Source: a virus. Taken from it: a DNA stretch of 64,000 nucleotides. Shown here one piece after another: positions 1 through 64,000 of this stretch. Below the pieces are notes generated by a model. That model ran no database searches. It was not told where the DNA came from and saw only the letters and a list, made by a program, of their open reading frames with translations. How positions within the stretch are numbered: position 1 is the first letter of the stretch; each line of letters opens with the position of its first letter. The translations under genes were made by a program, and so were the position numbers. The DNA is taken from the IMG/VR virus record IMGVR_UViG_3300037485_001872, positions 62,001 through 126,000 of that record. One strand, 5' to 3'.

Positions 1-1
1 T

Positions 2-1606
2 TTAATTGAAAAACTTTTTGATAAAGAACTTTCTAAAGCAGATAGTATTGAATTTAGAAGCTATTTAATATATAATGTATTTATGTATATATCGGATGCT
101 GTTCTATCTGGTGGTGTAAGGAGGTCGGCCATGAATGTTATAATTGATGAAGATGATACTGAGATGGTTTACGCTAAAACAGGTGATTGGAGAACAACCC
201 ATCCACATTTTGCAAGAAGTAATAATTCGGTGGGTTTGATGAAATACTCTTTCTCAAAAGAGAAGTTTCAAGAACTAATTGATTTAAATGTTGGTGATAA
301 TGATATTGGTTTTGTTTTATTAGAATCTGAAAATCAGATGTTTAACCCCTGTTTCGAGATTGGCTTTGATTTCTATGATAAAATTAAAGATAGAAACTAC
401 ACTGTAATTCAGCTTTGTAATCTATGTGAAGGTAATGCAATGTCTTGTTACAATAATAGAGGAAAATTTGAGGAAGAACGTTTCTATAGATTATGTCGTA
501 ATTTAGCCATTGTGGGGTCATTGCAGGCTGGATACACATCTTTTCCATACTTGGGTAAGGAAACGGAAGAAATAGTGGCTGGAGAGGCTTTATTGGGTTG
601 TAGTATAACAGGGTGGATGAATGTTCCCGAATTATTTAACCCTGAAATTTTATCCAAGGGGGTAGAAATAATTAGACAAACAAATAAAGAAGTGACCGAG
701 CTTATTGGTATCAGTATTGCAGCTAGATTAACCTGTACAAAACCATCTGGAAATGCCTCAGTTATTTTACAAACACCTTCTGGAATACACCCAGAGCATT
801 CTGAGAGATATTTTAGAATAATGCAACTAAATAAAAATTCTGAAGTTGCCAAGTATTTAGAAGAAAAACAACCTTTCTTAATAGAAGAATCTGTATGGAG
901 CCGTACAAATACTGATTATGTTGTTTTTATTCCTGTAGAAAATCCAAAACAAGGGTATTTTAAGGAAAATTTAACAGATATTGAGCATTTGAGGTTAATA
1001 AACATGGTACAAGAGCATTGGGTTTTTAAGGGGAATAACCCAGAGGTGGCCTATAACCCTAATATCCACCATAACGTATCTAATACAGTGTTAATAGATG
1101 ACAAAGAGGCCATTGTAGATTATATTTTTAATAATCAGAAATACTTTGTAGCAGTTTCTTTTTTAGATAGAAGTGGTGATAAGGATTTTAATCAAGCTCC
1201 ATTTACATCGGTGTTAACATCGGAGGAATTACTAAAAGAATATGGGGATGCAGCTTTATTAGCATCAGGTTTAATAGTAGATGGTTTAGATGTTTTTGAT
1301 AATAATTTATGGGAAGCTTGTGATTACATATTAGATAGGGATAAAAAACTCTATGGTATTAGAAAAGAAAAGCTGTTAAAGAAAGACTGGTTAGAAAGGG
1401 CTAGAAAGTTTGCAAAAAACTATTTTAAAAATGATTTAAAGAAGTTAATATATTGCCTTAAAGATTTACACCTATACCATAAATGGTGTACTGTAAATAG
1501 AGAGTTGAAACCAATTAACTTTTTTGAAATACTATCGGCTCCCACATTTAAAAATGTGAACACTATGGGGGCTGTAGCATGTTCTGGGGGTAGTTGTGAA
1601 ATATAA
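2..1606 (+). CDS. nrdJ: Adenosylcobalamin-dependent ribonucleoside-triphosphate reductase, C-terminal part
   Basis: Class II ribonucleotide reductase reduces ribonucleotides to deoxyribonucleotides with coenzyme B12 and supplies phage DNA synthesis. The reading frame is open from base 2, before the first ATG at 83, so the gene is cut by the window edge; about 534 residues are present. Visible family motifs are SGGVRRSA, NPCFEIGF, CNLCEGN and KPSGNASVIL followed by GIHPEHSERYFRIMQ, the pattern of monomeric RTPR of the Lactobacillus leichmannii type. The protein ends ACSGGSCEI; the CX4C pair fits the C-terminal redox cysteines that re-reduce the active site, so the 3' end is complete. A terminator follows directly. 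The family is clear; the exact subclass (RTPR versus other NrdJ) is a little less sure. Confidence 0.9.
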   Translation, partial: LIEKLFDKELSKADSIEFRSYLIYNVFMYISDAVLSGGVRRSAMNVIIDEDDTEMVYAKTGDWRTTHPHFARSNNSVGLMKYSFSKEKFQELIDLNVGDNDIGFVLLESENQMFNPCFEIGFDFYDKIKDRNYTVIQLCNLCEGNAMSCYNNRGKFEEERFYRLCRNLAIVGSLQAGYTSFPYLGKETEEIVAGEALLGCSITGWMNVPELFNPEILSKGVEIIRQTNKEVTELIGISIAARLTCTKPSGNASVILQTPSGIHPEHSERYFRIMQLNKNSEVAKYLEEKQPFLIEESVWSRTNTDYVVFIPVENPKQGYFKENLTDIEHLRLINMVQEHWVFKGNNPEVAYNPNIHHNVSNTVLIDDKEAIVDYIFNNQKYFVAVSFLDRSGDKDFNQAPFTSVLTSEELLKEYGDAALLASGLIVDGLDVFDNNLWEACDYILDRDKKLYGIRKEKLLKKDWLERARKFAKNYFKNDLKKLIYCLKDLHLYHKWCTVNRELKPINFFEILSAPTFKNVNTMGAVACSGGSCEI

Positions 1607-1610
1607 TAAT

Positions 1611-1627
1611 TTGTAATATTACTGTCA
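1611..1627 (+). promoter_or_regulatory. Tandem TGTMA element, copy 1
   Basis: The sequence TTGTAATATTACTGTCA contains two direct TGTMA half-sites 11 bp apart. The same layout recurs at 9851, 10477 and 12324. Here a terminator hairpin lies between the element and the next promoter, so the spacing differs from the other three copies. It is a candidate site for a dimeric DNA-binding protein. Confidence 0.5.
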
Positions 1628-1629
1628 TG

Positions 1630-1658
1630 AAAGCGAAATGTAAAAGTTTCGCTTTTTT
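1630..1658 (+). terminator. Rho-independent terminator after nrdJ
   Basis: The arms AAAGCGAAA and TTTCGCTTT pair perfectly around an 8-nt loop and run into a T tract. It lies 23 bp after the reductase stop codon and separates that transcript from the next promoter. Confidence 0.85.
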
Positions 1659-1683
1659 GTTTAATAAATTTTTCGTATATTTG
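1656..1683 (+). promoter_or_regulatory. Bacteroidota-type promoter for the 1.7-5.8 kb gene cluster
   Basis: The -7 box TATATTTG is at 1676-1683 (consensus TAnnTTTG) with TTTG at 1656-1659 as a possible -33 element, although the 16-bp spacer is short. Four bases after the -7 box the sequence is ATA rather than ATG, and the first usable start is at 1708, so this message would have a short leader. Confidence 0.65.
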
Positions 1684-1707
1684 TACCATAGATTAAAACA
1701 CTACACA

Positions 1708-2031
1708 ATGATACCATGTATTTGTATAGACGACAAAAATAAACCCTCCATCATCCCTGATAGTTTATGGGTGAAGGAAGGGGAGCGTTACACTATTAGC
1801 CACATATATCAACATCAAAATTCTGAACAAAAAGGACTTCAGAGTTGTGACCTGGCCGAATTAGATATTTCAGCCTACATTCCCTATAAGCATTTTCTAT
1901 TAACTCGTTTTGCTATTAATGCAAATGACCTAGAGAAATTAAAAGCTTTATTAAAGGATTGTACGGATATGAATGATGCCGACATTAGTGAGTTAATTGA
2001 AATTTTAGAAACTGAAGAAGTAGAATTATGA
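1708..2031 (+). CDS. Hypothetical protein, 107 aa
   Basis: The function is not recognised. The open frame reaches back to 1627, but that part lies in the terminator and promoter, so ATG 1708 (MIPCICIDD) is chosen. The protein is acidic toward its end (ISELIEILETEEVEL), has no signal peptide or membrane segment, and shows a mixed alpha/beta pattern. It is the first gene of a run of small overlapping genes leading to the DNA polymerase, and its stop overlaps the next start (ATGA). The context suggests an accessory early or replication-linked protein. That it is a real gene is well supported by the promoter and coupling; its role is unknown. Confidence 0.75.
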   Translation: MIPCICIDDKNKPSIIPDSLWVKEGERYTISHIYQHQNSEQKGLQSCDLAELDISAYIPYKHFLLTRFAINANDLEKLKALLKDCTDMNDADISELIEILETEEVEL

Positions 2032-2246
2032 CCAAAGAAGAAAAAGAATTTAATGTAAAGTTTAATGAAAGGATGCAAGAAATTCTATCCGAAGGATTTT
2101 CATTACATCACGATTCAAATCAATATATAATTCAATGTACAGGGTATGGTGAAAAAGATTTTACAGCAATGGAGTGGAATGGAGATAAACCAAAAGATTT
2201 TGATACAGTTGAAAAAGCAATGAATTATATAAACAAAAAGTCATGA
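2028..2246 (+). CDS. Hypothetical protein, 72 aa
   Basis: A small charged protein beginning MTKEEKEFNVKF, with no motif I recognise. It overlaps the upstream stop by 4 nt and the downstream start by 4 nt, which indicates translational coupling in the polymerase cluster. No membrane segment or cysteine motif is present. It is called as a gene mainly from this packing and its length. Confidence 0.7.
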   Translation: MTKEEKEFNVKFNERMQEILSEGFSLHHDSNQYIIQCTGYGEKDFTAMEWNGDKPKDFDTVEKAMNYINKKS

Positions 2247-2680
2247 GCCTAATTGATATTTTATTTGCAGATGATGAACATGAAGAAAGTATTCTAAGTA
2301 AGAGGAGAATATATTTTGCTCATCCAATAAACACCTATAACACTATTCTGGAAACATTCTTTCTAGATTATATGAAGAAATACCCTGATGTGTTTATTGT
2401 AAATCCAAATAGTGCTGAACATGAGAAACAATATAAATTAAAAGGGATGTCTTATTTTAAAACCCTAGTACGTTCTTGTGATAAACTAATTGCTTTTGGT
2501 TTTGGGGATAACTCTATTGGAGCTGGAATAGCTAAGGAGATGGATTGGATGAGGGAAAAGGGTGGAACAGTTATTTTTATGCCCTTTTTTAGGGAATGGG
2601 ATGAAATGGTGGTTCCATGTGCCAAGCAATTTAATGTGCTTTCGGTGGAGGAAACAAGAGAAAAACTTAAACAATTCTAA
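2243..2680 (+). CDS. Nucleoside 2-deoxyribosyltransferase-like protein
   Basis: This 145-aa protein has the layout of small nucleoside deoxyribosyltransferase/DUF4406-like Rossmann proteins. An early strand RRIYFAHPINTY is followed by a helix, then NPNSAEHE, then the segment SCDKLIAFGFGDNSIGAGIAKEMDW, with the Gly-rich loop and Glu expected near the nucleoside site, and a final strand GGTVIFMPF. Such enzymes move or hydrolyse nucleobases on deoxyribose and fit a nucleotide-salvage role beside the reductase and polymerase. The start overlaps the previous gene by 4 nt and the stop overlaps the next start by 1 nt. Catalytic assignment is tentative, since this fold family also contains non-catalytic members. 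Confidence 0.6.
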   Translation: MSLIDILFADDEHEESILSKRRIYFAHPINTYNTILETFFLDYMKKYPDVFIVNPNSAEHEKQYKLKGMSYFKTLVRSCDKLIAFGFGDNSIGAGIAKEMDWMREKGGTVIFMPFFREWDEMVVPCAKQFNVLSVEETREKLKQF

Positions 2681-2883
2681 TGAGCTATTTTAAACAAGTT
2701 AGAGAAGAGCTAGGTTTAGATGCCGCAGATTTTCATACCTATTTTACAAAGTATGGTGGGGAATTTATGTTTATATATAATCCTTTATATGATGCAGGTA
2801 CTAATAAAATTTTAAAGGACAACCATAATAAAGCAAATCAAACTGCTATAAATATGATGAGAATTACATTTAATAAATTATAA
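2680..2883 (+). CDS. Hypothetical protein, 67 aa
   Basis: A small protein (MSYFKQVREELGLDAADF...) with no recognised domain. The N-terminal helix and the following Tyr/Phe-rich stretch give no clear fold. It starts within the stop of the deoxyribosyltransferase-like gene (TAATG) and is followed 4 nt later by another short gene, so it belongs to the same transcript. Confidence 0.65.
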   Translation: MSYFKQVREELGLDAADFHTYFTKYGGEFMFIYNPLYDAGTNKILKDNHNKANQTAINMMRITFNKL

Positions 2884-2887
2884 AATA

Positions 2888-3049
2888 ATGAAACAAGTAT
2901 TATTAAAGTGGAGACCCCTAGAAGACATCACTACTTATGAATTAGCATTATGTATTCCTACATTATTATTAGGAGAAGAACATGTTCATATGGATGTAAT
3001 TTATTTTGACCAAAGGGTTTTGAGAAATTTTAAAGTGATTGATTTATGA
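2888..3049 (+). CDS. Small hypothetical protein, 53 aa
   Basis: A 53-codon frame (MKQVLLKWRPLEDITTYELA...) fills the gap between two called genes. It starts 4 nt after the upstream stop and its TGA overlaps the next ATG (ATGA). Its N-terminus MKQVLLKW resembles the MRQVLFKRW of the following gene, which suggests the two may be related by duplication. No function can be given. Confidence 0.6.
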   Translation: MKQVLLKWRPLEDITTYELALCIPTLLLGEEHVHMDVIYFDQRVLRNFKVIDL

Positions 3050-3297
3050 GACAAGTACTTTTTAAAAGGTGGATACCATCTGAATTTATAACAACTAGTA
3101 CAAATCCTCCACAAAGACAAAAAGTGGAAGGAACAGGGGGGTTTGAGCCTGAATTTATAAATGAGGGTCTTTTTCATCAATGGGCTTCTTCTTATGAAGA
3201 ATTTGAACATGGTGCTGGTAACTTCACAGTGGCTTTAGTTGAACTACAAAATGGCACAATTGAGGAAGTGCTGCCGAAACATATAAAATTTATATAA
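3046..3297 (+). CDS. Hypothetical protein, 83 aa
   Basis: The protein starts MRQVLFKRWIPSEF and has a segment TGGFEPEF...GLFHQWASSYEEF...GNFTVALVEL that gives the impression of a small beta-rich fold of a kind often seen in phage early regions; I cannot name it. It overlaps both neighbours (ATGA upstream, TAATG downstream). No membrane segment or metal motif is present. Confidence 0.65.
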   Translation: MRQVLFKRWIPSEFITTSTNPPQRQKVEGTGGFEPEFINEGLFHQWASSYEEFEHGAGNFTVALVELQNGTIEEVLPKHIKFI

Positions 3298-3524
3298 TGA
3301 CAGAAGAACAAATAATCACTTACGAATACTGTAAAAAAGATATTGCACAACTAAAGGGGTGGAAAGAAAAACTACCTTTCGGTCATCAAAACCATGGATG
3401 TGGGAGCCAAGTTCCAAATATAGAACATGAGCTTGAACAAATACATAGAACAATGTATGAAGTAGTTCGGTCTGCAATGAACGCTGCGATTGAGGAAATT
3501 GAGAAGAAAATAAATAGTATATGA
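3297..3524 (+). CDS. Hypothetical helical protein, 75 aa
   Basis: The sequence is mostly helical and charged, with a long C-terminal helix (YEVVRSAMNAAIEEIEKKI) likely to form a coiled coil. A short HQNHGCG stretch in the middle could bind metal, but no complete motif is visible. It is coupled to the DNA polymerase gene by a 4-nt overlap, so it may be co-expressed as an accessory protein; this is inferred from position only. Confidence 0.65.
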   Translation: MTEEQIITYEYCKKDIAQLKGWKEKLPFGHQNHGCGSQVPNIEHELEQIHRTMYEVVRSAMNAAIEEIEKKINSI

Positions 3525-5779
3525 TTAAATTTGTAGCTAAATACTCTATAGAGGGGATTGAAAATAGTACTATTGAGGAATGCTTGAGCTACCTCTCGAC
3601 TTTAGAGGTAGTAGGAATAGATACTGAAACGAGTAAACATCCTAAGTATGGTCATCTAGAAACAGAGATTTATAAAGGAGGTCTTTGTCCCTTTTTAAGT
3701 AGGGTATTAATGCTTCAAATAGGGGACTTACACCAACAATTTGTTATAGATGTACGGGATTTTACCAAGGAAGAATTAAAACCCCTAATAGAGTTCTTAC
3801 ATTGGAATGATAAAGTTATTTTTGTAGGCCAAAACCTAAAATTTGATGGAAAGCACCTCAGACATAATTTTGGTATACGCCTTAAAAAAGTATATGATAC
3901 TATGCTTGCAGAAATTAGTCTATATAATGGGTTAAACATTCCCTTATCTTTAGCAGGATTAGCTAAAAAGTACTTAGGAGTAACTGAAGTAAAACAGAAA
4001 ACAGGTAATTTATTTGAAGAGAGTTTAGATATATCTGAACAAATAACACTGGATGAGGAGCTATTGAAGCTCGATGGGTATATATCCCCATTTGAGGTAG
4101 CAAATTTACTACAAATAAATAAAAGTACTCGTTTACAATTCATAAACTTAAAAGCCCAACCTTTCACTTATGAACAAGTTGCATATGGGGGAGATGATAT
4201 TATTTACCCACTCCTTATAAGAGATAAACAATCCTTGGGACATAATTTATTTGGATTTCATTTTTACAACGGGGATAATATCCGTTTTGAAAGTACTTAT
4301 ACTCAGGTAGGGGTAGATATGGAATATGTTGGGCTCCCTTTCTCTAAAAAAATATGGCAAGACTTATTTGAGGTAAATAAGATAGAATATGAGCAACGGT
4401 TAGCAGATTTAGATAAATATGTTATAGATACTTATGGAACAGCCGAACAGCTTGACTTATTTGAAGCTAAGTCTCATGGTATAGAATGGGGGTCTCCTAA
4501 ACAGGTAGTAAACTTTTTTAGGAAGCTAAACGCATGTCCAAGGGAAAAGTCAAAAAGCACTAAACAAATGGAGTGGTCAGTATCTGCTAAAGCGATGCTA
4601 CCCACCCTTTCAAATAAGTTAAAAGATTTTTATATGAAGGATAAGTGGCAACCGATTACAGATGTACCTTCTTTAAAGTTAGCTTACCTATTAGTGCGAA
4701 AAGCTAAAATGAATATCACTACTTATGGGGAAGAATTTTTACGTTATGTTCATCCTATCACAGGGAGACTACACCCATCATATCGGCTACATTTACTATC
4801 AGCTAGAACAGCCACCACCTCCCCAAATCTACTAGCAATTCCAGGAAGCCATAGAATAGCTTTCACCACTGAGGGTACAGATAAGGTGCTTATTACTAAC
4901 GATTTTTCATCACAAGAAAGTCGCATAATAGGGGCTTATAGTGCGGATATTTCTCTAACTTCCTTTTTCAATAATGGTCATCCTATATTTGGAGATGACT
5001 TCCATAGTTACACAGCCGACTTAGTAGAGAAAATACGTAATCCCAAATCTACCGATAAATTTTTTCCAAAAGGGCATCCTGAATTTACACATGATATGGA
5101 TGAAAAGAGGCAACGTACCAAGGCTACGAACTTTGGTTTAGCATACGGCATAACCGCAATTTCCCTATCTAAAACACTAGGTATAGATGAAGAAGATGCA
5201 GAACAATTAATGTCAGACTATTTTGAAGCCCTCCCACAACTTAAAGAATTTTTAAACAATTCCTCAGCAGATGCCCAAGATAAGGGTTACATCATTTTTG
5301 AGCCAAAACTTCAAGCTGTATTTTTGCAAGCTGGGTTTGGGGCAATGAAAAAGAAGAGAGAGAAGTGTATGGGTTATTTCTTCAATGACGAGTATAAGGC
5401 AATGAATAAAACTAATAGGGCTATTTACAAAGCAGATTTATATGCTAAAAATCCACAAATAAAAAAGGATTTTACAGATATAGGGGTGATGACCTCTCGT
5501 TTAGGAAACAGAGGGTGTAATCTAAAGATTCAGGGATGTGCTGCAAAACAATCTAAGTTAGCACAGATGAAAATGAGACAACATTCTATTATACATCCTG
5601 AATTAGGGTGGAATATTTGTTTATTATTACATGATGAGGTAGTTAGTGAATCAGATATTTTACATGCAGAAACTGTGTCTAAGTTACAAGGAAAATATAT
5701 GAAGGACTCCGCAGAATACTTTTGTGAAAATGTGATATTCGAAACTTCTGGTAAAATTTCTAAAGTTTGGGAACACTAA
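3521..5779 (+). CDS. polA: Family A DNA polymerase with 3'-5' exonuclease domain
   Basis: Replicative phage DNA polymerase of 752 aa. The N-terminal DnaQ-like proofreading domain shows Exo I (VVGIDTETS, residues about 28-36, carrying D and E), Exo II (GQNLKFDGKHLR) and Exo III (YGGDDIIYP). The palm and finger motifs are present: motif A ITNDFSSQESRIIG near residue 462, motif B with R, K and YG (RTKATNFGLAYG) near 532, and motif C LLLHDEVVSES near 704. Length and order match bacterial Pol I without the 5' nuclease domain. Family A replicases occur in some crAss-like groups in place of family B. A segment at about residues 180-235 (ISPFEVANLLQINKSTRLQF) between Exo II and Exo III is longer than in standard enzymes. 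All catalytic residues appear intact. Confidence 0.95.
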   Translation: MIKFVAKYSIEGIENSTIEECLSYLSTLEVVGIDTETSKHPKYGHLETEIYKGGLCPFLSRVLMLQIGDLHQQFVIDVRDFTKEELKPLIEFLHWNDKVIFVGQNLKFDGKHLRHNFGIRLKKVYDTMLAEISLYNGLNIPLSLAGLAKKYLGVTEVKQKTGNLFEESLDISEQITLDEELLKLDGYISPFEVANLLQINKSTRLQFINLKAQPFTYEQVAYGGDDIIYPLLIRDKQSLGHNLFGFHFYNGDNIRFESTYTQVGVDMEYVGLPFSKKIWQDLFEVNKIEYEQRLADLDKYVIDTYGTAEQLDLFEAKSHGIEWGSPKQVVNFFRKLNACPREKSKSTKQMEWSVSAKAMLPTLSNKLKDFYMKDKWQPITDVPSLKLAYLLVRKAKMNITTYGEEFLRYVHPITGRLHPSYRLHLLSARTATTSPNLLAIPGSHRIAFTTEGTDKVLITNDFSSQESRIIGAYSADISLTSFFNNGHPIFGDDFHSYTADLVEKIRNPKSTDKFFPKGHPEFTHDMDEKRQRTKATNFGLAYGITAISLSKTLGIDEEDAEQLMSDYFEALPQLKEFLNNSSADAQDKGYIIFEPKLQAVFLQAGFGAMKKKREKCMGYFFNDEYKAMNKTNRAIYKADLYAKNPQIKKDFTDIGVMTSRLGNRGCNLKIQGCAAKQSKLAQMKMRQHSIIHPELGWNICLLLHDEVVSESDILHAETVSKLQGKYMKDSAEYFCENVIFETSGKISKVWEH

Positions 5780-5820
5780 TAATATTAAATTTTATAAATT
5801 AGTAAATATAAAACAAGAAA

Positions 5821-6111
5821 ATGCAAGACAAAATAATTGATATAATTCTTTTTGTATTAAATGTGCCAAGAGAGTGGTTAACAAACCATTCTCAGAAAAC
5901 GGAATGTGTTAGACTTAGACAAGCTGTTTCTTTCTATTTAAAAAAATACACGGATAAGAGCTCTAGAGAAATCTCTAATGTTTTTGATAAAAACAACCAT
6001 GGGATAGTAAATAGCGGAGCCATTATATGGGAGCAAAATGTAGCTATTTCCTATGAGTACAAAATGTGGGATAAAAAAATTAAAGAACAAATAGAAAATG
6101 TCGGAATTTAG
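5821..6111 (+). CDS. DnaA domain IV-like DNA-binding protein, stand-alone
   Basis: The 96-aa protein matches the C-terminal DNA-binding domain of the replication initiator DnaA: residues 26-70 read KTECVRLRQAVSFYLKKYTD, then SSREISNVFDKNNHGIVNSG, the pattern R.qaR.ia.yL.r..t..s...I...f...HttV.h. The usual second His/Thr of the signature is replaced (NNHGIVN). No AAA+ ATPase region is present, so it can bind DNA but not load helicase by itself. It lies directly after the DNA polymerase and before the helicase gene cluster. It may mark the phage origin, or bind host DnaA boxes and redirect initiation; both roles are inferred. No DnaA box array was found by eye. Confidence 0.75.
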   Translation: MQDKIIDIILFVLNVPREWLTNHSQKTECVRLRQAVSFYLKKYTDKSSREISNVFDKNNHGIVNSGAIIWEQNVAISYEYKMWDKKIKEQIENVGI

Positions 6112-6316
6112 TAAAGAATGGTGTGAGGAAAATGACCCTCTAATGCCCTATGATTTCTCTATTAAAGAGGAATTTGAAAAATTAGAAGATGGCTACTTCA
6201 TATATATTATTTGTGAGGGGTATGGCTTTGTTGCTATAAATAATGACGGAGGCCAATGTAGACTTGGTTATGAGGATGTTATGGGAAATTTAGTTTGGAG
6301 GAAATATGACATTTAA
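6098..6316 (+). CDS. Hypothetical acidic protein, 72 aa
   Basis: A small acidic protein (MSEFSKEWCEENDPLMPYDF...) overlapping the end of the DnaA-like gene by 14 nt. It has aromatic-rich strands (YFIYIICEGYGFVAI) that suggest a small beta fold rather than a membrane segment. No function is recognised. The following 60 bp contain a promoter for the next transcript, so this is probably the last gene of the polymerase operon. Confidence 0.65.
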   Translation: MSEFSKEWCEENDPLMPYDFSIKEEFEKLEDGYFIYIICEGYGFVAINNDGGQCRLGYEDVMGNLVWRKYDI

Positions 6317-6365
6317 AAGACTAACATATTTTCACATGGATGGTAGGAATGTAATATGTTTTCCG

Positions 6366-6373
6366 TATCTTTG
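6366..6373 (+). promoter_or_regulatory. Leaderless-type promoter before the chaperonin operon
   Basis: The -7 box TATCTTTG is followed by CACC and then ATG at 6378, so the -7 box and start codon are 4 nt apart. A clear -33 TTG is not seen at the expected distance, so the promoter may be weak or activator-dependent. Confidence 0.6.
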
Positions 6374-6377
6374 CACC

Positions 6378-6482
6378 ATGTTATTTATTCAAGTAATGTA
6401 TTTCCATATAAACTTCTGTCAAGTACCGTATAAATTTTATACAAGAAATGGTCTTTTCGAAAATTATGATATAATAAATTAA
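6378..6482 (+). CDS. Small leaderless ORF, 34 aa
   Basis: A 34-codon frame (MLFIQVMYFHINFCQVPYKF...) begins 4 nt after a -7 box, the same spacing seen for three other left-arm genes, and ends one base before the next ATG. It is rich in Phe, Tyr and Ile with no clear membrane topology. It may be a real micro-protein or a leader peptide that couples translation into the chaperonin operon. Confidence 0.45.
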   Translation: MLFIQVMYFHINFCQVPYKFYTRNGLFENYDIIN

Positions 6483-6483
6483 T

Positions 6484-6663
6484 ATGACAATAATTGATAT
6501 TTTAAAAGTGGAAACAGAAATGAAACGTTTCCAAGAAAGAATGGAGGCCGCTAAAACTAGAATCGCAGCAGATTCATGGGCAGTCCAAGGTTGTAAAGAA
6601 ACTGGAGCCCTAAAAAGGGCAGCTATGGATTTAAAGAATTGTTTAACAACACTTACAAAATGA
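6484..6663 (+). CDS. Small helical protein, 59 aa
   Basis: A frame of 59 codons (MTIIDILKVETEMKRFQERM...) is highly helical, with heptad-like spacing over residues 5-30. Its stop TGA overlaps the ATG of the GroEL-type gene at 6660, which fixes that start. It could be a partner of the chaperonin, but it does not resemble GroES or the T4 gp31 co-chaperonin in sequence: no beta-rich mobile-loop pattern is visible. Confidence 0.6.
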   Translation: MTIIDILKVETEMKRFQERMEAAKTRIAADSWAVQGCKETGALKRAAMDLKNCLTTLTK

Positions 6664-8276
6664 AAATAACAAAATACGACAAGGATGCACGAGTTTCGCT
6701 AAAAGCGGGAGTGGCCAAATTAACTAAAGCTGTAGGTTCTACTATGGGAGGAGCAGGTACACCTGTTATTATGGATAGTATTGTGAATGCTCCCGTTATC
6801 TCTAAAGATGGTGTGACAGTTTCAGAATTTTTTGAATTACAAGACCCTTATGAGCAAATGGGGGTGAATTTAATTCAGGAGGTTGGAAGGCTCACTAACA
6901 CAATTTCTGGTGATGGGACAAGTTCCGCTACAGTGTTAGCCAATGCTTTCCTTCAAAATGATGGGATGATTGCTTCTGAACGCCTATTTGAGGTGAAGAT
7001 GGGAATGGATAAGGCCATGAAAGAAACTCTGGCTTATTTAAAAAGCTTAGTGATTCCTTTAGATGTAACCGATACAGAAACAATTAAAAACATTGCTACA
7101 ATCTCCGCTGGCGGTGATGAAGAGATAGGAGACTTAATAGCAAAAGCCTATGCTCATACAGGAGAAGACGGCCAAGTGTTAATTCAAGAAGGACGTGGAG
7201 AAGCCTCCTATCTAGAAACAATTTCTGGGTATCAGATTGATAAGGGATATTTCTCTGATTTATTTGTAACGAATAAGAAAAGAGGAACTGTTGAGTTTGA
7301 TTCTCCTTATATTCTTATAACAAATCTTCCTTTGAATAGTCCTGAGCAGATGGTGGCATTTCTAAGTGTAATACCTGTTAATACTCCTGTGGTGTTGATT
7401 GCTCCAGAAGCTTCTGACCCATGCATTTTAACATTAAATACAAATGTGGGTAAAGGACTTTTACAAGCTGTTCTTATTGAGGCTCCAGAATTTGGTGATA
7501 AGCAAAATGCTATTCTTTCAGATTTAGCTATGATGGTGGGGGCAAGATTTATTTCAGTGGAACGTGGTGATGCTTTTAAAGATGTTAAGTTAGAAGATTT
7601 TGGTACATGTAAAACATTTGTTAGTTCTGAGTCTTCTACAATTTTTATAGAGGGAACCGCTACAGTGACTGAAGTGGATGAATACACTTCCAATATTGCT
7701 GAAGGAGCCGATAAAGACTTTTTTAAGAAAAGAACAGGCCGATTGAAAGGAAGACTTGCTAAAATATTTGTGGGAGCTAATTCACAATTAGAATTAAGAG
7801 AACGTGTAGACCGTGTGGAAGATGCCAAAAACGCAACCCGATGTGCCATAGAAGAAGGAATTGTAGTTGGAGGGGGAATTGCATTGTTTAGAGCTGCCAT
7901 GTCCTTAGAGAAGAAGAAACGTAGCTTAAATAGCTTAATATATGGATGGGGTGGTGAATATATGGGGTATTCTCTTGTCAGAGAAGCCATAAAAGCTCCT
8001 TTACGTCAAATTCTTTTTAACTTATTTAGAAATAACGATGATGTTAATAAAGTGATTGAACAACTAACAGATGTTTACAATGAAGATGATTGGGGATTTA
8101 ATGTTCGTAGTTTGCAATTTGAAAACTTAATTGATAGTGGGGTTATTGACCCCTATAAAGTGACAAGGACAGCTCTAGAGACAGCTTATAGTGTAGCTAG
8201 TACAATTCTTGATACAGACTGTGTGATAGCTATTACAGCGAATGAGAAACATGAAAGTACAAATATAAATTTTTAA
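6660..8276 (+). CDS. groEL: GroEL-type chaperonin (Cpn60)
   Basis: A 538-aa chaperonin homologue, the usual family length. Family signatures are VISKDGVTVSEF, the nucleotide-binding GDGTSSATVLA near residue 85, DRVEDAKNATRCAIEEG and VVGGGIALFRA near residues 380-410 (carrying the catalytic Asp of VEDA), and VIDPYKVTRTALETAYSVAS near the end. The C-terminal GGM repeat of bacterial GroEL is absent. An upstream TTG at 6639 is in frame, but ATG 6660 overlaps the previous stop (ATGA) and aligns with the family N-terminus. Phage GroEL homologues fold phage capsid or enzyme clients. No GroES gene is seen nearby, so it may work alone or with host GroES. Confidence 0.93.
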   Translation: MKITKYDKDARVSLKAGVAKLTKAVGSTMGGAGTPVIMDSIVNAPVISKDGVTVSEFFELQDPYEQMGVNLIQEVGRLTNTISGDGTSSATVLANAFLQNDGMIASERLFEVKMGMDKAMKETLAYLKSLVIPLDVTDTETIKNIATISAGGDEEIGDLIAKAYAHTGEDGQVLIQEGRGEASYLETISGYQIDKGYFSDLFVTNKKRGTVEFDSPYILITNLPLNSPEQMVAFLSVIPVNTPVVLIAPEASDPCILTLNTNVGKGLLQAVLIEAPEFGDKQNAILSDLAMMVGARFISVERGDAFKDVKLEDFGTCKTFVSSESSTIFIEGTATVTEVDEYTSNIAEGADKDFFKKRTGRLKGRLAKIFVGANSQLELRERVDRVEDAKNATRCAIEEGIVVGGGIALFRAAMSLEKKKRSLNSLIYGWGGEYMGYSLVREAIKAPLRQILFNLFRNNDDVNKVIEQLTDVYNEDDWGFNVRSLQFENLIDSGVIDPYKVTRTALETAYSVASTILDTDCVIAITANEKHESTNINF

Positions 8277-8277
8277 T

Positions 8278-8640
8278 ATGGAACAAAATAATGTAACAAT
8301 GAGCGACTTCAGTACCTTTAGATTTTTTTGGTCAGATGCACCTAATTCGGCTCCCGCAAGTTCAAGCCTTATAACCTTTCCTTTAATTCAAGGTGTTGCT
8401 CAATCAACCTCCTCTGATAAAGACGTTGTAAATCCAGAACATTATAAAAAAGGAAAAGTGGAATGTATTGATGCTATTGAGTCGGCCACCGTTGGTAAGA
8501 CAGGGATTGAGGCTACTGATACAGGTAATGTTTTGAAATATTTGTGGAGGTTTGAGAGTAAGAATGGGTTAACAGATGTTAAAAAGGCTTTGTGGTATCT
8601 TAATCATTTAATAGCTCATTTAGAAAGTAAAAATGGATAG
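8278..8640 (+). CDS. DUF3310 family protein
   Basis: Residues 45-118 match the phage family annotated DUF3310 or, loosely, 'nucleotide kinase': DVVNPEHYKKGKVECIDAIE, then DTGNVLKYLWRFESKNG and DVKKALWYLNHLI. The N-terminal 45 residues are Ser/Pro-rich and probably disordered. The molecular role of the family is not firmly known; it is common in replication regions. The gene starts 2 nt after the chaperonin stop and overlaps the next gene, so it is part of that operon. It ends in TAG, showing that TAG is an ordinary stop codon here. Confidence 0.8.
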   Translation: MEQNNVTMSDFSTFRFFWSDAPNSAPASSSLITFPLIQGVAQSTSSDKDVVNPEHYKKGKVECIDAIESATVGKTGIEATDTGNVLKYLWRFESKNGLTDVKKALWYLNHLIAHLESKNG

Positions 8641-8875
8641 ACCTACATATATAAAATACTTAGAAGCAAATGCTGCTGTCAATATTTTATTTGAGTATTC
8701 TAATGAATTTGGGAAACGAAAACTTTCTATAATGGAATTCAATGATAAAGTGAATTTATTTATGCTCATTCCACAATTTCATTTCTTTAAAGATTGGGTG
8801 ATAAAGCATTATAACAATAAATTTCATATTAATTTCTTATTTGATGTTACGGGGGGTTTAATAAAGATTTCATGA
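8633..8875 (+). CDS. Hypothetical protein, 80 aa
   Basis: An aromatic-rich small protein (MDRPTYIKYLEANAAVNILF...) overlapping its neighbours by 8 nt upstream and 4 nt downstream. Segments FMLIPQFHFFKDWVIKHY and FHINFLFDVTGG alternate hydrophobic and polar residues, suggesting beta strands rather than membrane helices. I recognise no family. Its position between DUF3310 and the helicase suggests a replication accessory, by context only. Confidence 0.6.
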   Translation: MDRPTYIKYLEANAAVNILFEYSNEFGKRKLSIMEFNDKVNLFMLIPQFHFFKDWVIKHYNNKFHINFLFDVTGGLIKIS

Positions 8876-9849
8876 GTAAAATTAAACAATGGACAGATAG
8901 TGTAAATTTAGCAGTTAAAGAAATAGGTAGATTTCAGTCTGGAGAAAGTAGACCTTTGAGTTGTGGTATACCACATGTTGACATTAATTTAGTAGGTGGG
9001 TTACGTGGTAAAACTATTTTTACTCTTGCTGGGTATACAGGAATGGGAAAAACGTACCTAAGTCAACGTATTATTAATGGAACGATAGAAAATAATCCAA
9101 ACTCTAAGATAGCCGTGTTAAAAATGAATTTTGAAATGAGTGTTTCAGAACTTATATTACGTAGGTTACAAATGGAGACCCATCTATCAATTGAAGAAAT
9201 TTTATTATCTCCACCATCAGATGCTGCTCTTTTTAAGTCTATAATTGACAAAGAAAGAGGTTCATCTACAGTACATATTGAACAAGCACTTACCCCAGAA
9301 GAATTTGAAAAAGAGTGTAGAATATTTTTAGACAGTAATACAGATAAAGATTTAGCTATTATAGAGCTTGACCACTGCTCCCTCGTACAAGGAGAGGATA
9401 AAAAAAGAGCTGTGGATAAAATGGTGGAGATTTGTATAAAATTAAAGCAAGAATATGATAATTCTTTCTTTTTGCTACTAGCGCAATTAAATCGGTCTTT
9501 AGAAGGGCGTACTCTTATAACTGAGTTAGCTCCTAGGTTATCCGATGTTTATGCTAGTAGTACCATGGGGTTTGCTAGTACTGTTATATTAATAGTACAT
9601 CAACCTAGTAGAATGGGTATTCAAAAGTATTTGACACTAAATGTTGAAAAGTATCATTATCTTTCCGATTTTTTCATAGAGGGTAATAGTGATAGGTGGG
9701 CTTCTTTAGATACATATAAAACAATATTTTATCATTATGTTAAAAATAGGGTGTCTAGTGAAATACCTGATATTTTTGCTGAAAGGTATGGTGTGGCTCC
9801 TATAGAGAAGAAATATACAGATAGTGTAGAAAAATTAAATGATTTCTAA
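8872..9849 (+). CDS. DnaB-like replicative helicase ATPase domain
   Basis: A RecA-fold ATPase of 325 aa. Walker A is AGYTGMGKTYLSQ near residues 53-65, Walker B is LAIIELDHCSLV near 161-172, followed by a sensor-type strand FFLLLAQLNRSLEGR and LAPRLSDVYASSTMGFASTVILIVHQ, which match DnaB motifs H3 and H4 (lsQLnR.. and ..lsD...S..i...aD). The DnaB N-terminal collar domain is missing; only about 40 residues precede the core (SCGIPHVDINLVGGL). It is therefore a short SF4 helicase like the helicase half of T7 gp4. No primase gene is in the window. The ATG start overlaps the upstream stop. Confidence 0.85.
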   Translation: MSKIKQWTDSVNLAVKEIGRFQSGESRPLSCGIPHVDINLVGGLRGKTIFTLAGYTGMGKTYLSQRIINGTIENNPNSKIAVLKMNFEMSVSELILRRLQMETHLSIEEILLSPPSDAALFKSIIDKERGSSTVHIEQALTPEEFEKECRIFLDSNTDKDLAIIELDHCSLVQGEDKKRAVDKMVEICIKLKQEYDNSFFLLLAQLNRSLEGRTLITELAPRLSDVYASSTMGFASTVILIVHQPSRMGIQKYLTLNVEKYHYLSDFFIEGNSDRWASLDTYKTIFYHYVKNRVSSEIPDIFAERYGVAPIEKKYTDSVEKLNDF

Positions 9850-9850
9850 A

Positions 9851-9867
9851 TTGTAATATTTTTGTCA
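9851..9867 (+). promoter_or_regulatory. Tandem TGTMA element, copy 2
   Basis: TTGTAATATTTTTGTCA carries TGTAA and TGTCA half-sites 11 bp apart. Its first base is exactly 33 nt before the TTG of the downstream -33 box, as in copies 3 and 4. Confidence 0.6.
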
Positions 9868-9883
9868 GGAAAAAATAAAACTA

Positions 9884-9913
9884 TTGTATATTTTAATAAT
9901 TATTGTATATTTG
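9884..9913 (+). promoter_or_regulatory. Leaderless-type promoter
   Basis: TTG at 9884-9886, a 19-bp spacer and the -7 box TATATTTG at 9906-9913 form a full Bacteroidota promoter. The start codon ATG follows 4 nt later at 9918. Confidence 0.85.
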
Positions 9914-9917
9914 TATT

Positions 9918-10454
9918 ATGATTTTTAACGTAGAATTAGTGATTAAATCAGGAGTAAGTGATTCAGAAATAATTACACTCCTAACTATTAAAAACAAGGG
10001 TTATGAATACTTAGCCATTCGTACTGACCAATTAAATTCTCTCAAAGATAAGGAATTTGTGGAAATGGTGAAAGGTAAGGTTGGAACCCCTACTTATATG
10101 AATGCACGTCTTAGTAAAAAAGGAAAAGACTTTTTAAGGGATATTAGTATTCCTGGCGTTTCTGAAGAAGCAAAACAAGTATTAACTAATGCTTGTTCAT
10201 CTTATGAATCCAGAGGTTTTGGAGAAAAAATAGGGAATAAAAAAAGAGCTGTCTCTTTAATATCATGGTTTTTAATTGAAACAAGTTTTTCAGCTGAACA
10301 AGTCTGTAAAGCTATTTCGGATTATATATGGGGAGTAGGGGAACTTACCTATTGTACTCTTCTACCTAACCTTATATGGAAACCAATGTCTGTATTTGAG
10401 ACCAAGCCAAATACCGCAGATTCAAAACTATATAAATTGATGACACAAAAATAA
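9918..10454 (+). CDS. Putative DNA-binding protein with HTH-like N-terminus, 178 aa
   Basis: The start is ATG 9918, 4 nt after the -7 box; the in-frame TTG at 9903 lies inside the promoter and is rejected. The first 75 residues (DSEIITLLTIKNKGYEYL, then NARLSKKGKDFL) look like a winged-helix domain, with a final '..LSkKGkdFL' wing often seen in such folds; the remainder is helical and ends in an aromatic-rich stretch. It may act in replication, since it follows the helicase, or regulate the TGTMA promoters; both are guesses. I do not recognise a named family. Confidence 0.55.
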   Translation: MIFNVELVIKSGVSDSEIITLLTIKNKGYEYLAIRTDQLNSLKDKEFVEMVKGKVGTPTYMNARLSKKGKDFLRDISIPGVSEEAKQVLTNACSSYESRGFGEKIGNKKRAVSLISWFLIETSFSAEQVCKAISDYIWGVGELTYCTLLPNLIWKPMSVFETKPNTADSKLYKLMTQK

Positions 10455-10476
10455 TTCTCGATTCGCAAATCACAAA

Positions 10477-10493
10477 TTGTCATATTTTTGTAA
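10477..10493 (+). promoter_or_regulatory. Tandem TGTMA element, copy 3
   Basis: TTGTCATATTTTTGTAA carries two TGTMA half-sites 11 bp apart and begins exactly 33 nt before the TTG of the -33 box at 10510. Confidence 0.6.
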
Positions 10494-10517
10494 CAAAAAA
10501 AGAATAAATTTGTTACA
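10489..10517 (+). promoter_or_regulatory. Inverted repeat overlapping the -33 box (candidate operator)
   Basis: TGTAACAAA and TTTGTTACA are perfect 9-bp inverted arms around an 11-nt AT-rich centre. The right arm contains the -33 TTTG and the left arm contains the second TGTMA half-site, so a protein bound here would compete with the polymerase or with whatever binds the TGTMA element. Confidence 0.5.
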
Positions 10518-10540
10518 TTGAAAAAATTGTTGTATATTTG
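10509..10540 (+). promoter_or_regulatory. Leaderless-type promoter
   Basis: TTTG at 10509-10512, a 20-bp spacer and TATATTTG at 10533-10540 form the promoter. ATG 10545 follows 4 nt after the -7 box. Confidence 0.85.
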
Positions 10541-10544
10541 TAAT

Positions 10545-10688
10545 ATGGTTTTGAAAGTAAAAAGAAATAGAGAATCAAAATCGGTAAGGAGACAGCGACA
10601 ATTAATAAGAAGAAAGCTACTTCAAAGATGTGTGGCCTCTAAGAAAAAGTATAAACGTTCATTTTATAAAAATATTGAGAAGAATTAA
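10545..10688 (+). CDS. Small highly basic protein, 47 aa
   Basis: A 47-codon frame (MVLKVKRNRESKSVRRQRQL...) with over a third Lys and Arg, starting 4 nt after a strong -7 box. It is too basic to be anything but a nucleic-acid or phosphate-surface binder. It contains a single Cys and no zinc motif. As the first product of a separately controlled transcript it could be a small transcription or translation modulator; the function is unknown. It is followed by a 238-nt gene-free stretch. Confidence 0.7.
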   Translation: MVLKVKRNRESKSVRRQRQLIRRKLLQRCVASKKKYKRSFYKNIEKN

Positions 10689-10926
10689 AACACTTCTCAA
10701 AAATCGGTACTACTCCTCTGACAAAGGAGTGCTAAAAGACCTTATTACAACGTGAATAATAGAAATATTATAGGGCTGGTAGTTTAAGGTAGTACAGTGG
10801 AGGTGTCATCTCCTCACGGGAAAGCACCACTCTGCTTCTGTAATGAGTGAGCTAAAATAAGTCCGAGCATAAATAAGGCATAGCTTTCCTAATTTAAATT
10901 TTAGAAATTAAAAACAAAAAAAATAT
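10689..10926 (+). ncRNA. Putative structured intercistronic RNA
   Basis: This 238-nt gap has stops in all frames and several complementary segments. Local hairpins are 10712-10717/10725-10730 (ACTCCT/AGGAGT), 10756-10760/10767-10771 and 10796-10800/10827-10831 (AGTGG/CCACT). A longer stem CTTATTACA 10741-10749 pairs with TGTAATGAG 10839-10847 with one wobble. Further matches GTACTAC 10707/GTAGTAC 10789 and GGGAAAGC 10818/GCTTTCCT 10883 would form pseudoknots. One or two 7-bp matches are expected by chance in this length, so the fold is tentative. It may be a regulatory leader for the secreted protein downstream or a processed small RNA. Confidence 0.4.
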
Positions 10927-11796
10927 ATGAAAAAACTATTAATACTAGCGTTATGCTTAATCGCTTACAATTCAAAAGCAGATAGTGAAAACTGTCCAAC
11001 CTCTGTCTCTTACAATAGTTCTAAGAAGCAGTTTACTTTTTATTATGCTGGAGGTATTCCAAAAGATGGTAATGGAAATTCTAACTATGACCGAATACAA
11101 ATTGAAAATAGTATTGGTCAAGGAAGTCAATGGTATACAAAAGGAGGGGTTAAAATAAAAATCCTTTCTAAAACCTCCACCACTTTAGTTACAAACAATG
11201 CCTCAGATTCTTTAGATGGAACCTCAGAAATGTATACATCAGGGAAGCATAAGGATAAGATAACTTATTGGCAGGGGAATGTTGATTTAAAACATGATTA
11301 TAGTTCTAGTGATAAACGCTTTATTAACCATTGTTATTATGATGCCCCACTTCCTGTTAAACTAATTTCTTTCTCCTATAGTAAAGAATTATTTAGTTTT
11401 AAATGGGTGACGGCCTCCGAAATTGATAATGAAAAATTTATGATTCAGGAGAGTGAAGATTGTACAAATTGGCATACTATACTGGAAATACAATCAAAAA
11501 ATTCAAATTCTACTTCTAATACTTATTATTCATGTATGTACTTACACCCCTCTGGATTTTATAGAATAGTACAGAGAGATTTTAATGGGGTGATGGAAAC
11601 TTTTCAACCCATTTACTTATATAAAGATGCTCCAAATATTTCAATAATAGATGATGTAATAACAACAGGGTCTCTTTCCACTATATTAAATATTGTTGGA
11701 GATGTTGTTTTTGAAGGAATTGGGAGTGTTAGACTTATCCCAGGTTATTATTTTATTCTTTCTGAGGATAAATGGTTTAAAATTCAAATTAAATAA
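10927..11796 (+). CDS. Secreted protein with host-type 'LPVxL' module
   Basis: This 289-aa protein begins with a signal peptide (MKKLLILALCLIAYNSKA, cleavage probably near residue 18). Residues 20-135 form a beta-rich domain. Residues about 139-205 carry PLPVKLISFSYSKELFSF, then KWVTASEIDNEKFMIQES and DCTNWHTI, the module typical of Bacteroidota extracellular and type IX secreted proteins. The end, LIPGYYFILSEDKWFKIQIK, resembles the last strands of a type IX sorting domain. A phage gene for such a protein was probably taken from a host. It may coat the infected cell surface, for example to block superinfection; this is inferred. It follows a structured intercistronic RNA. Confidence 0.75.
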   Translation: MKKLLILALCLIAYNSKADSENCPTSVSYNSSKKQFTFYYAGGIPKDGNGNSNYDRIQIENSIGQGSQWYTKGGVKIKILSKTSTTLVTNNASDSLDGTSEMYTSGKHKDKITYWQGNVDLKHDYSSSDKRFINHCYYDAPLPVKLISFSYSKELFSFKWVTASEIDNEKFMIQESEDCTNWHTILEIQSKNSNSTSNTYYSCMYLHPSGFYRIVQRDFNGVMETFQPIYLYKDAPNISIIDDVITTGSLSTILNIVGDVVFEGIGSVRLIPGYYFILSEDKWFKIQIK

Positions 11797-11797
11797 T

Positions 11798-11845
11798 ATG
11801 AAATATAAACACGCAGATTACGAAAATATTTTTGAAGTGCTATGA
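11798..11845 (+). CDS. Possible 15-aa leader peptide
   Basis: A 15-codon frame (MKYKHADYENIFEVL) starts 1 nt after the upstream stop and ends in an ATGA overlap with the phosphatase-like gene. It may serve only to couple translation. The evidence is spacing alone. Confidence 0.25.
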   Translation: MKYKHADYENIFEVL

Positions 11846-12186
11846 ACGTTCTGTTTATTTGTACCTCAAACAAAGATAGGAGCGTTGCCCTAGAAAACTA
11901 TTTTGAAGATGTTTTTACCTCCCATAAGTATAGAAGTGCTGGAATTAACAAATACTTCACAGAGCAGAAGAAAACACACTATTTAACCTATAAGGATATT
12001 GAGTGGGCTGATTTTATTGTATTTGCAGAGGATATTCATAGAGAGGTGGTGAAACGTGATTTTGGTTATGAATGTATACAGTTTAAGCAATCTGAGATTC
12101 TTAATTTAGGTGAATACACTAAAGGAAATATTGAAGAAGATTATTTGACAAGAGCTGAGTTAAAATTATTTCGTTACTTGTCTTAA
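11842..12186 (+). CDS. Low molecular weight tyrosine phosphatase-like protein
   Basis: The 114-aa protein opens MNVLFICTSNKDRSVALENYF, where C7 and R13 form the C(X)5R(S) phosphate-binding loop of the LMW-PTP fold. KYRSAGINKYF and IEWADFIVFAEDIHREVV follow, matching the small predicted phosphatase group COG4551 ('SAG', 'aD.I.vme..H'). The C-terminal DP acid motif of classical LMW-PTP is not evident. Such an enzyme could remove phosphate from host tyrosine kinase targets or act as an arsenate-reductase-like protein; the substrate is unknown. It shares a transcript with the secreted protein and ends before a structured RNA with a strong terminator. Confidence 0.7.
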   Translation: MNVLFICTSNKDRSVALENYFEDVFTSHKYRSAGINKYFTEQKKTHYLTYKDIEWADFIVFAEDIHREVVKRDFGYECIQFKQSEILNLGEYTKGNIEEDYLTRAELKLFRYLS

Positions 12187-12297
12187 AGCTATTCCCAGAT
12201 GGGTGGGAATCTACGTTGATTAGGAATGCCCCAGGAGTTTATGCTCACTAAGTATTCGCCAGCGCATAAAGGCAAAAAAGCTATTTGTCCCCATACT
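12187..12297 (+). ncRNA. Putative structured RNA between phosphatase gene and terminator
   Basis: This stretch has no ORF but two good hairpins: ATTCCCA 12191-12197 with TGGGAAT 12204-12210, and TTTATGC 12238-12244 with GCATAAA 12264-12270. The latter is extended across a 7-nt bulge by TGCC 12227-12230 with GGCA 12271-12274. AGCTATT occurs at both 12187 and 12279. It ends at a strong terminator, so it would be the 3' part of the upstream message or a small RNA processed from it. I recognise no known riboswitch. Confidence 0.4.
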
Positions 12298-12325
12298 AGC
12301 CTCCTTCGGGGGGCTTTTTATTTTT
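12298..12325 (+). terminator. Strong rho-independent terminator
   Basis: AGCCTCC and GGGGGCT pair over 7 bp (one T-G) with a TTCG tetraloop and a long T-rich tail. It ends the operon starting at 10545. Confidence 0.92.
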
Positions 12326-12340
12326 GTCATATTTATGTCA
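12324..12340 (+). promoter_or_regulatory. Tandem TGTMA element, copy 4
   Basis: TTGTCATATTTATGTCA carries two TGTCA half-sites 11 bp apart, starting in the terminator tail and exactly 33 nt before the -33 TTG at 12357. Confidence 0.6.
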
Positions 12341-12356
12341 ATTGAAAAATTAATGC

Positions 12357-12386
12357 TTGTTTATCTAACAAAATTTTGTATCTTTG
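12357..12386 (+). promoter_or_regulatory. Leaderless-type promoter
   Basis: TTG at 12357-12359, a 19-bp spacer and TATCTTTG at 12379-12386 form the promoter; ATG 12391 follows 4 nt later. Confidence 0.85.
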
Positions 12387-12390
12387 TATC

Positions 12391-12816
12391 ATGAATTTAG
12401 GTATAGCGATTGCTCTTGCAGCAGAGAAATTTAAAAACAAAACAGATAAGGCTGGTCAACCCTACATCCTACACTGCCTTCGGGTTATGAATAAGATGAA
12501 TCATAATGATTTTGAGCTTATGTGTATAGCTGTTTTACATGATGTTGTAGAAGATACTGATGTTTCAATATCTAACCTATATGAAATGGGATTTTCAACC
12601 AGAATATGTCAAGCTGTTTACGTATTAACCCATAGTAAAGGAGAATCATATGATACTTATATCAAGTGTGTAGCAACTAATTCTGATGCTGTAAAGGTGA
12701 AATTAGCAGACTTAAAAGATAATTCTGATATTACACGCCTCAAGGGATTGACCAAAGCAGATTTCGATAGAATGGAAAAGTATCATAGAAGTTTTATTTA
12801 CCTATCTAAAATATAA
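12391..12816 (+). CDS. HD-domain alarmone hydrolase-like protein (SpoT/MESH1 type)
   Basis: This 141-aa protein matches the hydrolase domain of RelA/SpoT and the small alarmone hydrolase MESH1. It shows KAGQPYILHCLRV (first His), the HD motif LHDVVEDTD at residues about 48-56, AVYVLTHSKGESYDTYI, and the closing motif VKLADLKDN near residue 103. All metal ligands of the family appear present. Such enzymes hydrolyse (p)ppGpp, so the phage could blunt the stringent response; other nucleotide substrates are possible. ATG 12391 lies 4 nt from the -7 box, and an in-frame TTG at 12376 is rejected because it lies in the promoter. Confidence 0.85.
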   Translation: MNLGIAIALAAEKFKNKTDKAGQPYILHCLRVMNKMNHNDFELMCIAVLHDVVEDTDVSISNLYEMGFSTRICQAVYVLTHSKGESYDTYIKCVATNSDAVKVKLADLKDNSDITRLKGLTKADFDRMEKYHRSFIYLSKI

Positions 12817-12818
12817 TC

Positions 12819-13139
12819 ATGGGAGAATTTGTAGAGTATAACGAAGCATTAGATTTACAGGAACTAGGAATGACTACAGATTATTTTGCAGTTTATTCTG
12901 TAGCTGATAAATCAAGGGTTTATGCTCCTGATTATATAAGGGGGGGTGCTATACCTGCCCCACTATACCAACAAGTAGTGGATTGGTTTGAAAAAGAACA
13001 TCAAATATTCATTGGTAAAACAGGATATAATGATGGTGTAACTCCTAAACGATTTGTATACCATGTTGACTCTCTATATTGTGATGAACAATCATATGAT
13101 GGAGCTATTAAAGAAGCAATAAAAATTATAAAACAATGA
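12819..13139 (+). CDS. Hypothetical phage protein, 106 aa
   Basis: The sequence (YNEALDLQELGMTTDYFAVY ... PAPLYQQVVDWFEKEHQIF) has the style of a small protein family common in Bacteroidota phages in which 'EAL.LkELGfd' is followed by 'aPLyqQ.fdWFr.kh'. No catalytic motif is visible, and I do not know its function. It follows the alarmone hydrolase by 2 nt and overlaps the next gene (ATGA). Confidence 0.75.
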   Translation: MGEFVEYNEALDLQELGMTTDYFAVYSVADKSRVYAPDYIRGGAIPAPLYQQVVDWFEKEHQIFIGKTGYNDGVTPKRFVYHVDSLYCDEQSYDGAIKEAIKIIKQ

Positions 13140-13288
13140 AAAATAGACGTTTAGAAAGAGAAGCCGATGGTGTTAGTAACATTATAATTGACTTAATTTC
13201 AGAGATTAATTCTCTGGAGGATGAGATTCAAAATTTAGAAGAGAAAGTTGAACGATTGGAAGATGAGTTGACTGACTTAAAAGCTTAA
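13136..13288 (+). CDS. Small coiled-coil protein, 50 aa
   Basis: A 50-codon frame starting in the upstream stop (ATGA). Residues 18-48 (SEINSLEDEIQNLEEKVERL and onward) form a near-perfect leucine heptad repeat, so it should form a parallel coiled-coil dimer. No basic DNA-binding region as in bZIP proteins is present, apart from a short MKNRRLERE start. It is the last gene before the bidirectional terminator. Confidence 0.75.
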   Translation: MKNRRLEREADGVSNIIIDLISEINSLEDEIQNLEEKVERLEDELTDLKA

Positions 13289-13306
13289 CCTTATACCCAT
13301 TAAATG

Positions 13307-13332
13307 AAAAAAGCCCCTATTTGGGGCTTTTT
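13307..13332. terminator. Bidirectional terminator at the strand switch
   Basis: AAAAAGCCCC and GGGGCTTTTT are perfect inverted arms around a 5-nt loop, giving a T-tailed hairpin on both strands. It separates the plus-strand left arm from the minus-strand virion genes. Confidence 0.92.
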
Positions 13333-13335
13333 CTT

Positions 13336-13986
13336 TTACATGCTCTCTGGAAAATAATATCGTAAATTACTAGTATTTGGTATTTGTTCCTTTAACATCT
13401 GTGTCACATAAAATCTACTACGGCCATAGTCTTTTGCAGCTAAATTTATAGAAGAGTAAATTTCGTTAGTCTCTATATTAATTACAGGTGTACCTTTTGT
13501 TTTAGATATTTTATCTCTACATTCTTTTGACTTAGGTATTCCTAATAGACTTTTCAACAATCCTCTTCTTGTTCCTTCTGCCATTTGTTTCCCTCTATTA
13601 GATGCTGCTCCTTTTGCTCTTGCTTCTGGAGTCCTTACTTTTCCAATTTGCCATTCTGACATTTTTCTTCTAGTTTCCTCTGAATATACTGGAGGTAATA
13701 AATCTGTGGCAGGTAGTATACAATTTAATCCTACTTCTGGGTCTAATACATTATAATACTCTCCCCAATATCTTTCCTTAATAAATCTATTATCAAAATT
13801 ACATTCTTCAATTATAGTGAAGATGTGGTTTTCCCATCCGTATTTTTGAATTGACCTGTATATGATGGTTTGTCCTACAACCTCACTTCTTTTATAGTTA
13901 CTTTTTCTCTTTGTTATATTTAAAGTAGAACCAACATAAATCCTTCCAGAAGGACTTGTAATCATATAAATCCATGCTTTTCTCAT
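13336..13986 (-). CDS. GIY-YIG homing endonuclease with NUMOD modules
   Basis: The 216-aa protein starts with a GIY-YIG nuclease domain (WIYMITSPSGRIYVGSTLN, residues 4-22, with the catalytic Arg expected just after and a Glu near residue 72). NUMOD3-type DNA-binding segments follow (SEETRRKMSEWQIGKVRTPE, residues about 105-125), and a C-terminal NUMOD1 helix-turn-helix (VINIETNEIYSSINLAAKDYG). It is a free-standing selfish gene placed directly after the 4974-aa gene, whose stop it overlaps. No intron boundaries are visible. Confidence 0.88.
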   Translation of the reverse strand: MRKAWIYMITSPSGRIYVGSTLNITKRKSNYKRSEVVGQTIIYRSIQKYGWENHIFTIIEECNFDNRFIKERYWGEYYNVLDPEVGLNCILPATDLLPPVYSEETRRKMSEWQIGKVRTPEARAKGAASNRGKQMAEGTRRGLLKSLLGIPKSKECRDKISKTKGTPVINIETNEIYSSINLAAKDYGRSRFYVTQMLKEQIPNTSNLRYYFPESM

Positions 13987-16900
13987 TAGATACCTCCTGT
14001 TTTATCAATAGTATTTATGTTATTATCTAAGGCTTCTTTTTTAAGTTTTTCCTTTTCTAATTTAGATGGTTTTTGAACTGAAATTAAAACTTCACTATTT
14101 AACATACGATAGAAGGAAGTCTTCTCCCTAACCGCATCTGCGTTTCGTAAGTCCATATAGTGTTTGTAATACGTATTTCTCAATAATAGTCTAGCAACTT
14201 TAGGATAACCCTCCCATGTGCCAGAAGTTACAGGGTCAGAAGTCCAATCTTTCACTGTAAATAGTTGAGACATTGTATTACCAGCCATAATAGGTGATTT
14301 TATAATATCTATAACATTCAAGAATCCTGTTGGAGCCTGTGATGAACCAACTTCCGAAGTAGTTCTAAAGTAAATAAATGAAAGGTATTGGATAGCCCAG
14401 TTGTGTTTATTCTTGTCATCATCCGCAGCGGCCATCACTAACATTCCTAGCATCGTTAAAATAGTGAATGCGGCAACATCTAAAGCAATTAATTTCAAAT
14501 TGGCTTGTTCTGTCTTAGATAGACTTCTATAGTTAGACTTAATAGACGAAATAGCCTTTGTAAGCCCATCTTTATAGGCTAATGAGGTTAAGTCAGAGAT
14601 GAAGTGCTTAAATGTAATATAATGACCTTCTTCTTCAATTCCTTGGCGTAAATTTAAGTGCTTTCTCTTAAACCTTTTTTGAACTCCTAATGTAAACCAA
14701 TCCTTGAAGTTTGTAAAGAATTGCATCATAAAGTGTCGACTTGCTGCACTCTTATCGTCAGCTGAGGTTTTAGAATCTATTGTATTATTAGTAGAAATTA
14801 TTTTACTCTGTACACGACTTAATAAAGCATCTGCATATTCTTTACCTATAGCATTTTCTGTGGCTTCACTTAGTTGCATAATTCCCTCTCTATTTTCTAA
14901 TAGATTGTACAAGGAATCTTTACGAAGTGTGTTCCACTTAAATAATAAAGCCTTACTATCAATATTTGCATTATCTGCTCTAAGCTTAAACTCCTCGTAT
15001 GTTAAGAACTTATCACCAACAAGTCTAAAATCATCTAAAACACTAAGCATTACAATATTTGCGTGTGGGGTTGCCGCCATTTCCATAAATGCATATGGAC
15101 TGTCATTTAATGAACGCAATATTCTATTATACCCAGCACTCTTAGTCTTAGTAGCAATTTCATGCACTCCAAAGGTTTCACCTAGTTTGTACAATTTATT
15201 TTGTTTGTTAACCTTTCCTATCTCTGTAGTGTATTCTGGTAATAACTTAGATAGTTCTCCCCCAGCCCATCTACTTGAGTTAGTATTGATATATAAACCG
15301 ACACGGTTGTAAATAGCAAGTTGAATGTTAGATACTAAAGCAGAGGTGATGGCAATTGTTGGAGAAAATCCTAATGCCGCTTTCTTAATCAAATTATTAA
15401 AATGTACGGCCATTCTTGATACATCCACTTCCTTACCATTTTGTAATGTTATGGATGACTTCGCTGAGAGCCTTCTACCGTAGAAATATGCATCCATGGC
15501 TTCTCTATATGCTTCCGCTACATTGGTGGACGCTGGAGCCTTCCCTTTGTCAAATTTAGAGTTTAATAACTTATTCTGTATTACAGAAACATCGGCAATA
15601 GAGTTAATACGTTGTTCGAAGGTATTTGCTGCATTTTGTAATACGGCATAAGAATATATGAAATCATTTGAAACATCCTCCATATCATCCAAATCTCTTA
15701 AATAGTATTTTGGAATAATACGTATGTCTGTATCCTGTCCTTCCACTTGCTCTCCATAATCCTTTTCGTCCTCTCTATTATAGATGACATCTTTTACGCT
15801 ATTTTTAATAGCATCCCAACTTGCATTTTGAATACGTTCATATTTACCTCTTCTAACCTGTGGAATCTTGTTAATATTTCTTCCCTCTTCCTCATACTTA
15901 ATGTGAGCATCTTTGGTTACGGCCTTTAATTTTTGAAGCATTGTAAATTCTTCTAAATTAGTTGTGGCTTGCCCATTAGCATCAGGATTAAATCTACGGA
16001 AGTATTCATCATTTCTCCACTTACTGATTTTTGGTTGTTTAAATCCAAATTCAGAATCGGTTTTATAATCTGGGTTACGTAAATCTTCTCCCTCTTCCAC
16101 CCATTCAAATCTAGTTGAAATAGCCAGGTTATGTAAAATATTAGTTGGAGCATAAGCTGTTGCTTTAGCTGCTTCTAAATCATCCAATAATTTAGTGGTG
16201 GAATAGGTTCCGTCTTTTAGGTTTATTAAAAGCGCATCATATCCCATAGGAGCAAATCTCTTGAAGTAGCTAGTTACACGTTCTCTACTGTAATCGGCCA
16301 CTAACTCTTCCATCCCTCTATTTGTTAAAAGACTTCTAACATCGTCTGAAGAATTCACCCCATATTTTCTATCAAAATAGTCTTCATATGCTTTAAGGTT
16401 TTCTCCCCCACGTTGTACATTTTTAAGAGCTGAAGTGAAACGTCTAACCCGTGATTTATTCTCTTCTGTCATATGTAGAAGAAGAAACTCGGATTCTGGT
16501 TTACCTGAGTCGGCTAAAGCTTTAGTATAAGCTTCGTTTGTTGTATTTTCTGAATAGGAGAAAGGGTCTTCAATCTTCTCTTCATACTTACTTAAAATTG
16601 TATTAACATCTAGGAATAGTTCTTGAATACGGTCTTCTTTTTCAATTATATTCTTCTTTGTTAATTCCCCCATTAAATCGTATTCAATCTCCGCTGGCGA
16701 GTTAGCCGAAGTGAATTGACGTAAGATTTCTTTTTTAGAATTAAGAAGCTCTTCCAACTCATCCATACTAGCCTTCATAGTTCTACTATGCTCAGGTGTT
16801 ATACGGCTATCATTAAGTCTTATTGCATCCACTCTATCTACCATTTTGGTAGTGTTAGCAGTTATTGCATTCCAATAAGCATCACTAAAGTTTAATCCAC

Positions 16901-19900
16901 CATTGGCCATTAAGAATTTGAATGCGGCCTGGGAACCATCTGTAGATTCAATATCTCTCACTGCTGAGAAAAACTCATTTTTTATAGTTTTCTTTTTAGC
17001 CTCCTGTACTTTAACAACTTCGCTCGGTCTAAGTTCAGAGAAATTTTTAGAGAATAAACTTTGTGCCACCTTATTATTCATTTTAGTTTGCACAATTTCA
17101 TCCAGCTTTCTAAGTTGATTTGCAATCTCTAAATCCACTCCTGTTTTTTCCTCACCTGTTTCCGCATTGAAGAAACTTTTACGAGCTTTTCTGTCAGATA
17201 CAATTCTACTTAAATTATATTGGTCTTCCTCTTCAATTTTAGAATAATCCACTGAACCAGAAACACGATATTTTTCTAGTATTTCTGCTTTACGGGAAGC
17301 TAAATTAGCTAGGAACACTCTTAATTCATTTCCAACACCTGCTTCTGTATATAGATTTTCTTTATCTTGATAGTACTTAGCAACCATTGGTCTTTCAAGG
17401 TTTTCTTCATACCAATCATTTTTTGCTTTCAGAAATTTGTCTAATCCCTCATCGGTTAAGTCTGTTTCTACTGGGTATCGTTTTGCTTTTGCAATTTCTT
17501 CTTTTTTCTCATCGGTTAAATTAGCTTCATAAGCATCCTCAATCATTTTCTTTTCTGCATTGTCGAAGTCTTGGCTTCTAATAACAGAAATTAAATAATT
17601 GGACACTGAGGATTCTCTTAAACTTTTGAAACGAGTTATGTTCCAATTGTTTTTCTCAGCATAAGCTATAAGAGGGTTGATAATTTTTAATGTAGCTAGG
17701 TTAGCTAACATATTATTATTGGCAACAATCTTACCTAATAAATTTAAGAAAATATTTGGAGCATGTTCTAGCTGTCCAAAAACCTTTTGTAGAACATTAA
17801 CATCTCTTTGTACGGCATCAAAAGAAGCTTTAATATTCTCCTTAGTTACTACACCACTCTCTGTAGAAGAATCTGGAAGGTTAAGTCCCATTAATGTTCT
17901 ATCTACTATTTGCTCAACATCCTTATTTTCTTGTAAGTATGCTTCCCCCTGGATTCTATGTATCTCAATAGTTTGTTGTTCTAGTTGAGCTACAAGTTTA
18001 TCCTTATTTACATTTGGTTGATTTGGGAAGGTTTTAAATAAAGCAATAAGTCTATCTAACTGTGGAAGGGCTACAGTTGTTAAATATCTGTATTGTGATT
18101 GGTCTCCAAAGTTAAAAGCGGCTCCTGGGGTTTTTTTGTAAATACGAAGCTTGTTACTTAAATTGGTAATCTGTGCTTCATTCATACTAGCTATAACTTG
18201 AACAGCATGAAATTCATCCACTTCATTTAAAGAATTATTTAGAGCCTCTAATTTAACCTCCTCTGTTAAAGTATCATCAGCAAAAGCTTTGTTAAGTGTG
18301 GCTGTATTGGTTCCTATTTTTGCTATCGCTGCATTTAACCTACGAATATCTGATTTTAACGTCTGTGCGCCACTATCTTTAAGCTTTTGTAGAATACGTT
18401 GGTTACTTTGGATGTGTTGCTTCGCAACTTCTAATTCACCTAATAAACGTCTACGTGTTACATCTAATGTATTCACTACAGTGTTATTTACACTATATAG
18501 CACTAATGAACTTTGCTTTAATACATTTCTATCTAGAAACTCAGAATCCTCATTTAAAGCTATCCTTGTAGCCATATCCATATACTCCTGAAGAGCTGTT
18601 CTATGTCCTACATTTAAATGAGCTTGTATTCTATTAATGAAGGAGTTGATAATAGCAATTAACTTTTGAAATAAGGAGGGGTTCCCTGCTGTGTTAGCAA
18701 ATCCCTCTAGAATATTATTTAAAAGAATTTTTCCTAGGATTTCACGTCTAACGGCTTCCTCAAGTTCTTCTCCCTCATACAACTCAGAATACTTTTGATA
18801 GTACTCACCACTAAAAGTTTCCCATTCAGGTGTATTTTCAATTTCTTTTAATAAGTCACGGATTTCTTGTTGGTTTGGGTGCGCTTCTATTATTATATGC
18901 GCCACTTCTTCTGTTAAGTCTTGTAATGTAGCATTATCTGAAAGAGCTACAACACCATTAGCTAAATCTACTAAAGCATTTACCGATAGGTCAGTGCCTG
19001 TACGTACTTTATATTTGGCCGTATATTCTGTAATACTCACTACAGAAATTCCCATTTTATTAAGTAGGCCAAGTAATTTAGATTTTAGTAAATCCTGCTC
19101 CTGTTTTGAAATAGGAACTCCTTTAAATGGTGTGGACTTTTGATATGACAGGTTAAATAAAACATCATGCACCCCGTCTAAATCTGCATCAATTTTCCCT
19201 TTTTCTAAATCAGAGATTGACACTTGTTTAACCCCACCATCTTTGGTTGGTATTTCAATAACACTTTCATCTTTTTGATTAAGGGTGAATGTACCATCAT
19301 TAGAGAGTGTCATTCCTTCTCTACCTAAGTCGGCCAGAGCTTCATCAGAAAGGATGGCGGCACTAACAATTGAGTTTATAGCAAGTTCTCCCTTACCAGC
19401 TAATTTGAACTCTCCATTTGGCATTTGCTTCTTGTTAGGAGCTATTAAACCTTGGCGTAAGTATTTATTTATAAATCCACTAATTGACTTAGGATTACTA
19501 TTACTGTCAATAGCGGCCACCTTTAAAAAGCTGTCAGGATTTTCTAACTTGTATTGGTTATTCATCACCACTAAATCAGCAGTGGCTATATCGAATACAT
19601 CTGGGTTAGTTGTAATCATTATATCGTCTGTAGATATAAATCCCATTTCAATGCTACCAATATTTGTGTTATTTAAAGCATCTGCAAAATTAGTGAACAC
19701 TTTACCCTCTGGGGTACGATAGAATAGCTTAGGTTCTCCCCCTTTGTTTACTAGGGGATTTGCTTTTCCACTGATTTTAACCTTTGGATTTTTTATAACC
19801 ACCTGGGTTTCTCTTTTTCCTGCGGCATCAAAAGTACTTAGGAATACAACATCTGCTTTGGCTGCATTTATCTCAGTTGTTTCATTTTGTCTAGCTACAG

Positions 19901-22900
19901 AGAATGGTACATTAGTTTCTACCCTCACTGTCTCTACTTTTGGTGAATCTACTAGGTAGAAATCTACACCACTTCCTCTATCATACTCTTTGGCCATTTC
20001 ATAAGTTGTGGCCGCAAAAATACCCTCTACATCTGGGTGAGCATTAACTCCTGTCTTTCCATCTATTCCCTTAAAGTAAAGAGAAGGTGATTTCATTTTA
20101 GCCGCTGTAGATAGTATTAAGGCTTTTGCTGTAGGGTGTAATTTTTCTACAGGAACATTTTCTAGTTGTTTTTCAATATCTTCATTGGTAGATGGGGTTG
20201 TCCAATCTCCAAAGAATTTCTTAAATTTCTCTGAGAATACATTTTGGAAAATACCATTAGCATCTTCATTACTTTGGATGTGTGGGTTGGCAGCTATTTC
20301 TGAGAATAGTTCTGAAGCTACTTGAGGAGTTGGAGCTATTTTATTAGCATCAATCATATCCTCCACTGTTTTGTACATTTTCTTGAAATATTCAGCATGG
20401 AGTTGAGGATTAGAATGAAAAGATTTTTCTAACATATTTTCATTTCTATCTGCCTCCACTGTAACATTCATCATATCATCAAGGGCTGTTCCTTCATATA
20501 CGGCAAGATTATATATATTGGCGTGAGAAATAACATCAGCATTATCTTTTAAGAATTTAATTGTGTTCTCATACGTTGCTGCTGTTTCTTTTTCAAAACC
20601 AATGATTAAATTTGGAATAAATTTCATTCCATTTTTTCTAATAATTTGAACGGCTTCTGCATTTAATCTTTCAGAGTTTGGTTTACTCATACCACGCATT
20701 ACAGAGTCGTTATTAGACTCTACACCAATTTCTACTAAAGCTATACCAGCTTTTTGCCAAAATCCTGGATTACTATCAATCTTTTTAACAGTGGCTGAGG
20801 TAGTTTGGATAATGAACCCTTTAAATCCTGGTTGTTGCTCCTTAACTCTTTGGTAAACATCTTCCAAATAAGTATAATTATCTGCCTGGCCAAATGTTTT
20901 ATCATCTAAGTAGATGTATTTAGCATTTAATTTTGAAATATTTTCAACTTGCTCATCAATATTCTCCTTTGTTATTTTTTCAATCTTCTTAACAACAGTA
21001 CAGAAAGCACAATTAAATAAACATCCTTCTGACATTTTTAGACGAGGAATAATTTCCATCCCTTTGAAAACATCATACTTATATCCATCTTTAAAATCAT
21101 ATCCAGCTTCTAACACCCCGTCTTCCATTGTATCAAAAGTAGAAGCATTTGTAGTGTTAAATTTACTTGAAAGATTAGGAATATAACCTCCTAACATGAA
21201 GTTTATTGATGGGTTGTCTTTTACAAGTGTTTGAGCTGTAGATAAATTGGCATCTAATACAGAAAGCATTACCTTTTTATACCCTGCTTGTTGAATAAAG
21301 TTAAGGGTTTCCTCTGGGTCACGCATTACATACATGTCCATATCTTTCCCTACACTATTATTAACAGCTGCTATCCAGAATGGAACCTCCATAAAGTCAA
21401 CGCTTCTATCATACCCCTCCACTTTAGAATACACCTTATCAAAATAATCATCAAAGATTTGTCCTTGTTCTGTAACATTTCCTTCACGTTGTCTATCCAA
21501 TATGTATTGTGAGCTAACTTGAATAGTTAATACCTTATCGGCATTATCTTTTGAAGGATTTTGGTTTACATAAATATTCTTTTGATTTAAACCATCATGT
21601 GCTGCTAATGCTTCTGTATATGTAGGAAACCCTTTAGTATCTTTAAATGTAGATGATGGTGTTAATGATGTATTTTTTTCAAAACTAGAAAGTCCTTCAA
21701 TTTTAAAATTAGGACGGGTGGTTTCTTTCGAAAAATATGTGTTTGCTTCTTGTAATTTTTCTCTTACATTATCCCCACGGAACGTATTGAAATAAGCTAT
21801 TTCTTGTTGCATTGCTTTTACATCACCATTCACCACTGCTAATGCTAATTGACGAGCATGCTCTTGCGCAATTGACATTACAGGTTGTGCTTCATAAGCG
21901 GCTCTAAACAAGTCAAGGCGGTCTTGATTCATTGAAGATACTTGTGCATAACTATCTATTGGAGAAAGTCTATCTGAGGTAATTTTTCCTAAGAAATCTT
22001 CTATCTTATTTATCTTTTCAAATATATAAGACGGGTCTAAAAATGTATTTTTGTATTTTGCAAGTTCTCTTAATACATCTCCTGCATTCTCTATTTTATA
22101 TTTCCAAACATTTCCACCCTCTCCTTTAAAAGACACTTCTAAAAGTCTTTCTGCATTAGCATCTTGGTGGTCATATACATCAACTTCTTGTGGGGCTAAA
22201 TATTGAAAGTATTCTCCTTTAAGTATAGCTCCTGTAGAACGAGAAATAAATTCTCCTAAAGGCATGTTCGCTAATTCTTCTGATGAAGCATCTTTAAGTC
22301 CAAATTGCTTGGCCACCCATTCATAAATTGTAGAAAGCCAATCTTTTAGTTGTTGTAGGAAGCCTTTATCATTTGATAAATTGTCAAGTTCTTTTGCTCC
22401 ATACTTTCCAATTAAGTTAGCTCTCACCTCATCCACAAGTCTTTCAAGATGTTGCTCAGGAGATTCCTCTGCTGCCCTAGCATAAACAGGGTTGTTTAAA
22501 TCCATTCCTGTTGCTGTTGCTAAGTCACTAAGTTGGGTTTGTGAGTTTCTTACAACAAATTGTGTCATAATGTTATGTACATCAGTGTATTCCTTCTTTA
22601 ATTCTGTATAAGAAATATTAGATAGGTCTACCCCTGCAAATTTATGGTTTAAAATATCGGCCACTAATCTGGCTTCTACTTCCCCAAATAATAAAGAATA
22701 ATTTAAGTATTTGGCATCTGTCTTATTTGTATTAAAGAAGTAATCTAATTCATATTGTGCAGCACTTAAAATATTACTTTCATTTACTGAAGGAGAGTTA
22801 TTTTTTAGATAAATAGCAATAGCATCTCGTACTTCTCCTAATTTATTAGAAGAATTTCCTATTATTTTTTTGGCTTCGTTAAATATTGTATCACTATTTC

Positions 22901-25900
22901 CTCCTCTTGGAAAATTCTCTATTTCCTGAATAGCATGACTTACTTCATGTATAAGAGTTAAAGCATAATATTTACTCCCATTAAGGTCGCCAGACTCGAT
23001 ATTGTTGATGATATTTCGAACCTCTCCTCCGTTGTTCCCAACTCCTGATTCTCCAATATTTTGCTCTCGGCTACTAATACGAATAAGTCCATTAGAGTAA
23101 GACCCGTTAGCTGTGTCAGCTTCTGATTTTTTGTAGAAATGTACATTTATATTTTTTAATTGTGGATATAATGTGAATAAACTAGTGTTTTCTAATACTT
23201 GGTCTAGGGTGTATTCTTTCCCTGGAGATGTATCTAGTCCTTTTTTAATATTAAACTCTTGTAATAGTTCATTAGAGAAATATTTCCATTGGCCTTCCTC
23301 TTTAAACCATCCTGTTTTATTTTCTATCTGTTGTGGGGAAGCTCCTTGAATTTCTAACTCCTTTGCCTGATTAAATAAAGAATTTAGCACGTTTAGGTTT
23401 TTTGCTCCTTGCTCTCCTACTATTTGAAAAAGAGGAATATTGTGTTTACCTCCTAATACCTCTAATAGAATAAGTTGTTGTTCTCTCACAACATCCTCTG
23501 TTTTACTAAGTAATCTGTTTCTTCTAGCTTCGGGTGTAAAAATATTTCTATAAGTTACGTTACGAGCCTCTACTTCTCCTGCTAATTTTTGATATAAATT
23601 ATATGGGGAAAACTCTGAAATTCTATCTCTAATAGGATTTAAATATTCATCTAAAGCATAAAGAACATCCATATAATCCTCTCTAGCTGCAATTTCCATC
23701 TTAATACGTAGTCTTTCAGGAAGATTATCCCACTCTTCTTCTATTTGTTTTGCTAACTCTTCGGATATTACTAAATCCTCTTTAATTAAAAAATCAGCCT
23801 TAAAGATTTTGTTTAGTTTTTTTTCTGTAATATCATCTAATAGTTCCACTATATAAGACATTTCCCTTAATACGTTCTCCTGTACTCTTAGATTTTCAAT
23901 CTCATTTAGTTGTTCCTTGGTAAATATTTTATTTAAATTTTCTAATACTATTTCTGTGTTTCCACCTTTTGCAAAAAATTCTATAAATTGAATAGCATGT
24001 TGAAGCTCATGTATTAAATCTCCAAATATGAGTCTTTCTTCTTTAACATTTATTTCAATTGAGTTTGTTTCGGGGATATACCATGAATTATTTCTTACAC
24101 GTGGGTCTATAGATATGGTGACTTTCATATCTTTTAGTTGTGGGTATGCTTTAAATAGTTCTGAATTGTTTAACACTTGACTAAGTGTATACTCTCCATT
24201 AGTGCTTATTTTTAGGGTTCCATCTGCAATTTCATACTTCCACTTTCCTTCTACCCCCTTTTCCCAACCTGTAGCTAAAAGGATTTCTTTAGGTGTCTTA
24301 CCTAATTCTTCTAATTTTTGTGCCACACTTAGATTCTCTAACACGGCTGTAGCATTTTCTAGTCCTTTAGCCCCCTTTTCTCCTATAATTTGAAAAAGAG
24401 GAATACCTTGCTTTACCTCATTTTGTAGTTCTGGGGTGATGTCTATTTTATAAATAGATGGACTAATTGAATTTAATTCTTCCACTATCTTAGTAGCTTC
24501 ATCTTTAGTATATTCTATGTCTTTTCCATTTTTATTATTCCATTCCCTAGCAATACCATTCCATATAGAAAAATTACCATTTGGTTTTTCCTCTATATAT
24601 GATGCTGCAAGTAGTGCATTATCGTCTTCAAACTTAGTAGTGGTTGGGGTTTGTTTAAAAACACTCTTAGCGACCTCCCCAACAGTGCCTAATGTTCCTT
24701 TAACAGGATTTCCGTAAAAGGCATTCATCCCTTCTCTACGTGGCATAGAAACACCTGATTCCTCAGTTTGCATTCTATTCCATAACCTGTCAATTAATTT
24801 TTGTTTTTGTGCCTCGTTACGTTCTCTACTTAACACTTTATCAACAACTGCTGCAAGTTGTTCTTTAGTTTTAACTACAACATTATTAGCAGAAAGCATT
24901 AAATTATCAACATCTGTATTTTCAAATGCTGTTCCTCCCACTTGTTCTTTGATATTAATACTCCACCCCTCTAAAGGAGTGTATTTTGGTTTATCATTTA
25001 TTGATGAATACTGGGCTCTCTCTTCAGGAGTTAATTTATCCTCCCATCCATTTCCATATTTGTTATAAAGGTCATTAACTAAAGTTTGTCTTTCTTCATT
25101 CCTTTCTTTGTTTCTTTCTGTAGCTTTTTGCCATTGGATTTTTTCACTTCCCCAACGTTCAAATTGTTGTTCACCATTTGTCCAAGAAATACTATCAACA
25201 CCTTGTTTTACGGCTTCCTTTAAAGCAACTTTAAAGGCAAGTTTCACCCATTGTGGGGTACTTGTTATGAAAGGAGCTGTTGGTATTTTTGATTTAATGT
25301 TAAAATTATTATCAAATAAAGCATTGTAATCCTCCTTATTTTGATTAAAATTTAATATGGCTTCGCTATTAACATTTAATTGTCTTTCATATGCAATTAT
25401 TTCTGCCTTTATGAGTGTATCAGCAAATGCTTGTCTAGATGTATGATTAAAAAAGTGTGCATCATCTTTTCTATTATTAAAATCCAACATTTTTTCGTCA
25501 TGTCTTTGTTGAATCATCTCTAATCTAGTAGCAAGTGAGGTTTCAGAAAGTACTTTTATTCTATCTTCTGTTGCACTACTATTTAAATATTCAGATAGGT
25601 TTATTAATTTTGCATATTCCTTTTGACTATCTTCCCATCTAGTACGAATTTCTGATAGTTGTTCGGGGGATAATGCTGCTTTATCTGCTGTTATATTTTG
25701 AGCATTATATTTCTGACCCCAATCGCTCTGAAGCTCTTCGAGAAATAACGTAGATGCACCATTTATATCTGTACGGGTATCCATACGTAAATGTACTAAT
25801 ACGTTGGGTTCATCCCAATGTGCTGAAGAGAAGTTTTTTGATTTTGAAATATCTGTTCCTATGTCCTCTAAATATTTATTATACTCTTCTTCAACTCTCT

Positions 25901-28900
25901 CTGGACTCCCAAATAATATACCATTATTATTAGAGGCTACCATAAATTCATTTCGAGTCATTGGGGCTTGTTTTGGAAGCACCACTAATATTTCCCTATA
26001 ATTCTGTCTGGCTCCTTTTTCAGTATGTGCTCCCCACTTTACTTCTTTTTGTTCCTTAAAATACTCTGTAATTTGGTCTTTTGCTTCTGTGAGTGTTTCT
26101 GGATACAATCGCATATCCAATTTCATTCCCCCTGGTTTATAAACATGGAAATCCTTATCCCCTCTTTTTTCAATTCTCCACCCTGCATTTTTAAATTCAA
26201 CAATATTTCCTATAGGAGATGTTCGTTCACTTCTTACCCAAGCTTCAGTGTCTAATTCATTACCTGATATTTTAGCATCAAGTTCTTCCAGTTTTTTATA
26301 AATATCACCAAATTCTTGTTGGTATGTAGCCTCCATTTCTTCTCCTGCCTCTCTTAGGTCTTCTCCTAATTGTGCATATCCACTTTGAGAATAACTTCCA
26401 GTCCACTCATCCATTTCCCTTCGTATTCTTGTAACTTTTTCTTGTATTGCCTCTGCCGCTGGAGATACTCTATCCCTTATTTGTTGTTGCAGAGCTGCTT
26501 TTTGCTTATTGAATTCTTCTGCTTCTTTTAGTGTTAAACTACCCTTCACAACCTCAACCACCTGTACACGATTGTCCTTTAAGAATTGTTGTATTTCGGC
26601 TTTTGTAACACTTCTATTTTGTTCTTTCAACCAGGCGTTTAACCCAACCCATTCTGCTTCTGACCCTTTTCCAAATTTATCCAACCATTGTTTTGCTGGA
26701 ATTTTTTCCACCTTACTTTCAGAAATTAGTTTTTCTAATGGTGAATAAAAACCATTAACTACTTCTGCCGCAATTGGGCGTACTTCTGTCGGTACTCCTC
26801 CAATATTCATGGTGATAGTACTACCTACAGCTTCTGCATATTTTTCATCTAAAGCATTTTGCCATTGTTGGGCTATTGGTGTTAATAATTCATTCCCTCT
26901 TTCTAAAATAGCTTGTGCTTGTTTATTTCCATCTTTTGCTGCTTCTTTTAATAGGGCTTGGTGAAGATGCGCCACCTCATGAAGCGTAGTTTCATTAGAT
27001 AGTTTTTCAGGATTTAAATAAATCTTTCCGTCAAAATACATTCCATAAACAACCCCTACTGGAGTTTTTAATTCATATGTATCAAACTTTCTATCAAAGT
27101 TTAACTTAGTTACTACAGGAATACCCATAGCTTCTGCTTGTGCTTTTAGCTTATTAAAAACAGACGGCTCCATCTTAGTAGCATCTAGTTGTATACTTTT
27201 AATATACACCAAAGTATTCTCAATTCCTGCGTCTCCTCCTATTTTAAGTTCCTGTTCTCCTATAAAGGTTCCTATTTCTTCACTACCTTTTTCAATTTTA
27301 GTATTTTCTTTTAACTTTTGTAAGTCTAAATCAATTCTAACTCCTCCATCTGCAAATGTTACAGGAGACCCATCAGGTAGATACCAACGAGTAGTGGTAA
27401 GTTCTGGATGGTCAAATTGGTCAGAGGTAGTTGTAGATACTCCTGGATACTCTCCTTCATCTCCTACGATGATATTACTGTCAAGTATTGAAGCTAAATT
27501 CTTAGTTGTAGTGTAATGGTAAGTAGTGGGTGCATTAATATCTCCCTCAAGACCATATGGATTATCTTGAACATTTAATAGCTTATGAAAAGCCATTTGC
27601 TCTGTTCTAAGTGGTTTTGCAAACTCTCCTTTTCCAGGTTCCACTTGGTCATATGTAAGTTCTTTATTTTGCCATCTATCATAAAGCTTATTTTGTTCCC
27701 TTGTAAAATTCTCATCTACAACATTTCTTAAATCAATTAAATCTGATGGTGATAATTTTACTCCTTGTTTTAAAGCATCAATGTATTGTCTAAAATTTTC
27801 TAAAGTGATGCGTTCTCCTCCAAAAGTTGAGGGGGCATTAAATTTTAGTTGCTCTTTAATAGTGATGGCTTTATCATCAAATACAACGTAATTGCGTTCT
27901 TTAGAAATATTATCTGTAACTCCTGTTCCTAAACTATCAGGTGGGTATTGTATTCCATCAATTCCAGCTCTTAATAAAAATTCTGAGGCAGCTTTTGCTG
28001 AACCATCAAGACCTCTAAATTGTTTTTGTAGTTCTGAATATATTTCTGCGGCTGTATATTGAGGAGAAGCTAAACCTGATGTATTAATTCCTTCTTTTTT
28101 CCCTTGTTTTGCTATCTTTGCAGCTTGTGTTGGGGTTAGTTTTTGATACCAATCTAAGAAGTCATATTGGTCTGGTGTTTTTCCTTCATGTAACGCCACT
28201 TTATAAACCACCCCAGAATTTGTTAATTTTGTCTTTATAGTTTCATTTAACAATGTTTGGGCTTCATCAATGGCTTTCTGTTGATACTCAACATCATTTC
28301 CATATTCTAATTCCTTTTGAGAGTCCTTAATAAAATCACGGATGATATTTTTTATTTCTTCTTTAACAGATGCATTTTTATTAAATTCATTTTTTAAATC
28401 TATTTCTGCTATTGTAAGCTCATCTACAAGTCTTCTTTGAGTTTCATTTTTGGCATTTTTATATCCAACTACAACACCTTTTTCATAGATTTTCCACTTT
28501 CCAATAGAAATATCCTGAATCTCAGTGTCGGCCATTTCCTTTGCATAATTGTCTGCAATATTTTTAAGAGAAGTGAAATAAATTCCATGCCCAAATACGC
28601 TTCCACCTTGACCTTCTCCAACTTTTGACATATCAAAATTATCGAAAGTACGACCAGTACCATGAAATGCTTCCACCTGTGCTAGATAAGCTGAATGTTC
28701 CGCAATAATACGGTTCATCTCATTCACATCTGTAGAAATGACTTCATTCGGGGTGAACTTTTTGAAAAGGTCTTTGAAGTAGTTTATAAGTACCTCTGGA
28801 GAAGTTGATTCCGCTGTTGGTGTAGCTTGAAAACTAGGAATTTGTGCACTTAAATAGTTGTACACTTTACTAATAACACCTTTCTTGTCTCTTTTTATTA

Positions 28901-28910
28901 TGCAAGTCAT
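13986..28910 (-). CDS. Giant polyvalent virion-type protein, 4974 aa, with ART, zincin and radical SAM domains
   Basis: One uninterrupted 14.9-kb frame in the position of the injected cargo proteins of crAss-like phages. Domains from the N-terminus: ADP-ribosyltransferase of the polyvalent type (HGTGRTFDNFD, GHGIYFTS, closing YVVFDDKAI; about 75-355); a second ART-like segment (YHYTTTKNL, STTTS, GEQE; about 463-600); zincin HEVAHLHQ near 643; a polyvalent domain with AHWDEPNVLVHLR, EELQSDW and WTNGEQQFERW (about 1030-1260); two tandem zincin units (HELQHAIQ near 1633, HEVSHAIQ near 1987); a Rossmann-like region and radical SAM domain with CLFNCAFC near 2633; degenerate zincin EEVAHIIIEAH near 3335; long helical regions; and a hydrophobic helix near 4817. 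Function in the virion is inferred from context. No RNA polymerase motif was found. Confidence 0.85.
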   Translation of the reverse strand: MTCIIKRDKKGVISKVYNYLSAQIPSFQATPTAESTSPEVLINYFKDLFKKFTPNEVISTDVNEMNRIIAEHSAYLAQVEAFHGTGRTFDNFDMSKVGEGQGGSVFGHGIYFTSLKNIADNYAKEMADTEIQDISIGKWKIYEKGVVVGYKNAKNETQRRLVDELTIAEIDLKNEFNKNASVKEEIKNIIRDFIKDSQKELEYGNDVEYQQKAIDEAQTLLNETIKTKLTNSGVVYKVALHEGKTPDQYDFLDWYQKLTPTQAAKIAKQGKKEGINTSGLASPQYTAAEIYSELQKQFRGLDGSAKAASEFLLRAGIDGIQYPPDSLGTGVTDNISKERNYVVFDDKAITIKEQLKFNAPSTFGGERITLENFRQYIDALKQGVKLSPSDLIDLRNVVDENFTREQNKLYDRWQNKELTYDQVEPGKGEFAKPLRTEQMAFHKLLNVQDNPYGLEGDINAPTTYHYTTTKNLASILDSNIIVGDEGEYPGVSTTTSDQFDHPELTTTRWYLPDGSPVTFADGGVRIDLDLQKLKENTKIEKGSEEIGTFIGEQELKIGGDAGIENTLVYIKSIQLDATKMEPSVFNKLKAQAEAMGIPVVTKLNFDRKFDTYELKTPVGVVYGMYFDGKIYLNPEKLSNETTLHEVAHLHQALLKEAAKDGNKQAQAILERGNELLTPIAQQWQNALDEKYAEAVGSTITMNIGGVPTEVRPIAAEVVNGFYSPLEKLISESKVEKIPAKQWLDKFGKGSEAEWVGLNAWLKEQNRSVTKAEIQQFLKDNRVQVVEVVKGSLTLKEAEEFNKQKAALQQQIRDRVSPAAEAIQEKVTRIRREMDEWTGSYSQSGYAQLGEDLREAGEEMEATYQQEFGDIYKKLEELDAKISGNELDTEAWVRSERTSPIGNIVEFKNAGWRIEKRGDKDFHVYKPGGMKLDMRLYPETLTEAKDQITEYFKEQKEVKWGAHTEKGARQNYREILVVLPKQAPMTRNEFMVASNNNGILFGSPERVEEEYNKYLEDIGTDISKSKNFSSAHWDEPNVLVHLRMDTRTDINGASTLFLEELQSDWGQKYNAQNITADKAALSPEQLSEIRTRWEDSQKEYAKLINLSEYLNSSATEDRIKVLSETSLATRLEMIQQRHDEKMLDFNNRKDDAHFFNHTSRQAFADTLIKAEIIAYERQLNVNSEAILNFNQNKEDYNALFDNNFNIKSKIPTAPFITSTPQWVKLAFKVALKEAVKQGVDSISWTNGEQQFERWGSEKIQWQKATERNKERNEERQTLVNDLYNKYGNGWEDKLTPEERAQYSSINDKPKYTPLEGWSINIKEQVGGTAFENTDVDNLMLSANNVVVKTKEQLAAVVDKVLSRERNEAQKQKLIDRLWNRMQTEESGVSMPRREGMNAFYGNPVKGTLGTVGEVAKSVFKQTPTTTKFEDDNALLAASYIEEKPNGNFSIWNGIAREWNNKNGKDIEYTKDEATKIVEELNSISPSIYKIDITPELQNEVKQGIPLFQIIGEKGAKGLENATAVLENLSVAQKLEELGKTPKEILLATGWEKGVEGKWKYEIADGTLKISTNGEYTLSQVLNNSELFKAYPQLKDMKVTISIDPRVRNNSWYIPETNSIEINVKEERLIFGDLIHELQHAIQFIEFFAKGGNTEIVLENLNKIFTKEQLNEIENLRVQENVLREMSYIVELLDDITEKKLNKIFKADFLIKEDLVISEELAKQIEEEWDNLPERLRIKMEIAAREDYMDVLYALDEYLNPIRDRISEFSPYNLYQKLAGEVEARNVTYRNIFTPEARRNRLLSKTEDVVREQQLILLEVLGGKHNIPLFQIVGEQGAKNLNVLNSLFNQAKELEIQGASPQQIENKTGWFKEEGQWKYFSNELLQEFNIKKGLDTSPGKEYTLDQVLENTSLFTLYPQLKNINVHFYKKSEADTANGSYSNGLIRISSREQNIGESGVGNNGGEVRNIINNIESGDLNGSKYYALTLIHEVSHAIQEIENFPRGGNSDTIFNEAKKIIGNSSNKLGEVRDAIAIYLKNNSPSVNESNILSAAQYELDYFFNTNKTDAKYLNYSLLFGEVEARLVADILNHKFAGVDLSNISYTELKKEYTDVHNIMTQFVVRNSQTQLSDLATATGMDLNNPVYARAAEESPEQHLERLVDEVRANLIGKYGAKELDNLSNDKGFLQQLKDWLSTIYEWVAKQFGLKDASSEELANMPLGEFISRSTGAILKGEYFQYLAPQEVDVYDHQDANAERLLEVSFKGEGGNVWKYKIENAGDVLRELAKYKNTFLDPSYIFEKINKIEDFLGKITSDRLSPIDSYAQVSSMNQDRLDLFRAAYEAQPVMSIAQEHARQLALAVVNGDVKAMQQEIAYFNTFRGDNVREKLQEANTYFSKETTRPNFKIEGLSSFEKNTSLTPSSTFKDTKGFPTYTEALAAHDGLNQKNIYVNQNPSKDNADKVLTIQVSSQYILDRQREGNVTEQGQIFDDYFDKVYSKVEGYDRSVDFMEVPFWIAAVNNSVGKDMDMYVMRDPEETLNFIQQAGYKKVMLSVLDANLSTAQTLVKDNPSINFMLGGYIPNLSSKFNTTNASTFDTMEDGVLEAGYDFKDGYKYDVFKGMEIIPRLKMSEGCLFNCAFCTVVKKIEKITKENIDEQVENISKLNAKYIYLDDKTFGQADNYTYLEDVYQRVKEQQPGFKGFIIQTTSATVKKIDSNPGFWQKAGIALVEIGVESNNDSVMRGMSKPNSERLNAEAVQIIRKNGMKFIPNLIIGFEKETAATYENTIKFLKDNADVISHANIYNLAVYEGTALDDMMNVTVEADRNENMLEKSFHSNPQLHAEYFKKMYKTVEDMIDANKIAPTPQVASELFSEIAANPHIQSNEDANGIFQNVFSEKFKKFFGDWTTPSTNEDIEKQLENVPVEKLHPTAKALILSTAAKMKSPSLYFKGIDGKTGVNAHPDVEGIFAATTYEMAKEYDRGSGVDFYLVDSPKVETVRVETNVPFSVARQNETTEINAAKADVVFLSTFDAAGKRETQVVIKNPKVKISGKANPLVNKGGEPKLFYRTPEGKVFTNFADALNNTNIGSIEMGFISTDDIMITTNPDVFDIATADLVVMNNQYKLENPDSFLKVAAIDSNSNPKSISGFINKYLRQGLIAPNKKQMPNGEFKLAGKGELAINSIVSAAILSDEALADLGREGMTLSNDGTFTLNQKDESVIEIPTKDGGVKQVSISDLEKGKIDADLDGVHDVLFNLSYQKSTPFKGVPISKQEQDLLKSKLLGLLNKMGISVVSITEYTAKYKVRTGTDLSVNALVDLANGVVALSDNATLQDLTEEVAHIIIEAHPNQQEIRDLLKEIENTPEWETFSGEYYQKYSELYEGEELEEAVRREILGKILLNNILEGFANTAGNPSLFQKLIAIINSFINRIQAHLNVGHRTALQEYMDMATRIALNEDSEFLDRNVLKQSSLVLYSVNNTVVNTLDVTRRRLLGELEVAKQHIQSNQRILQKLKDSGAQTLKSDIRRLNAAIAKIGTNTATLNKAFADDTLTEEVKLEALNNSLNEVDEFHAVQVIASMNEAQITNLSNKLRIYKKTPGAAFNFGDQSQYRYLTTVALPQLDRLIALFKTFPNQPNVNKDKLVAQLEQQTIEIHRIQGEAYLQENKDVEQIVDRTLMGLNLPDSSTESGVVTKENIKASFDAVQRDVNVLQKVFGQLEHAPNIFLNLLGKIVANNNMLANLATLKIINPLIAYAEKNNWNITRFKSLRESSVSNYLISVIRSQDFDNAEKKMIEDAYEANLTDEKKEEIAKAKRYPVETDLTDEGLDKFLKAKNDWYEENLERPMVAKYYQDKENLYTEAGVGNELRVFLANLASRKAEILEKYRVSGSVDYSKIEEEDQYNLSRIVSDRKARKSFFNAETGEEKTGVDLEIANQLRKLDEIVQTKMNNKVAQSLFSKNFSELRPSEVVKVQEAKKKTIKNEFFSAVRDIESTDGSQAAFKFLMANGGLNFSDAYWNAITANTTKMVDRVDAIRLNDSRITPEHSRTMKASMDELEELLNSKKEILRQFTSANSPAEIEYDLMGELTKKNIIEKEDRIQELFLDVNTILSKYEEKIEDPFSYSENTTNEAYTKALADSGKPESEFLLLHMTEENKSRVRRFTSALKNVQRGGENLKAYEDYFDRKYGVNSSDDVRSLLTNRGMEELVADYSRERVTSYFKRFAPMGYDALLINLKDGTYSTTKLLDDLEAAKATAYAPTNILHNLAISTRFEWVEEGEDLRNPDYKTDSEFGFKQPKISKWRNDEYFRRFNPDANGQATTNLEEFTMLQKLKAVTKDAHIKYEEEGRNINKIPQVRRGKYERIQNASWDAIKNSVKDVIYNREDEKDYGEQVEGQDTDIRIIPKYYLRDLDDMEDVSNDFIYSYAVLQNAANTFEQRINSIADVSVIQNKLLNSKFDKGKAPASTNVAEAYREAMDAYFYGRRLSAKSSITLQNGKEVDVSRMAVHFNNLIKKAALGFSPTIAITSALVSNIQLAIYNRVGLYINTNSSRWAGGELSKLLPEYTTEIGKVNKQNKLYKLGETFGVHEIATKTKSAGYNRILRSLNDSPYAFMEMAATPHANIVMLSVLDDFRLVGDKFLTYEEFKLRADNANIDSKALLFKWNTLRKDSLYNLLENREGIMQLSEATENAIGKEYADALLSRVQSKIISTNNTIDSKTSADDKSAASRHFMMQFFTNFKDWFTLGVQKRFKRKHLNLRQGIEEEGHYITFKHFISDLTSLAYKDGLTKAISSIKSNYRSLSKTEQANLKLIALDVAAFTILTMLGMLVMAAADDDKNKHNWAIQYLSFIYFRTTSEVGSSQAPTGFLNVIDIIKSPIMAGNTMSQLFTVKDWTSDPVTSGTWEGYPKVARLLLRNTYYKHYMDLRNADAVREKTSFYRMLNSEVLISVQKPSKLEKEKLKKEALDNNINTIDKTGGI
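20340..21345 (-). other. Radical SAM domain inside the giant protein
   Basis: Residues about 2520-2860. The [4Fe-4S] ligand motif is EGCLFNCAFCTVV (CX3CX2C), with IYLDDKTFGQ, ALVEIGVESNNDSVMRGM and FIPNLIIGFEKET in the order of the partial TIM barrel of B12-type radical SAM enzymes. The preceding 100 residues (VMLSVLDANLSTAQTL, NFMLGGYIPN) look like a Rossmann domain in the place of a cobalamin-binding domain, but no DxHxxG is seen. All three Cys are present, so it could be active. Confidence 0.85.
27850..28690 (-). other. ADP-ribosyltransferase-like domain of the giant protein
   Basis: Residues about 75-355 start AFHGTGRTFDNFDMSKVGEG and continue GSVFGHGIYFTS, ending RNYVVFDDKAITIKE. This is the H-Y type pattern of ART domains found in phage polyvalent proteins. 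Substrates of these domains are not known. Confidence 0.75.
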
Positions 28911-28917
28911 ATATTTT

Positions 28918-29244
28918 TTAACATGTTGAACATTCTTCCTGAGTGAAGCCTGTAATTACCACTGTATTTCCCTTAATTAGGGCATTTAAATCTAAATCAA
29001 TAATATTGTGTCCATCAAGACGTTTAACTTCAAACACCTTACTACGGCCTGAATGACCCATCCATTTAGCTATATAATATTGTTCTGCGGATTTTTTTAG
29101 GATGATGAAAACATCCCCCACTCCCCAAAACTCATTAATTTCAATAATTGTTTTATTGTTTTTTTGAAGAGCTGAAGCAGTTATCTTCGCTCTTTTAGCT
29201 CCATTATAAGAAGGAGAACTACTATCAGGCCAAATCCAATCCAT
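28918..29244 (-). CDS. Hypothetical protein, 108 aa
   Basis: A small protein (MDWIWPDSSSPSYNGAKRAK...) of predicted beta-rich character, ending in EECSTC. No family is recognised. It has its own -7 box directly upstream and sits 7 nt before the 4974-aa gene, with which it is probably co-transcribed. The segment EFWGVGDVFIILKKSAEQYY resembles a small barrel fold, but this cannot be decided by eye. Confidence 0.65.
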   Translation of the reverse strand: MDWIWPDSSSPSYNGAKRAKITASALQKNNKTIIEINEFWGVGDVFIILKKSAEQYYIAKWMGHSGRSKVFEVKRLDGHNIIDLDLNALIKGNTVVITGFTQEECSTC

Positions 29245-29255
29245 TATATTTTTTA

Positions 29256-29263
29256 CAAATATA
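29256..29263 (-). promoter_or_regulatory. -7 promoter box on the minus strand
   Basis: The reverse complement of CAAATATA reads TATATTTG, followed by a 12-nt AT-rich leader before the ATG at 29244. No good -33 TTTG at 19-20 bp is seen. It could drive the 108-aa and 4974-aa genes. Confidence 0.6.
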
Positions 29264-29303
29264 CGAAAATTTTATGAAAGTTCCTAGATAATAAAAGTAA
29301 ATA

Positions 29304-31451
29304 TTATCCGCAGTGGTCTATTGTTTGTTCAATATTTTGACGCTCTGTTTCTGTGTAAAGTGGTGTACTTTTAAAAGAGGAAAATGCAGAGGATTTTAAT
29401 GTGGCATCTTTGGCAGAATAGTCTTCATTAACAGATACATTTTTATCAATAACGTTATATGTAGAATCATTGATACCAACTAATGGGGTGTAATGTGCTA
29501 TATTAGCTGTAGTTTCTATCTTCTCATAAACCCTACCATCAAGTCTTACAAAATCATCTTGTATATTCTCTATATTAATAATAGGGCTACCTATGGTTCC
29601 AGAAAATTTTCCTTTATATTCTCTCACTAGTTTTGGGTTATTTACATAGAATGAACGTAAAAATGGTGTTGTTGGACTCGCTGCTATTTCCTTTGGCTCA
29701 AAGATGTTTTCCAGATTTTTATTTATTATACTATAATTTTTTAAATCATTTAAATCAGAAACGGTTTTTATTTCTGCTATTGTAATGGGGTCATTATTTT
29801 TTAATACAATCTCACCATTTTCAATTTCAAATGCTTTACTTAAAATATCATTCCCCACCATTCTTTGGTAGAAGTCTGAAATAAATTCTCCTGTTAAATA
29901 TGTTACATCCCCAGTAAATTCTGAATAGTTATTAAATTCTTGCTTAACATCCACTTTATTTTGGGTGCTACTAAGTGGGTGGCCAAATAAAAGTTTATAT
30001 ATCACCATCTCAGGGGTGATGTTATTTAAAGAGGCTTTTTCATTTAAATACCTCTTAACATCTTCTCCTGCATTTTTTGCCTTATTTGGTCTAAATGTAT
30101 TTGTACCGTCATAAGCTGTTGGGTAGTATGCTACATCTGGTAGGATTGATGGGTCTTCTTCCACCATCACCATTAATTCATTAAATAACTCTTCTTGAGG
30201 TATTCTATCAATGAGTTGATACACATCATCTTTCACCTGTAGAAGGGAAGATATTTCAAATGTTTCTATGGCCGACTCTGTAGTTTTATTTACCACTAAA
30301 GATAGGTCTGATGTTTCTATCACCTTTGTCTTTTCTACAGGAGAAATAGAGAAGTACTCGTCATATATTTGACTAAAATTGTCAACATCTTCACTTGTAG
30401 GGGCTACACTTAAATTGGTTGTAAATTCAACTAGGGCATTTAAAAACTCTAAGGTTTGTGGTTGTGTTTTAGACTCCTGTACTTCTACTAAGTCAGAAAG
30501 GTTTATTCCCATTAGAAGAGACTCTTTGGAAATGTCTTCTAATATGGTGGCCACTTCCTTTGGATATGCATCCCACACTTCTGGTGATATTCTTAATAAG
30601 GTGTTAAAGTGTTTAATAATCATAGCATTACTCATGCCTGTCTTTAAAACACTCTCCAATAGATTACGGGTACTATCCACCACTTGTTTTTCATTTATTA
30701 AATAAGGAACCTTTTGTAGCTTTGAGTATTTCTCATATAATGATTTTGCATATGTAGCATCGGAATTATACTTATCTATTATAGATTGAAATGGGAGTGT
30801 TTGCACTACATCGCTGAATTGTTCTTCAGTTACACCTATTAAATAATTTTCTAGTTCCTTTTCTACTAAATAAGGATTTAAATGAGTTGTCTTACCAATG
30901 GGTGAAACTGAGTCTGTAGTGCTTAATACTTCTAATGAAGGTGAAAATTGGATATTAGGTGTCCTATCTAATTTTTTAATGACATTATAAATCTGTTCCC
31001 GTAAAGTTGGTGTAGTGATAATAACATCAATTTCACTATTGGTGTAAAGTTTAGATGCTATTAAGCTTTGTTTAGTGGGTTTAAAAACACCATTTGAAAT
31101 AAAAGCTGTTTTAAGTAGTGTGGAAAGCTGTGATAGGGATGTGATGGGAAGTCCTAAAACACTATTCTGTACCTCCACTATTTCTTTACTAGAAAGTCCT
31201 TGTTTTGCTGAGGAATTTTGTACATAATCTAACACTGTTTGGGCGTAATATTCCCCATTAGCATCTTTTTGTACATTATTATGAATAGTGGTAAATTCTG
31301 GGGTGTAGGAAATAGCAAAGTATTCGAGTGCTTTTTCTTCCTCACCCAATATGCTGAGTAAGTTTTTATATAATAAGGAATCTTCTCCATTTGGGGCATC
31401 TACGGATGTTATTTTTCCATCCACTCGCATTATCTGACAACTTATTGACAT
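29304..31451 (-). CDS. Virion cargo-type protein, 715 aa
   Basis: The N-terminus (MSISCQIMRVDGKITSVDAP, then NGEDSLLYKNLLSILGEEEK and YFAISYTPEF) looks like a short domain that begins several large polyvalent proteins in Bacteroidota phages; the 4974-aa neighbour starts in a similar way (MTCIIKRDKKGVISKVYNYL). The rest is mostly helical with no catalytic motif I can identify; residues about 120-165 (LKTAFISNGVFKPTKQSLIA) are relatively conserved in style. It lies in the run of giant proteins after the muzzle-type gene and is therefore likely packaged in the virion. The exact role is unknown. Confidence 0.65.
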   Translation of the reverse strand: MSISCQIMRVDGKITSVDAPNGEDSLLYKNLLSILGEEEKALEYFAISYTPEFTTIHNNVQKDANGEYYAQTVLDYVQNSSAKQGLSSKEIVEVQNSVLGLPITSLSQLSTLLKTAFISNGVFKPTKQSLIASKLYTNSEIDVIITTPTLREQIYNVIKKLDRTPNIQFSPSLEVLSTTDSVSPIGKTTHLNPYLVEKELENYLIGVTEEQFSDVVQTLPFQSIIDKYNSDATYAKSLYEKYSKLQKVPYLINEKQVVDSTRNLLESVLKTGMSNAMIIKHFNTLLRISPEVWDAYPKEVATILEDISKESLLMGINLSDLVEVQESKTQPQTLEFLNALVEFTTNLSVAPTSEDVDNFSQIYDEYFSISPVEKTKVIETSDLSLVVNKTTESAIETFEISSLLQVKDDVYQLIDRIPQEELFNELMVMVEEDPSILPDVAYYPTAYDGTNTFRPNKAKNAGEDVKRYLNEKASLNNITPEMVIYKLLFGHPLSSTQNKVDVKQEFNNYSEFTGDVTYLTGEFISDFYQRMVGNDILSKAFEIENGEIVLKNNDPITIAEIKTVSDLNDLKNYSIINKNLENIFEPKEIAASPTTPFLRSFYVNNPKLVREYKGKFSGTIGSPIINIENIQDDFVRLDGRVYEKIETTANIAHYTPLVGINDSTYNVIDKNVSVNEDYSAKDATLKSSAFSSFKSTPLYTETERQNIEQTIDHCG

Positions 31452-31455
31452 ATTG

Positions 31456-34400
31456 TTATTTCTTTTTACGTGTTTTACATTTTTTACTCAACTCTTCATT
31501 TGCGGCCTTAGTATTCTCTTGTGTTGGAGTTGACACTACATCGGGAGCTACATCTACAATTGATGGTTTCATTTTTCCAATGTAGTCCATTGAAAGTCCT
31601 CCAAAAATAGGAATTGTTTTGTCTATGTTCATGAATTTATCTAGAACGTCTTTAGAGTTCACAAATCCTCCTATGGTGTTTTCTCCTTCTGAGCTTCTAA
31701 TTATTATAGTGGCATTTAGTTTTGCTGTTTTCTTGATTTGCTCGAAAATAGCTTCTTTTTGTTCCACTGTAACTCCCGCTTCTAAACTAACTATTATAGT
31801 GTCGTGAGATGAATAATCATAATCTTCCCCTCTGGCTGTCACTAAATTAACTTTAGAACCCACTGCATCTAGAACTTTTTGTCCTAAAGCATTAGCTTCC
31901 TGTGAAATATCTACACCAGTTACTTTATGTTGTTTTTTCTCAATTAGTATTGGAGAAAGTGGAATGGCTCCTGAACCTATAAATACAACATTACCTTTCA
32001 TAAAACGGGTTTCTTTTTGTAAAGTTTCTACATAGTCAGCATAATATTCAAAATCTTCTAGTGTTTTAGTTCCCGCAATTATTTCATTTGCAAAAGCTAC
32101 TTCTCTATCATAGTCTTCTTGGTTTAGGTTTTGTAATAATTGGGGTGTTTCTTTGAGGGATTGTTCTACTGCCTTAACTTTCTTAAAAGCCAATATCTTT
32201 TTGCGACCTAATTCAACGTGTGATGCCATTCTATGTTGTCCATCATGGAAAAATCCGCTATAAATTACAGGTGGCAATTCTTCCCCTCTTTTTAATAGTT
32301 TCACCATATCATTGACTCTATCCATGTGTTCTAAATCACCATCGTAATCATCAACTAATTTATCTTTGTCGATTTTAGTATTGACAGAAACATAAGTTAA
32401 TTCATATTGACCACTAAATTTATTAGAGCTGTTATCAGCATAAGCCCCCATTCTGTCGTATATTTTAGTCAAATCTTCCGCAGAAACAACTTCACCTAAT
32501 TTAATGCCACCCCATTCGCTTCTAATATCTTCCTTCACATCTCCTACACCAACACCAACACTACCTGCTTGGGGTGTTTCTTTGAGGGATTGTTCTAAAA
32601 TTACATCAACTTGTTCACCTCCGACTACAAGTGTAGCTACTTTTTTACCATAAAAAGGAGATGACTTATCTGTTCCTTCACGAATTTCAGTAACTCTTAC
32701 TGGAATATTTTCCTTTCCTTGTGATTCTTTTATTGCTTGTATTAACTCTAATGCACTTTCATTTTCTTCGGATTTTAAATCTATGCCTAAATTTTCTACT
32801 GCTTCTTCAAACGTGTTAAAACCCTTATCATTTTGTTCTCTACTCTCTCCTTGTTTATTTGTAGTTTGTGTTTTAAATTTAGTTGTTTTTACACCATTTT
32901 TTTCTGTTGTAGTTACAACCACCTTAACCATTTTACCCGAGCCATCATTTACAGTTTTATATGGTTTTTCCAATTTACTTCCCACATCTCCCCCTACACC
33001 AACACTACCTACTTCTTCTTCGGTTTTACCTTGTTCTTTGGGTAACAGTAAATCTTCTACAGTTTTTACTAATTCAGGATTAGTGTCGTCTAATTTTGCT
33101 TTGTGGTATGCTTCCGAAACATCTCTTGCAGATTTATATTCATCTCCAAATTTATCTTGAAAATCATCAAACCAAGCAATATCTAAATTACCTAATGCAG
33201 TCCCTGTACTTTCAATATCTTTTAATGTATTATTAGATACCTCATTTGTAGTAGCATCTTCTCCCCCTACACCTACACTCCCTGCTTTTGGTAAAGCTGT
33301 TGCTTGACTTTTTGGGGCTTCAAGTAAAGGTGTAGCTTGACTTTTTAGTTGAGAAAGTATAGATAATTCGTTGCTGTACTTAGTAATTTCATCAAATGCT
33401 CTTTTGGGTTGTTCAAGTAATAATGTAAGTGTATCTCCTAAGTTATTTGTACCTCTTAACCAACCTATATAAGTACCTTTATCTAAATTTTCAGTAAATT
33501 TGGGAATACCTACCACCTCTGCAAAATAATCTAATATAATTTGAGTTGCTGTAGTTCTTGTATTAACTTGGGAATCAGGTAGTGAATTTCTTCTTATATC
33601 TACATCGGATACTTTTACTTCTTGGGTAGGGACTACTGGTTGAGCTTCTTCATCCACTCCTTCAAATAGTTCCACCTCCTCATTCGGCTCCCCAAAATCT
33701 AGTACAACCTTTGGTGAATGAAAAACATCCCCACGTAAATCTAAATGTATACTTGCATTTTCAATTAAAGTTTGTTCCATATCTGTTTCTGGTAAAAGCC
33801 AGTCCGACAAAGATACGAATTTATTTACATTAGACAATAAAGATTTTATTTTATCAATCTTTGCTTTATTAAGGTTTCCTGAAGTGATTTGTAGGGGCTG
33901 AACATCAATACCATTTCTCATTAATAAGAGATTTAGATTAGATGCTTTTTCAGCCTCTTCCACTTGTGTATTCATAATAGCATCCACTTCTCCTGAAACA
34001 TCTATCACTGTAGGTATTAGATTAACAGGGTAGGCTACATTCATTCCATTAAATGTAAACACAATAATGGCCACTCTTTTATTATCATATTTACCTTTCT
34101 TATTAGCTTGCACAGATTTTATAAAAGAGGAAACATCTACTTTTGAATCATTTTTTAGATGTACTTTTCCATTCTCAATAAACCCTATATCTACAACATT
34201 TTTTACAGTGTCCTGAGTGAAGGGGTTATTTTGAATAGTTAACGTTCCGTCCTGATTAATTGTAGCATCTAATACAGGGTGTCCTATATACACATGTTGT
34301 ACTGTGACTGTAGTGTTTAAGTCCACCATATCTCCATTACTTGCAAGGAAGGCTTCTGCGGCCTTTTTTCTTATCTCTGATACTCTTTTAAACACCTCAC

Positions 34401-37400
34401 CATTTTTCGCTCCCTGAAGCTCTCTCTCGGCTTTTAGCACCCCTATTTCATTTGTACCATCTACAGAACGTATTACTAAGTTTTTAGCAAGGGTGATTAA
34501 GGCTTTTGCTTTATCCTTTGCTTTCTTATAATCGGCCAGAAGTGATTGATTGAATTTATTATTTGGAACCTCTAAAGAGAGTGGTGCGCCTGGGGCTAAA
34601 TTCTGTATCTCAGCTACATCGAAGTTTCTATCGGCATCACGTTCAAAATCTGTGGGTACAGGGATTGCTTTTCCATCTACATTCATTAACAAAGTGTTGT
34701 AACTAGTTGGAAGTCTCATATTATCCGTAGCTGTCCTAGTGATTAATATTGTACCTAGTGCGTTAATAGCATCCTTGGAAGCTTTATCAATTTTTAGATT
34801 GCGGGCATCATTGTCTTTAATAGTGAATCTAACTCCGTCATTTTCTATAACAATTGATTCATTTCTTTTTAGGGTGATAGTGGAAACATCAACCTCTACA
34901 CCATTAACTTTTGCAGATTGTGGTGCTCCTCCATTAAATAAAATACGTAAAAACTCTTTTAAAGAAACGTTTGAGATTTCATAATGAACTTTCTTCTTTT
35001 CGTTCTCTACACGTTTAAACATAGCCTTATCATAGGTTTGTAAAACATCGTATGGAATTTTGTCTGAGCTTTCCTCTTCGGCCTCAGACATAGTTTCAGT
35101 TAGCGGAATACTTTGGTGCTCATCTGTCACTACTTCTTGCTTACTCTGTTCAATTGTAAATAACTGAGCATATAATTCTCCGAGTTTATACTTACCAGAA
35201 AAAGTTCCTTCTATGGCTCCCCATTTATTAATCTTTTCCTTTAACTCATTATATCTTTGTTGTAACTTGGCTGAAAGAGGTTTTTTGGCTTTCTTATCCT
35301 CTAACTTATTAATTTCTCTAAAATCCTCTTCTGTTGGTACTTCCTCTTCGGTTAAATGGTTTACATCAAGTCCTTGAAGGTAATTTTTAGAAGCCATAAT
35401 GTCAGAGATGAGTTTACGTAATCCAGCTGTAGTGTTTAAAGAAGTGTCCATTACAGGTTTCACTACCTTTCTGGCTTTTCTAATTGAATCCCCTTTTGTT
35501 TTCTTTAGAAGTTTTACAGCATCATCTATAGCATTCTTTTCAGTGTCATAAATTCTTTCTTCCCTTCTAGATAGAGGGGTGTTATTAAACAGTTTTTCAG
35601 CTATACTATTTTTAAGCTCATCGGACACTGTATTGGAGCTCACAAACTCATTCCATACATTCTCTTCAATTGGGTCTGAGAAATCAATTAGGGTGGCATC
35701 CTTTACAGTGTATAGTGCATTCGAAAGGTCTGCTAATAGTCTAATATTAAAAGCATCATACTCAGAAAGAGAACTAGCTTTTATGTATTCTTCAATAGCT
35801 ACTTTATGTTGTTCATCCTCTGTTAAAGGAATTCCCTTCTCAATTTTAGCATCAAATCTGGCCTGGTCTGCCGCAGAAACTAATGGAGTTTTAAATCTTT
35901 CCTTTGTATTAAATACTCCTAATATTCCTTTATAACTACTAAAGTTATGTCTTTGGTCGGCCAATTTATCATAAACATTGTTGAAGCCTACAAAAGCAGT
36001 TTGATTAGCTTTGTATTCTCCTAATAAATGTTCAACTACTTGAGCTTCCTTTGGGTTTCTTTTTTTAAGCTCTGCTAAGTATCCATCAAAATTATCTAAC
36101 TCATCTAAAGCTGTAAGGAGGTCATCAATTGAAGGAGAGGTTTTAGTCTTTGAAATTGAGTTAAATGCTAGGTCTTTAAATAAAGGACTTTCTGCTGCGG
36201 AAGCTTTTAGTTCATCTAATTCTTTTTGTCTTTCCTGAAGTACTCCTAATGTCTTCGCTGCCTTTCTTCTATTTGCTTCTAGTTTTTGGGCATGTTGATT
36301 ATTCTCTGTTGTACGAGGTGCTGTTTCTTGAAGGGTACTAAAATCTTGTTGTAGAGCTATATACTCCTCATCTAGTGCTTTAACTCTTTTTGAAGCTAAA
36401 CGAATGGCTTCTAATGAATTTTTACGTTCTTTAGAGATGTTATTATATAACTCAATATTACTAGCAATACCATTTTTTCCTGTCATTGCTTCTATGGTGT
36501 TTGCTAAATCTACACTTCTATCTTGAGCTTTAAGTCCTAAGAATATGTTGGCCGTTAACTCAGAAGTATAATCCTGCAACTTACCATCTTTTGTTTTGAT
36601 TGGTGTAGCGTGAGTTTCAGCAGAAGCTCTTGCTAATTTAAATATCTTTACATTAGTTGCATATTCATCCTTTAAGGCTTGTTTTGTTTCATTAACTTTT
36701 GCTGTAATTTCCTCTTCAGACTGACCATCAATTTTAAATTCCTCAATAAGAGAAGCAGTGTCCATACTATCTAATGATTTATTAAATGTATCTACACTCT
36801 CTCCTAACTTTCCATTTCTATGCTCAAGTTCCATTTTGGCTAATTGAGATTGATTGAAAGCTATAGAGGCTGGGGTTAAATCTCCATTTCCTGCTAGTTT
36901 ATTTGATTTTGCTGCGGTTGCTTGTAGTTGAGCAACACTTAACATATTCTTTAAAGCATTAGCTCCTGCATTTGTAGTTTTATTCCAGGCATCTTGTAAT
37001 GCTGCTGCTTGAGGTGCTTGGTCTTTTAATGCTTTATTGTATCCTTTAACTGCTCCTCTACTTCCACCAAAAGCTCCAATTATCATACCAATTCCCACTT
37101 GTTTCATTCCCTCATTGGTTCCATATGAGTAAGCCATGGCATCATAGAAAGCATCCATCATGTCATAGTTTTTCTTTAAGGAGCTGGGGTCATATTTAGC
37201 GGCTAAATAATTTTGAGAAGATTGTGAAATTACAGATTGAAGTCCTTCCTCCCACACACCCTCTGTTAATGGTTTACTTAATGCGTGAGCTACTCTCCCT
37301 GTGTTTTTCCACATTTTAGTTGGTTCAAGAGCTTTATAAACTACCTTACCTCCCTCATCAATTGTATTTATTCCTACACCAAATGTTCTTCCTATTCCTT

Positions 37401-38520
37401 CAGAAATTGATTTAGACATTCCTTTACCAATTCCGAACATGCCTCCAAACATTATAACGTTGGACACTGCTAATAAAGGAGCATTTGTTAAAAAAACATT
37501 ATTTGCTTTACTGACGGCATCTGGAATAAACTTTTGATATTCCTCCATTGTTGGATTACGACCATAGGCTTTTTGTATAGCGTCTTGGTAGTTAGCAATA
37601 CTTTCGTCTAATGATTGTCTTGCTTCCACCCCTGCTTCAAACCCTACAGAAGTTGCTGTAAAACGTAATAAATTTGCAGCTTCTCCTACTTTTCCATACT
37701 TCACTGAAGAAGCTAATGCTCCTGCTTTCCCTGAATCCACTCCTAGTTCTGCTAATTTTCGCATAGCTCTTGTAGTGGCTCCAAGTTCCTCTGCTGCTCT
37801 TCCTGCTCTAAGACCCCATTTAGCCGTTGCTAACCCAATACTACTTCCTCCTGTAGCTGCTGCCCAAACTGCTTCACCACCTATAGCTCCTGCCATAAAC
37901 GCAACACCTCCTAAAACATCATTAAACCAGAAGTTGGTGTTTAGACCAGCCATTGCTTTAACCCAGCTCATGTTTTTTTCATGCTCTGTTACATAGTTTG
38001 GAAGTTTATAATCCAGCCTCTTATTTTGTTCTTCAATCCATTTAGAAAAATCGTTGTTATAAAAAGCACTAAGTTTTCCTTCTTCAATGGCATTTACGGT
38101 TCCTGCAACAAATCCAATTGTTGAGTCTAAAGCATACCCTACAGCTTTTATAGCATTTTTACCTACACCATAAGCCATCTGTTCCCATCCAGATTGTTGT
38201 TTTGCATTTATCTCCTCATTATTATACCCACTTAAATATTTTTCATACCGTGGTACATACTTTCCTGGGGCTACTTCAGCATATGCAACATCTATAGGTT
38301 TTGTATAACTAAATTCATTTGGCTGTTTTTTTTCAGATTGTATGAATGGATTATTAGCATGGGACTGATTAATAGTTAAAATCTTATCAAGAGCTGTCTT
38401 TGGAGGAGCTACAGCTTGATTTTGGATATTAGTTACAATAGTATTTAACTCTTCCTTATTAGCTATGGGAAGTGTTGGATTTTTTACAATGCTTGGGTCT
38501 ACGTATGTTAGCTTATCCAT
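31456..38520 (-). CDS. Giant virion-type protein, 2354 aa, with ParB-like and nicotianamine synthase-like domains
   Basis: A cargo-type protein in the giant-gene run. Residues about 190-235 (FWFNDVLGGVAFMAGAIGGE) and 345-365 (LLAVSNVIMFGGMFGIG) are hydrophobic or Gly-rich and may insert into membrane; residues 550-1100 are long helices and coiled coils, as in other crAss cargo proteins. The C-terminal quarter is modular, with GSVGVGG linkers separating short domains. A ParB-like domain (PPVIYSG, FHDGQHRMASHVELG, near 2093) and a terminal SAM-binding domain (FIGSGAIPLSPIL near 2177) follow. The ParB-like segment is bounded by two EQSLKETPQ copies encoded by identical 28-bp repeats. Roles are inferred, with injection into the host the likeliest route of action. 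Confidence 0.8.
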   Translation of the reverse strand: MDKLTYVDPSIVKNPTLPIANKEELNTIVTNIQNQAVAPPKTALDKILTINQSHANNPFIQSEKKQPNEFSYTKPIDVAYAEVAPGKYVPRYEKYLSGYNNEEINAKQQSGWEQMAYGVGKNAIKAVGYALDSTIGFVAGTVNAIEEGKLSAFYNNDFSKWIEEQNKRLDYKLPNYVTEHEKNMSWVKAMAGLNTNFWFNDVLGGVAFMAGAIGGEAVWAAATGGSSIGLATAKWGLRAGRAAEELGATTRAMRKLAELGVDSGKAGALASSVKYGKVGEAANLLRFTATSVGFEAGVEARQSLDESIANYQDAIQKAYGRNPTMEEYQKFIPDAVSKANNVFLTNAPLLAVSNVIMFGGMFGIGKGMSKSISEGIGRTFGVGINTIDEGGKVVYKALEPTKMWKNTGRVAHALSKPLTEGVWEEGLQSVISQSSQNYLAAKYDPSSLKKNYDMMDAFYDAMAYSYGTNEGMKQVGIGMIIGAFGGSRGAVKGYNKALKDQAPQAAALQDAWNKTTNAGANALKNMLSVAQLQATAAKSNKLAGNGDLTPASIAFNQSQLAKMELEHRNGKLGESVDTFNKSLDSMDTASLIEEFKIDGQSEEEITAKVNETKQALKDEYATNVKIFKLARASAETHATPIKTKDGKLQDYTSELTANIFLGLKAQDRSVDLANTIEAMTGKNGIASNIELYNNISKERKNSLEAIRLASKRVKALDEEYIALQQDFSTLQETAPRTTENNQHAQKLEANRRKAAKTLGVLQERQKELDELKASAAESPLFKDLAFNSISKTKTSPSIDDLLTALDELDNFDGYLAELKKRNPKEAQVVEHLLGEYKANQTAFVGFNNVYDKLADQRHNFSSYKGILGVFNTKERFKTPLVSAADQARFDAKIEKGIPLTEDEQHKVAIEEYIKASSLSEYDAFNIRLLADLSNALYTVKDATLIDFSDPIEENVWNEFVSSNTVSDELKNSIAEKLFNNTPLSRREERIYDTEKNAIDDAVKLLKKTKGDSIRKARKVVKPVMDTSLNTTAGLRKLISDIMASKNYLQGLDVNHLTEEEVPTEEDFREINKLEDKKAKKPLSAKLQQRYNELKEKINKWGAIEGTFSGKYKLGELYAQLFTIEQSKQEVVTDEHQSIPLTETMSEAEEESSDKIPYDVLQTYDKAMFKRVENEKKKVHYEISNVSLKEFLRILFNGGAPQSAKVNGVEVDVSTITLKRNESIVIENDGVRFTIKDNDARNLKIDKASKDAINALGTILITRTATDNMRLPTSYNTLLMNVDGKAIPVPTDFERDADRNFDVAEIQNLAPGAPLSLEVPNNKFNQSLLADYKKAKDKAKALITLAKNLVIRSVDGTNEIGVLKAERELQGAKNGEVFKRVSEIRKKAAEAFLASNGDMVDLNTTVTVQHVYIGHPVLDATINQDGTLTIQNNPFTQDTVKNVVDIGFIENGKVHLKNDSKVDVSSFIKSVQANKKGKYDNKRVAIIVFTFNGMNVAYPVNLIPTVIDVSGEVDAIMNTQVEEAEKASNLNLLLMRNGIDVQPLQITSGNLNKAKIDKIKSLLSNVNKFVSLSDWLLPETDMEQTLIENASIHLDLRGDVFHSPKVVLDFGEPNEEVELFEGVDEEAQPVVPTQEVKVSDVDIRRNSLPDSQVNTRTTATQIILDYFAEVVGIPKFTENLDKGTYIGWLRGTNNLGDTLTLLLEQPKRAFDEITKYSNELSILSQLKSQATPLLEAPKSQATALPKAGSVGVGGEDATTNEVSNNTLKDIESTGTALGNLDIAWFDDFQDKFGDEYKSARDVSEAYHKAKLDDTNPELVKTVEDLLLPKEQGKTEEEVGSVGVGGDVGSKLEKPYKTVNDGSGKMVKVVVTTTEKNGVKTTKFKTQTTNKQGESREQNDKGFNTFEEAVENLGIDLKSEENESALELIQAIKESQGKENIPVRVTEIREGTDKSSPFYGKKVATLVVGGEQVDVILEQSLKETPQAGSVGVGVGDVKEDIRSEWGGIKLGEVVSAEDLTKIYDRMGAYADNSSNKFSGQYELTYVSVNTKIDKDKLVDDYDGDLEHMDRVNDMVKLLKRGEELPPVIYSGFFHDGQHRMASHVELGRKKILAFKKVKAVEQSLKETPQLLQNLNQEDYDREVAFANEIIAGTKTLEDFEYYADYVETLQKETRFMKGNVVFIGSGAIPLSPILIEKKQHKVTGVDISQEANALGQKVLDAVGSKVNLVTARGEDYDYSSHDTIIVSLEAGVTVEQKEAIFEQIKKTAKLNATIIIRSSEGENTIGGFVNSKDVLDKFMNIDKTIPIFGGLSMDYIGKMKPSIVDVAPDVVSTPTQENTKAANEELSKKCKTRKKK
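31610..32125 (-). other. Nicotianamine synthase-like SAM-binding domain
   Basis: Residues about 2132-2304 of the 2354-aa protein. FEYYADYVETLQKETRFM precedes GNVVFIGSGAIPLSPILI, VTGVDIS, HDTIIVSLEAGV and IIIRSSEG. The order and wording match the nicotianamine/opine metallophore synthase family (FPYY.NY..L...E, F.GSGP.PLTS, RSA.G) better than ordinary methyltransferases. A generic class I methyltransferase remains possible. Confidence 0.65.
32140..32167. repeat. 28-bp direct repeat, copy A
   Basis: Identical over 28 bp to 32569-32596. Both encode EQSLKETPQ and flank the ParB-like segment. Confidence 0.9.
32170..32510 (-). other. ParB-like domain of the 2354-aa protein
   Basis: Residues about 2004-2117 contain LPPVIYSGFFHDGQHRMASH and VELGRKKILAFKKV, the core strand and 'DGqHR..A..E.G' motif of ParB/sulfiredoxin-fold domains common in polyvalent phage proteins. 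Such domains can be nucleases or NTP-dependent clamps; activity is unknown. Confidence 0.65.
32569..32596. repeat. 28-bp direct repeat, copy B
   Basis: Second copy of the repeat at 32140-32167, on the other side of the ParB-like segment. Confidence 0.9.
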
Positions 38521-38521
38521 A

Positions 38522-41017
38522 TTATTTGATTAGTATATTAGCAGATTTAATGCCACTAGGTATTTCTTTATTTTCTGATAATAATAATTCATCTTGTAAA
38601 ATTTGAGATAGTAATATTTGAGGGTTAATGCGCCCAGCTTCTATAATATTATTATAATCCCCTATATCCATTATTGTACTACCTATCATGTTTTTTCCTA
38701 TATATGCTGCTACTTTAACTCCTCCTGATTTTGTTGCTTCCTGCACTGTACTTATTCTAATTTTTGATGCATTATTAACAATTTTATTAATAGCAGTTGT
38801 AAGTTCGTTTTTATCAATACCTTGGTTTACACCTACTTGTATAAGTGTACTTTTAGTAGTTGACGCTAGTACTTTTGAGCTCTTTGCTGGGTCTCCACCC
38901 ATTAACGCTAATACATCTCTAGTATCTCCATCTGAATAATAACTAGGTACTGGAGTTGAAATTGGTGAAAACTTAGTATTTTTTTCTTTATTTGCCTTAA
39001 CTATTAATGTTGGGGCTTCTCTTTCAAAAGTCTCTTTTGTAACATTTACTGAACGTGTAACTGGAGTACCATTTTCACCCGTCCCTTTAGTTGGGGTTTG
39101 GGAGATAGTATAACCATTATCCGTTTTTTCAAATGTTATATCCAACTTCGGGTCAACATCAAAAGGTGAACTTCCAGATTGAGTTAACCTATATAATATT
39201 TGATATTCTGGGTTTATTTGCTTTCCTTTTTCTATTACAGGAGTTACTAAAAATTTATTTTTTTCTCCAAAATTACCATGTACTTCCTTTAACTCATCTA
39301 GTAAACTATAATCCATCTTTATATCTGGATTCCTAACTGAGACAATGTATTGTGAAAATTGTTTTTTACTATTAGGATTTTGTATAAACCAATCCCCTAC
39401 TCTTTTAGCTATTACAGCATCGTCTTCGGTTGTTTTATTTCCTTTTAATAAATCTTTAACAATATTATCATTTGGATTTACTTTTAAGTAATACTCTAAA
39501 GCTGGAGTACCTGCTCCTGGAAGAGCTAATTCATCTCTTACTAATTTTTCTGGATTTAGATTTGCTATCTCTGGTAATTTACTTAGTTTTTTACCAATAG
39601 TACTATATTTTTCTTTTACAGATAGTAAACTTGAAAAACTATTTAAATCAACATTTTTTTTCAATCCTGCATGTTGTTTATTTAGTTCTTCAAAAACTAA
39701 TCTATGATAATCTTGTTTTGATGTTTCTGCTCTAGCTTGTATAGCTGCTTTTACATTATCCCATTCAGAACCCCATTGTACTTTTCCAAAAGCGTCTGAT
39801 TTTACATCTAATTCATTCTGCGTAGAACTAATAGTAGAAAGTGCTTCATTTAATAAGTCTAATTCTGGTAGGTCATCATTCCCATTTAACACTGGAATTA
39901 TTCTAGTATCTGCCGCAGTCGTTATTAACTTTTCTTCAGCTTCTTGTTTTCTTACATCTAAATTGTATTTTAAAACATCTAAGTTATAATTTTGGTTTTC
40001 CCAAAAAAGGTCATCCTTTCCATAAGTTTCACTTTTTATATGATAGTTGTGTAAGGTTTGGATTCCTCCAATAAGCTTCTCTCTTTCTAAATATCCTCCA
40101 ATTTCTTCGGCTGTTCTTTTCTTTATATCATCATCTGGAATATTATAAGAAGATTTTAGTGTTTTTAAATTATCTATTTCTTCTTTTTTATCTTTATATT
40201 CGGGGGTTCCAACTGTTAATTTACCTAAATCTGCTTCTGCTAAAGTAATATCTCCTGCTACTTCAGACTTAGCTCTTGTAACATGTTCTTTATATTTACT
40301 TTGTGCGTAAGTATCATTTCCTTGTCCCATATTATACCAACCATTAATATTAAGTTGTTGTTGTTCTTGGGGTGTCATCATTTGTTCTACAACCGTTCTA
40401 ATTTCTGCTGGTTTTAATCCATTATATGTAGTTTTTTTAATTCCCCCTTTTCCATCTTTAATTTCTATTACATCATCACCATGTTGCGTGGCCATTTTAT
40501 CAAACCTATCATATACATCTTTAAAATTAGTAAAAGGTGTATAAGAGGTTCCTGAAAATTCACTTCCTACTTTACCATCATTTAACCAGGTGTAAATTGG
40601 TTTGAAACCATAAGCTTCATTAACACTACTATATTTATCTGGATGTTTTTCCTTTACATTAGCTACCTCTGCTTGATAGCTTCTCATCTTTTTAGTTCCC
40701 TCTATTGCATTCACAACATTATCATCCACAGCTTGTTTGATGTGAGTTGAAATTTGACGTGTTAAACCATTTGAGGACATATCTAATGGGTACTGATTGA
40801 TTTGCTTTATAAGCTCATTAGTACGGTCATAGAGGTATTTTTTATCAGAATCCTTTACAATATCTAGGTTAGAAATTGCTTCAATTTGTCCTAAAGTGGA
40901 TTCCCAATTTTTATCAAATTTTTGTTGGGTATTTGCCATGGCTTGAACCATGAATGAAAGGTCAATAGGCTCCACAAATTTATTGTACTGCCTAGAAATT
41001 GAATATGCTGATGCCAT
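38522..41017 (-). CDS. Virion structural or cargo protein, 831 aa
   Basis: The N-terminus (MASAYSISRQYNKFVEPIDL, then MVQAMANTQQKFDKNWESTL and YLYDRTNELIKQINQYPLDM) is of a type recurrent in crAss-like phages: a first segment positions a repeated helical bundle beginning 'p.Dl..i.q.l...Q.kyD'. The protein is helical to about residue 450, then beta-rich with repeated Thr/Lys strands. No enzyme motif is seen. It sits between two other giant-run proteins, so an internal virion or tail-associated role is likely. A -7 box lies just upstream. Confidence 0.65.
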   Translation of the reverse strand: MASAYSISRQYNKFVEPIDLSFMVQAMANTQQKFDKNWESTLGQIEAISNLDIVKDSDKKYLYDRTNELIKQINQYPLDMSSNGLTRQISTHIKQAVDDNVVNAIEGTKKMRSYQAEVANVKEKHPDKYSSVNEAYGFKPIYTWLNDGKVGSEFSGTSYTPFTNFKDVYDRFDKMATQHGDDVIEIKDGKGGIKKTTYNGLKPAEIRTVVEQMMTPQEQQQLNINGWYNMGQGNDTYAQSKYKEHVTRAKSEVAGDITLAEADLGKLTVGTPEYKDKKEEIDNLKTLKSSYNIPDDDIKKRTAEEIGGYLEREKLIGGIQTLHNYHIKSETYGKDDLFWENQNYNLDVLKYNLDVRKQEAEEKLITTAADTRIIPVLNGNDDLPELDLLNEALSTISSTQNELDVKSDAFGKVQWGSEWDNVKAAIQARAETSKQDYHRLVFEELNKQHAGLKKNVDLNSFSSLLSVKEKYSTIGKKLSKLPEIANLNPEKLVRDELALPGAGTPALEYYLKVNPNDNIVKDLLKGNKTTEDDAVIAKRVGDWFIQNPNSKKQFSQYIVSVRNPDIKMDYSLLDELKEVHGNFGEKNKFLVTPVIEKGKQINPEYQILYRLTQSGSSPFDVDPKLDITFEKTDNGYTISQTPTKGTGENGTPVTRSVNVTKETFEREAPTLIVKANKEKNTKFSPISTPVPSYYSDGDTRDVLALMGGDPAKSSKVLASTTKSTLIQVGVNQGIDKNELTTAINKIVNNASKIRISTVQEATKSGGVKVAAYIGKNMIGSTIMDIGDYNNIIEAGRINPQILLSQILQDELLLSENKEIPSGIKSANILIK

Positions 41018-41029
41018 TATTTTATTTTA

Positions 41030-41037
41030 CAAATATA
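41030..41037 (-). promoter_or_regulatory. -7 promoter box on the minus strand
   Basis: TATATTTG on the minus strand, 12 nt before the ATG at 41017. The upstream half would lie in the end of the 1036-aa gene; no clear -33 TTTG is visible. Confidence 0.55.
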
Positions 41038-41052
41038 CGAAATTTTTTTGAC

Positions 41053-44000
41053 TTATCCTACTTTATTTTGTAAATAAGGAAGTTTTGGTATTGTATTTTT
41101 ATCCACTGTTGGTCTACCGAATGGGTCTGTAGTTACATTTTCAAATAGAGTCTGAGCGATATTATACTTAGTTAAGTAGTTATACTTTGCCATTTCATTC
41201 TGTTGATTAGCATTAAACCAGTTGTAAACGTCATTTTGAGTATTAGCCTGTGCCATCAATTGTCTTTCTTCATAATCTAATGCTGCATTATTATTTGTAA
41301 TTTGTTCATTAGTGTTTTGTTGAATATTGAAAGCTTGTGCGTTATACTGTTGCTGGGCGTTAAACGAATTAACGTCTCCCACTCCTTTGTTTATAGCCTC
41401 ATAAGCATTTGCATCTGAGTTAGCATAAATACTGGCTTGCTGTGCATAAGGCATTTGTGCTATTTGCTGATTGGTGAAGTTTTGTGCTGCAAATATTTGT
41501 TGAGCTTGTGGTTCCCAGGTTTTAGCAATTGGGTTTAAGAATTGATTATGTTGTTGCGTTTTTAAATGCGCAGACATCCCTGTTGGAGGAAGATTATATT
41601 GGGAAGGCATTAAAGGTATAGAAAAAGCTTTCTGATACATATTTGGATTAAAAGCCTCAGTTGTTCCTGTTGTTGTTTCCTCTACTTTTGCTTTCGGAGT
41701 AGTTGCTGGTGGTTGTTTAGTTGCTGGTGGTTGTTTAGTTGCTAAAGCTGCTTTTGCTGCAATCACCCATCTTTCTCCTAACTTATCATCAAACATACCT
41801 CCTACAGGCATACCAAATTTTGTATGCTGTGCATCAATTGCTGCTTTATACTTAGGGTTGTTATATAACTCTTGTTGTATTTTTTTATTGCTTTGGTTTG
41901 GATTTATACCTAGTTCTTTTAATGCTGCTGTCCATGTTGGTTTATCCCACACACTAGCGTGTAGTTTATCTGTTCCATATGCATATGGTTCCATGGTTTG
42001 AGTAGTTGTAGGAGAAGTTGGTGCTAGGGGTGTTCTTAATGCTTTAACACTAGGGTGCTCTGGATTTATATCTAACAGTTTTATACTTTCATTTGTTACG
42101 GGACTATCCTTTGGCATATTTATACCTAAGTCATCTATTTCTTTTTGTGTTAAATAAGGACTTTTATCAGGATAGTTTTCTGCCATATATTGTGACCAAA
42201 CTTTTGGTTCTGGAGTAGTCCCTCCTGGAGCATACTTCTGTACCCCGCCCATCGCCATCATTCCTTCTTCAGGAGTCATGCCGTGTTTTTTACATAGAGC
42301 TCTAAAAGCTGCATCATGCATCATACCACCATCTTCAAACTTTGTAACTTCATCTGATTTTGGTTTACTCTCTTCTTGCTTATTGAAAATATAAGAAACA
42401 AAAGCACTACGGTTTTCTAATAGAGGAGCACGTTCTGCTTCCAATTCCATTATTTCCTTTTCTAGAAAATCAAGGTTCATATTTCTTGTCACCTCATCTT
42501 TAATATCATCTTGTTTCTTTACTTGCTTATAAAGTTCTTCAAGTTCCTCGTTCATTTCATCTAACCCAATGCTATGAGCATATTTATCAATTACGGATGC
42601 ATATGTATCTGAAGTTTTAACCTTTAACCCATATTGAGAGTTGATTTCTTTAATTTGCGTAGAAAGCACTTTCAAATTATCTGAAACTATTTTAGTATTA
42701 GGTTCTAGTATTACTTTTTCACCACCTTGTTCGTGGGTGTTACCTAATACTTTTTGTACAGAGTTATCTGGGTGTTGAATGTACTCGTCCACCTCTACCT
42801 CCGAATTAGCCGTATCTTCCATGATTTCTGGCATACCTGAAATATATTCATTGGTAGCCACTTTTTCATAAGGAATATCTAACATACCACCGTCTTTAAA
42901 GTATTGATATTGTTGTTCTCTTTGTTTTTTATAGTAGTCGGCTAACACTTGTTGATTTTGTTCTTGAAGTCCCATACCACTTCCAATTGTACGTGCAAGT
43001 CCTAAAGCTAAGGAACCTCCTGCACCAATACCTCTTAAAAGATTAGCTGTTTTTGCTTTTCCTTGTAGTTCTGCTGGTACATTTGTTGGGTCATATGCAA
43101 TACTTTGTCCTAGTGCAAATCCTCTACTAGCTAAATCCACACCTTGGCCAAGCATTGGGTTATTAAATAATGTGGCTGCGAAAGAAGGGGGTGTTTTTTT
43201 AGGTAATGGTTTATCTGGGGTTGTATTTGTTACATCTTGTTCCTCTATTTTATAAAGTTCTGGCGTTTGCTTATCCCAATAATTTTCAGGAGGGGTTTGG
43301 AATGGTTGTGTTTCCACTGGGGTATTCCAATTATAATGCTGATTTTTTTGATTTACATCTATGTTGGTATTATACCTAGGTGTACCTGCAAGTGATGTAC
43401 TATTAACCTCTGTGGCTGGTTGAGTTGGATTAGTTATAAGATTTCTTCCTAAACTTATTTCATTAGTGGCGGGTACGTCTGGAAAATTAAAGGGTGTATT
43501 TATAGGAACCTGCGAAATAGTATTAATATTGGATGGGGTTTGATTAATAGAATTATTTAATCCTGTAACATCAATATTACCTGCTAAAGTATTAGATGGG
43601 GTTGGATTAGTTATAAGATTTCTTCCTAAACTTACTTCATTAGTAGTTGGTATATCGGGAAAAGTAAATGGTAAACTATTAGGTGGGGTTGCTGTATTTA
43701 TTGGTGTGGGATTTCCTATATTATTAACAGGAGGTGTATAACTAAAAGGAAGTGTATTCATATTAATCTCCTGGTAATTGGTTGGATTAACTGGGGATGT
43801 AGCTCCTTGTTCATACCCAAACATTGGAAATAAGTTAGCCTCTTGTTTATATTGGTCAGTTGTTAAGTCCACTGGAGGAAACTCAAAAGGTGTTGGTGAA
43901 TTAGTAGGATTAAACCCTATTGGTTTATTAGAACTATGTACGATGTTATTATTCGTAGGTGGTACATACCCCATATCTCCTTTAAAGTTAGGAACCCCTG

Positions 44001-44163
44001 GTATTGGGGTATAAGTAGTTGTTTCAGGGATTTTTTCCCATTTCGTAGTATAACTACCATCTCCATTAGGATACTTCACCATCTTATATCCTTTATATGG
44101 TTTATCTTGGGTCATACCTGCATCTCCATAAACTGGAAGAGGATTTTTTAATACTAATTTCAT
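41053..44163 (-). CDS. Virion protein, 1036 aa, with Pro/Asn-rich repeats and DGG motifs
   Basis: Residues 1-330 are low-complexity Pro/Asn/Thr-rich, with two copies of a 59-residue unit containing TNEVSLGRNLITNPT. Residues about 430-500 carry YFKDGGMLDIPYE, ANSEVEVDEYIQHPDNSVQK and GNTHEQGGEKVILEPNTKIV, a passage I associate with structural proteins of crAss-like and other Bacteroidota phages. Residues 510-610 form a coiled coil, then KFEDGGMMHDAA. The C-terminal 150 residues are Gln/Asn-rich helices. It probably contributes to the virion interior or tail; no enzymatic motif is seen. Confidence 0.7.
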   Translation of the reverse strand: MKLVLKNPLPVYGDAGMTQDKPYKGYKMVKYPNGDGSYTTKWEKIPETTTYTPIPGVPNFKGDMGYVPPTNNNIVHSSNKPIGFNPTNSPTPFEFPPVDLTTDQYKQEANLFPMFGYEQGATSPVNPTNYQEINMNTLPFSYTPPVNNIGNPTPINTATPPNSLPFTFPDIPTTNEVSLGRNLITNPTPSNTLAGNIDVTGLNNSINQTPSNINTISQVPINTPFNFPDVPATNEISLGRNLITNPTQPATEVNSTSLAGTPRYNTNIDVNQKNQHYNWNTPVETQPFQTPPENYWDKQTPELYKIEEQDVTNTTPDKPLPKKTPPSFAATLFNNPMLGQGVDLASRGFALGQSIAYDPTNVPAELQGKAKTANLLRGIGAGGSLALGLARTIGSGMGLQEQNQQVLADYYKKQREQQYQYFKDGGMLDIPYEKVATNEYISGMPEIMEDTANSEVEVDEYIQHPDNSVQKVLGNTHEQGGEKVILEPNTKIVSDNLKVLSTQIKEINSQYGLKVKTSDTYASVIDKYAHSIGLDEMNEELEELYKQVKKQDDIKDEVTRNMNLDFLEKEIMELEAERAPLLENRSAFVSYIFNKQEESKPKSDEVTKFEDGGMMHDAAFRALCKKHGMTPEEGMMAMGGVQKYAPGGTTPEPKVWSQYMAENYPDKSPYLTQKEIDDLGINMPKDSPVTNESIKLLDINPEHPSVKALRTPLAPTSPTTTQTMEPYAYGTDKLHASVWDKPTWTAALKELGINPNQSNKKIQQELYNNPKYKAAIDAQHTKFGMPVGGMFDDKLGERWVIAAKAALATKQPPATKQPPATTPKAKVEETTTGTTEAFNPNMYQKAFSIPLMPSQYNLPPTGMSAHLKTQQHNQFLNPIAKTWEPQAQQIFAAQNFTNQQIAQMPYAQQASIYANSDANAYEAINKGVGDVNSFNAQQQYNAQAFNIQQNTNEQITNNNAALDYEERQLMAQANTQNDVYNWFNANQQNEMAKYNYLTKYNIAQTLFENVTTDPFGRPTVDKNTIPKLPYLQNKVG
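43424..43634. repeat. Tandem 177-bp coding repeat in the 1036-aa gene
   Basis: Two identical 34-bp stretches at 43424-43457 and 43601-43634 are the most conserved parts of a tandem unit with 177-bp periodicity (59 codons). Flanking bases of the units are similar but diverged. Confidence 0.85.
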
Positions 44164-44166
44164 TTC

Positions 44167-44292
44167 TTATTTTTTAACTTTACCGCCACATTTCATTTTA
44201 GGAACTTTACCACCATTATTCATCTTGGTTTTACCTCCACATTTCATTTTTGGCATTGAACATTCCATTTTCTTTGTTGTTTTCTTTTTCAT
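44167..44292 (-). CDS. Small Lys/Cys/Gly-rich repeat protein, 41 aa
   Basis: A 41-codon frame fits exactly between two large virion genes, 3 nt after the upstream gene's stop and 3 nt before the downstream start. It begins MKKKTTKKMECSMPKMKCGG and contains two copies of PKMKCGGK plus NNGGK, so it is built from a short repeat. With 4 Cys-free spacing only three Cys are present (C11, C18, C35). The Lys/Gly/Cys composition suggests binding to DNA or metal. The upstream protein ends in KLGGKVKN, close to the CGGKVKK end of this one. Confidence 0.6.
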   Translation of the reverse strand: MKKKTTKKMECSMPKMKCGGKTKMNNGGKVPKMKCGGKVKK

Positions 44293-44296
44293 AATA

Positions 44297-46381
44297 TTAA
44301 TTTTTAACTTTACCGCCTAATTTAAATACCTTCTTACCTGTTTTCTTATCCATCAATACATCTCCTTGCCAATACAAAGAACTGTTAAATCTACTAATAG
44401 TATAGTCTTTAGAACTACCCTTTTGAGTTGGTTTGTAAGATTCAAATAATTTTAGTTCTGCTTCCGAGTTATAGGGTACTTCTCTACCCTCAATATTTAT
44501 ACTTCCTATTGGTGTTTTTGGAGTTGTAATAGTTTCTTGTTGAGGTACAACAGGTGTAATTGGAGTTTCTTTTTTTTGTCTTAATGCCATTTTTCCATTA
44601 GGTGCTTTAAACATTTCTAAATCCCATTGATTATTTGGGTCAATTACTTTTTTAAGTTTATCGTGTGTTTCATTATACTTATCATCCTCTATTATACCTT
44701 CTTTTATTTTATCTTTTTGTTTTATAATAGGAACTTCTTTTTTTACTACTTTAGGTTTTGGTTGGTATACTACTGGTTGTACTGGTTTTTTAGGAACTAA
44801 TTCAAACTTATTACCAATTCTATAAATATCATATTTATTTGTATCTGCATTTCTAACTTTTATCTCCTCATCTCCGTAATTATTAGTATTAATATCTTGC
44901 CAATCTTTTGCTGTAATAAGATGTCTTTGTTGTGAGTTTTGATATACTACTGGTTGTATTGGTTCTTTATATACAGGTACAGAAGCTCTATCTGCTGTAA
45001 ATTTTCCATGTGGATAGTTGTAGTTATTATAACTAGTTGGTTTTACTTCTACCTCCCTTGCGTTGTAATTTTGTACTAGCTCTCCATCATAATACCCTTT
45101 TCTATTTCTTAATTTAAGAATTGCGTTTTCAGAAAAAAATTTATCATCAGCTAAGAATGAATTATATACCTTTGTACTATCCTGAAAAGCCTTTAATTTT
45201 GGGTCATTTAAATCTGTTACTATAATAGGTTTTCTATCCTGAGGTTCTCCACCATCTTCCAAGTTTCTCATCATTGGGGCTACTTCTTTATAGTGTTCTG
45301 CAAAATAAGCAGCCTCTTCTGGGGAATTAAAGTGCATTGCCTCTCTATCCGTTGGGGACGCATTTATATTATATTGTAACCCATTGGTTCCTTCTTGAAT
45401 AAGTGGAACAGCTGAGTTATCCTGATTACTCATAAAATGTGTACCTGATGCTCCTTCTGGGGGTTGTATATAAAAGGGCTCTCCTTCTTTTCCTGTAAAG
45501 GTATATGTTGGAGGATTTGGACTCACCATTCTTTTTGCAGAGGGATTACCCATAGCATCTTCCCATGCAATTTTACTCTTAATCATACCTATCATTCCCT
45601 TATTATCCCCACCATCTTCAAAATATCCTCCATCCTCAGCTACAGAATATTCTGGATTTTGTACTGGGGCTCCTCTTTTCATAGAAACAAATTCTAAATT
45701 AAAATCATTTAAAAAATTCATTTTTCTAGTGTTTTCTTCTTGTTTTGCTAAAAGAATATTTTGGGCTTCTTGTACCTTTATATTCTCTGCTAATTTTTTC
45801 TCTGCTTCTACTGTTTGAAGCTTAGTAGCTTCCATTTGTGCTTTATAATCTGCTAGAAAGGCTGAGTTATCTACTTCTGGAATTGATGGTGTAACTGATG
45901 GTGTAATTGATGGAGTAATTGAGGGAGTATTTGAAAAATATTTTGTTTTTCTACCTGCAAGATTTTTTGCAACCGCATCAACCCCTTCTTCCCAACTTTT
46001 AAATCCTCTTGTTGCTCCGTCATCTGTATTTCCAACATTACCTGGATTTAATGTTCTTACTGCTTTACCCTTAGTTCCCATACTACTATCTGCGGCCATT
46101 ATTGATAAAATAACTTCAGGAGACACTCCATGTTTTATACTACTATTTATTACCATTTCTCCAGATATTGGAGAATTTGGATATTTAATATTAATAAAAG
46201 AAGTTATCTCTTCAGGGTTTGAAAAGGGATTTAAAGAAGATAAAATAGTACTAACAATTCTTTCATGTTGTGGATTAGTTGCATAAGATTTAATATCATA
46301 ACCTACTCCTCTACTTACCAAAATATTTGGATTTGTAGATGGTATTGCTGCTTTTTCGTTTGCTCCCTTAAACTCTCCCAT
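44297..46381 (-). CDS. Virion-associated protein with lysozyme/transglycosylase-like domain, 694 aa
   Basis: Residues about 70-155 (SGEMVINSSIKHGVSPEVIL, SIMAADSSMGTKGKAVRTLN, PGNVGNTDDGATRGFKSWEE) look like a lysozyme-fold domain of the glucosaminidase or lytic transglycosylase type, with the 'NPGNvGNtddg' and 'f.sweeGv' passages. The expected catalytic Glu is not clear because AADSSMG occupies the usual AxESsfg position, so activity is uncertain. Later parts are Pro/Lys-rich and contain DGG motifs (YFEDGGDN, NLEDGGEP). It directly follows the muzzle-type gene with a TAATG overlap and may open the peptidoglycan during injection. Confidence 0.6.
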   Translation of the reverse strand: MGEFKGANEKAAIPSTNPNILVSRGVGYDIKSYATNPQHERIVSTILSSLNPFSNPEEITSFINIKYPNSPISGEMVINSSIKHGVSPEVILSIMAADSSMGTKGKAVRTLNPGNVGNTDDGATRGFKSWEEGVDAVAKNLAGRKTKYFSNTPSITPSITPSVTPSIPEVDNSAFLADYKAQMEATKLQTVEAEKKLAENIKVQEAQNILLAKQEENTRKMNFLNDFNLEFVSMKRGAPVQNPEYSVAEDGGYFEDGGDNKGMIGMIKSKIAWEDAMGNPSAKRMVSPNPPTYTFTGKEGEPFYIQPPEGASGTHFMSNQDNSAVPLIQEGTNGLQYNINASPTDREAMHFNSPEEAAYFAEHYKEVAPMMRNLEDGGEPQDRKPIIVTDLNDPKLKAFQDSTKVYNSFLADDKFFSENAILKLRNRKGYYDGELVQNYNAREVEVKPTSYNNYNYPHGKFTADRASVPVYKEPIQPVVYQNSQQRHLITAKDWQDINTNNYGDEEIKVRNADTNKYDIYRIGNKFELVPKKPVQPVVYQPKPKVVKKEVPIIKQKDKIKEGIIEDDKYNETHDKLKKVIDPNNQWDLEMFKAPNGKMALRQKKETPITPVVPQQETITTPKTPIGSINIEGREVPYNSEAELKLFESYKPTQKGSSKDYTISRFNSSLYWQGDVLMDKKTGKKVFKLGGKVKN

Positions 46382-49300
46382 TATCTTGTTATATTAGAAT
46401 TTTCTTGTCCCCATCTGTAAATCATCTTGTATTGTGACGTGTAATCTTGAGTTAGGCGAATAGAAAACCAATCTCCCCTCATCCTATCCTGCCATGTTGG
46501 TAGATAATTTAAAGCTGAATTATTTAATGTTTTTAATATTTGATTACTATCATTTATCCATATAGGGTTGTTAGAAATATCATTTTTAACTCTATTGAAC
46601 ACCATATTAAAATTCCACTTGTTTTCATTTTCTGTAGTTAAAATATCAGTACTAGTTGTGTTAAATATCGGATATTGCGTATTTTGATATGCGTTATTCT
46701 TTTGTGCCACTACTAAATTCATATCCCCACTATTATTATTTTGGTTATACACTACGGCTTTATTAAACCCTATTAACCTGGCTGGGGCATAGTCATTGTT
46801 GTAATTTTTATATCTTCTACTATCCATCCAATAATTATAAGAAGTAAATACTTTTTGTGAGTATTTTGTAGCAGACCCTATATCAATAATCCATGGATAT
46901 AATTGATAATTAAATACTTGGAATGATGTATTATTTAAAAGATGGTGGCTGTATAAACTACCTGTTGTATTATTATAACCTGATTGGAAGTAATTAGAAT
47001 AACTAAGATAGAAATTTGGTTTATAACTATGGTAACTTACAAAACTATCTTTTAAAACGTCATATGAAATAGTCCAACTTACATTTTCAAAATATGTAGT
47101 GTCATCTATACTTATTTTAGTTAACACTTCCTCTAAATCATCATTCAAAATAGATGTGTAAAATTCTCTATCAATATACTTAATAGTTGCTTCCACAGAG
47201 TCCTTTAATTGTCTATCCTGTTTAGTAATAATAAGTCTACGTAATAGATTATCAAACACCATTGAGATTCCCACACCATTAAATGCATTATCACAATCTA
47301 AATCTGTAATACCTTGTACATTTTTTAGTATCTTGAATGGAAGATGCTTTTTAAACCATTGTCTCATTCCTGAAGACTCTCCTCCTCTTTTAAATGCAGA
47401 AATTTCTGTCATTTTTTGTCCCCCAGCGGCTATTTCAAAAATCCCACCTCTTTTAGCATCAAGGGTGTATAATCCATATTCAGACTTAGTTGAACAATAG
47501 TTTTGAGTTCCGAGAAAGCCTGTGCTTGATATGTTGAATTCTACGGGGCGGGCATTATTAAAAATACCTGTTCCCAATAAATAGTTTTGTTCTGTAAGTC
47601 TATCCTTTATATAATCATTAGTGCTGTTAACTACTGTCAGTTGGTTAGTGAATCTGGCCAATAATTGTTGTGATTCTATTGGGGTGAGGGCTATAAGTTT
47701 TCCGTAAGAGCTTGGGAAGTTATAAAAATCTAAAGGTTTGTAATTTAAAAACGGATTACTAAAACTATTTTCATTTAAAAATTGCTGAGAAGCTATTACA
47801 CCATTTGGATATTTAAATCTATTAGCCCATGAAGCGGCTGAATAAGTTGATGGAAGAATTCTATATCCACCACCTTGTGGATTCATTGAATATCCTAAGT
47901 TATAGAAATAAGTGTTATCCCTACCGATAGGTACATTTTTTTGTTGTGTCCACCATACATAATCTCCAGCCTGTGGATAGAACCAATTTTCTGGGGTTGG
48001 TTGTGCTGTACGGTAGTTACAATTTATTTCTGACTCTACTAAGAATTGAGGAATACCATATGAGTATAAATAAAACTTAGAAGGTTTTCTAATATAGAAA
48101 TGATTTTCATAACAGTCGAAATTATATGTACTTCCTATATCTGGCCAAATTGTACTTAATACACCATTTCCTATCCCTGTACCTGAGTCTAAATCAATAT
48201 CAAAATTGGCAAACTTATTTACATTTCCTATGTTGTTATACAAACTGTATGCAAATGGAGTTTGATTAGCAAGTCCCATAGCATCCGTTGTAAAAAATGG
48301 AAGTTTTCTTTTTAGGGAGAAGCGGCTTATTTTTGTATCTCCCCCAAATATTATAGTGCTATCACATGCTGAGTTATCTACTGTTAGGTCTCCGCAATAA
48401 GATGTTGGTAGCCATTTAATATCATCTATATCACCGTATTGCGCAGGAGAATAATTTCCTATTGAAACATACTGTGAGGCAATATTACTGTCTATCTCTT
48501 TTTTACTATCACAAACATCTGCTTCATAGGCTGTTCTTCTACTAGCATTATCTCTATTAGTTGTAACATTATCATAATACCTGTAATCATCTGAGTAAGT
48601 TAAAGTAAGTGAGTCTTTAACTAATTGTGATGTAAAAGGGTCATTTAGTAGGGTATCATTAGCAATAGATAAAAATACAGAACTTTCTCTATCAACATTG
48701 TTTATTCTTATCTGAGTAGCATCTGGTTCAACTACATTGTATCTCCCCTGCTTTAAATAACGTGATGCTGAAATTCCTCTTAAATAATTTCCTTCAATAC
48801 TTTGTGCTGTAAAATAGTTATACCATCCTGTTGAGGTGTAATAATATGCAAAATTATTTGACTTATCTCCATTTTGTCTGAAAATTGTAAGCCACTCATA
48901 TCTATATTTTCCTGCTTTATAGGCTCCTGCCGCTATTGCTTGTGCTATTGATATTGAAGCTACAAACGCTCCACCAATAAGAATACCTTGTAAGTTGGCT
49001 CCATTATCTACACCTACTTGAGTATAAAAAACATTAACATAGTCTAAAAATGCTTGTCCTATTATCAATGCACTTTCTAAGGCTGCCTCGGCCACACCTA
49101 GGATTGTCGCTAAATGAAATGCATCGGTTCCTAAGATTACATATTTTGGATGGTCTCCCACCTCTCTGAATGTTCCTCTACTCTTACCAAATTGGTATCC
49201 TTCGAAAGTTATCTCTGAAGGAAGTGTTGGTGTACGGAAATGAGTATCAGGACTATGAAATGTCCATCTATTATTTTTATCTCCTCCCTCGTTATTTGTA

Positions 49301-52300
49301 TTGAAAGGGTGGTTTATATATGTATTTCTATTTGAATTTGTAAAGTTAAATTGGTCTAGTCCTAAACTATTATAAGGATAGTTTGAGTGGTATACACTTA
49401 CATCCTCACTACCGTTTTCCTCTACATTATGATAAACATCATATAGAAGTCCTTTAGCTACAATACTCTTATTTAATGTACGGTCTCCTCTAACTATTTC
49501 ATAACGTGTTATTTTATCTCTTAACTCTTGTGTAATTAAAGAGTTTGTAACGGCAATATCTAAGAAGGCATTTATAATAGAATTATCAATGTAAATTCCT
49601 AGTGGAAAAATAATACTTTCATTAAACCTAACATTCACGGGTGTCATAAACGGTGAAGTTGCATTAGACGGCATTTTATAATGTCGAATAGGGGTGTTAT
49701 CTAACTTTGCATTTTTTAGAATATAATTACCATCCCCATCTAGGCCATCTTTGAAATATGTTTCAAACTCGTCAGAAAATCCAGATACTTGTGTTGGATT
49801 AATTACTAAACCACTACTATCATAAAGTTCTTGATTACATGGGTACTTTTCTGTAGACTCTACATATCCAAATTTTCCATATTCAAATGGAATCACTGTA
49901 CATGGACTTGGTGTAGGAATTGTAACGTTACATGCCACTTCATATTTAGTAACTTTGTTAAATATAACATCTGCATATGCTATGGAGGATGTTGTGTATT
50001 CAATTGGTCTTTGTAGTACGCCAAAACATCCGCAAGGAGGGTCTATGTAGTATTCTGTGGGGCTCACCGATACATATCTAGAGTCAATTGCTACATATAC
50101 TATATCTTGACCAAAGTCGGCTCTAGTTAATGAGATTAAAGCTCCTGTATCTAGGTTTACTAATTGTGAAGGAATGCTAGGTGCTCCTATTACACATGAT
50201 GTATAAAAAGAAATCCTTACATCTCTACTACTTCCTAATGTTTCACTTCCACTTCCACAGACTGTTCCTGATGTAATCTCTAAAATTTTATCTAAATCTG
50301 TACCAAAATCGAATTTAAACCAAATTGCTTTTTTATGTAGATTTGGTGCGAAAAACCCTGGAGTGGCTGTAGCTGTTCTTGAAATATCAGATATACTTAA
50401 TATATCGGTTCCTTGTAAGTAATTTGTATAATATCCTTGGGGGCTAGTAAGTTGTAATGGAACTGCTGTGCTACAAGATTCATTTATAGGAGTATATCTA
50501 TAATAGGCTGCTCCTGATGTGAAAGAAGTATCATCCACCTGCGCTGTAGTTCCTGGTTGATAAATATTACAAACAGCGGGTGCTGCTGAAATATTATAAT
50601 CTGCTAGTACTTTTGTTGTACGCTCCACCACCTCTTCATTTGGTGGGTCTATATACACCACATCTGCTATAATATGTCTATCTCCTACTATCTCTGCTCC
50701 TCTTGTGCAACCTGTTGGTAATAAGTTTTCACATGGGGTGATGTCAGCTAGGGCTGCTTGAATTGCTAGTGATAATTGAAGGTTATAATAAATACTAATA
50801 GGGTTATTTATATCAGACCAATACTGATTAATAAATTCTTCTAAGTTAGTATATGTTATTGGTAGATTTGCAATATACACACCACTTCCTGCACTATAGT
50901 CTGTTTCACTAATACATTCAATTGTAGAATTTTCAACTATTACAGTACCTCCTACGGTATTACAACTATCTATATGTGTTGCTGTATCATATAATTGCCA
51001 TCTTTTATTTCTTTCATTTTCAACACATTGTGGGGAAAATTCTGTAAGAGATTGTATATCTTCATTGGTAGTTATTTCTTCAACTTCAGATAGTGTGGCT
51101 GGTCTATTTACTAATGAAAATACGGCTGACTCATAATCATCATCTGTAAATACACGTATACCAAATGGGTACACTTCATTACGCATGAATCCAGAATATA
51201 ATGAATCTGCTATTCCATCTTTATATAAATCTTCGTTGGCTGCTCCAGATTTCCATCTCAAGAAAGCCCCCATTAAACTAAATACAGGTTGTAAGTTTAT
51301 TTCTGGTTGAGCTGTTAACCCATGGTGAAATAAGTATCCATTATTAAGTACAACACTCTCAGAGGTTAACCACTTAGTTTTTTTAGAAAGTAATTGTAGA
51401 AGGGTTGTTCTCTTTTCATTATTCTCTGTTGAATAAACTACAGTGGAATCGCTAATTGGATGTACTCCCTCTATGTAATATGTGTTCTCTCCGTTTAAAT
51501 TAGTATTCTGAATAACGGCAACTTTATAATAACCATATGTAACATCTCTATGCTCTACTAATAATTTTATTGCATAATTAGTTTGTGCATTTTGGTCTGG
51601 CTGTAATTGAACAATATGTCCTGTATCAAAAATATTGATGGGTTGTGTGATGCCAAAGTAATCTGAAAGCTCGTTACCTGCCGCATCACAATAAGCTGCT
51701 AAAAATGAATAACTTCCTTTTTTTAATGTGCCGCCATATATAATTTCTTGTGGAGTTATGCATAGTCTTTCTGAATTTTTAAAGATGAGCATCTTCTCGC
51801 AGTTTATACACTCTGTACAGTCTTCGCATTCCTCATCACATCTATCATCCCCTTCACATTGTGTTACATCTCCATCACAGGTTGATGCGAAAATATTATA
51901 TTGTTCTAAATTTTTAGTATCAATAAATCTAGGAGAACTTAAAGCATCTGAGAAATAAAGAACACCATTATGTATTTCAATGTTCTTGATTGGGTAACGG
52001 ACATCAAATCCTAAACATTTATTGCATGTATCAACTATTATTGGATAATAAATACATGTTGCCACTGGGGTTTGTAATTCTAGTGGTGTGTTTAAAATTT
52101 CTGTAGTGTTACATCCACATTCTTCTGGAATATCTTCTAAGCTATTTACTCCCTGGTTCCCAGAAATATATCCCACTTGAGAAACCCTTGTAGTTGGGTG
52201 GGTTAAAAGAAAATATGTCTTATCCTCCACTATATCGGTTCCAACTCCCACCACTTTAAATCCTGTTGGAAAACTAGCACATAAAATATTAGATGGTTCA

Positions 52301-52437
52301 TTTTGTAAATTTGGCGAATTTCCGTCAACACTATCACTTACGGTGTTTAGTGCAAAAGAATATTCATGGTCAGAAAGCGTGTTTGCTTCCCGATTCATAC
52401 CAATTCTGGCCAGATTTATTTGTTTGTTATTTTCCAA
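46381..52437 (-). CDS. Tail stabilisation / muzzle-type protein, 2018 aa
   Basis: The start MENNKQINLARIGMNREANT, then SFALNTVSDSVDGNSPNLQN, EPSNILCASFPTGFKVVGVG and DKTYFLLTHP matches what I recall of the long crAss tail 'stabilisation' or muzzle proteins that ring the end of the short tail. A Cys-rich passage lies at about residues 190-215 (CDGDVTQCEGDDRCDEECED). The rest is beta-rich with many aromatic residues and no enzyme motif, apart from a Gly/Ala-rich hydrophobic stretch near residue 1150. It follows the tubular-type gene, the conserved order in crAss-like genomes. Confidence 0.75.
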   Translation of the reverse strand: MENNKQINLARIGMNREANTLSDHEYSFALNTVSDSVDGNSPNLQNEPSNILCASFPTGFKVVGVGTDIVEDKTYFLLTHPTTRVSQVGYISGNQGVNSLEDIPEECGCNTTEILNTPLELQTPVATCIYYPIIVDTCNKCLGFDVRYPIKNIEIHNGVLYFSDALSSPRFIDTKNLEQYNIFASTCDGDVTQCEGDDRCDEECEDCTECINCEKMLIFKNSERLCITPQEIIYGGTLKKGSYSFLAAYCDAAGNELSDYFGITQPINIFDTGHIVQLQPDQNAQTNYAIKLLVEHRDVTYGYYKVAVIQNTNLNGENTYYIEGVHPISDSTVVYSTENNEKRTTLLQLLSKKTKWLTSESVVLNNGYLFHHGLTAQPEINLQPVFSLMGAFLRWKSGAANEDLYKDGIADSLYSGFMRNEVYPFGIRVFTDDDYESAVFSLVNRPATLSEVEEITTNEDIQSLTEFSPQCVENERNKRWQLYDTATHIDSCNTVGGTVIVENSTIECISETDYSAGSGVYIANLPITYTNLEEFINQYWSDINNPISIYYNLQLSLAIQAALADITPCENLLPTGCTRGAEIVGDRHIIADVVYIDPPNEEVVERTTKVLADYNISAAPAVCNIYQPGTTAQVDDTSFTSGAAYYRYTPINESCSTAVPLQLTSPQGYYTNYLQGTDILSISDISRTATATPGFFAPNLHKKAIWFKFDFGTDLDKILEITSGTVCGSGSETLGSSRDVRISFYTSCVIGAPSIPSQLVNLDTGALISLTRADFGQDIVYVAIDSRYVSVSPTEYYIDPPCGCFGVLQRPIEYTTSSIAYADVIFNKVTKYEVACNVTIPTPSPCTVIPFEYGKFGYVESTEKYPCNQELYDSSGLVINPTQVSGFSDEFETYFKDGLDGDGNYILKNAKLDNTPIRHYKMPSNATSPFMTPVNVRFNESIIFPLGIYIDNSIINAFLDIAVTNSLITQELRDKITRYEIVRGDRTLNKSIVAKGLLYDVYHNVEENGSEDVSVYHSNYPYNSLGLDQFNFTNSNRNTYINHPFNTNNEGGDKNNRWTFHSPDTHFRTPTLPSEITFEGYQFGKSRGTFREVGDHPKYVILGTDAFHLATILGVAEAALESALIIGQAFLDYVNVFYTQVGVDNGANLQGILIGGAFVASISIAQAIAAGAYKAGKYRYEWLTIFRQNGDKSNNFAYYYTSTGWYNYFTAQSIEGNYLRGISASRYLKQGRYNVVEPDATQIRINNVDRESSVFLSIANDTLLNDPFTSQLVKDSLTLTYSDDYRYYDNVTTNRDNASRRTAYEADVCDSKKEIDSNIASQYVSIGNYSPAQYGDIDDIKWLPTSYCGDLTVDNSACDSTIIFGGDTKISRFSLKRKLPFFTTDAMGLANQTPFAYSLYNNIGNVNKFANFDIDLDSGTGIGNGVLSTIWPDIGSTYNFDCYENHFYIRKPSKFYLYSYGIPQFLVESEINCNYRTAQPTPENWFYPQAGDYVWWTQQKNVPIGRDNTYFYNLGYSMNPQGGGYRILPSTYSAASWANRFKYPNGVIASQQFLNENSFSNPFLNYKPLDFYNFPSSYGKLIALTPIESQQLLARFTNQLTVVNSTNDYIKDRLTEQNYLLGTGIFNNARPVEFNISSTGFLGTQNYCSTKSEYGLYTLDAKRGGIFEIAAGGQKMTEISAFKRGGESSGMRQWFKKHLPFKILKNVQGITDLDCDNAFNGVGISMVFDNLLRRLIITKQDRQLKDSVEATIKYIDREFYTSILNDDLEEVLTKISIDDTTYFENVSWTISYDVLKDSFVSYHSYKPNFYLSYSNYFQSGYNNTTGSLYSHHLLNNTSFQVFNYQLYPWIIDIGSATKYSQKVFTSYNYWMDSRRYKNYNNDYAPARLIGFNKAVVYNQNNNSGDMNLVVAQKNNAYQNTQYPIFNTTSTDILTTENENKWNFNMVFNRVKNDISNNPIWINDSNQILKTLNNSALNYLPTWQDRMRGDWFSIRLTQDYTSQYKMIYRWGQENSNITR

Positions 52438-52440
52438 GAT

Positions 52441-53301
52441 TTAAAATTTTGGTAGTAGGTAGGCTATGTTTGCCATGTGACTCCTATTGGCTTGTGTTAA
52501 TCTTCTATATGATGATGGTTTAAGAGTAGACATTTTTGCATCGGCCATTGCTAATCCATATTGTACTTTCTCTTTTCCATTGTAATACTGTAAAAGGGTT
52601 GCTAAATTAGGGTCATCACCGTTAGTAAGTAATTTCTCAATTAGACGTTGTTTAAGCGCATATTCTATGTAAGTGGCAAGTTCACCTCTATCTGTTTCTG
52701 GAATCACTATATCACCGTCCTCTGTATGTGGTATGCCATAATATTGCATATATACGGTTCCTTCTGCGAAGTTAGTGTATAAGGTATTATTATTTATTAT
52801 AATTTCGTGTGGGCAATCATACACTACTAAATTTCTACAATTCTTTGAGCATCTATCTCTTTTCATTCCTTTTCCTAGTTTTAACATCATAGGTGAAGAA
52901 TAGAATAAACTAACTTGTTTACCATTTATATAGACATTCTCTGTAATAGTTTTTTCTTCAGTGGTGGTGCAGCATGGTGTACATGAAAGTCCTGTAACTT
53001 TTCTTTCCACTTTTTCTTTCCACATTAATGTATTTTGAATAAGAGGAATATCTTCATCTTTACAATAGTAAGAAGATAGGTCACATTTTGCGGCCAGTTC
53101 TAAAGAATGGAATCCTTGTGGGAGTTGTGCTTCTCCAGCTTTTACAGTGATTGTAGTTTCTGTTAGTTCACAAATACTTTGCCCAAACTTTTTTAAATTT
53201 AAATATGCCCAACGATACATTGAGGATTTATCAATCAGTCCACTAGCTTTATACGCTTCAAAGTCTGATTCAATTTCTGCAATTATGTTATCTAAGGTCA
53301 T
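52441..53301 (-). CDS. Tail tubular / ring-type protein, 286 aa
   Basis: The protein begins MTLDNIIAEIESDFEAYKAS, then YRWAYLNLKKFGQSICELTE, TTITVKAGEAQLPQGFHSLE and LAAKCD, the build of head-to-tail adaptors and tubular proteins of podoviruses: an N-terminal helical pair, a beta extension, then C-terminal helices (DRGELATYIEYALKQRLIEK). A Cys cluster LSCTPCCTTTEEK lies near residue 110. Placed between the IHF-like and muzzle-type genes, it corresponds to the crAss tail tubular gene. It overlaps the upstream gene by 4 nt. Confidence 0.7.
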   Translation of the reverse strand: MTLDNIIAEIESDFEAYKASGLIDKSSMYRWAYLNLKKFGQSICELTETTITVKAGEAQLPQGFHSLELAAKCDLSSYYCKDEDIPLIQNTLMWKEKVERKVTGLSCTPCCTTTEEKTITENVYINGKQVSLFYSSPMMLKLGKGMKRDRCSKNCRNLVVYDCPHEIIINNNTLYTNFAEGTVYMQYYGIPHTEDGDIVIPETDRGELATYIEYALKQRLIEKLLTNGDDPNLATLLQYYNGKEKVQYGLAMADAKMSTLKPSSYRRLTQANRSHMANIAYLLPKF

Positions 53302-53765
53302 AGGTCTTTCTTTTTTCTTAAAATTTGTTTTAACTCTGTTAGATGTAATTTATACTTTTTACCAGCAAAAATATGTTTAGATACTTCTAGTGCTAGGGGA
53401 GATACGAACTCTCTATCCATTGTATAATATCTCATAGCTTTGTTTTTAGATAGTTCTGTAAATAAACCAATATGGTATATATAGGAATCAGAGTGATGAT
53501 TATATGTTACTTTACTTTGTCCATTGGGGCGTATTAACCTGATTTTTTTCTTACATGGAGTCATCCACACTGCAAAATAGCCTAATCTTGGTATAAACAC
53601 TCCTGCATCTTTCTCTGCTATTCCCTTTGCTATTTCTTTAAAAAGGTCTTCCACTATATTCATATATACATCTCTATGTAATACTTTGGTGTCACCTCTT
53701 TCTAAGCATTTAGCTCTAAAACGTTTATACGCTTCTCTATTTCTTAAACTTACGGCTGGTATCAA
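53298..53765 (-). CDS. IHF/HU-like protein, 155 aa
   Basis: Residues 28-75 (LHRDVYMNIVEDLFKEIAKG, IAEKDAGVFIPRLGYFAVWM) follow the HU/IHF fold: two N-terminal helices followed by a beta strand with the 'v.i.glG.F.v' turn, then a positively charged arm region (CKKKIRLIRPNGQSK). crAss-like genomes carry IHF-like genes at this place beside the tubular and ring proteins; some may act as virion components rather than DNA-bending proteins. The extra C-terminus (residues 90-155) is basic. It is coupled to both neighbours by 4-nt overlaps. Confidence 0.6.
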   Translation of the reverse strand: MIPAVSLRNREAYKRFRAKCLERGDTKVLHRDVYMNIVEDLFKEIAKGIAEKDAGVFIPRLGYFAVWMTPCKKKIRLIRPNGQSKVTYNHHSDSYIYHIGLFTELSKNKAMRYYTMDREFVSPLALEVSKHIFAGKKYKLHLTELKQILRKKKDL

Positions 53766-54445
53766 ACTGTTTTAGATTTTATGTTAGAATCCATATCTGG
53801 GTTTTCATCTGTAGGAATCTTCCTCCAAGTAGAGGCCACCTCATTTATAGTTTCTGCCATTATGGGTTCTAACAACTTATCTGGGCATATAAAACTATAG
53901 TCCCATACAGATGTACATTTATTTTTACAATCACATTCTGCTTCTACAGCTTCCTTTTCATCTATTGTTAAAATAGAAAGACTTACGGCTTCTACATCTG
54001 AATCTGGGAGGTATAAATATCCATTTTTTATTAAATACTTATTTCCAACACTACCAAACTCTCGTCTACTTCTATTTGTGAAATTTTGTAAAGAAATATA
54101 GTCAAATTCTTTCTCTCCGTCTATTGATGTTACTAATAAAAGACTACTACCATACTTACTAAAAATCATCGCAGGGAGTTTTTGTCTAGATTTCATTAGG
54201 TGTTTACATTTACGGAACTCTACTATTTTACATTTCACCATGTCCTCTTTTTTCATTTCAAAGCAAGTGATGGGTCTGTATAAATTGTCTTCTCTGTAAA
54301 GAGTCCTATCTGCTAGTTTTTGGCTTATGTAGGTGATTGTTTTAGAACGTAAAATTCCAAGGACGTACCTTTTAGAAATTCGGTCATCTTTTGTGATTGC
54401 TTTTACACCGCTTATTGTACGTGCAACTACTTCTCCGTTGGTCAT
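53762..54445 (-). CDS. Ring-type structural protein, 227 aa
   Basis: The likely start is ATG 54445, 7 nt after the -7 box; the longer frame from TTG 54463 would begin inside the promoter. The sequence (SKRYVLGILRSKTITYISQK, then LADRTLYREDNLYRPITCFE, SRQKLPAMIFSKYGSSLLLV and TSIDGEKEF) closely resembles crAss ring proteins near the tail neck as I remember them ('R.l...Ri...I.CFEm', 'LP.iiysryG..i..VtsiDg'). A Cys cluster AECDCKNKC near residue 175 could bind metal. It is the first gene of the long minus-strand cargo operon. Confidence 0.65.
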   Translation of the reverse strand: MTNGEVVARTISGVKAITKDDRISKRYVLGILRSKTITYISQKLADRTLYREDNLYRPITCFEMKKEDMVKCKIVEFRKCKHLMKSRQKLPAMIFSKYGSSLLLVTSIDGEKEFDYISLQNFTNRSRREFGSVGNKYLIKNGYLYLPDSDVEAVSLSILTIDEKEAVEAECDCKNKCTSVWDYSFICPDKLLEPIMAETINEVASTWRKIPTDENPDMDSNIKSKTV

Positions 54446-54452
54446 TATTTTA

Positions 54453-54483
54453 CAAATATACACAATTTTATTAATATTTCAAA
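54453..54483 (-). promoter_or_regulatory. Promoter for the tail/cargo operon
   Basis: On the minus strand, TTTG (54483-54480), a 19-bp spacer and TATATTTG (54460-54453) give an ideal Bacteroidota promoter 7 nt before ATG 54445. It would drive the ring, IHF, tubular, muzzle and giant genes. Confidence 0.88.
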
Positions 54484-54509
54484 GGTAATAAAATTAGATG
54501 TTATTATAC

Positions 54510-54539
54510 AAAAAAGGACGACCTTTTGAGCCGTCCTTC
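54510..54539 (-). terminator. Terminator after the 195-aa gene
   Basis: On the minus strand AAGGACG and CGTCCTT pair across an 11-nt loop and run into a T tract. It separates the upstream tail genes from the promoter at 54453. Confidence 0.85.
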
Positions 54540-54559
54540 AATAAATGGTTTAGTATGTG

Positions 54560-55147
54560 TTATTTAACGTCTTTTTGTAAAATGAATAGTTCCCTCTTAG
54601 CTTCTGAAGATACTGTATCTGTAAACATTCTTATAGCATTTAATAATGTATCAAGTCCTTTCCATAAACCGTAGGCTACTGCTTGATTTGTAACCCAACT
54701 ATCATATACTCCACTCATACCTAATACGTCACGGAGTCCTGATAATGATTTTGTTTTAAAATCCTTTTGAAATTCTTCATTATCTTTTAAGTCTTTCATT
54801 GCATTTCCCCGTGCCAAGGTTTTACCTTCCTTATAATATAAATATAATTTACCAATCTCAAAAGAAAGCGCATCTGAACAATCCCTATATAGAAAATTAA
54901 GATTAGTTCTTATATTTGATAGCTCTTCATAACTTATTGGACTTTCTAATTCTCTGTAGGAATTAATTATTTCACCGTATTCCTTAGAATACCCATCCAT
55001 AATATCTTTTAGTTCAACTAATCTTAGATAGTTTGTTGTTAAATGTAAGCTTTCTAATACATTATTTAAAACCTTAATGGCTTCCTCTTTTGTTGTTGCG
55101 GCTACCATTGCTTCTACTAATGGTAATGATTTTTTATTACTACTCAT
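54560..55147 (-). CDS. Hypothetical helical virion-region protein, 195 aa
   Basis: An almost wholly helical protein (LVEAMVAATTKEEAIKVLNN ... TNYLRLVELKDIMDGYSKEY) with no catalytic motif. The C-terminal part contains SLSGLRDVLGMSGVYDSWVT, with a short amphipathic helix after it. Helical proteins of this size occur in crAss-like genomes between tail and fibre genes. It overlaps the homing endonuclease upstream by 8 nt, showing that the endonuclease was inserted at its 5' side. Confidence 0.6.
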   Translation of the reverse strand: MSSNKKSLPLVEAMVAATTKEEAIKVLNNVLESLHLTTNYLRLVELKDIMDGYSKEYGEIINSYRELESPISYEELSNIRTNLNFLYRDCSDALSFEIGKLYLYYKEGKTLARGNAMKDLKDNEEFQKDFKTKSLSGLRDVLGMSGVYDSWVTNQAVAYGLWKGLDTLLNAIRMFTDTVSSEAKRELFILQKDVK

Positions 55148-55802
55148 ATAAATATTTTAAATTAGTTTTATTATTATAAAGTCCATTTAAATAATCTCGT
55201 AATGTATTATGTGAAATATTAATATCTTTAGCAGCTTGAGTGACTGTGGGATATATAATACCTGTTACGGTATCTATAACCTTTCTTCCTATACCTTTTG
55301 AAATACTAACGGGTTCATATTGTTTATCTAATAATCTAAATGAAGTATTATTATTGTAATTGCCGTTTAGTTTTTTTGATAAGGATTTAATATTAAATAA
55401 ATTTATAACACTTTGTATAGTGGGGTATGTATTTCCTAACATTCTAATTCTTTGGTTTTCTAACTCTACATCTGATTTTATACGTCCTGATGTTCCTTCT
55501 CCTCCCATTGTTAAATTCACTAACGCTCCTACTCCTAAATTTCTTCTACCATAGTTATAAATTAAAAGTTTTTCTAAATCTAAAGCAGCGGTGTTTGATA
55601 AATTAAACTCATAAATTTCATATATAAATCCGTGTTTCTTTACTATATTTAACCAAAATATATTACGTTGTCCTTTATGTCTAGTTTTAGCTCTTTTAAA
55701 ATTATCAAAGTCTCCTAATCCACCAACCCCTACATAAAAAATCTCATTAGTATCTAATGTTTTATGAATATACACATAAGCTGTATTATTTTCTGGGGTC
55801 AT
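55140..55802 (-). CDS. GIY-YIG-type homing endonuclease, 220 aa
   Basis: Residues 8-28 (YVYIHKTLDTNEIFYVGVGG) take the GIY-YIG position with a diverged motif (VYI/YVG). A Glu in ALDLEKLLIYNYG near residue 72 fits the catalytic position, and a NUMOD1 domain closes the protein (VIDTVTGIIYPTVTQAAKDI). It is a selfish gene between the A1-like and 195-aa genes. It is the one gene on this arm that I saw ending in TAG. It resembles the other two GIY-YIG genes in domain plan but not closely in sequence. Confidence 0.8.
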   Translation of the reverse strand: MTPENNTAYVYIHKTLDTNEIFYVGVGGLGDFDNFKRAKTRHKGQRNIFWLNIVKKHGFIYEIYEFNLSNTAALDLEKLLIYNYGRRNLGVGALVNLTMGGEGTSGRIKSDVELENQRIRMLGNTYPTIQSVINLFNIKSLSKKLNGNYNNNTSFRLLDKQYEPVSISKGIGRKVIDTVTGIIYPTVTQAAKDINISHNTLRDYLNGLYNNKTNLKYLYE

Positions 55803-55815
55803 TTTTATTTATAAC

Positions 55816-57375
55816 TTAATCTAAAAAAGTTGTGAATTTATTATTAATAAAAATTAATTGTTGTGCTCGACCATTATCATGTAATATAACGTGGGCGTGT
55901 AACCAACTGCTGGCTCCTTTATTATATCCTGGACGTAAAATAGTGGATGTACCTACAGAGATTGCATTATCTCTTCTCATAGGTGTGTGAGAGTGACCTG
56001 TTATTACAGGGTAATTTAGCTTTCTATATTGTTCAAAAGAACCTCTACTACCATTACTTCCTAAATGCCCATGGACTCCTAATTCGTGAGAGGCTACTAT
56101 GAAGCTATCATTTTCTCCTAGTGTTATTATCTGATTACCAAACTCCTCCTCTAGTATATGTGCTATAAGTCCCTTTGGTGCATTACCTTCTAATAATACT
56201 TGAGCATACTTCATATAAACTAATGAGTTTGCAATATCTTTTCTCCAATCCTCGTTTATATACTTGGTCAACCATTCATTATGATTTGAATTTACAATTA
56301 CAGGATGGTATTTTAATTTATTTGCTACCCAGCGTTTCATTTCATTTAATTCCACTTCTATTAAATGATTACCCTCATCATACCTTTTAAATTGTGCTAT
56401 GGGGTCTTTTACCAAATGTCGGTTACACGAAATCCCATTAAAAATATCATGGAGTATTAAATAGTCAGGAGTGCAACAGTTTAATAAGTGTTCTGTTTCT
56501 AAATTAACTTCTTCATCAATTTCAGAAACGTGTACATCTCCCATAACAATTGCTGCACATTTATCTATCTTCCTAATTGCACCATTTTCCACTTCATAAA
56601 TTAAGTCTATAAAACTACCGTCTTCTGCTGCTTCACATTGTCTAATATAAAACTCCTCCTTACTATTTATCTCCACTATTACAAATCCATTTTTGTGATG
56701 GTTCTCTCCCTTCTTTCCTGCCTTTGAATCTGTATAGTTTGGAATGGAAACACTCCCTGTAGTTAGTATTATTTTTTTAGGGTGTCCCTCTAATACTGGA
56801 AGTGCCTGTAAATGGAGTTTTGGGTGGCCTATGACAGCACTTTTTGACCCGCTTATATCTTCCATACCTGAGAGTGGTAGAACTGCTGTAGGTTGTGTTT
56901 TTACGTCTGCTAAAATTGTTAGGTATTTATGGATGTCATGTCTGGCCGCATCTAAATATTCTTTAGTTTGTGGAGACCAATTCTCATGAATTTTTTCTTT
57001 GTAAACAGATGTTGGGTTTTTATACCGCAACGGAATCACTGAAAGTTCTGCTTTTAAAAATTCTTTATAAGCTAATAAATTATTCCAAAATTTTTGATGA
57101 AGAGGTGTCTCGTTCATCTCAGATGTGATTATATAAAAGGAGGAAGGATTTAACTTCCTAGTCTGTGCTATCTTAAAATCATCAGATTGTTCTGCTGTTT
57201 TTATATTAGAGGTTAACTTTTCTCTCTCTAATAACTTTGATATACTTCTTCTCACGGTATCTGAAAAAGGTATACCCCAGTGCTTGGCATACTCTTGACT
57301 AAACTCATTAATTGTGTTGTACTTTGGAAAATTTAAATTAACGTAGTTTTTTTGTTCTTCGGTGAATCTACTCAT
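55816..57375 (-). CDS. T5 A1-like metallophosphoesterase / DNA transfer nuclease, 519 aa
   Basis: Residues 1-55 look like a helix-turn-helix (SQEYAKHWGIPFSDTVRRSI). From about residue 150 a calcineurin-like fold is visible: GDVHVSEID near 277, LHDIFNGISCNRH near 309, SNHNEWLTKYI near 367, SHELGVHGHLGS and GHSHTP near 462, all the dimetal ligand motifs (GDxH, HD, NH, GHxH). Related proteins are the phage T5 A1 pre-early nuclease and other phage 'A1' proteins that degrade host DNA or assist DNA transfer. Here it stands among tail genes with its own promoter. Nuclease specificity is unknown. Confidence 0.75.
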   Translation of the reverse strand: MSRFTEEQKNYVNLNFPKYNTINEFSQEYAKHWGIPFSDTVRRSISKLLEREKLTSNIKTAEQSDDFKIAQTRKLNPSSFYIITSEMNETPLHQKFWNNLLAYKEFLKAELSVIPLRYKNPTSVYKEKIHENWSPQTKEYLDAARHDIHKYLTILADVKTQPTAVLPLSGMEDISGSKSAVIGHPKLHLQALPVLEGHPKKIILTTGSVSIPNYTDSKAGKKGENHHKNGFVIVEINSKEEFYIRQCEAAEDGSFIDLIYEVENGAIRKIDKCAAIVMGDVHVSEIDEEVNLETEHLLNCCTPDYLILHDIFNGISCNRHLVKDPIAQFKRYDEGNHLIEVELNEMKRWVANKLKYHPVIVNSNHNEWLTKYINEDWRKDIANSLVYMKYAQVLLEGNAPKGLIAHILEEEFGNQIITLGENDSFIVASHELGVHGHLGSNGSRGSFEQYRKLNYPVITGHSHTPMRRDNAISVGTSTILRPGYNKGASSWLHAHVILHDNGRAQQLIFINNKFTTFLD

Positions 57376-57393
57376 TGATTAACTTTGATGGTG

Positions 57394-57424
57394 CAAATAT
57401 ACATATAAAATTTGATATAACAAA
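57394..57424 (-). promoter_or_regulatory. Promoter for the A1-like gene
   Basis: On the minus strand, TTTG (57424-57421), a 19-bp spacer and TATATTTG (57401-57394) precede ATG 57375 by 18 nt. Confidence 0.88.
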
Positions 57425-57433
57425 ATTTATTTT

Positions 57434-57462
57434 AAAAACTAAGGGAGGCTATTACACCTCCC
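57434..57462 (-). terminator. Terminator after the 133-aa tail gene
   Basis: GGGAGG and CCTCCC pair around an 8-nt loop on the minus strand, followed by TTAGTTTTT. It lies just upstream of the promoter at 57394. Confidence 0.8.
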
Positions 57463-57509
57463 CATGCTAAAATTAGAGAAAAAAACCACTAAATACTCTA
57501 ATCAATGTT

Positions 57510-57911
57510 TTAATAAACTATCATTAAAACACCAGTTGCCGTTTGATAAAGTTGTCCTGCTGTAAGTCCCCCTACAATTGCAGCAGCATTGTTTGCATAA
57601 GTTCCACCTGTTGTTAAAATTGGTGTGTTTATTGTGGGAGATGTGAGTGTTTTATTTGTAGCTGTCTGTGTTCCTGTAAGGGTAAGATATGAAGCTTCAC
57701 GAGTATTAATAGCGGATATAGCTGCTGACTTAGCAACAAGTATTGCCACTAATTTTGTAAATGCTGACTCAAGAGATTCTCCATCTATAGTTGCTAAATA
57801 TTCATTGGCTTCCGTTGATACACAATTCCAATCTACATATCCACATTCGTCACATACTGATGTAGTGTTGTCCACGGTTGGAACAGTTACGTTATAACAG
57901 TTTTTTGTCAT
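57510..57911 (-). CDS. Small tail fibre-type protein, 133 aa
   Basis: The N-terminus has cysteines (NCYNVTV, VCDECGYVDWNC). The middle is a Thr/Ser/Ala-rich beta-helix-like stretch (LTLTGTQTATNKTLTSPTIN), and the end NNAAAIVGGLTAGQLYQTAT plus GVLMIVY is a motif found at the C-terminus of many small Bacteroidota phage tail proteins. The same ending occurs in the 384-aa fibre gene. It is probably a fibre or baseplate-like accessory, with the conserved end as a trimerisation or attachment element; this is inferred. Confidence 0.7.
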   Translation of the reverse strand: MTKNCYNVTVPTVDNTTSVCDECGYVDWNCVSTEANEYLATIDGESLESAFTKLVAILVAKSAAISAINTREASYLTLTGTQTATNKTLTSPTINTPILTTGGTYANNAAAIVGGLTAGQLYQTATGVLMIVY

Positions 57912-57923
57912 TTTTTGTTTGTT

Positions 57924-58862
57924 TTATATTAAAGTTCCCATTATTGGGAGGTTTTGTCTACTTGATATTGGATTGGCCATACTATACTGAGCCATTTTTG
58001 AGTCTACTATTGATTGATATTTTTCTTCGAAGAGGTGTTCTTTATTATAGGTTCTCTTATGACAAGTTGTACATAGTGTTATTCCATTATCCTCATCCAT
58101 AAATTTTTCTTCATTAATTCTTAGGGGTATTATATGATGTACTTCTAGTGGATTATCTCTGCTTCCACACTCTTGACAAATATAATTATCTCTTATTAAA
58201 ATTTGCTTTCTCCATTTATGTGTTATACCTCTTTTTCTTATTCTAAGAAGTCTTGCTTTCTCTGAATCATCATCTACATATTTATCTTTATTATAACATT
58301 CTCTACTACAAAACTTTCTAGTTTCCCATGCTTTTAGGCCATGGGAAGGATTTCGCTTAAATACTATATTACACTCCATACAGCTTTTCGTTTCAATAGT
58401 TTCTCTATCTAACCATCCTGGGTGATTTTCCTTACTTACCTTTTTACTGTGAGCTTCTCTTTCTTCTATTGTTTTAATCCTACCAAGATTATATTTATTT
58501 CCCTTTAAAACTTCATGTTTAGAACAGTCTAAACTACAGTATTTTCTAGTTTCCCAATATGCTTGTGTTTCCCCTGTTGTTTTTTGGTAACTTTTACCAC
58601 ATTTTATGCATTCTTTCTTTGGTAATGAATCTCTATTTACCCAATTATGATTTTTATCACCTCGTATAGCATCTCCTTGTTTCTTCTTTGACTCTTCTGT
58701 TCGTTTTTGTCCTGTAGTACTCTTATTTCCTATATGACCTATATCTGAGCACTCTGTAGAGCAATATTTCCTATTATCCCAATTACATAAACTAGCTTTA
58801 CTTTTTTTATGAAAAGGGTTTTTACAGTTGAGACACTCTTTTATGGGTTGTGATTTACACAT
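57924..58862 (-). CDS. HNH homing endonuclease with Cys-rich modules, 312 aa
   Basis: The start is ATG 58862, which shares a base with the upstream stop (TAATG); an in-frame ATG 24 nt earlier would lie inside the fibre gene. Three CxxC...CSxEC modules are repeated at residues about 10-35, 78-105 and 155-185 (ECLNCKNPF...KYCSTEC, ECIKCGKSY...KYCSLDC, SCMECNIVF...KFCSREC) and should bind zinc and DNA. The nuclease is CQECGSRDNPLEVHHIIPLR with NGITLCTTCHKRTYNK, a canonical HNH with Cys ligands. It is a free-standing selfish gene between two fibre genes that share a C-terminal motif. Confidence 0.88.
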   Translation of the reverse strand: MCKSQPIKECLNCKNPFHKKSKASLCNWDNRKYCSTECSDIGHIGNKSTTGQKRTEESKKKQGDAIRGDKNHNWVNRDSLPKKECIKCGKSYQKTTGETQAYWETRKYCSLDCSKHEVLKGNKYNLGRIKTIEEREAHSKKVSKENHPGWLDRETIETKSCMECNIVFKRNPSHGLKAWETRKFCSRECYNKDKYVDDDSEKARLLRIRKRGITHKWRKQILIRDNYICQECGSRDNPLEVHHIIPLRINEEKFMDEDNGITLCTTCHKRTYNKEHLFEEKYQSIVDSKMAQYSMANPISSRQNLPIMGTLI

Positions 58863-60016
58863 TAAATAACTATCATTACTTGACAATCTGAACCAGAAAC
58901 TTTTTTATATAAATCATTGGCTACTAGTCCTCCAGTAATGGCCGCAGCATTTGTTGCGAATGTTGGTAAAGCTGTACTCCAAGTTCCTTTTGTATTATTA
59001 TATTGTAATTTTATACTACCTGCTCCTGTGGCAAGGATAATAGAATTAGCTAAAGTGGCAGAAAGCCCTGTTACACCCGCTCCAATAATTGTATTATAAC
59101 TTCCTGTAGTTAATCCAGTACCTGACCCTGCACCTAAAATAGTATTAGAGGCTCCTGTAGTTATATTAATTCCGCTGTTATATCCAATTGCTGTGTTAGA
59201 AGCTCCTGTAGTATTGGCTGTTAAAGACCTGGCTCCAACTGCTGTATTATTATTTGCTGTTAGGTTTACTGATAGTGCATTATAGCCTATTGCGATGTTG
59301 AAGCTTCCACTAGTATTTAATGTTAATGCTGAATTACCTATTCCAACGTTCTGTGCTCCACTTAGGTTGTTATTCATTGAATAGTACCCACTAGCTACGT
59401 TTCCTGTTCCTGTTGTATTAGAGATTAAACTTCTAACACCATAAGCTACGTTTGTATCAATACCTCCTCCACCTAGTCCAACTGTAACCCCAATTCCGAG
59501 AGCACCGTTTACATAAATATCTTCTAGTGTGTAATCACCTGATTGGCGACTAAGTTCCAACGAACAGCATGAGGCTTCCGTTTGTATAGCACATACTTGA
59601 TTTATTAAAAGTTGAAGAGTTGATGAGAGTTTAGTTATAGGAATACCACAAGCATCTTCCAAGCATAAAAAGTTGATTCCCCAGGTTGTAATAACTAGGT
59701 CATTCGGAATATCTGTAGGAAGTGGGCATTTTAAAGCTGCCACCTCTCTGATTAAAGTTGTTATTGCTGTGGCCGCTGTTATTTCATTAGTAGCTGTAGT
59801 ATCTATATCAAAACATGTTGTTGCAAGAGTAGATACATCAATAGCTATTCTAATATCAGAAAGTTCAGAATATACTTCTGCATTTATTTCTGATTGTACA
59901 ACACAGCTTTCTGCATATAAGGTGCTCCAAGATGGAAAATCCATCTCTTCAAACACGCATGTTGAGTACATTTTTTTGCCTCCGCAGGTAGATTTTATTT
60001 TGTTTTGACAAGTCAT
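58862..60016 (-). CDS. Tail fibre with YadA-like head repeats, 384 aa
   Basis: Residues 180-345 are a run of about 14-residue repeats (GNVASGYYSMNNNLSG, AQNVGIGNSALTLN, SFNIAIGYNALSVN, NNTAVGARSLTANTTGASNT) like the YadA/trimeric autotransporter head, a left-handed parallel beta-roll typical of trimeric fibres. The N-terminal 100 residues are Cys-containing helical strands. The C-terminus FATNAAAITGGLVANDLYKK, then VMIVI, matches the ending of the 133-aa protein. Such repeats form receptor-binding tail fibres. The N-terminal CGGK resembles the small repeat protein at 44167. Confidence 0.78.
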   Translation of the reverse strand: MTCQNKIKSTCGGKKMYSTCVFEEMDFPSWSTLYAESCVVQSEINAEVYSELSDIRIAIDVSTLATTCFDIDTTATNEITAATAITTLIREVAALKCPLPTDIPNDLVITTWGINFLCLEDACGIPITKLSSTLQLLINQVCAIQTEASCCSLELSRQSGDYTLEDIYVNGALGIGVTVGLGGGGIDTNVAYGVRSLISNTTGTGNVASGYYSMNNNLSGAQNVGIGNSALTLNTSGSFNIAIGYNALSVNLTANNNTAVGARSLTANTTGASNTAIGYNSGINITTGASNTILGAGSGTGLTTGSYNTIIGAGVTGLSATLANSIILATGAGSIKLQYNNTKGTWSTALPTFATNAAAITGGLVANDLYKKVSGSDCQVMIVI

Positions 60017-60040
60017 TTTATATTATATTATTTAATTATA

Positions 60041-60712
60041 TTAAGCATAGATAAAATAACTTTTATTTTTTCTATAGCCTGTTAACCATGTTGATAGTGT
60101 AGTTTGTTTAATATTTAAAGATTCTGCGGCTAGTTTTATACTATCATAATAAATTCCTGTTTGAGTATTCAATATAATTTTTCTCATACCATTATTTTGA
60201 CTCATATTTCTACAACTTTCTTCAGAATGTTTATATCCTAAGCAATACTTTTTACCTATTCTTGCTTTACTCATTTTTTCTTTAGTTTTATTAGATAATT
60301 TAATACCTATTCTTGCTTTGCTCATATTTCTACAACGTTCTTCAGAAAACACTTTACCAGTAAGTAGTTTACTCATATTATCCTTCCATTCCTGTGGATG
60401 TTTAAATCCTAGTCTACTTTGTGCATGTCTACAAATATTAAACCAACCAAAATAATAATCTAAATAATGTTGCTCTCTAATAATTAGTTTAGTAACATCG
60501 TCTACTAGCTCAACTATATCAAATACTAAATCTTGTTCTCCATATTTATTAAAATGATTCTGTAGAAAATTATTACTATGTTTATTATTCCTTAAATACC
60601 AAATATGGTTATCTTTTCTGCCATATAAATTTACTGTACTTCCATAATACCACTTTTCAGGATGAATAATTGAAGAAATACGATATATACAACTTATCTT
60701 TTCCCTCCCCAT
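60041..60712 (-). CDS. GIY-YIG homing endonuclease with NUMOD3 repeats, 223 aa
   Basis: The GIY-YIG core is CIYRISSIIHPEKWYYGSTV (residues 8-27), with a catalytic Glu at IIREQHYLDYYFGW near residue 77. It is followed by repeated NUMOD3 segments (DNMSKLLTGKVFSEERCRNM, SKARIGIKLSN, KTKEKMSKARIGKKYC) and a NUMOD1 domain (ILNTQTGIYYDSIKLAAESL). It starts in the stop of the 81-aa gene (TAATG) and precedes the YadA-like fibre gene. Confidence 0.88.
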   Translation of the reverse strand: MGREKISCIYRISSIIHPEKWYYGSTVNLYGRKDNHIWYLRNNKHSNNFLQNHFNKYGEQDLVFDIVELVDDVTKLIIREQHYLDYYFGWFNICRHAQSRLGFKHPQEWKDNMSKLLTGKVFSEERCRNMSKARIGIKLSNKTKEKMSKARIGKKYCLGYKHSEESCRNMSQNNGMRKIILNTQTGIYYDSIKLAAESLNIKQTTLSTWLTGYRKNKSYFIYA

Positions 60713-60957
60713 TAGTATAAATTTAATATTTTATTTAAAGTTTCTTTTACATCCTCTATTCTACAAGAGGTATGACATTCATTATTTTGTATTATTCTGT
60801 TCAACCATTTTATATCATCTACATCATCTATATTTGGTTTCTTACCCACTTGAAATCTAGCATTCATAATATATCTATCCCCAAGGCATATTAGTGCTGC
60901 ATCAGATTTTTCACTTAATCCAGTTGCTGTTGTATATTCAATTGTATACGCACTCAT
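60712..60957 (-). CDS. Hypothetical protein, 81 aa
   Basis: A small protein (MSAYTIEYTTATGLSEKSDA...) with a beta-rich start and a C-terminal helix (EDVKETLNKILNLY), and two Cys (NECHTSCR). The function is unknown. It is coupled to both neighbours (TAATG overlaps) in the tail-gene operon. Confidence 0.65.
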   Translation of the reverse strand: MSAYTIEYTTATGLSEKSDAALICLGDRYIMNARFQVGKKPNIDDVDDIKWLNRIIQNNECHTSCRIEDVKETLNKILNLY

Positions 60958-61493
60958 TAAAAGCAGTTATTACATTTTTTTACTTCTTCTATTAAGTCTT
61001 GCGCTTTGCAAAATAGTTCCTGAGCTGTAGCAAAATTGTTTGCCCGAAGGTTAGCTTCTGAACAACTAATTAACATTTCAATTTCCTTTATTCTGCGCCA
61101 CTTATCCTCATTAATCCTATCACATTCCAACTTCATATCAATTTTTAGAATATCTAGTTCTAGATTAAATTGAGCTGTTTGTAGAAATGTTTTTTCACAA
61201 TAAAAGGTATCGGGGCTTGCCTTCACTTTAAAGATGTAAATACCATCTGGTAAATACTCATGAGCTGGTTCACAGCAATCCTCACAATTGAGATTTAAAT
61301 TAGCTGTTGTAAAAATATTAACTTTTTGCTTTCCCCAATAATGTGTAATAGGTGTAGATGCCCCAGGAGTTGTAATTTCTACAATAGAGGGTTTGTTTAA
61401 TGCTACCCCCCATTCTGAAGTGTCAACTACAGCAATTATACGTGGGTCTTCAACTTTCTGAAAGAAAAAAGAAATATCTATGTTATGGCTCAT
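60957..61493 (-). CDS. Hypothetical tail-region protein, 178 aa
   Basis: Residues 1-110 form a beta-sandwich-like domain (IVEITTPGASTPITHYWGKQ, CEDCCEPAHEYLPDGIYIFK) with Cys pairs. The last 65 residues are a helical pair (RRIKEIEMLISCSEANLRAN, TAQELFCKAQDLIEEVKKCN). Proteins of this build occur beside fibre genes in Bacteroidota phages, where they seem to be adaptors; the function is not established. It overlaps both neighbours by a few bases. Confidence 0.65.
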   Translation of the reverse strand: MSHNIDISFFFQKVEDPRIIAVVDTSEWGVALNKPSIVEITTPGASTPITHYWGKQKVNIFTTANLNLNCEDCCEPAHEYLPDGIYIFKVKASPDTFYCEKTFLQTAQFNLELDILKIDMKLECDRINEDKWRRIKEIEMLISCSEANLRANNFATAQELFCKAQDLIEEVKKCNNCF

Positions 61494-62035
61494 TTTGTAC
61501 GTTTTTGAAATAAAGCATAGTTTACACTTACTTTAAATGCAGATTTATCAGGAGAATTTCCACCAAATCTTTCATTAAATTTTATAAAATATAAATATTC
61601 TACCGTCACTGAAACTTTATTATCCTTAAATGGATGTGTAGTAATAAATAATGCAAAAGGACTATTGTACCCTTCATTATTTTTTGCTATTATTGAATCT
61701 GTAGGTCTTGGTAAAAATGCATTTAAATACATAAAATATGTGCCCACCTCTAGTTTTTTATTTATGTGATTTGAAATTCCCATTTGTAAAATAAAAAAAC
61801 TGTTTTTAGCAATTATTGGACTTAACCAAACCACAGGTCTTAAAACAATATCTAAATTCGTTCTAGTTATTGGAACTCTTCTTTCCCCTACTATTGATAA
61901 GTATGGAGATTTATAACATGTTATTGCCACACCCTCTATATAAATATTATCAGAATGAGGAATAGCACTATCTCTTTGAGATGTTGCTAGTAGAGTTGTA
62001 AATAAAAATAGACAAAATAAGATTATTTTTTTCAT
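61490..62035 (-). CDS. Secreted or outer-membrane-type protein, 181 aa
   Basis: The true start is ATG 62035, sharing a base with the fibre stop (TAATG); the frame extends upstream to 62101, but only through fibre coding sequence. It has a typical signal peptide (MKKIILFCLFLFTTLLATSQ). The mature part alternates hydrophobic and polar residues (LDIVLRPVVWLSPIIAKNSF, KVSVTVEYLYFIKFNERFGG), suggesting an outer-membrane beta-barrel or an OmpA-like lipid-facing protein. It may aid lysis or alter the host surface. No lipobox is present. The location among fibre genes is unusual. Confidence 0.65.
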   Translation of the reverse strand: MKKIILFCLFLFTTLLATSQRDSAIPHSDNIYIEGVAITCYKSPYLSIVGERRVPITRTNLDIVLRPVVWLSPIIAKNSFFILQMGISNHINKKLEVGTYFMYLNAFLPRPTDSIIAKNNEGYNSPFALFITTHPFKDNKVSVTVEYLYFIKFNERFGGNSPDKSAFKVSVNYALFQKRTK

Positions 62036-64000
62036 TATACTACATATATTAATGTTAATGCATGGTAGTGTCCACTTGTATTTGCTGATTGATAGTCGCA
62101 CTGGCCTAAACTACTTCCTACAGCTGTTATTCCTATACTACCTAATGCGCTACTTATATGTCCTGCACCACCTGTAGCTGAAACATAAGGTATTGGTAAT
62201 GTAAAATCAAAATCTGTGGTTCCTGTTCCTGTTGTAGATATTAATATAAAACCCGAAATAGTTACAACATTTCCAACACGATTCCATTGAAATACTCCTG
62301 GTGTGGTGGAAACTATATTATTAGTATTTGAAACGGTTGGTGTATATGTACCTGATGCTATATATTGATTTACGACCCCTGTAACAGCTCCAGCATTGTT
62401 ATGTAGTGCCGTTCCATATAATCTTCCATCATCTGTTAAAATTAAACGAGATGTGCCAGCATTTTTAAAGTTAAATATCGCTGCTAGAGTTGGGGTACTT
62501 CCTGCAAATGTGGTATCTACAGTTAACCCGTTTAATGATTGTGTTCCTACAGATGCTGTTAAGGTTTGTTTAAGGTATGTACCTGCTAAAGTTTGTGTGG
62601 CTGCTGCACCTGTAAGACCTGTGGTTACATACAACCCTGCAATTATATCAGAAGCTGTTGCTCTAGCTGTTAGTAATCCTGTTAAAGTTACTGCTGCTGT
62701 AGTTGCTGTAGTTGCTGTAAAGGTTGCTGTTTGTGCAAGTTTACCCTCACTAGTTAAATTTAAGTGAGAAACAGAGGAAGTTTGTAAATCTAATAAATAT
62801 TTTGTAGCAGAGAAAGCATCTGTAAATGTAGCATTAATTTTTAAAGCATTAAGAATTTGTGTTGCTGCCGCACTTACTAATGTTGGATTTAAAAGTATAC
62901 CATTTATTGTATCACTAGCTGTTGCTCTTGCTGTAGCTGTTCCTAATAAAGTTATTCCTGATTCATTATTACTTATAGCTGTAAAACCATAAGTGTTTAT
63001 TTCCTTTGTACTAAATAAATTTAAAGGAGTTGAACTATTACCAAGTTCATTTGAGGAGTCTGTAAGTTTTAAAAGTTGTGTAGATGTACTTGTTTCAAAA
63101 AGCACTGTAGTTGCTGCGGCTGTACCTTTCACTTGAAGTTTAGCTGTAGCTGTAGCATTTGTTCCTAAACTTAAGTTTCCTGTAGAAGAATAATATAATT
63201 TACTTCCATAAGCGGCTCCATTTATAGAAGACTGAAGAATCCAATCTGCTGTTGGTGCTGTTCCTTGAATTGGTAAAACATACGCTGTATAATCAATTGT
63301 TTGTGCTGCACTTCCTGTAGTTCCCCAACCAGATGCACTCCATCTTACTGGGTTAGAAACTTCCTGAGCTCCAACTGTTGCTACGGCTCCTGTTGTTAAA
63401 GAAAGACCTGCTAAATTTAAATTAGCCAATGAAGGTGCTGCACCAAGTCCACTTCTATTTGTAATAGTTAGTGTAGATGTTGGAGAGGTTGTACCTCCCA
63501 TTGCTATTAAACCTGTAGCTCCTTTTAAATAGAAAATTGGGTATGTTGTAGCAGAAGCTACAGACCCGCCAATACTAAAATCAAAAGCTCCTGTATATAA
63601 ATATCTGTTAGCTGTAAAATCTGCGCTACCAGTACCTGCTGTACTAAGTCCTAATTGTAAAACACCAGCACTATAGCTTACACCATTATTTGCTGAAGCT
63701 AATTGTTGGTCTAATTGGTAACGTGTTGCACCTATAGTAAAATATAAATGGCTTGTATGATACTCTAATGCACCATTTTCTGGAGTTGTTAAAGCTGTTC
63801 CTGTATTTAGTTTTAAAGGAGCTGTTGACGCTGCTGCGGTTCCTGCTGCTAAATGTAATCTTGCTGTTGGGCTTATTTCTCCTATACCAATATTTCCTGG
63901 AGATATACTTGTACCTGTTCCTGAAAGATTTGTTCCAAATATTAAATTACCTATTGAAAGTTGATAGTTTGTAGTTGCAACTGGAGCATCAATATCATAT
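62035..64000 (-). CDS. Long tail fibre, 5' end beyond the window
   Basis: The frame is open from the right edge to the stop at 62035, giving at least 655 residues; an ATG at 63501 is internal. The first visible part (NIGIGEISPTARLHLAAGTA, then APLKLNTGTALTTPENGALE, YHTSHLYFTIGATRYQL) is the standard text of Bacteroidota phage tail fibres. Repeats follow with TARATASDTINGILLNPTLV and LTARATASDIIAGLYVTTGL, about 90 residues apart. The C-terminal GTYTPTVSNTNNIVSTTPG plus VFQWNRVGNVVTISGF is a receptor-binding tip type. No chaperone or intramolecular protease domain is visible. Confidence 0.88.
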   Translation of the reverse strand, partial: YDIDAPVATTNYQLSIGNLIFGTNLSGTGTSISPGNIGIGEISPTARLHLAAGTAAASTAPLKLNTGTALTTPENGALEYHTSHLYFTIGATRYQLDQQLASANNGVSYSAGVLQLGLSTAGTGSADFTANRYLYTGAFDFSIGGSVASATTYPIFYLKGATGLIAMGGTTSPTSTLTITNRSGLGAAPSLANLNLAGLSLTTGAVATVGAQEVSNPVRWSASGWGTTGSAAQTIDYTAYVLPIQGTAPTADWILQSSINGAAYGSKLYYSSTGNLSLGTNATATAKLQVKGTAAATTVLFETSTSTQLLKLTDSSNELGNSSTPLNLFSTKEINTYGFTAISNNESGITLLGTATARATASDTINGILLNPTLVSAAATQILNALKINATFTDAFSATKYLLDLQTSSVSHLNLTSEGKLAQTATFTATTATTAAVTLTGLLTARATASDIIAGLYVTTGLTGAAATQTLAGTYLKQTLTASVGTQSLNGLTVDTTFAGSTPTLAAIFNFKNAGTSRLILTDDGRLYGTALHNNAGAVTGVVNQYIASGTYTPTVSNTNNIVSTTPGVFQWNRVGNVVTISGFILISTTGTGTTDFDFTLPIPYVSATGGAGHISSALGSIGITAVGSSLGQCDYQSANTSGHYHALTLIYVV

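What the first reader, a model, noticed from the sequence alone, without database searches (positions are those of the whole stretch)
20340..21345. Radical SAM enzyme domain embedded in a 4974-aa phage virion-type protein
EGCLFNCAFC near residue 2633 is an intact CX3CX2C radical SAM motif in a full-length core, preceded by a Rossmann-like region in the place where B12-binding domains occur. Established: stand-alone phage radical SAM enzymes exist (for example QueE). I know of none fused into a giant polyvalent protein. If injected, it would act on host RNA, protein or metabolites at the start of infection. The neighbouring 2354-aa protein carries a second SAM-binding domain.
Basis: partly seen in the sequence, partly recalled or inferred. 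Interest (0 to 1): 0.92.

Follow-up and report, generated by a model that had tools for sequence, protein, structure and literature searches.

The report
Virion-borne radical SAM enzyme domain
A gut-type (crAss-like) phage, and dozens of other uncultured phages, carry an iron-sulphur radical enzyme built into a giant protein of the kind phages inject with their DNA, often together with a predicted DNA glycosylase, which suggests that the enzyme modifies nucleic acid.

Summary
Residues ~2440-2855 of the 4974-aa ORF form a complete radical SAM (rSAM) domain: Pfam above cut-off, AlphaFold pLDDT 89/pTM 0.84, best PDB matches all rSAM enzymes. The ORF has four Cys; three make the only CX3CX2C.

The case is not isolated. 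The domain belongs to an undescribed, mainly viral family (motif DDKTFGQ). I found 69 IMG/VR loci, 46 with the domain inside ORFs of 1000 aa or more and 21 stand-alone. No member appeared in 50,697 GenBank phages, in PHROGs, or in 397 other Pseudomonadota genomes.

The phage is crAss-like. The giant's C-terminal 1800 aa match crAss001 gp49, a cargo protein found in virions. The rSAM lies in a 3100-aa polyvalent extension (ART, LPD23, three HExxH motifs) absent from relatives.

New lead: the family is linked to Pfam DUF7178, which I predict to be an OGG-like DNA glycosylase. It is adjacent, in the same polypeptide, or, in this phage, elsewhere in the genome; it is found in 24 of 60 rSAM records against 2 of 27 polyvalent-phage controls.

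The family lacks a cobalamin motif and auxiliary-cluster Cys. I propose a virion-delivered rSAM enzyme acting on nucleic-acid bases. Substrate and delivery are inferred.

The parts
13986..28910 (-). 4974-aa polyvalent / virion-type protein (whole ORF)
   Evidence: Pfam LPD23, ART-PolyVal, Radical_SAM and PHROG 37651 virion protein
20346..21593 (-). radical SAM domain with degenerate B12-binding-like N-terminal Rossmann part, aa ~2440-2855
   Evidence: PF04055, family alignment A4, AlphaFold pLDDT 89, pTM 0.84, Foldseek PDB
21000..21023 (-). CX3CX2C, CLFNCAFC, aa 2630-2637 (predicted [4Fe-4S] site)
   Evidence: motif present in all 69 viral loci
20886..20906 (-). family signature DDKTFGQ, aa 2669-2675
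   Evidence: near-invariant over 62 family members
21591..21965 (-). aa 2316-2440: segment also conserved upstream of the rSAM domain in other fused proteins
   Evidence: BLASTP to L060, L074, L086, L037
27855..28700 (-). ADP-ribosyltransferase-like (ART-PolyVal) domain, aa ~71-352
   Evidence: Pfam 1.6e-6, just under the cut-off; matches the ART-containing polyvalent protein L039, and L080
24210..24359 (-). LPD23 domain, aa 1518-1567 (Pfam finds two copies; best one given)
   Evidence: PF18838 6.3e-19
23997..24011 (-). HExxH zincin-type motif, aa 1634-1638 (others at aa 644 and 1988)
   Evidence: DUF6782 metallopeptidase weak match, under cut-off
19524..20315 (-). aa 2866-3129: region matching the separate 281-aa ORF directly upstream of the core gene in phage csAssE-Sib
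   Evidence: BLASTP 1.6e-11
14082..19529 (-). conserved crAss-like virion cargo core, aa 3128-4943
   Evidence: csAssE-Sib (reported E 0.0), phi17:2 gp036 1e-106; crAss001 gp49 3e-26
31678..32175 (-). nicotianamine-synthase-like SAM-binding domain at the C-terminus of the neighbouring 2354-aa virion-type protein
   Evidence: PF03059 2.3e-10, above cut-off

Best explanation
A genuine radical SAM enzyme domain (shown by sequence and predicted fold; about 0.95) is carried as one module of a polyvalent protein fused to the crAss-like gp49-type virion cargo core (shown by homology). It is therefore probably packaged and ejected with the genome, possibly cut loose by the protein's own zincin-like peptidases (inferred; about 0.65). 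In the host the domain would refold, acquire a [4Fe-4S] cluster, cleave SAM and use the 5'-deoxyadenosyl radical for a cobalamin-independent, single-cluster reaction (inferred from motifs). Its target is most likely a nucleic-acid base, and the partner DUF7178, which I predict to be an OGG-like DNA glycosylase/lyase, would act on the modified or unmodified base (inferred from linkage; about 0.4). Plausible purposes are protecting incoming DNA from restriction or making host DNA a target.
For: rSAM identity. Recurrent family, fused in 46 and stand-alone in 21 of 69 viral loci; Pfam finds LPD23, LPD38, ART-PolyVal, RadC and GNAT domains in the same proteins. Virion cargo: with PMC10172136 (gp49 detected in virions). 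Link to DUF7178: the commonest Pfam family among 83 neighbour proteins of stand-alone members (7; next 2); in the same ORF as the rSAM domain in about 18 distinct giants; also encoded by the window's own phage at record 35019-35585; 24 of 60 rSAM records against 2 of 27 LPD38 control records, Fisher p 0.0014. DUF7178 as glycosylase: the best 15 Foldseek PDB hits are OGG-type DNA glycosylases except one uncharacterised archaeal protein; profile search ranks N-glycosylase/DNA lyases first; Lys and Asp invariant at 18-22 residue spacing in all 17 aligned members. Three stand-alone members lie directly downstream of a D12 DNA methyltransferase gene (L045, L048 and its near-copy L049).
Against: No substrate evidence. 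DUF7178 occurs without this rSAM family in 112 GenBank phage records, and most rSAM records have no Pfam DUF7178 hit (some are fragments). Both may simply be common passengers of polyvalent proteins. The glycosylase fold match is moderate (Foldseek E 0.005 or worse, TM ~0.45) and Pfam HhH-GPD does not fire. The best sequence and structure neighbours of the rSAM domain (AprD4, RimO, PhpK, BchE) act on small molecules, protein or tRNA. The one cellular member (Rhizobium, L013) sits in a metabolic operon.
Confidence: 0.42

Rival explanations
1. Virion-delivered rSAM enzyme that modifies a small molecule or nucleotide (AprD4-like dehydration or rearrangement), for example to counter a signalling or defence nucleotide or to reroute metabolism; the link to DUF7178 is incidental.
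For: AprD4, a diol dehydratase, is the best hit by structure and by profile. The Rhizobium homologue is in an operon that reads as class II aldolase, aldehyde dehydrogenase, a cobalamin-adenosyltransferase-like and a nucleoside-phosphorylase-like protein (products named from the sequences).
Against: DUF7178 is the commonest neighbour or same-ORF partner and is enriched over controls. Similarity to AprD4 is about 15% identity.
Confidence: 0.22
2. tRNA, rRNA or ribosomal-protein modifying enzyme of the MiaB/MtaB/RimO kind, used to reprogramme translation.
For: Foldseek and profile hits to RimO, MtaB and MiaB; NCBIfam TIGR00089 at 2.1e-10, far under its cut-off.
Against: No N-terminal UPF0004 cysteines and no TRAM domain; the domain has only the three cluster Cys, so the second cluster needed for methylthiolation is absent.
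Confidence: 0.13
3. The enzyme works in the cell that makes the virions (for example on phage DNA before packaging or on virion proteins) and is not delivered.
For: Stand-alone members lie among replication and DNA-modification genes; zincin motifs could cut the giant before packaging.
Against: In the fused forms it is part of polyvalent proteins, a class argued to enter with the DNA (PMC5512222), and here it is fused to a gp49-type cargo core.
Confidence: 0.15
4. A degenerate or purely structural passenger domain without catalysis.
For: Polyvalent proteins shuffle domains widely.
Against: All catalytic and family-invariant residues are kept here (48 of 49 positions), and CX3CX2C in all 69 loci.
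Confidence: 0.05
5. Assembly chimera that joins an unrelated rSAM gene to the virion gene.
For: Only one genome has this rSAM plus gp49 core fusion; six crAss-like relatives lack it.
Against: Uninterrupted 4974-aa frame, uniform GC3, same fused arrangement and flanking segment in many other phages, and the adjoining region is a neighbouring gene in csAssE-Sib.
Confidence: 0.02

Closest known systems
Polyvalent proteins of phages and conjugative elements (Iyer et al. 2017, PMC5512222)
   Same: Giant multidomain protein with LPD23, ART-like and zincin-type motifs; argued to enter the cell with the DNA
   Different: That paper's main text contains no 'radical', 'AdoMet' or 'Fe-S'; an rSAM module is an addition to the repertoire
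Crassvirales gp49-type virion cargo proteins (crAss001 gp49, phi17:2 gp036, csAssE-Sib)
   Same: C-terminal ~1800 aa homologous and encoded in the corresponding virion gene block in phi17:2
   Different: Relatives are 1350-1940 aa with no large N-terminal extension and no rSAM domain
B12-domain-type radical SAM enzymes lacking auxiliary clusters (closest solved: AprD4, 6fd2)
   Same: N-terminal Rossmann-like part plus rSAM barrel; best PDB match
   Different: About 15% identity, own invariant signature DDKTFGQ / GFxxQTT, separate clade with 100/100 support
MiaB/MtaB/RimO methylthiotransferases
   Same: Similar barrel and motif spacing
   Different: No UPF0004 cysteines, no TRAM domain
Stand-alone phage rSAM genes (for example B12-rSAM of Streptomyces phage SF3, MiaB-like of Acinetobacter phage)
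   Same: Phage-encoded rSAM enzymes
   Different: Different families: tblastn E about 0.01 or worse, and SF3 has a significant B12-binding match
OGG-type HhH-GPD DNA glycosylases (for DUF7178 / PHROG 3842)
   Same: Fold match and conserved Lys/Asp pair
   Different: Below Pfam HhH-GPD recognition; activity untested

Membership tests
Radical SAM superfamily | CX3CX2C cluster motif in a full-length core | tested here: met
   aa 2630-2637; PF04055 profile positions 3-166 of 166, above cut-off
Radical SAM superfamily | partial TIM-barrel fold around the three Cys | tested here: met
   model pLDDT 89, pTM 0.84; top PDB matches all rSAM enzymes, E down to 4e-15
Radical SAM superfamily | [4Fe-4S] cluster and SAM cleavage | not testable with these tools
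   needs purified protein
Cobalamin-dependent (class B) rSAM enzymes | DxHxxG cobalamin-binding motif in the N-terminal domain | tested here: not met
   absent in all 62 family members examined; the 8 cellular comparison sequences lack it too; Pfam B12-binding 0.055, not significant
Methylthiotransferases (MiaB/MtaB/RimO) | three additional N-terminal Cys for a second cluster, and TRAM domain | tested here: not met
   domain has no Cys outside the motif; no UPF0004 or TRAM hit
SPASM/twitch rSAM maturases | C-terminal Cys-rich auxiliary-cluster domain | tested here: not met
   only 4 Cys in the entire 4974-aa ORF
Polyvalent proteins | very large, several unrelated enzymatic domains, LPD domains | tested here: met
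   LPD23, ART-PolyVal (just under cut-off), HExxH motifs, rSAM
Polyvalent proteins | transferred into the host with the DNA | not testable with these tools
   inferred from homology to crAss001 gp49
Crassvirales gp49-type virion cargo | sequence homology and conserved gene position | tested here: met
Crassvirales gp49-type virion cargo | present inside virions | not testable with these tools
   shown for crAss001 gp49 only (PMC10172136)
HhH-GPD DNA glycosylases (partner DUF7178) | fold and catalytic Lys/Asp | tested here: inconclusive
   Foldseek top hits OGG-type, E 0.005; K and D invariant in 17 of 17; Pfam HhH-GPD not matched

The most novel reading that the evidence does not exclude
A previously unknown, virion-delivered nucleic-acid editing system: a radical SAM enzyme ejected into the host chemically alters bases in incoming phage DNA or host nucleic acid, and a paired OGG-like glycosylase (DUF7178) excises or discriminates the altered bases, giving protection of phage DNA or destruction of host DNA from the first moments of infection.
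Probability: 0.2. Interest if true: 0.93.

Novelty: new variant of a known kind. Interest (0 to 1): 0.74.

Why it matters
Radical SAM chemistry has not, as far as I could find, been described as a module of injected phage proteins. A whole viral rSAM family that mostly sits in large polyvalent ORFs, missing from GenBank phages and PHROGs, adds a new reaction class to what phages may deliver with their DNA. It also raises a testable biochemical question: how an iron-sulphur enzyme is threaded through a tail and re-armed in the host. The link to a predicted DNA glycosylase gives a concrete substrate hypothesis and a candidate function for DUF7178 / PHROG 3842.

Tried and rejected
Direct searches with the single window domain missed the family: tblastn of GenBank phages gave nothing at 1e-5 and the first IMG/VR scan gave none. 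It appeared only after a distant plasmid homologue (Mesorhizobium, L007) exposed the DKTFGQ motif. Cobalamin dependence: rejected, no DxHxxG. Methylthiotransferase and SPASM/RiPP-maturase roles: rejected for lack of Cys. Virion RNA polymerase catalytic role of the giant: no DxDxD polymerase-like motif except DADLD at aa 3241, not pursued. Assembly chimera: disfavoured. cr110_1 and Streptomyces SF3 rSAM hits were inspected and are other families. A paper I remember on thymidine hypermodification by rSAM isomerases in phages could not be retrieved, so that parallel stays from memory and unused as evidence. Counts of loci are lower bounds: the scans need exact motif matches, several loci are near-copies (tree: 40 fused, 22 stand-alone rows), and many contigs are fragments.

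Full report
Observation. The minus-strand ORF 28910..13986 encodes 4974 aa. It holds a single CX3CX2C, CLFNCAFC at aa 2630-2637. Only four Cys occur in the whole protein, so composition would give about 3e-6 such motifs. Pfam PF04055 matches aa 2626-2787 over the full profile, above its cut-off. NCBIfam gives many weaker matches to PhpK-, BchE- and MiaB-type models, all far under their cut-offs, so it belongs to none of those named families.

Fold. An AlphaFold2 model built on 23 family members has mean pLDDT 89 and pTM 0.84. Foldseek against the PDB returns rSAM enzymes throughout the listed hits, with AprD4, RimO, MtaB, CysS, TokK, MgmA and MiaB first (E 4e-15 to 1e-12). A profile search of PDB sequences agrees (AprD4 7.7e-10, RimO 9.6e-9). 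The segment before the cluster motif is Rossmann-like but has no DxHxxG in any of 62 members, and the window's domain has no Cys beyond the cluster. This argues against cobalamin-dependent methyl transfer, methylthiolation and SPASM-type chemistry. A single-cluster 5'-deoxyadenosyl-radical reaction is the simplest inference.

Family. The window sequence alone finds nothing close. A distant plasmid homologue (H47) shares DKTFGQ, and scanning IMG/VR with the two-row alignment gave 26 loci at 30-41% identity; the enlarged alignment gave 69. CX3CX2C is present in 69 of 69. The domain lies in ORFs of 1000 aa or more in 46 and in stand-alone ORFs of 369-439 aa in 20, plus one cut at a contig end; two are intermediate. 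In a maximum-likelihood tree the viral family is a clade (100/100) apart from cellular relatives. The label 'fused' needs only two changes over 40 rows, and the window row is nested among the fused rows, so one old fusion followed by reshuffling of partner domains is likely. One bacterial copy (Rhizobium smilacinae, L013) falls inside the viral clade. Among 398 Pseudomonadota genomes searched only that reference genome has the family at 1e-30. GenBank phages gave no member, and PHROGs gave only weak rSAM-type matches at best.

Architecture and delivery. PHROG 37651 'virion structural protein' covers aa 3128-4937. The C-terminal 1800 aa align with phi17:2 gp036, csAssE-Sib and crAss001 gp49 (3e-26). 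In the crAss001 structure paper gp49 is one of five cargo proteins detected in virions by mass spectrometry, and cargo proteins are modelled as ejected and refolded in the host (PMC10172136). In relatives the core is a separate protein of 1350-1940 aa, and the crAss-like relatives examined lack the rSAM family by profile search while the same search finds it in the window's record at 8e-153. In csAssE-Sib the ORF just upstream of the core matches aa 2866-3129 of the giant, so the junction follows a natural gene order. N-terminal to the rSAM domain lie an ART-like domain, two LPD23 hits and three HExxH motifs. Other fused members carry LPD23, LPD38, ART-PolyVal, RadC, GNAT or SprT-like domains. 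These are hallmarks of polyvalent proteins (PMC5512222), whose founding paper does not mention radical enzymes in its main text. Delivery of this particular protein is inferred, not shown.

A functional lead. Clustering genes around stand-alone members showed one recurrent neighbour family in seven loci. It is Pfam DUF7178, and in a Pfam census of 83 neighbour proteins it leads with seven members, the next family having two. The same domain lies inside the rSAM-bearing giant in about 18 distinct cases and in an adjacent large ORF in one (L040), and the window's own phage encodes a 213-aa DUF7178 protein outside the window (record 35019-35585, E 3.8e-31). By Pfam search 24 of 60 distinct rSAM records have DUF7178, against 2 of 27 LPD38-type polyvalent phage records without this rSAM family (Fisher p 0.0014) and none of five crAss-like relatives. 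I expected an HhH-GPD protein from its VTIDRH motif. The model (pLDDT 84) then gave as its 15 best PDB hits 14 OGG-type 8-oxoguanine glycosylase chains and one uncharacterised archaeal protein. A profile search of PDB sequences ranks N-glycosylase/DNA lyases first (E 0.0018), aligning the IDR motif of both. Lys and Asp are invariant in all 17 aligned members, 18-22 residues apart, close to the spacing I remember for human OGG1 (Lys249, Asp268). These are moderate scores, so 'glycosylase-like' is a prediction. DUF7178 also occurs without this rSAM family in 112 GenBank phage records, so it does not depend on the rSAM.

Mechanism. Putting these together, the best-supported reading is a virion-delivered rSAM enzyme acting on nucleic-acid bases, paired with a glycosylase-like protein. 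The steps 'rSAM fold', 'polyvalent fusion', 'cargo-core homology' and 'linkage to DUF7178' are shown. 'Ejection', 'catalysis' and 'base as substrate' are inferred. The strongest rival is small-molecule or nucleotide chemistry, suggested by AprD4 as nearest structure and by the metabolic operon of the Rhizobium homologue.

Novelty. The protein class (polyvalent) and the enzyme superfamily (rSAM) are known. Their combination, the family itself and its partner are, to the extent searched here, undescribed. I rate it a new variant of a known kind with high interest.

Noticed in passing
31678-32175 (-), C-terminus of the 2354-aa protein 31456-38520: Nicotianamine-synthase-like domain (PF03059, above cut-off) at the end of a neighbouring virion-type protein; a second SAM-using module next to the rSAM giant.
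   Followed up: partly
virus record 35019-35585 (+), outside the window; locus L100 1486-2127: 213-aa DUF7178 protein, predicted OGG-like glycosylase; DUF7178 / PHROG 3842 has no assigned function in Pfam or PHROGs.
   Followed up: yes
L013 5911-10839 (Rhizobium smilacinae): Cellular member of the viral rSAM family in an operon that reads as class II aldolase, aldehyde dehydrogenase, cobalamin-adenosyltransferase-like and nucleoside-phosphorylase-like genes; could be a 5'-deoxyadenosine salvage or small-molecule cluster.
   Followed up: partly
L045 9198-11140, L048 1256-3211: Stand-alone rSAM gene directly downstream of (overlapping or about 10 bp from) a D12 class N6-adenine DNA methyltransferase gene.
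   Followed up: partly
L007 3479-6773 (Mesorhizobium plasmid): Distant rSAM homologue followed by agmatinase-family and phosphotransferase genes, an apparently uncharacterised small-molecule cluster.
   Followed up: no
6639-8276 (+): 545-aa protein whose sequence reads as a GroEL-like chaperonin encoded by the phage; might bear on refolding or assembly (no profile search run).
   Followed up: no
13336-13986 (-), 55140-55802 (-), 60041-60712 (-): GIY-YIG / NUMOD1 genes scattered through the structural region, which look like homing-endonuclease-type elements (Pfam run on the first two only).
   Followed up: no
L106 23865-24407 (crAss001 gp56): Small protein annotated as HxsC-like rSAM maturase in crAss001; not a member of this family by profile search of the record.
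   Followed up: partly
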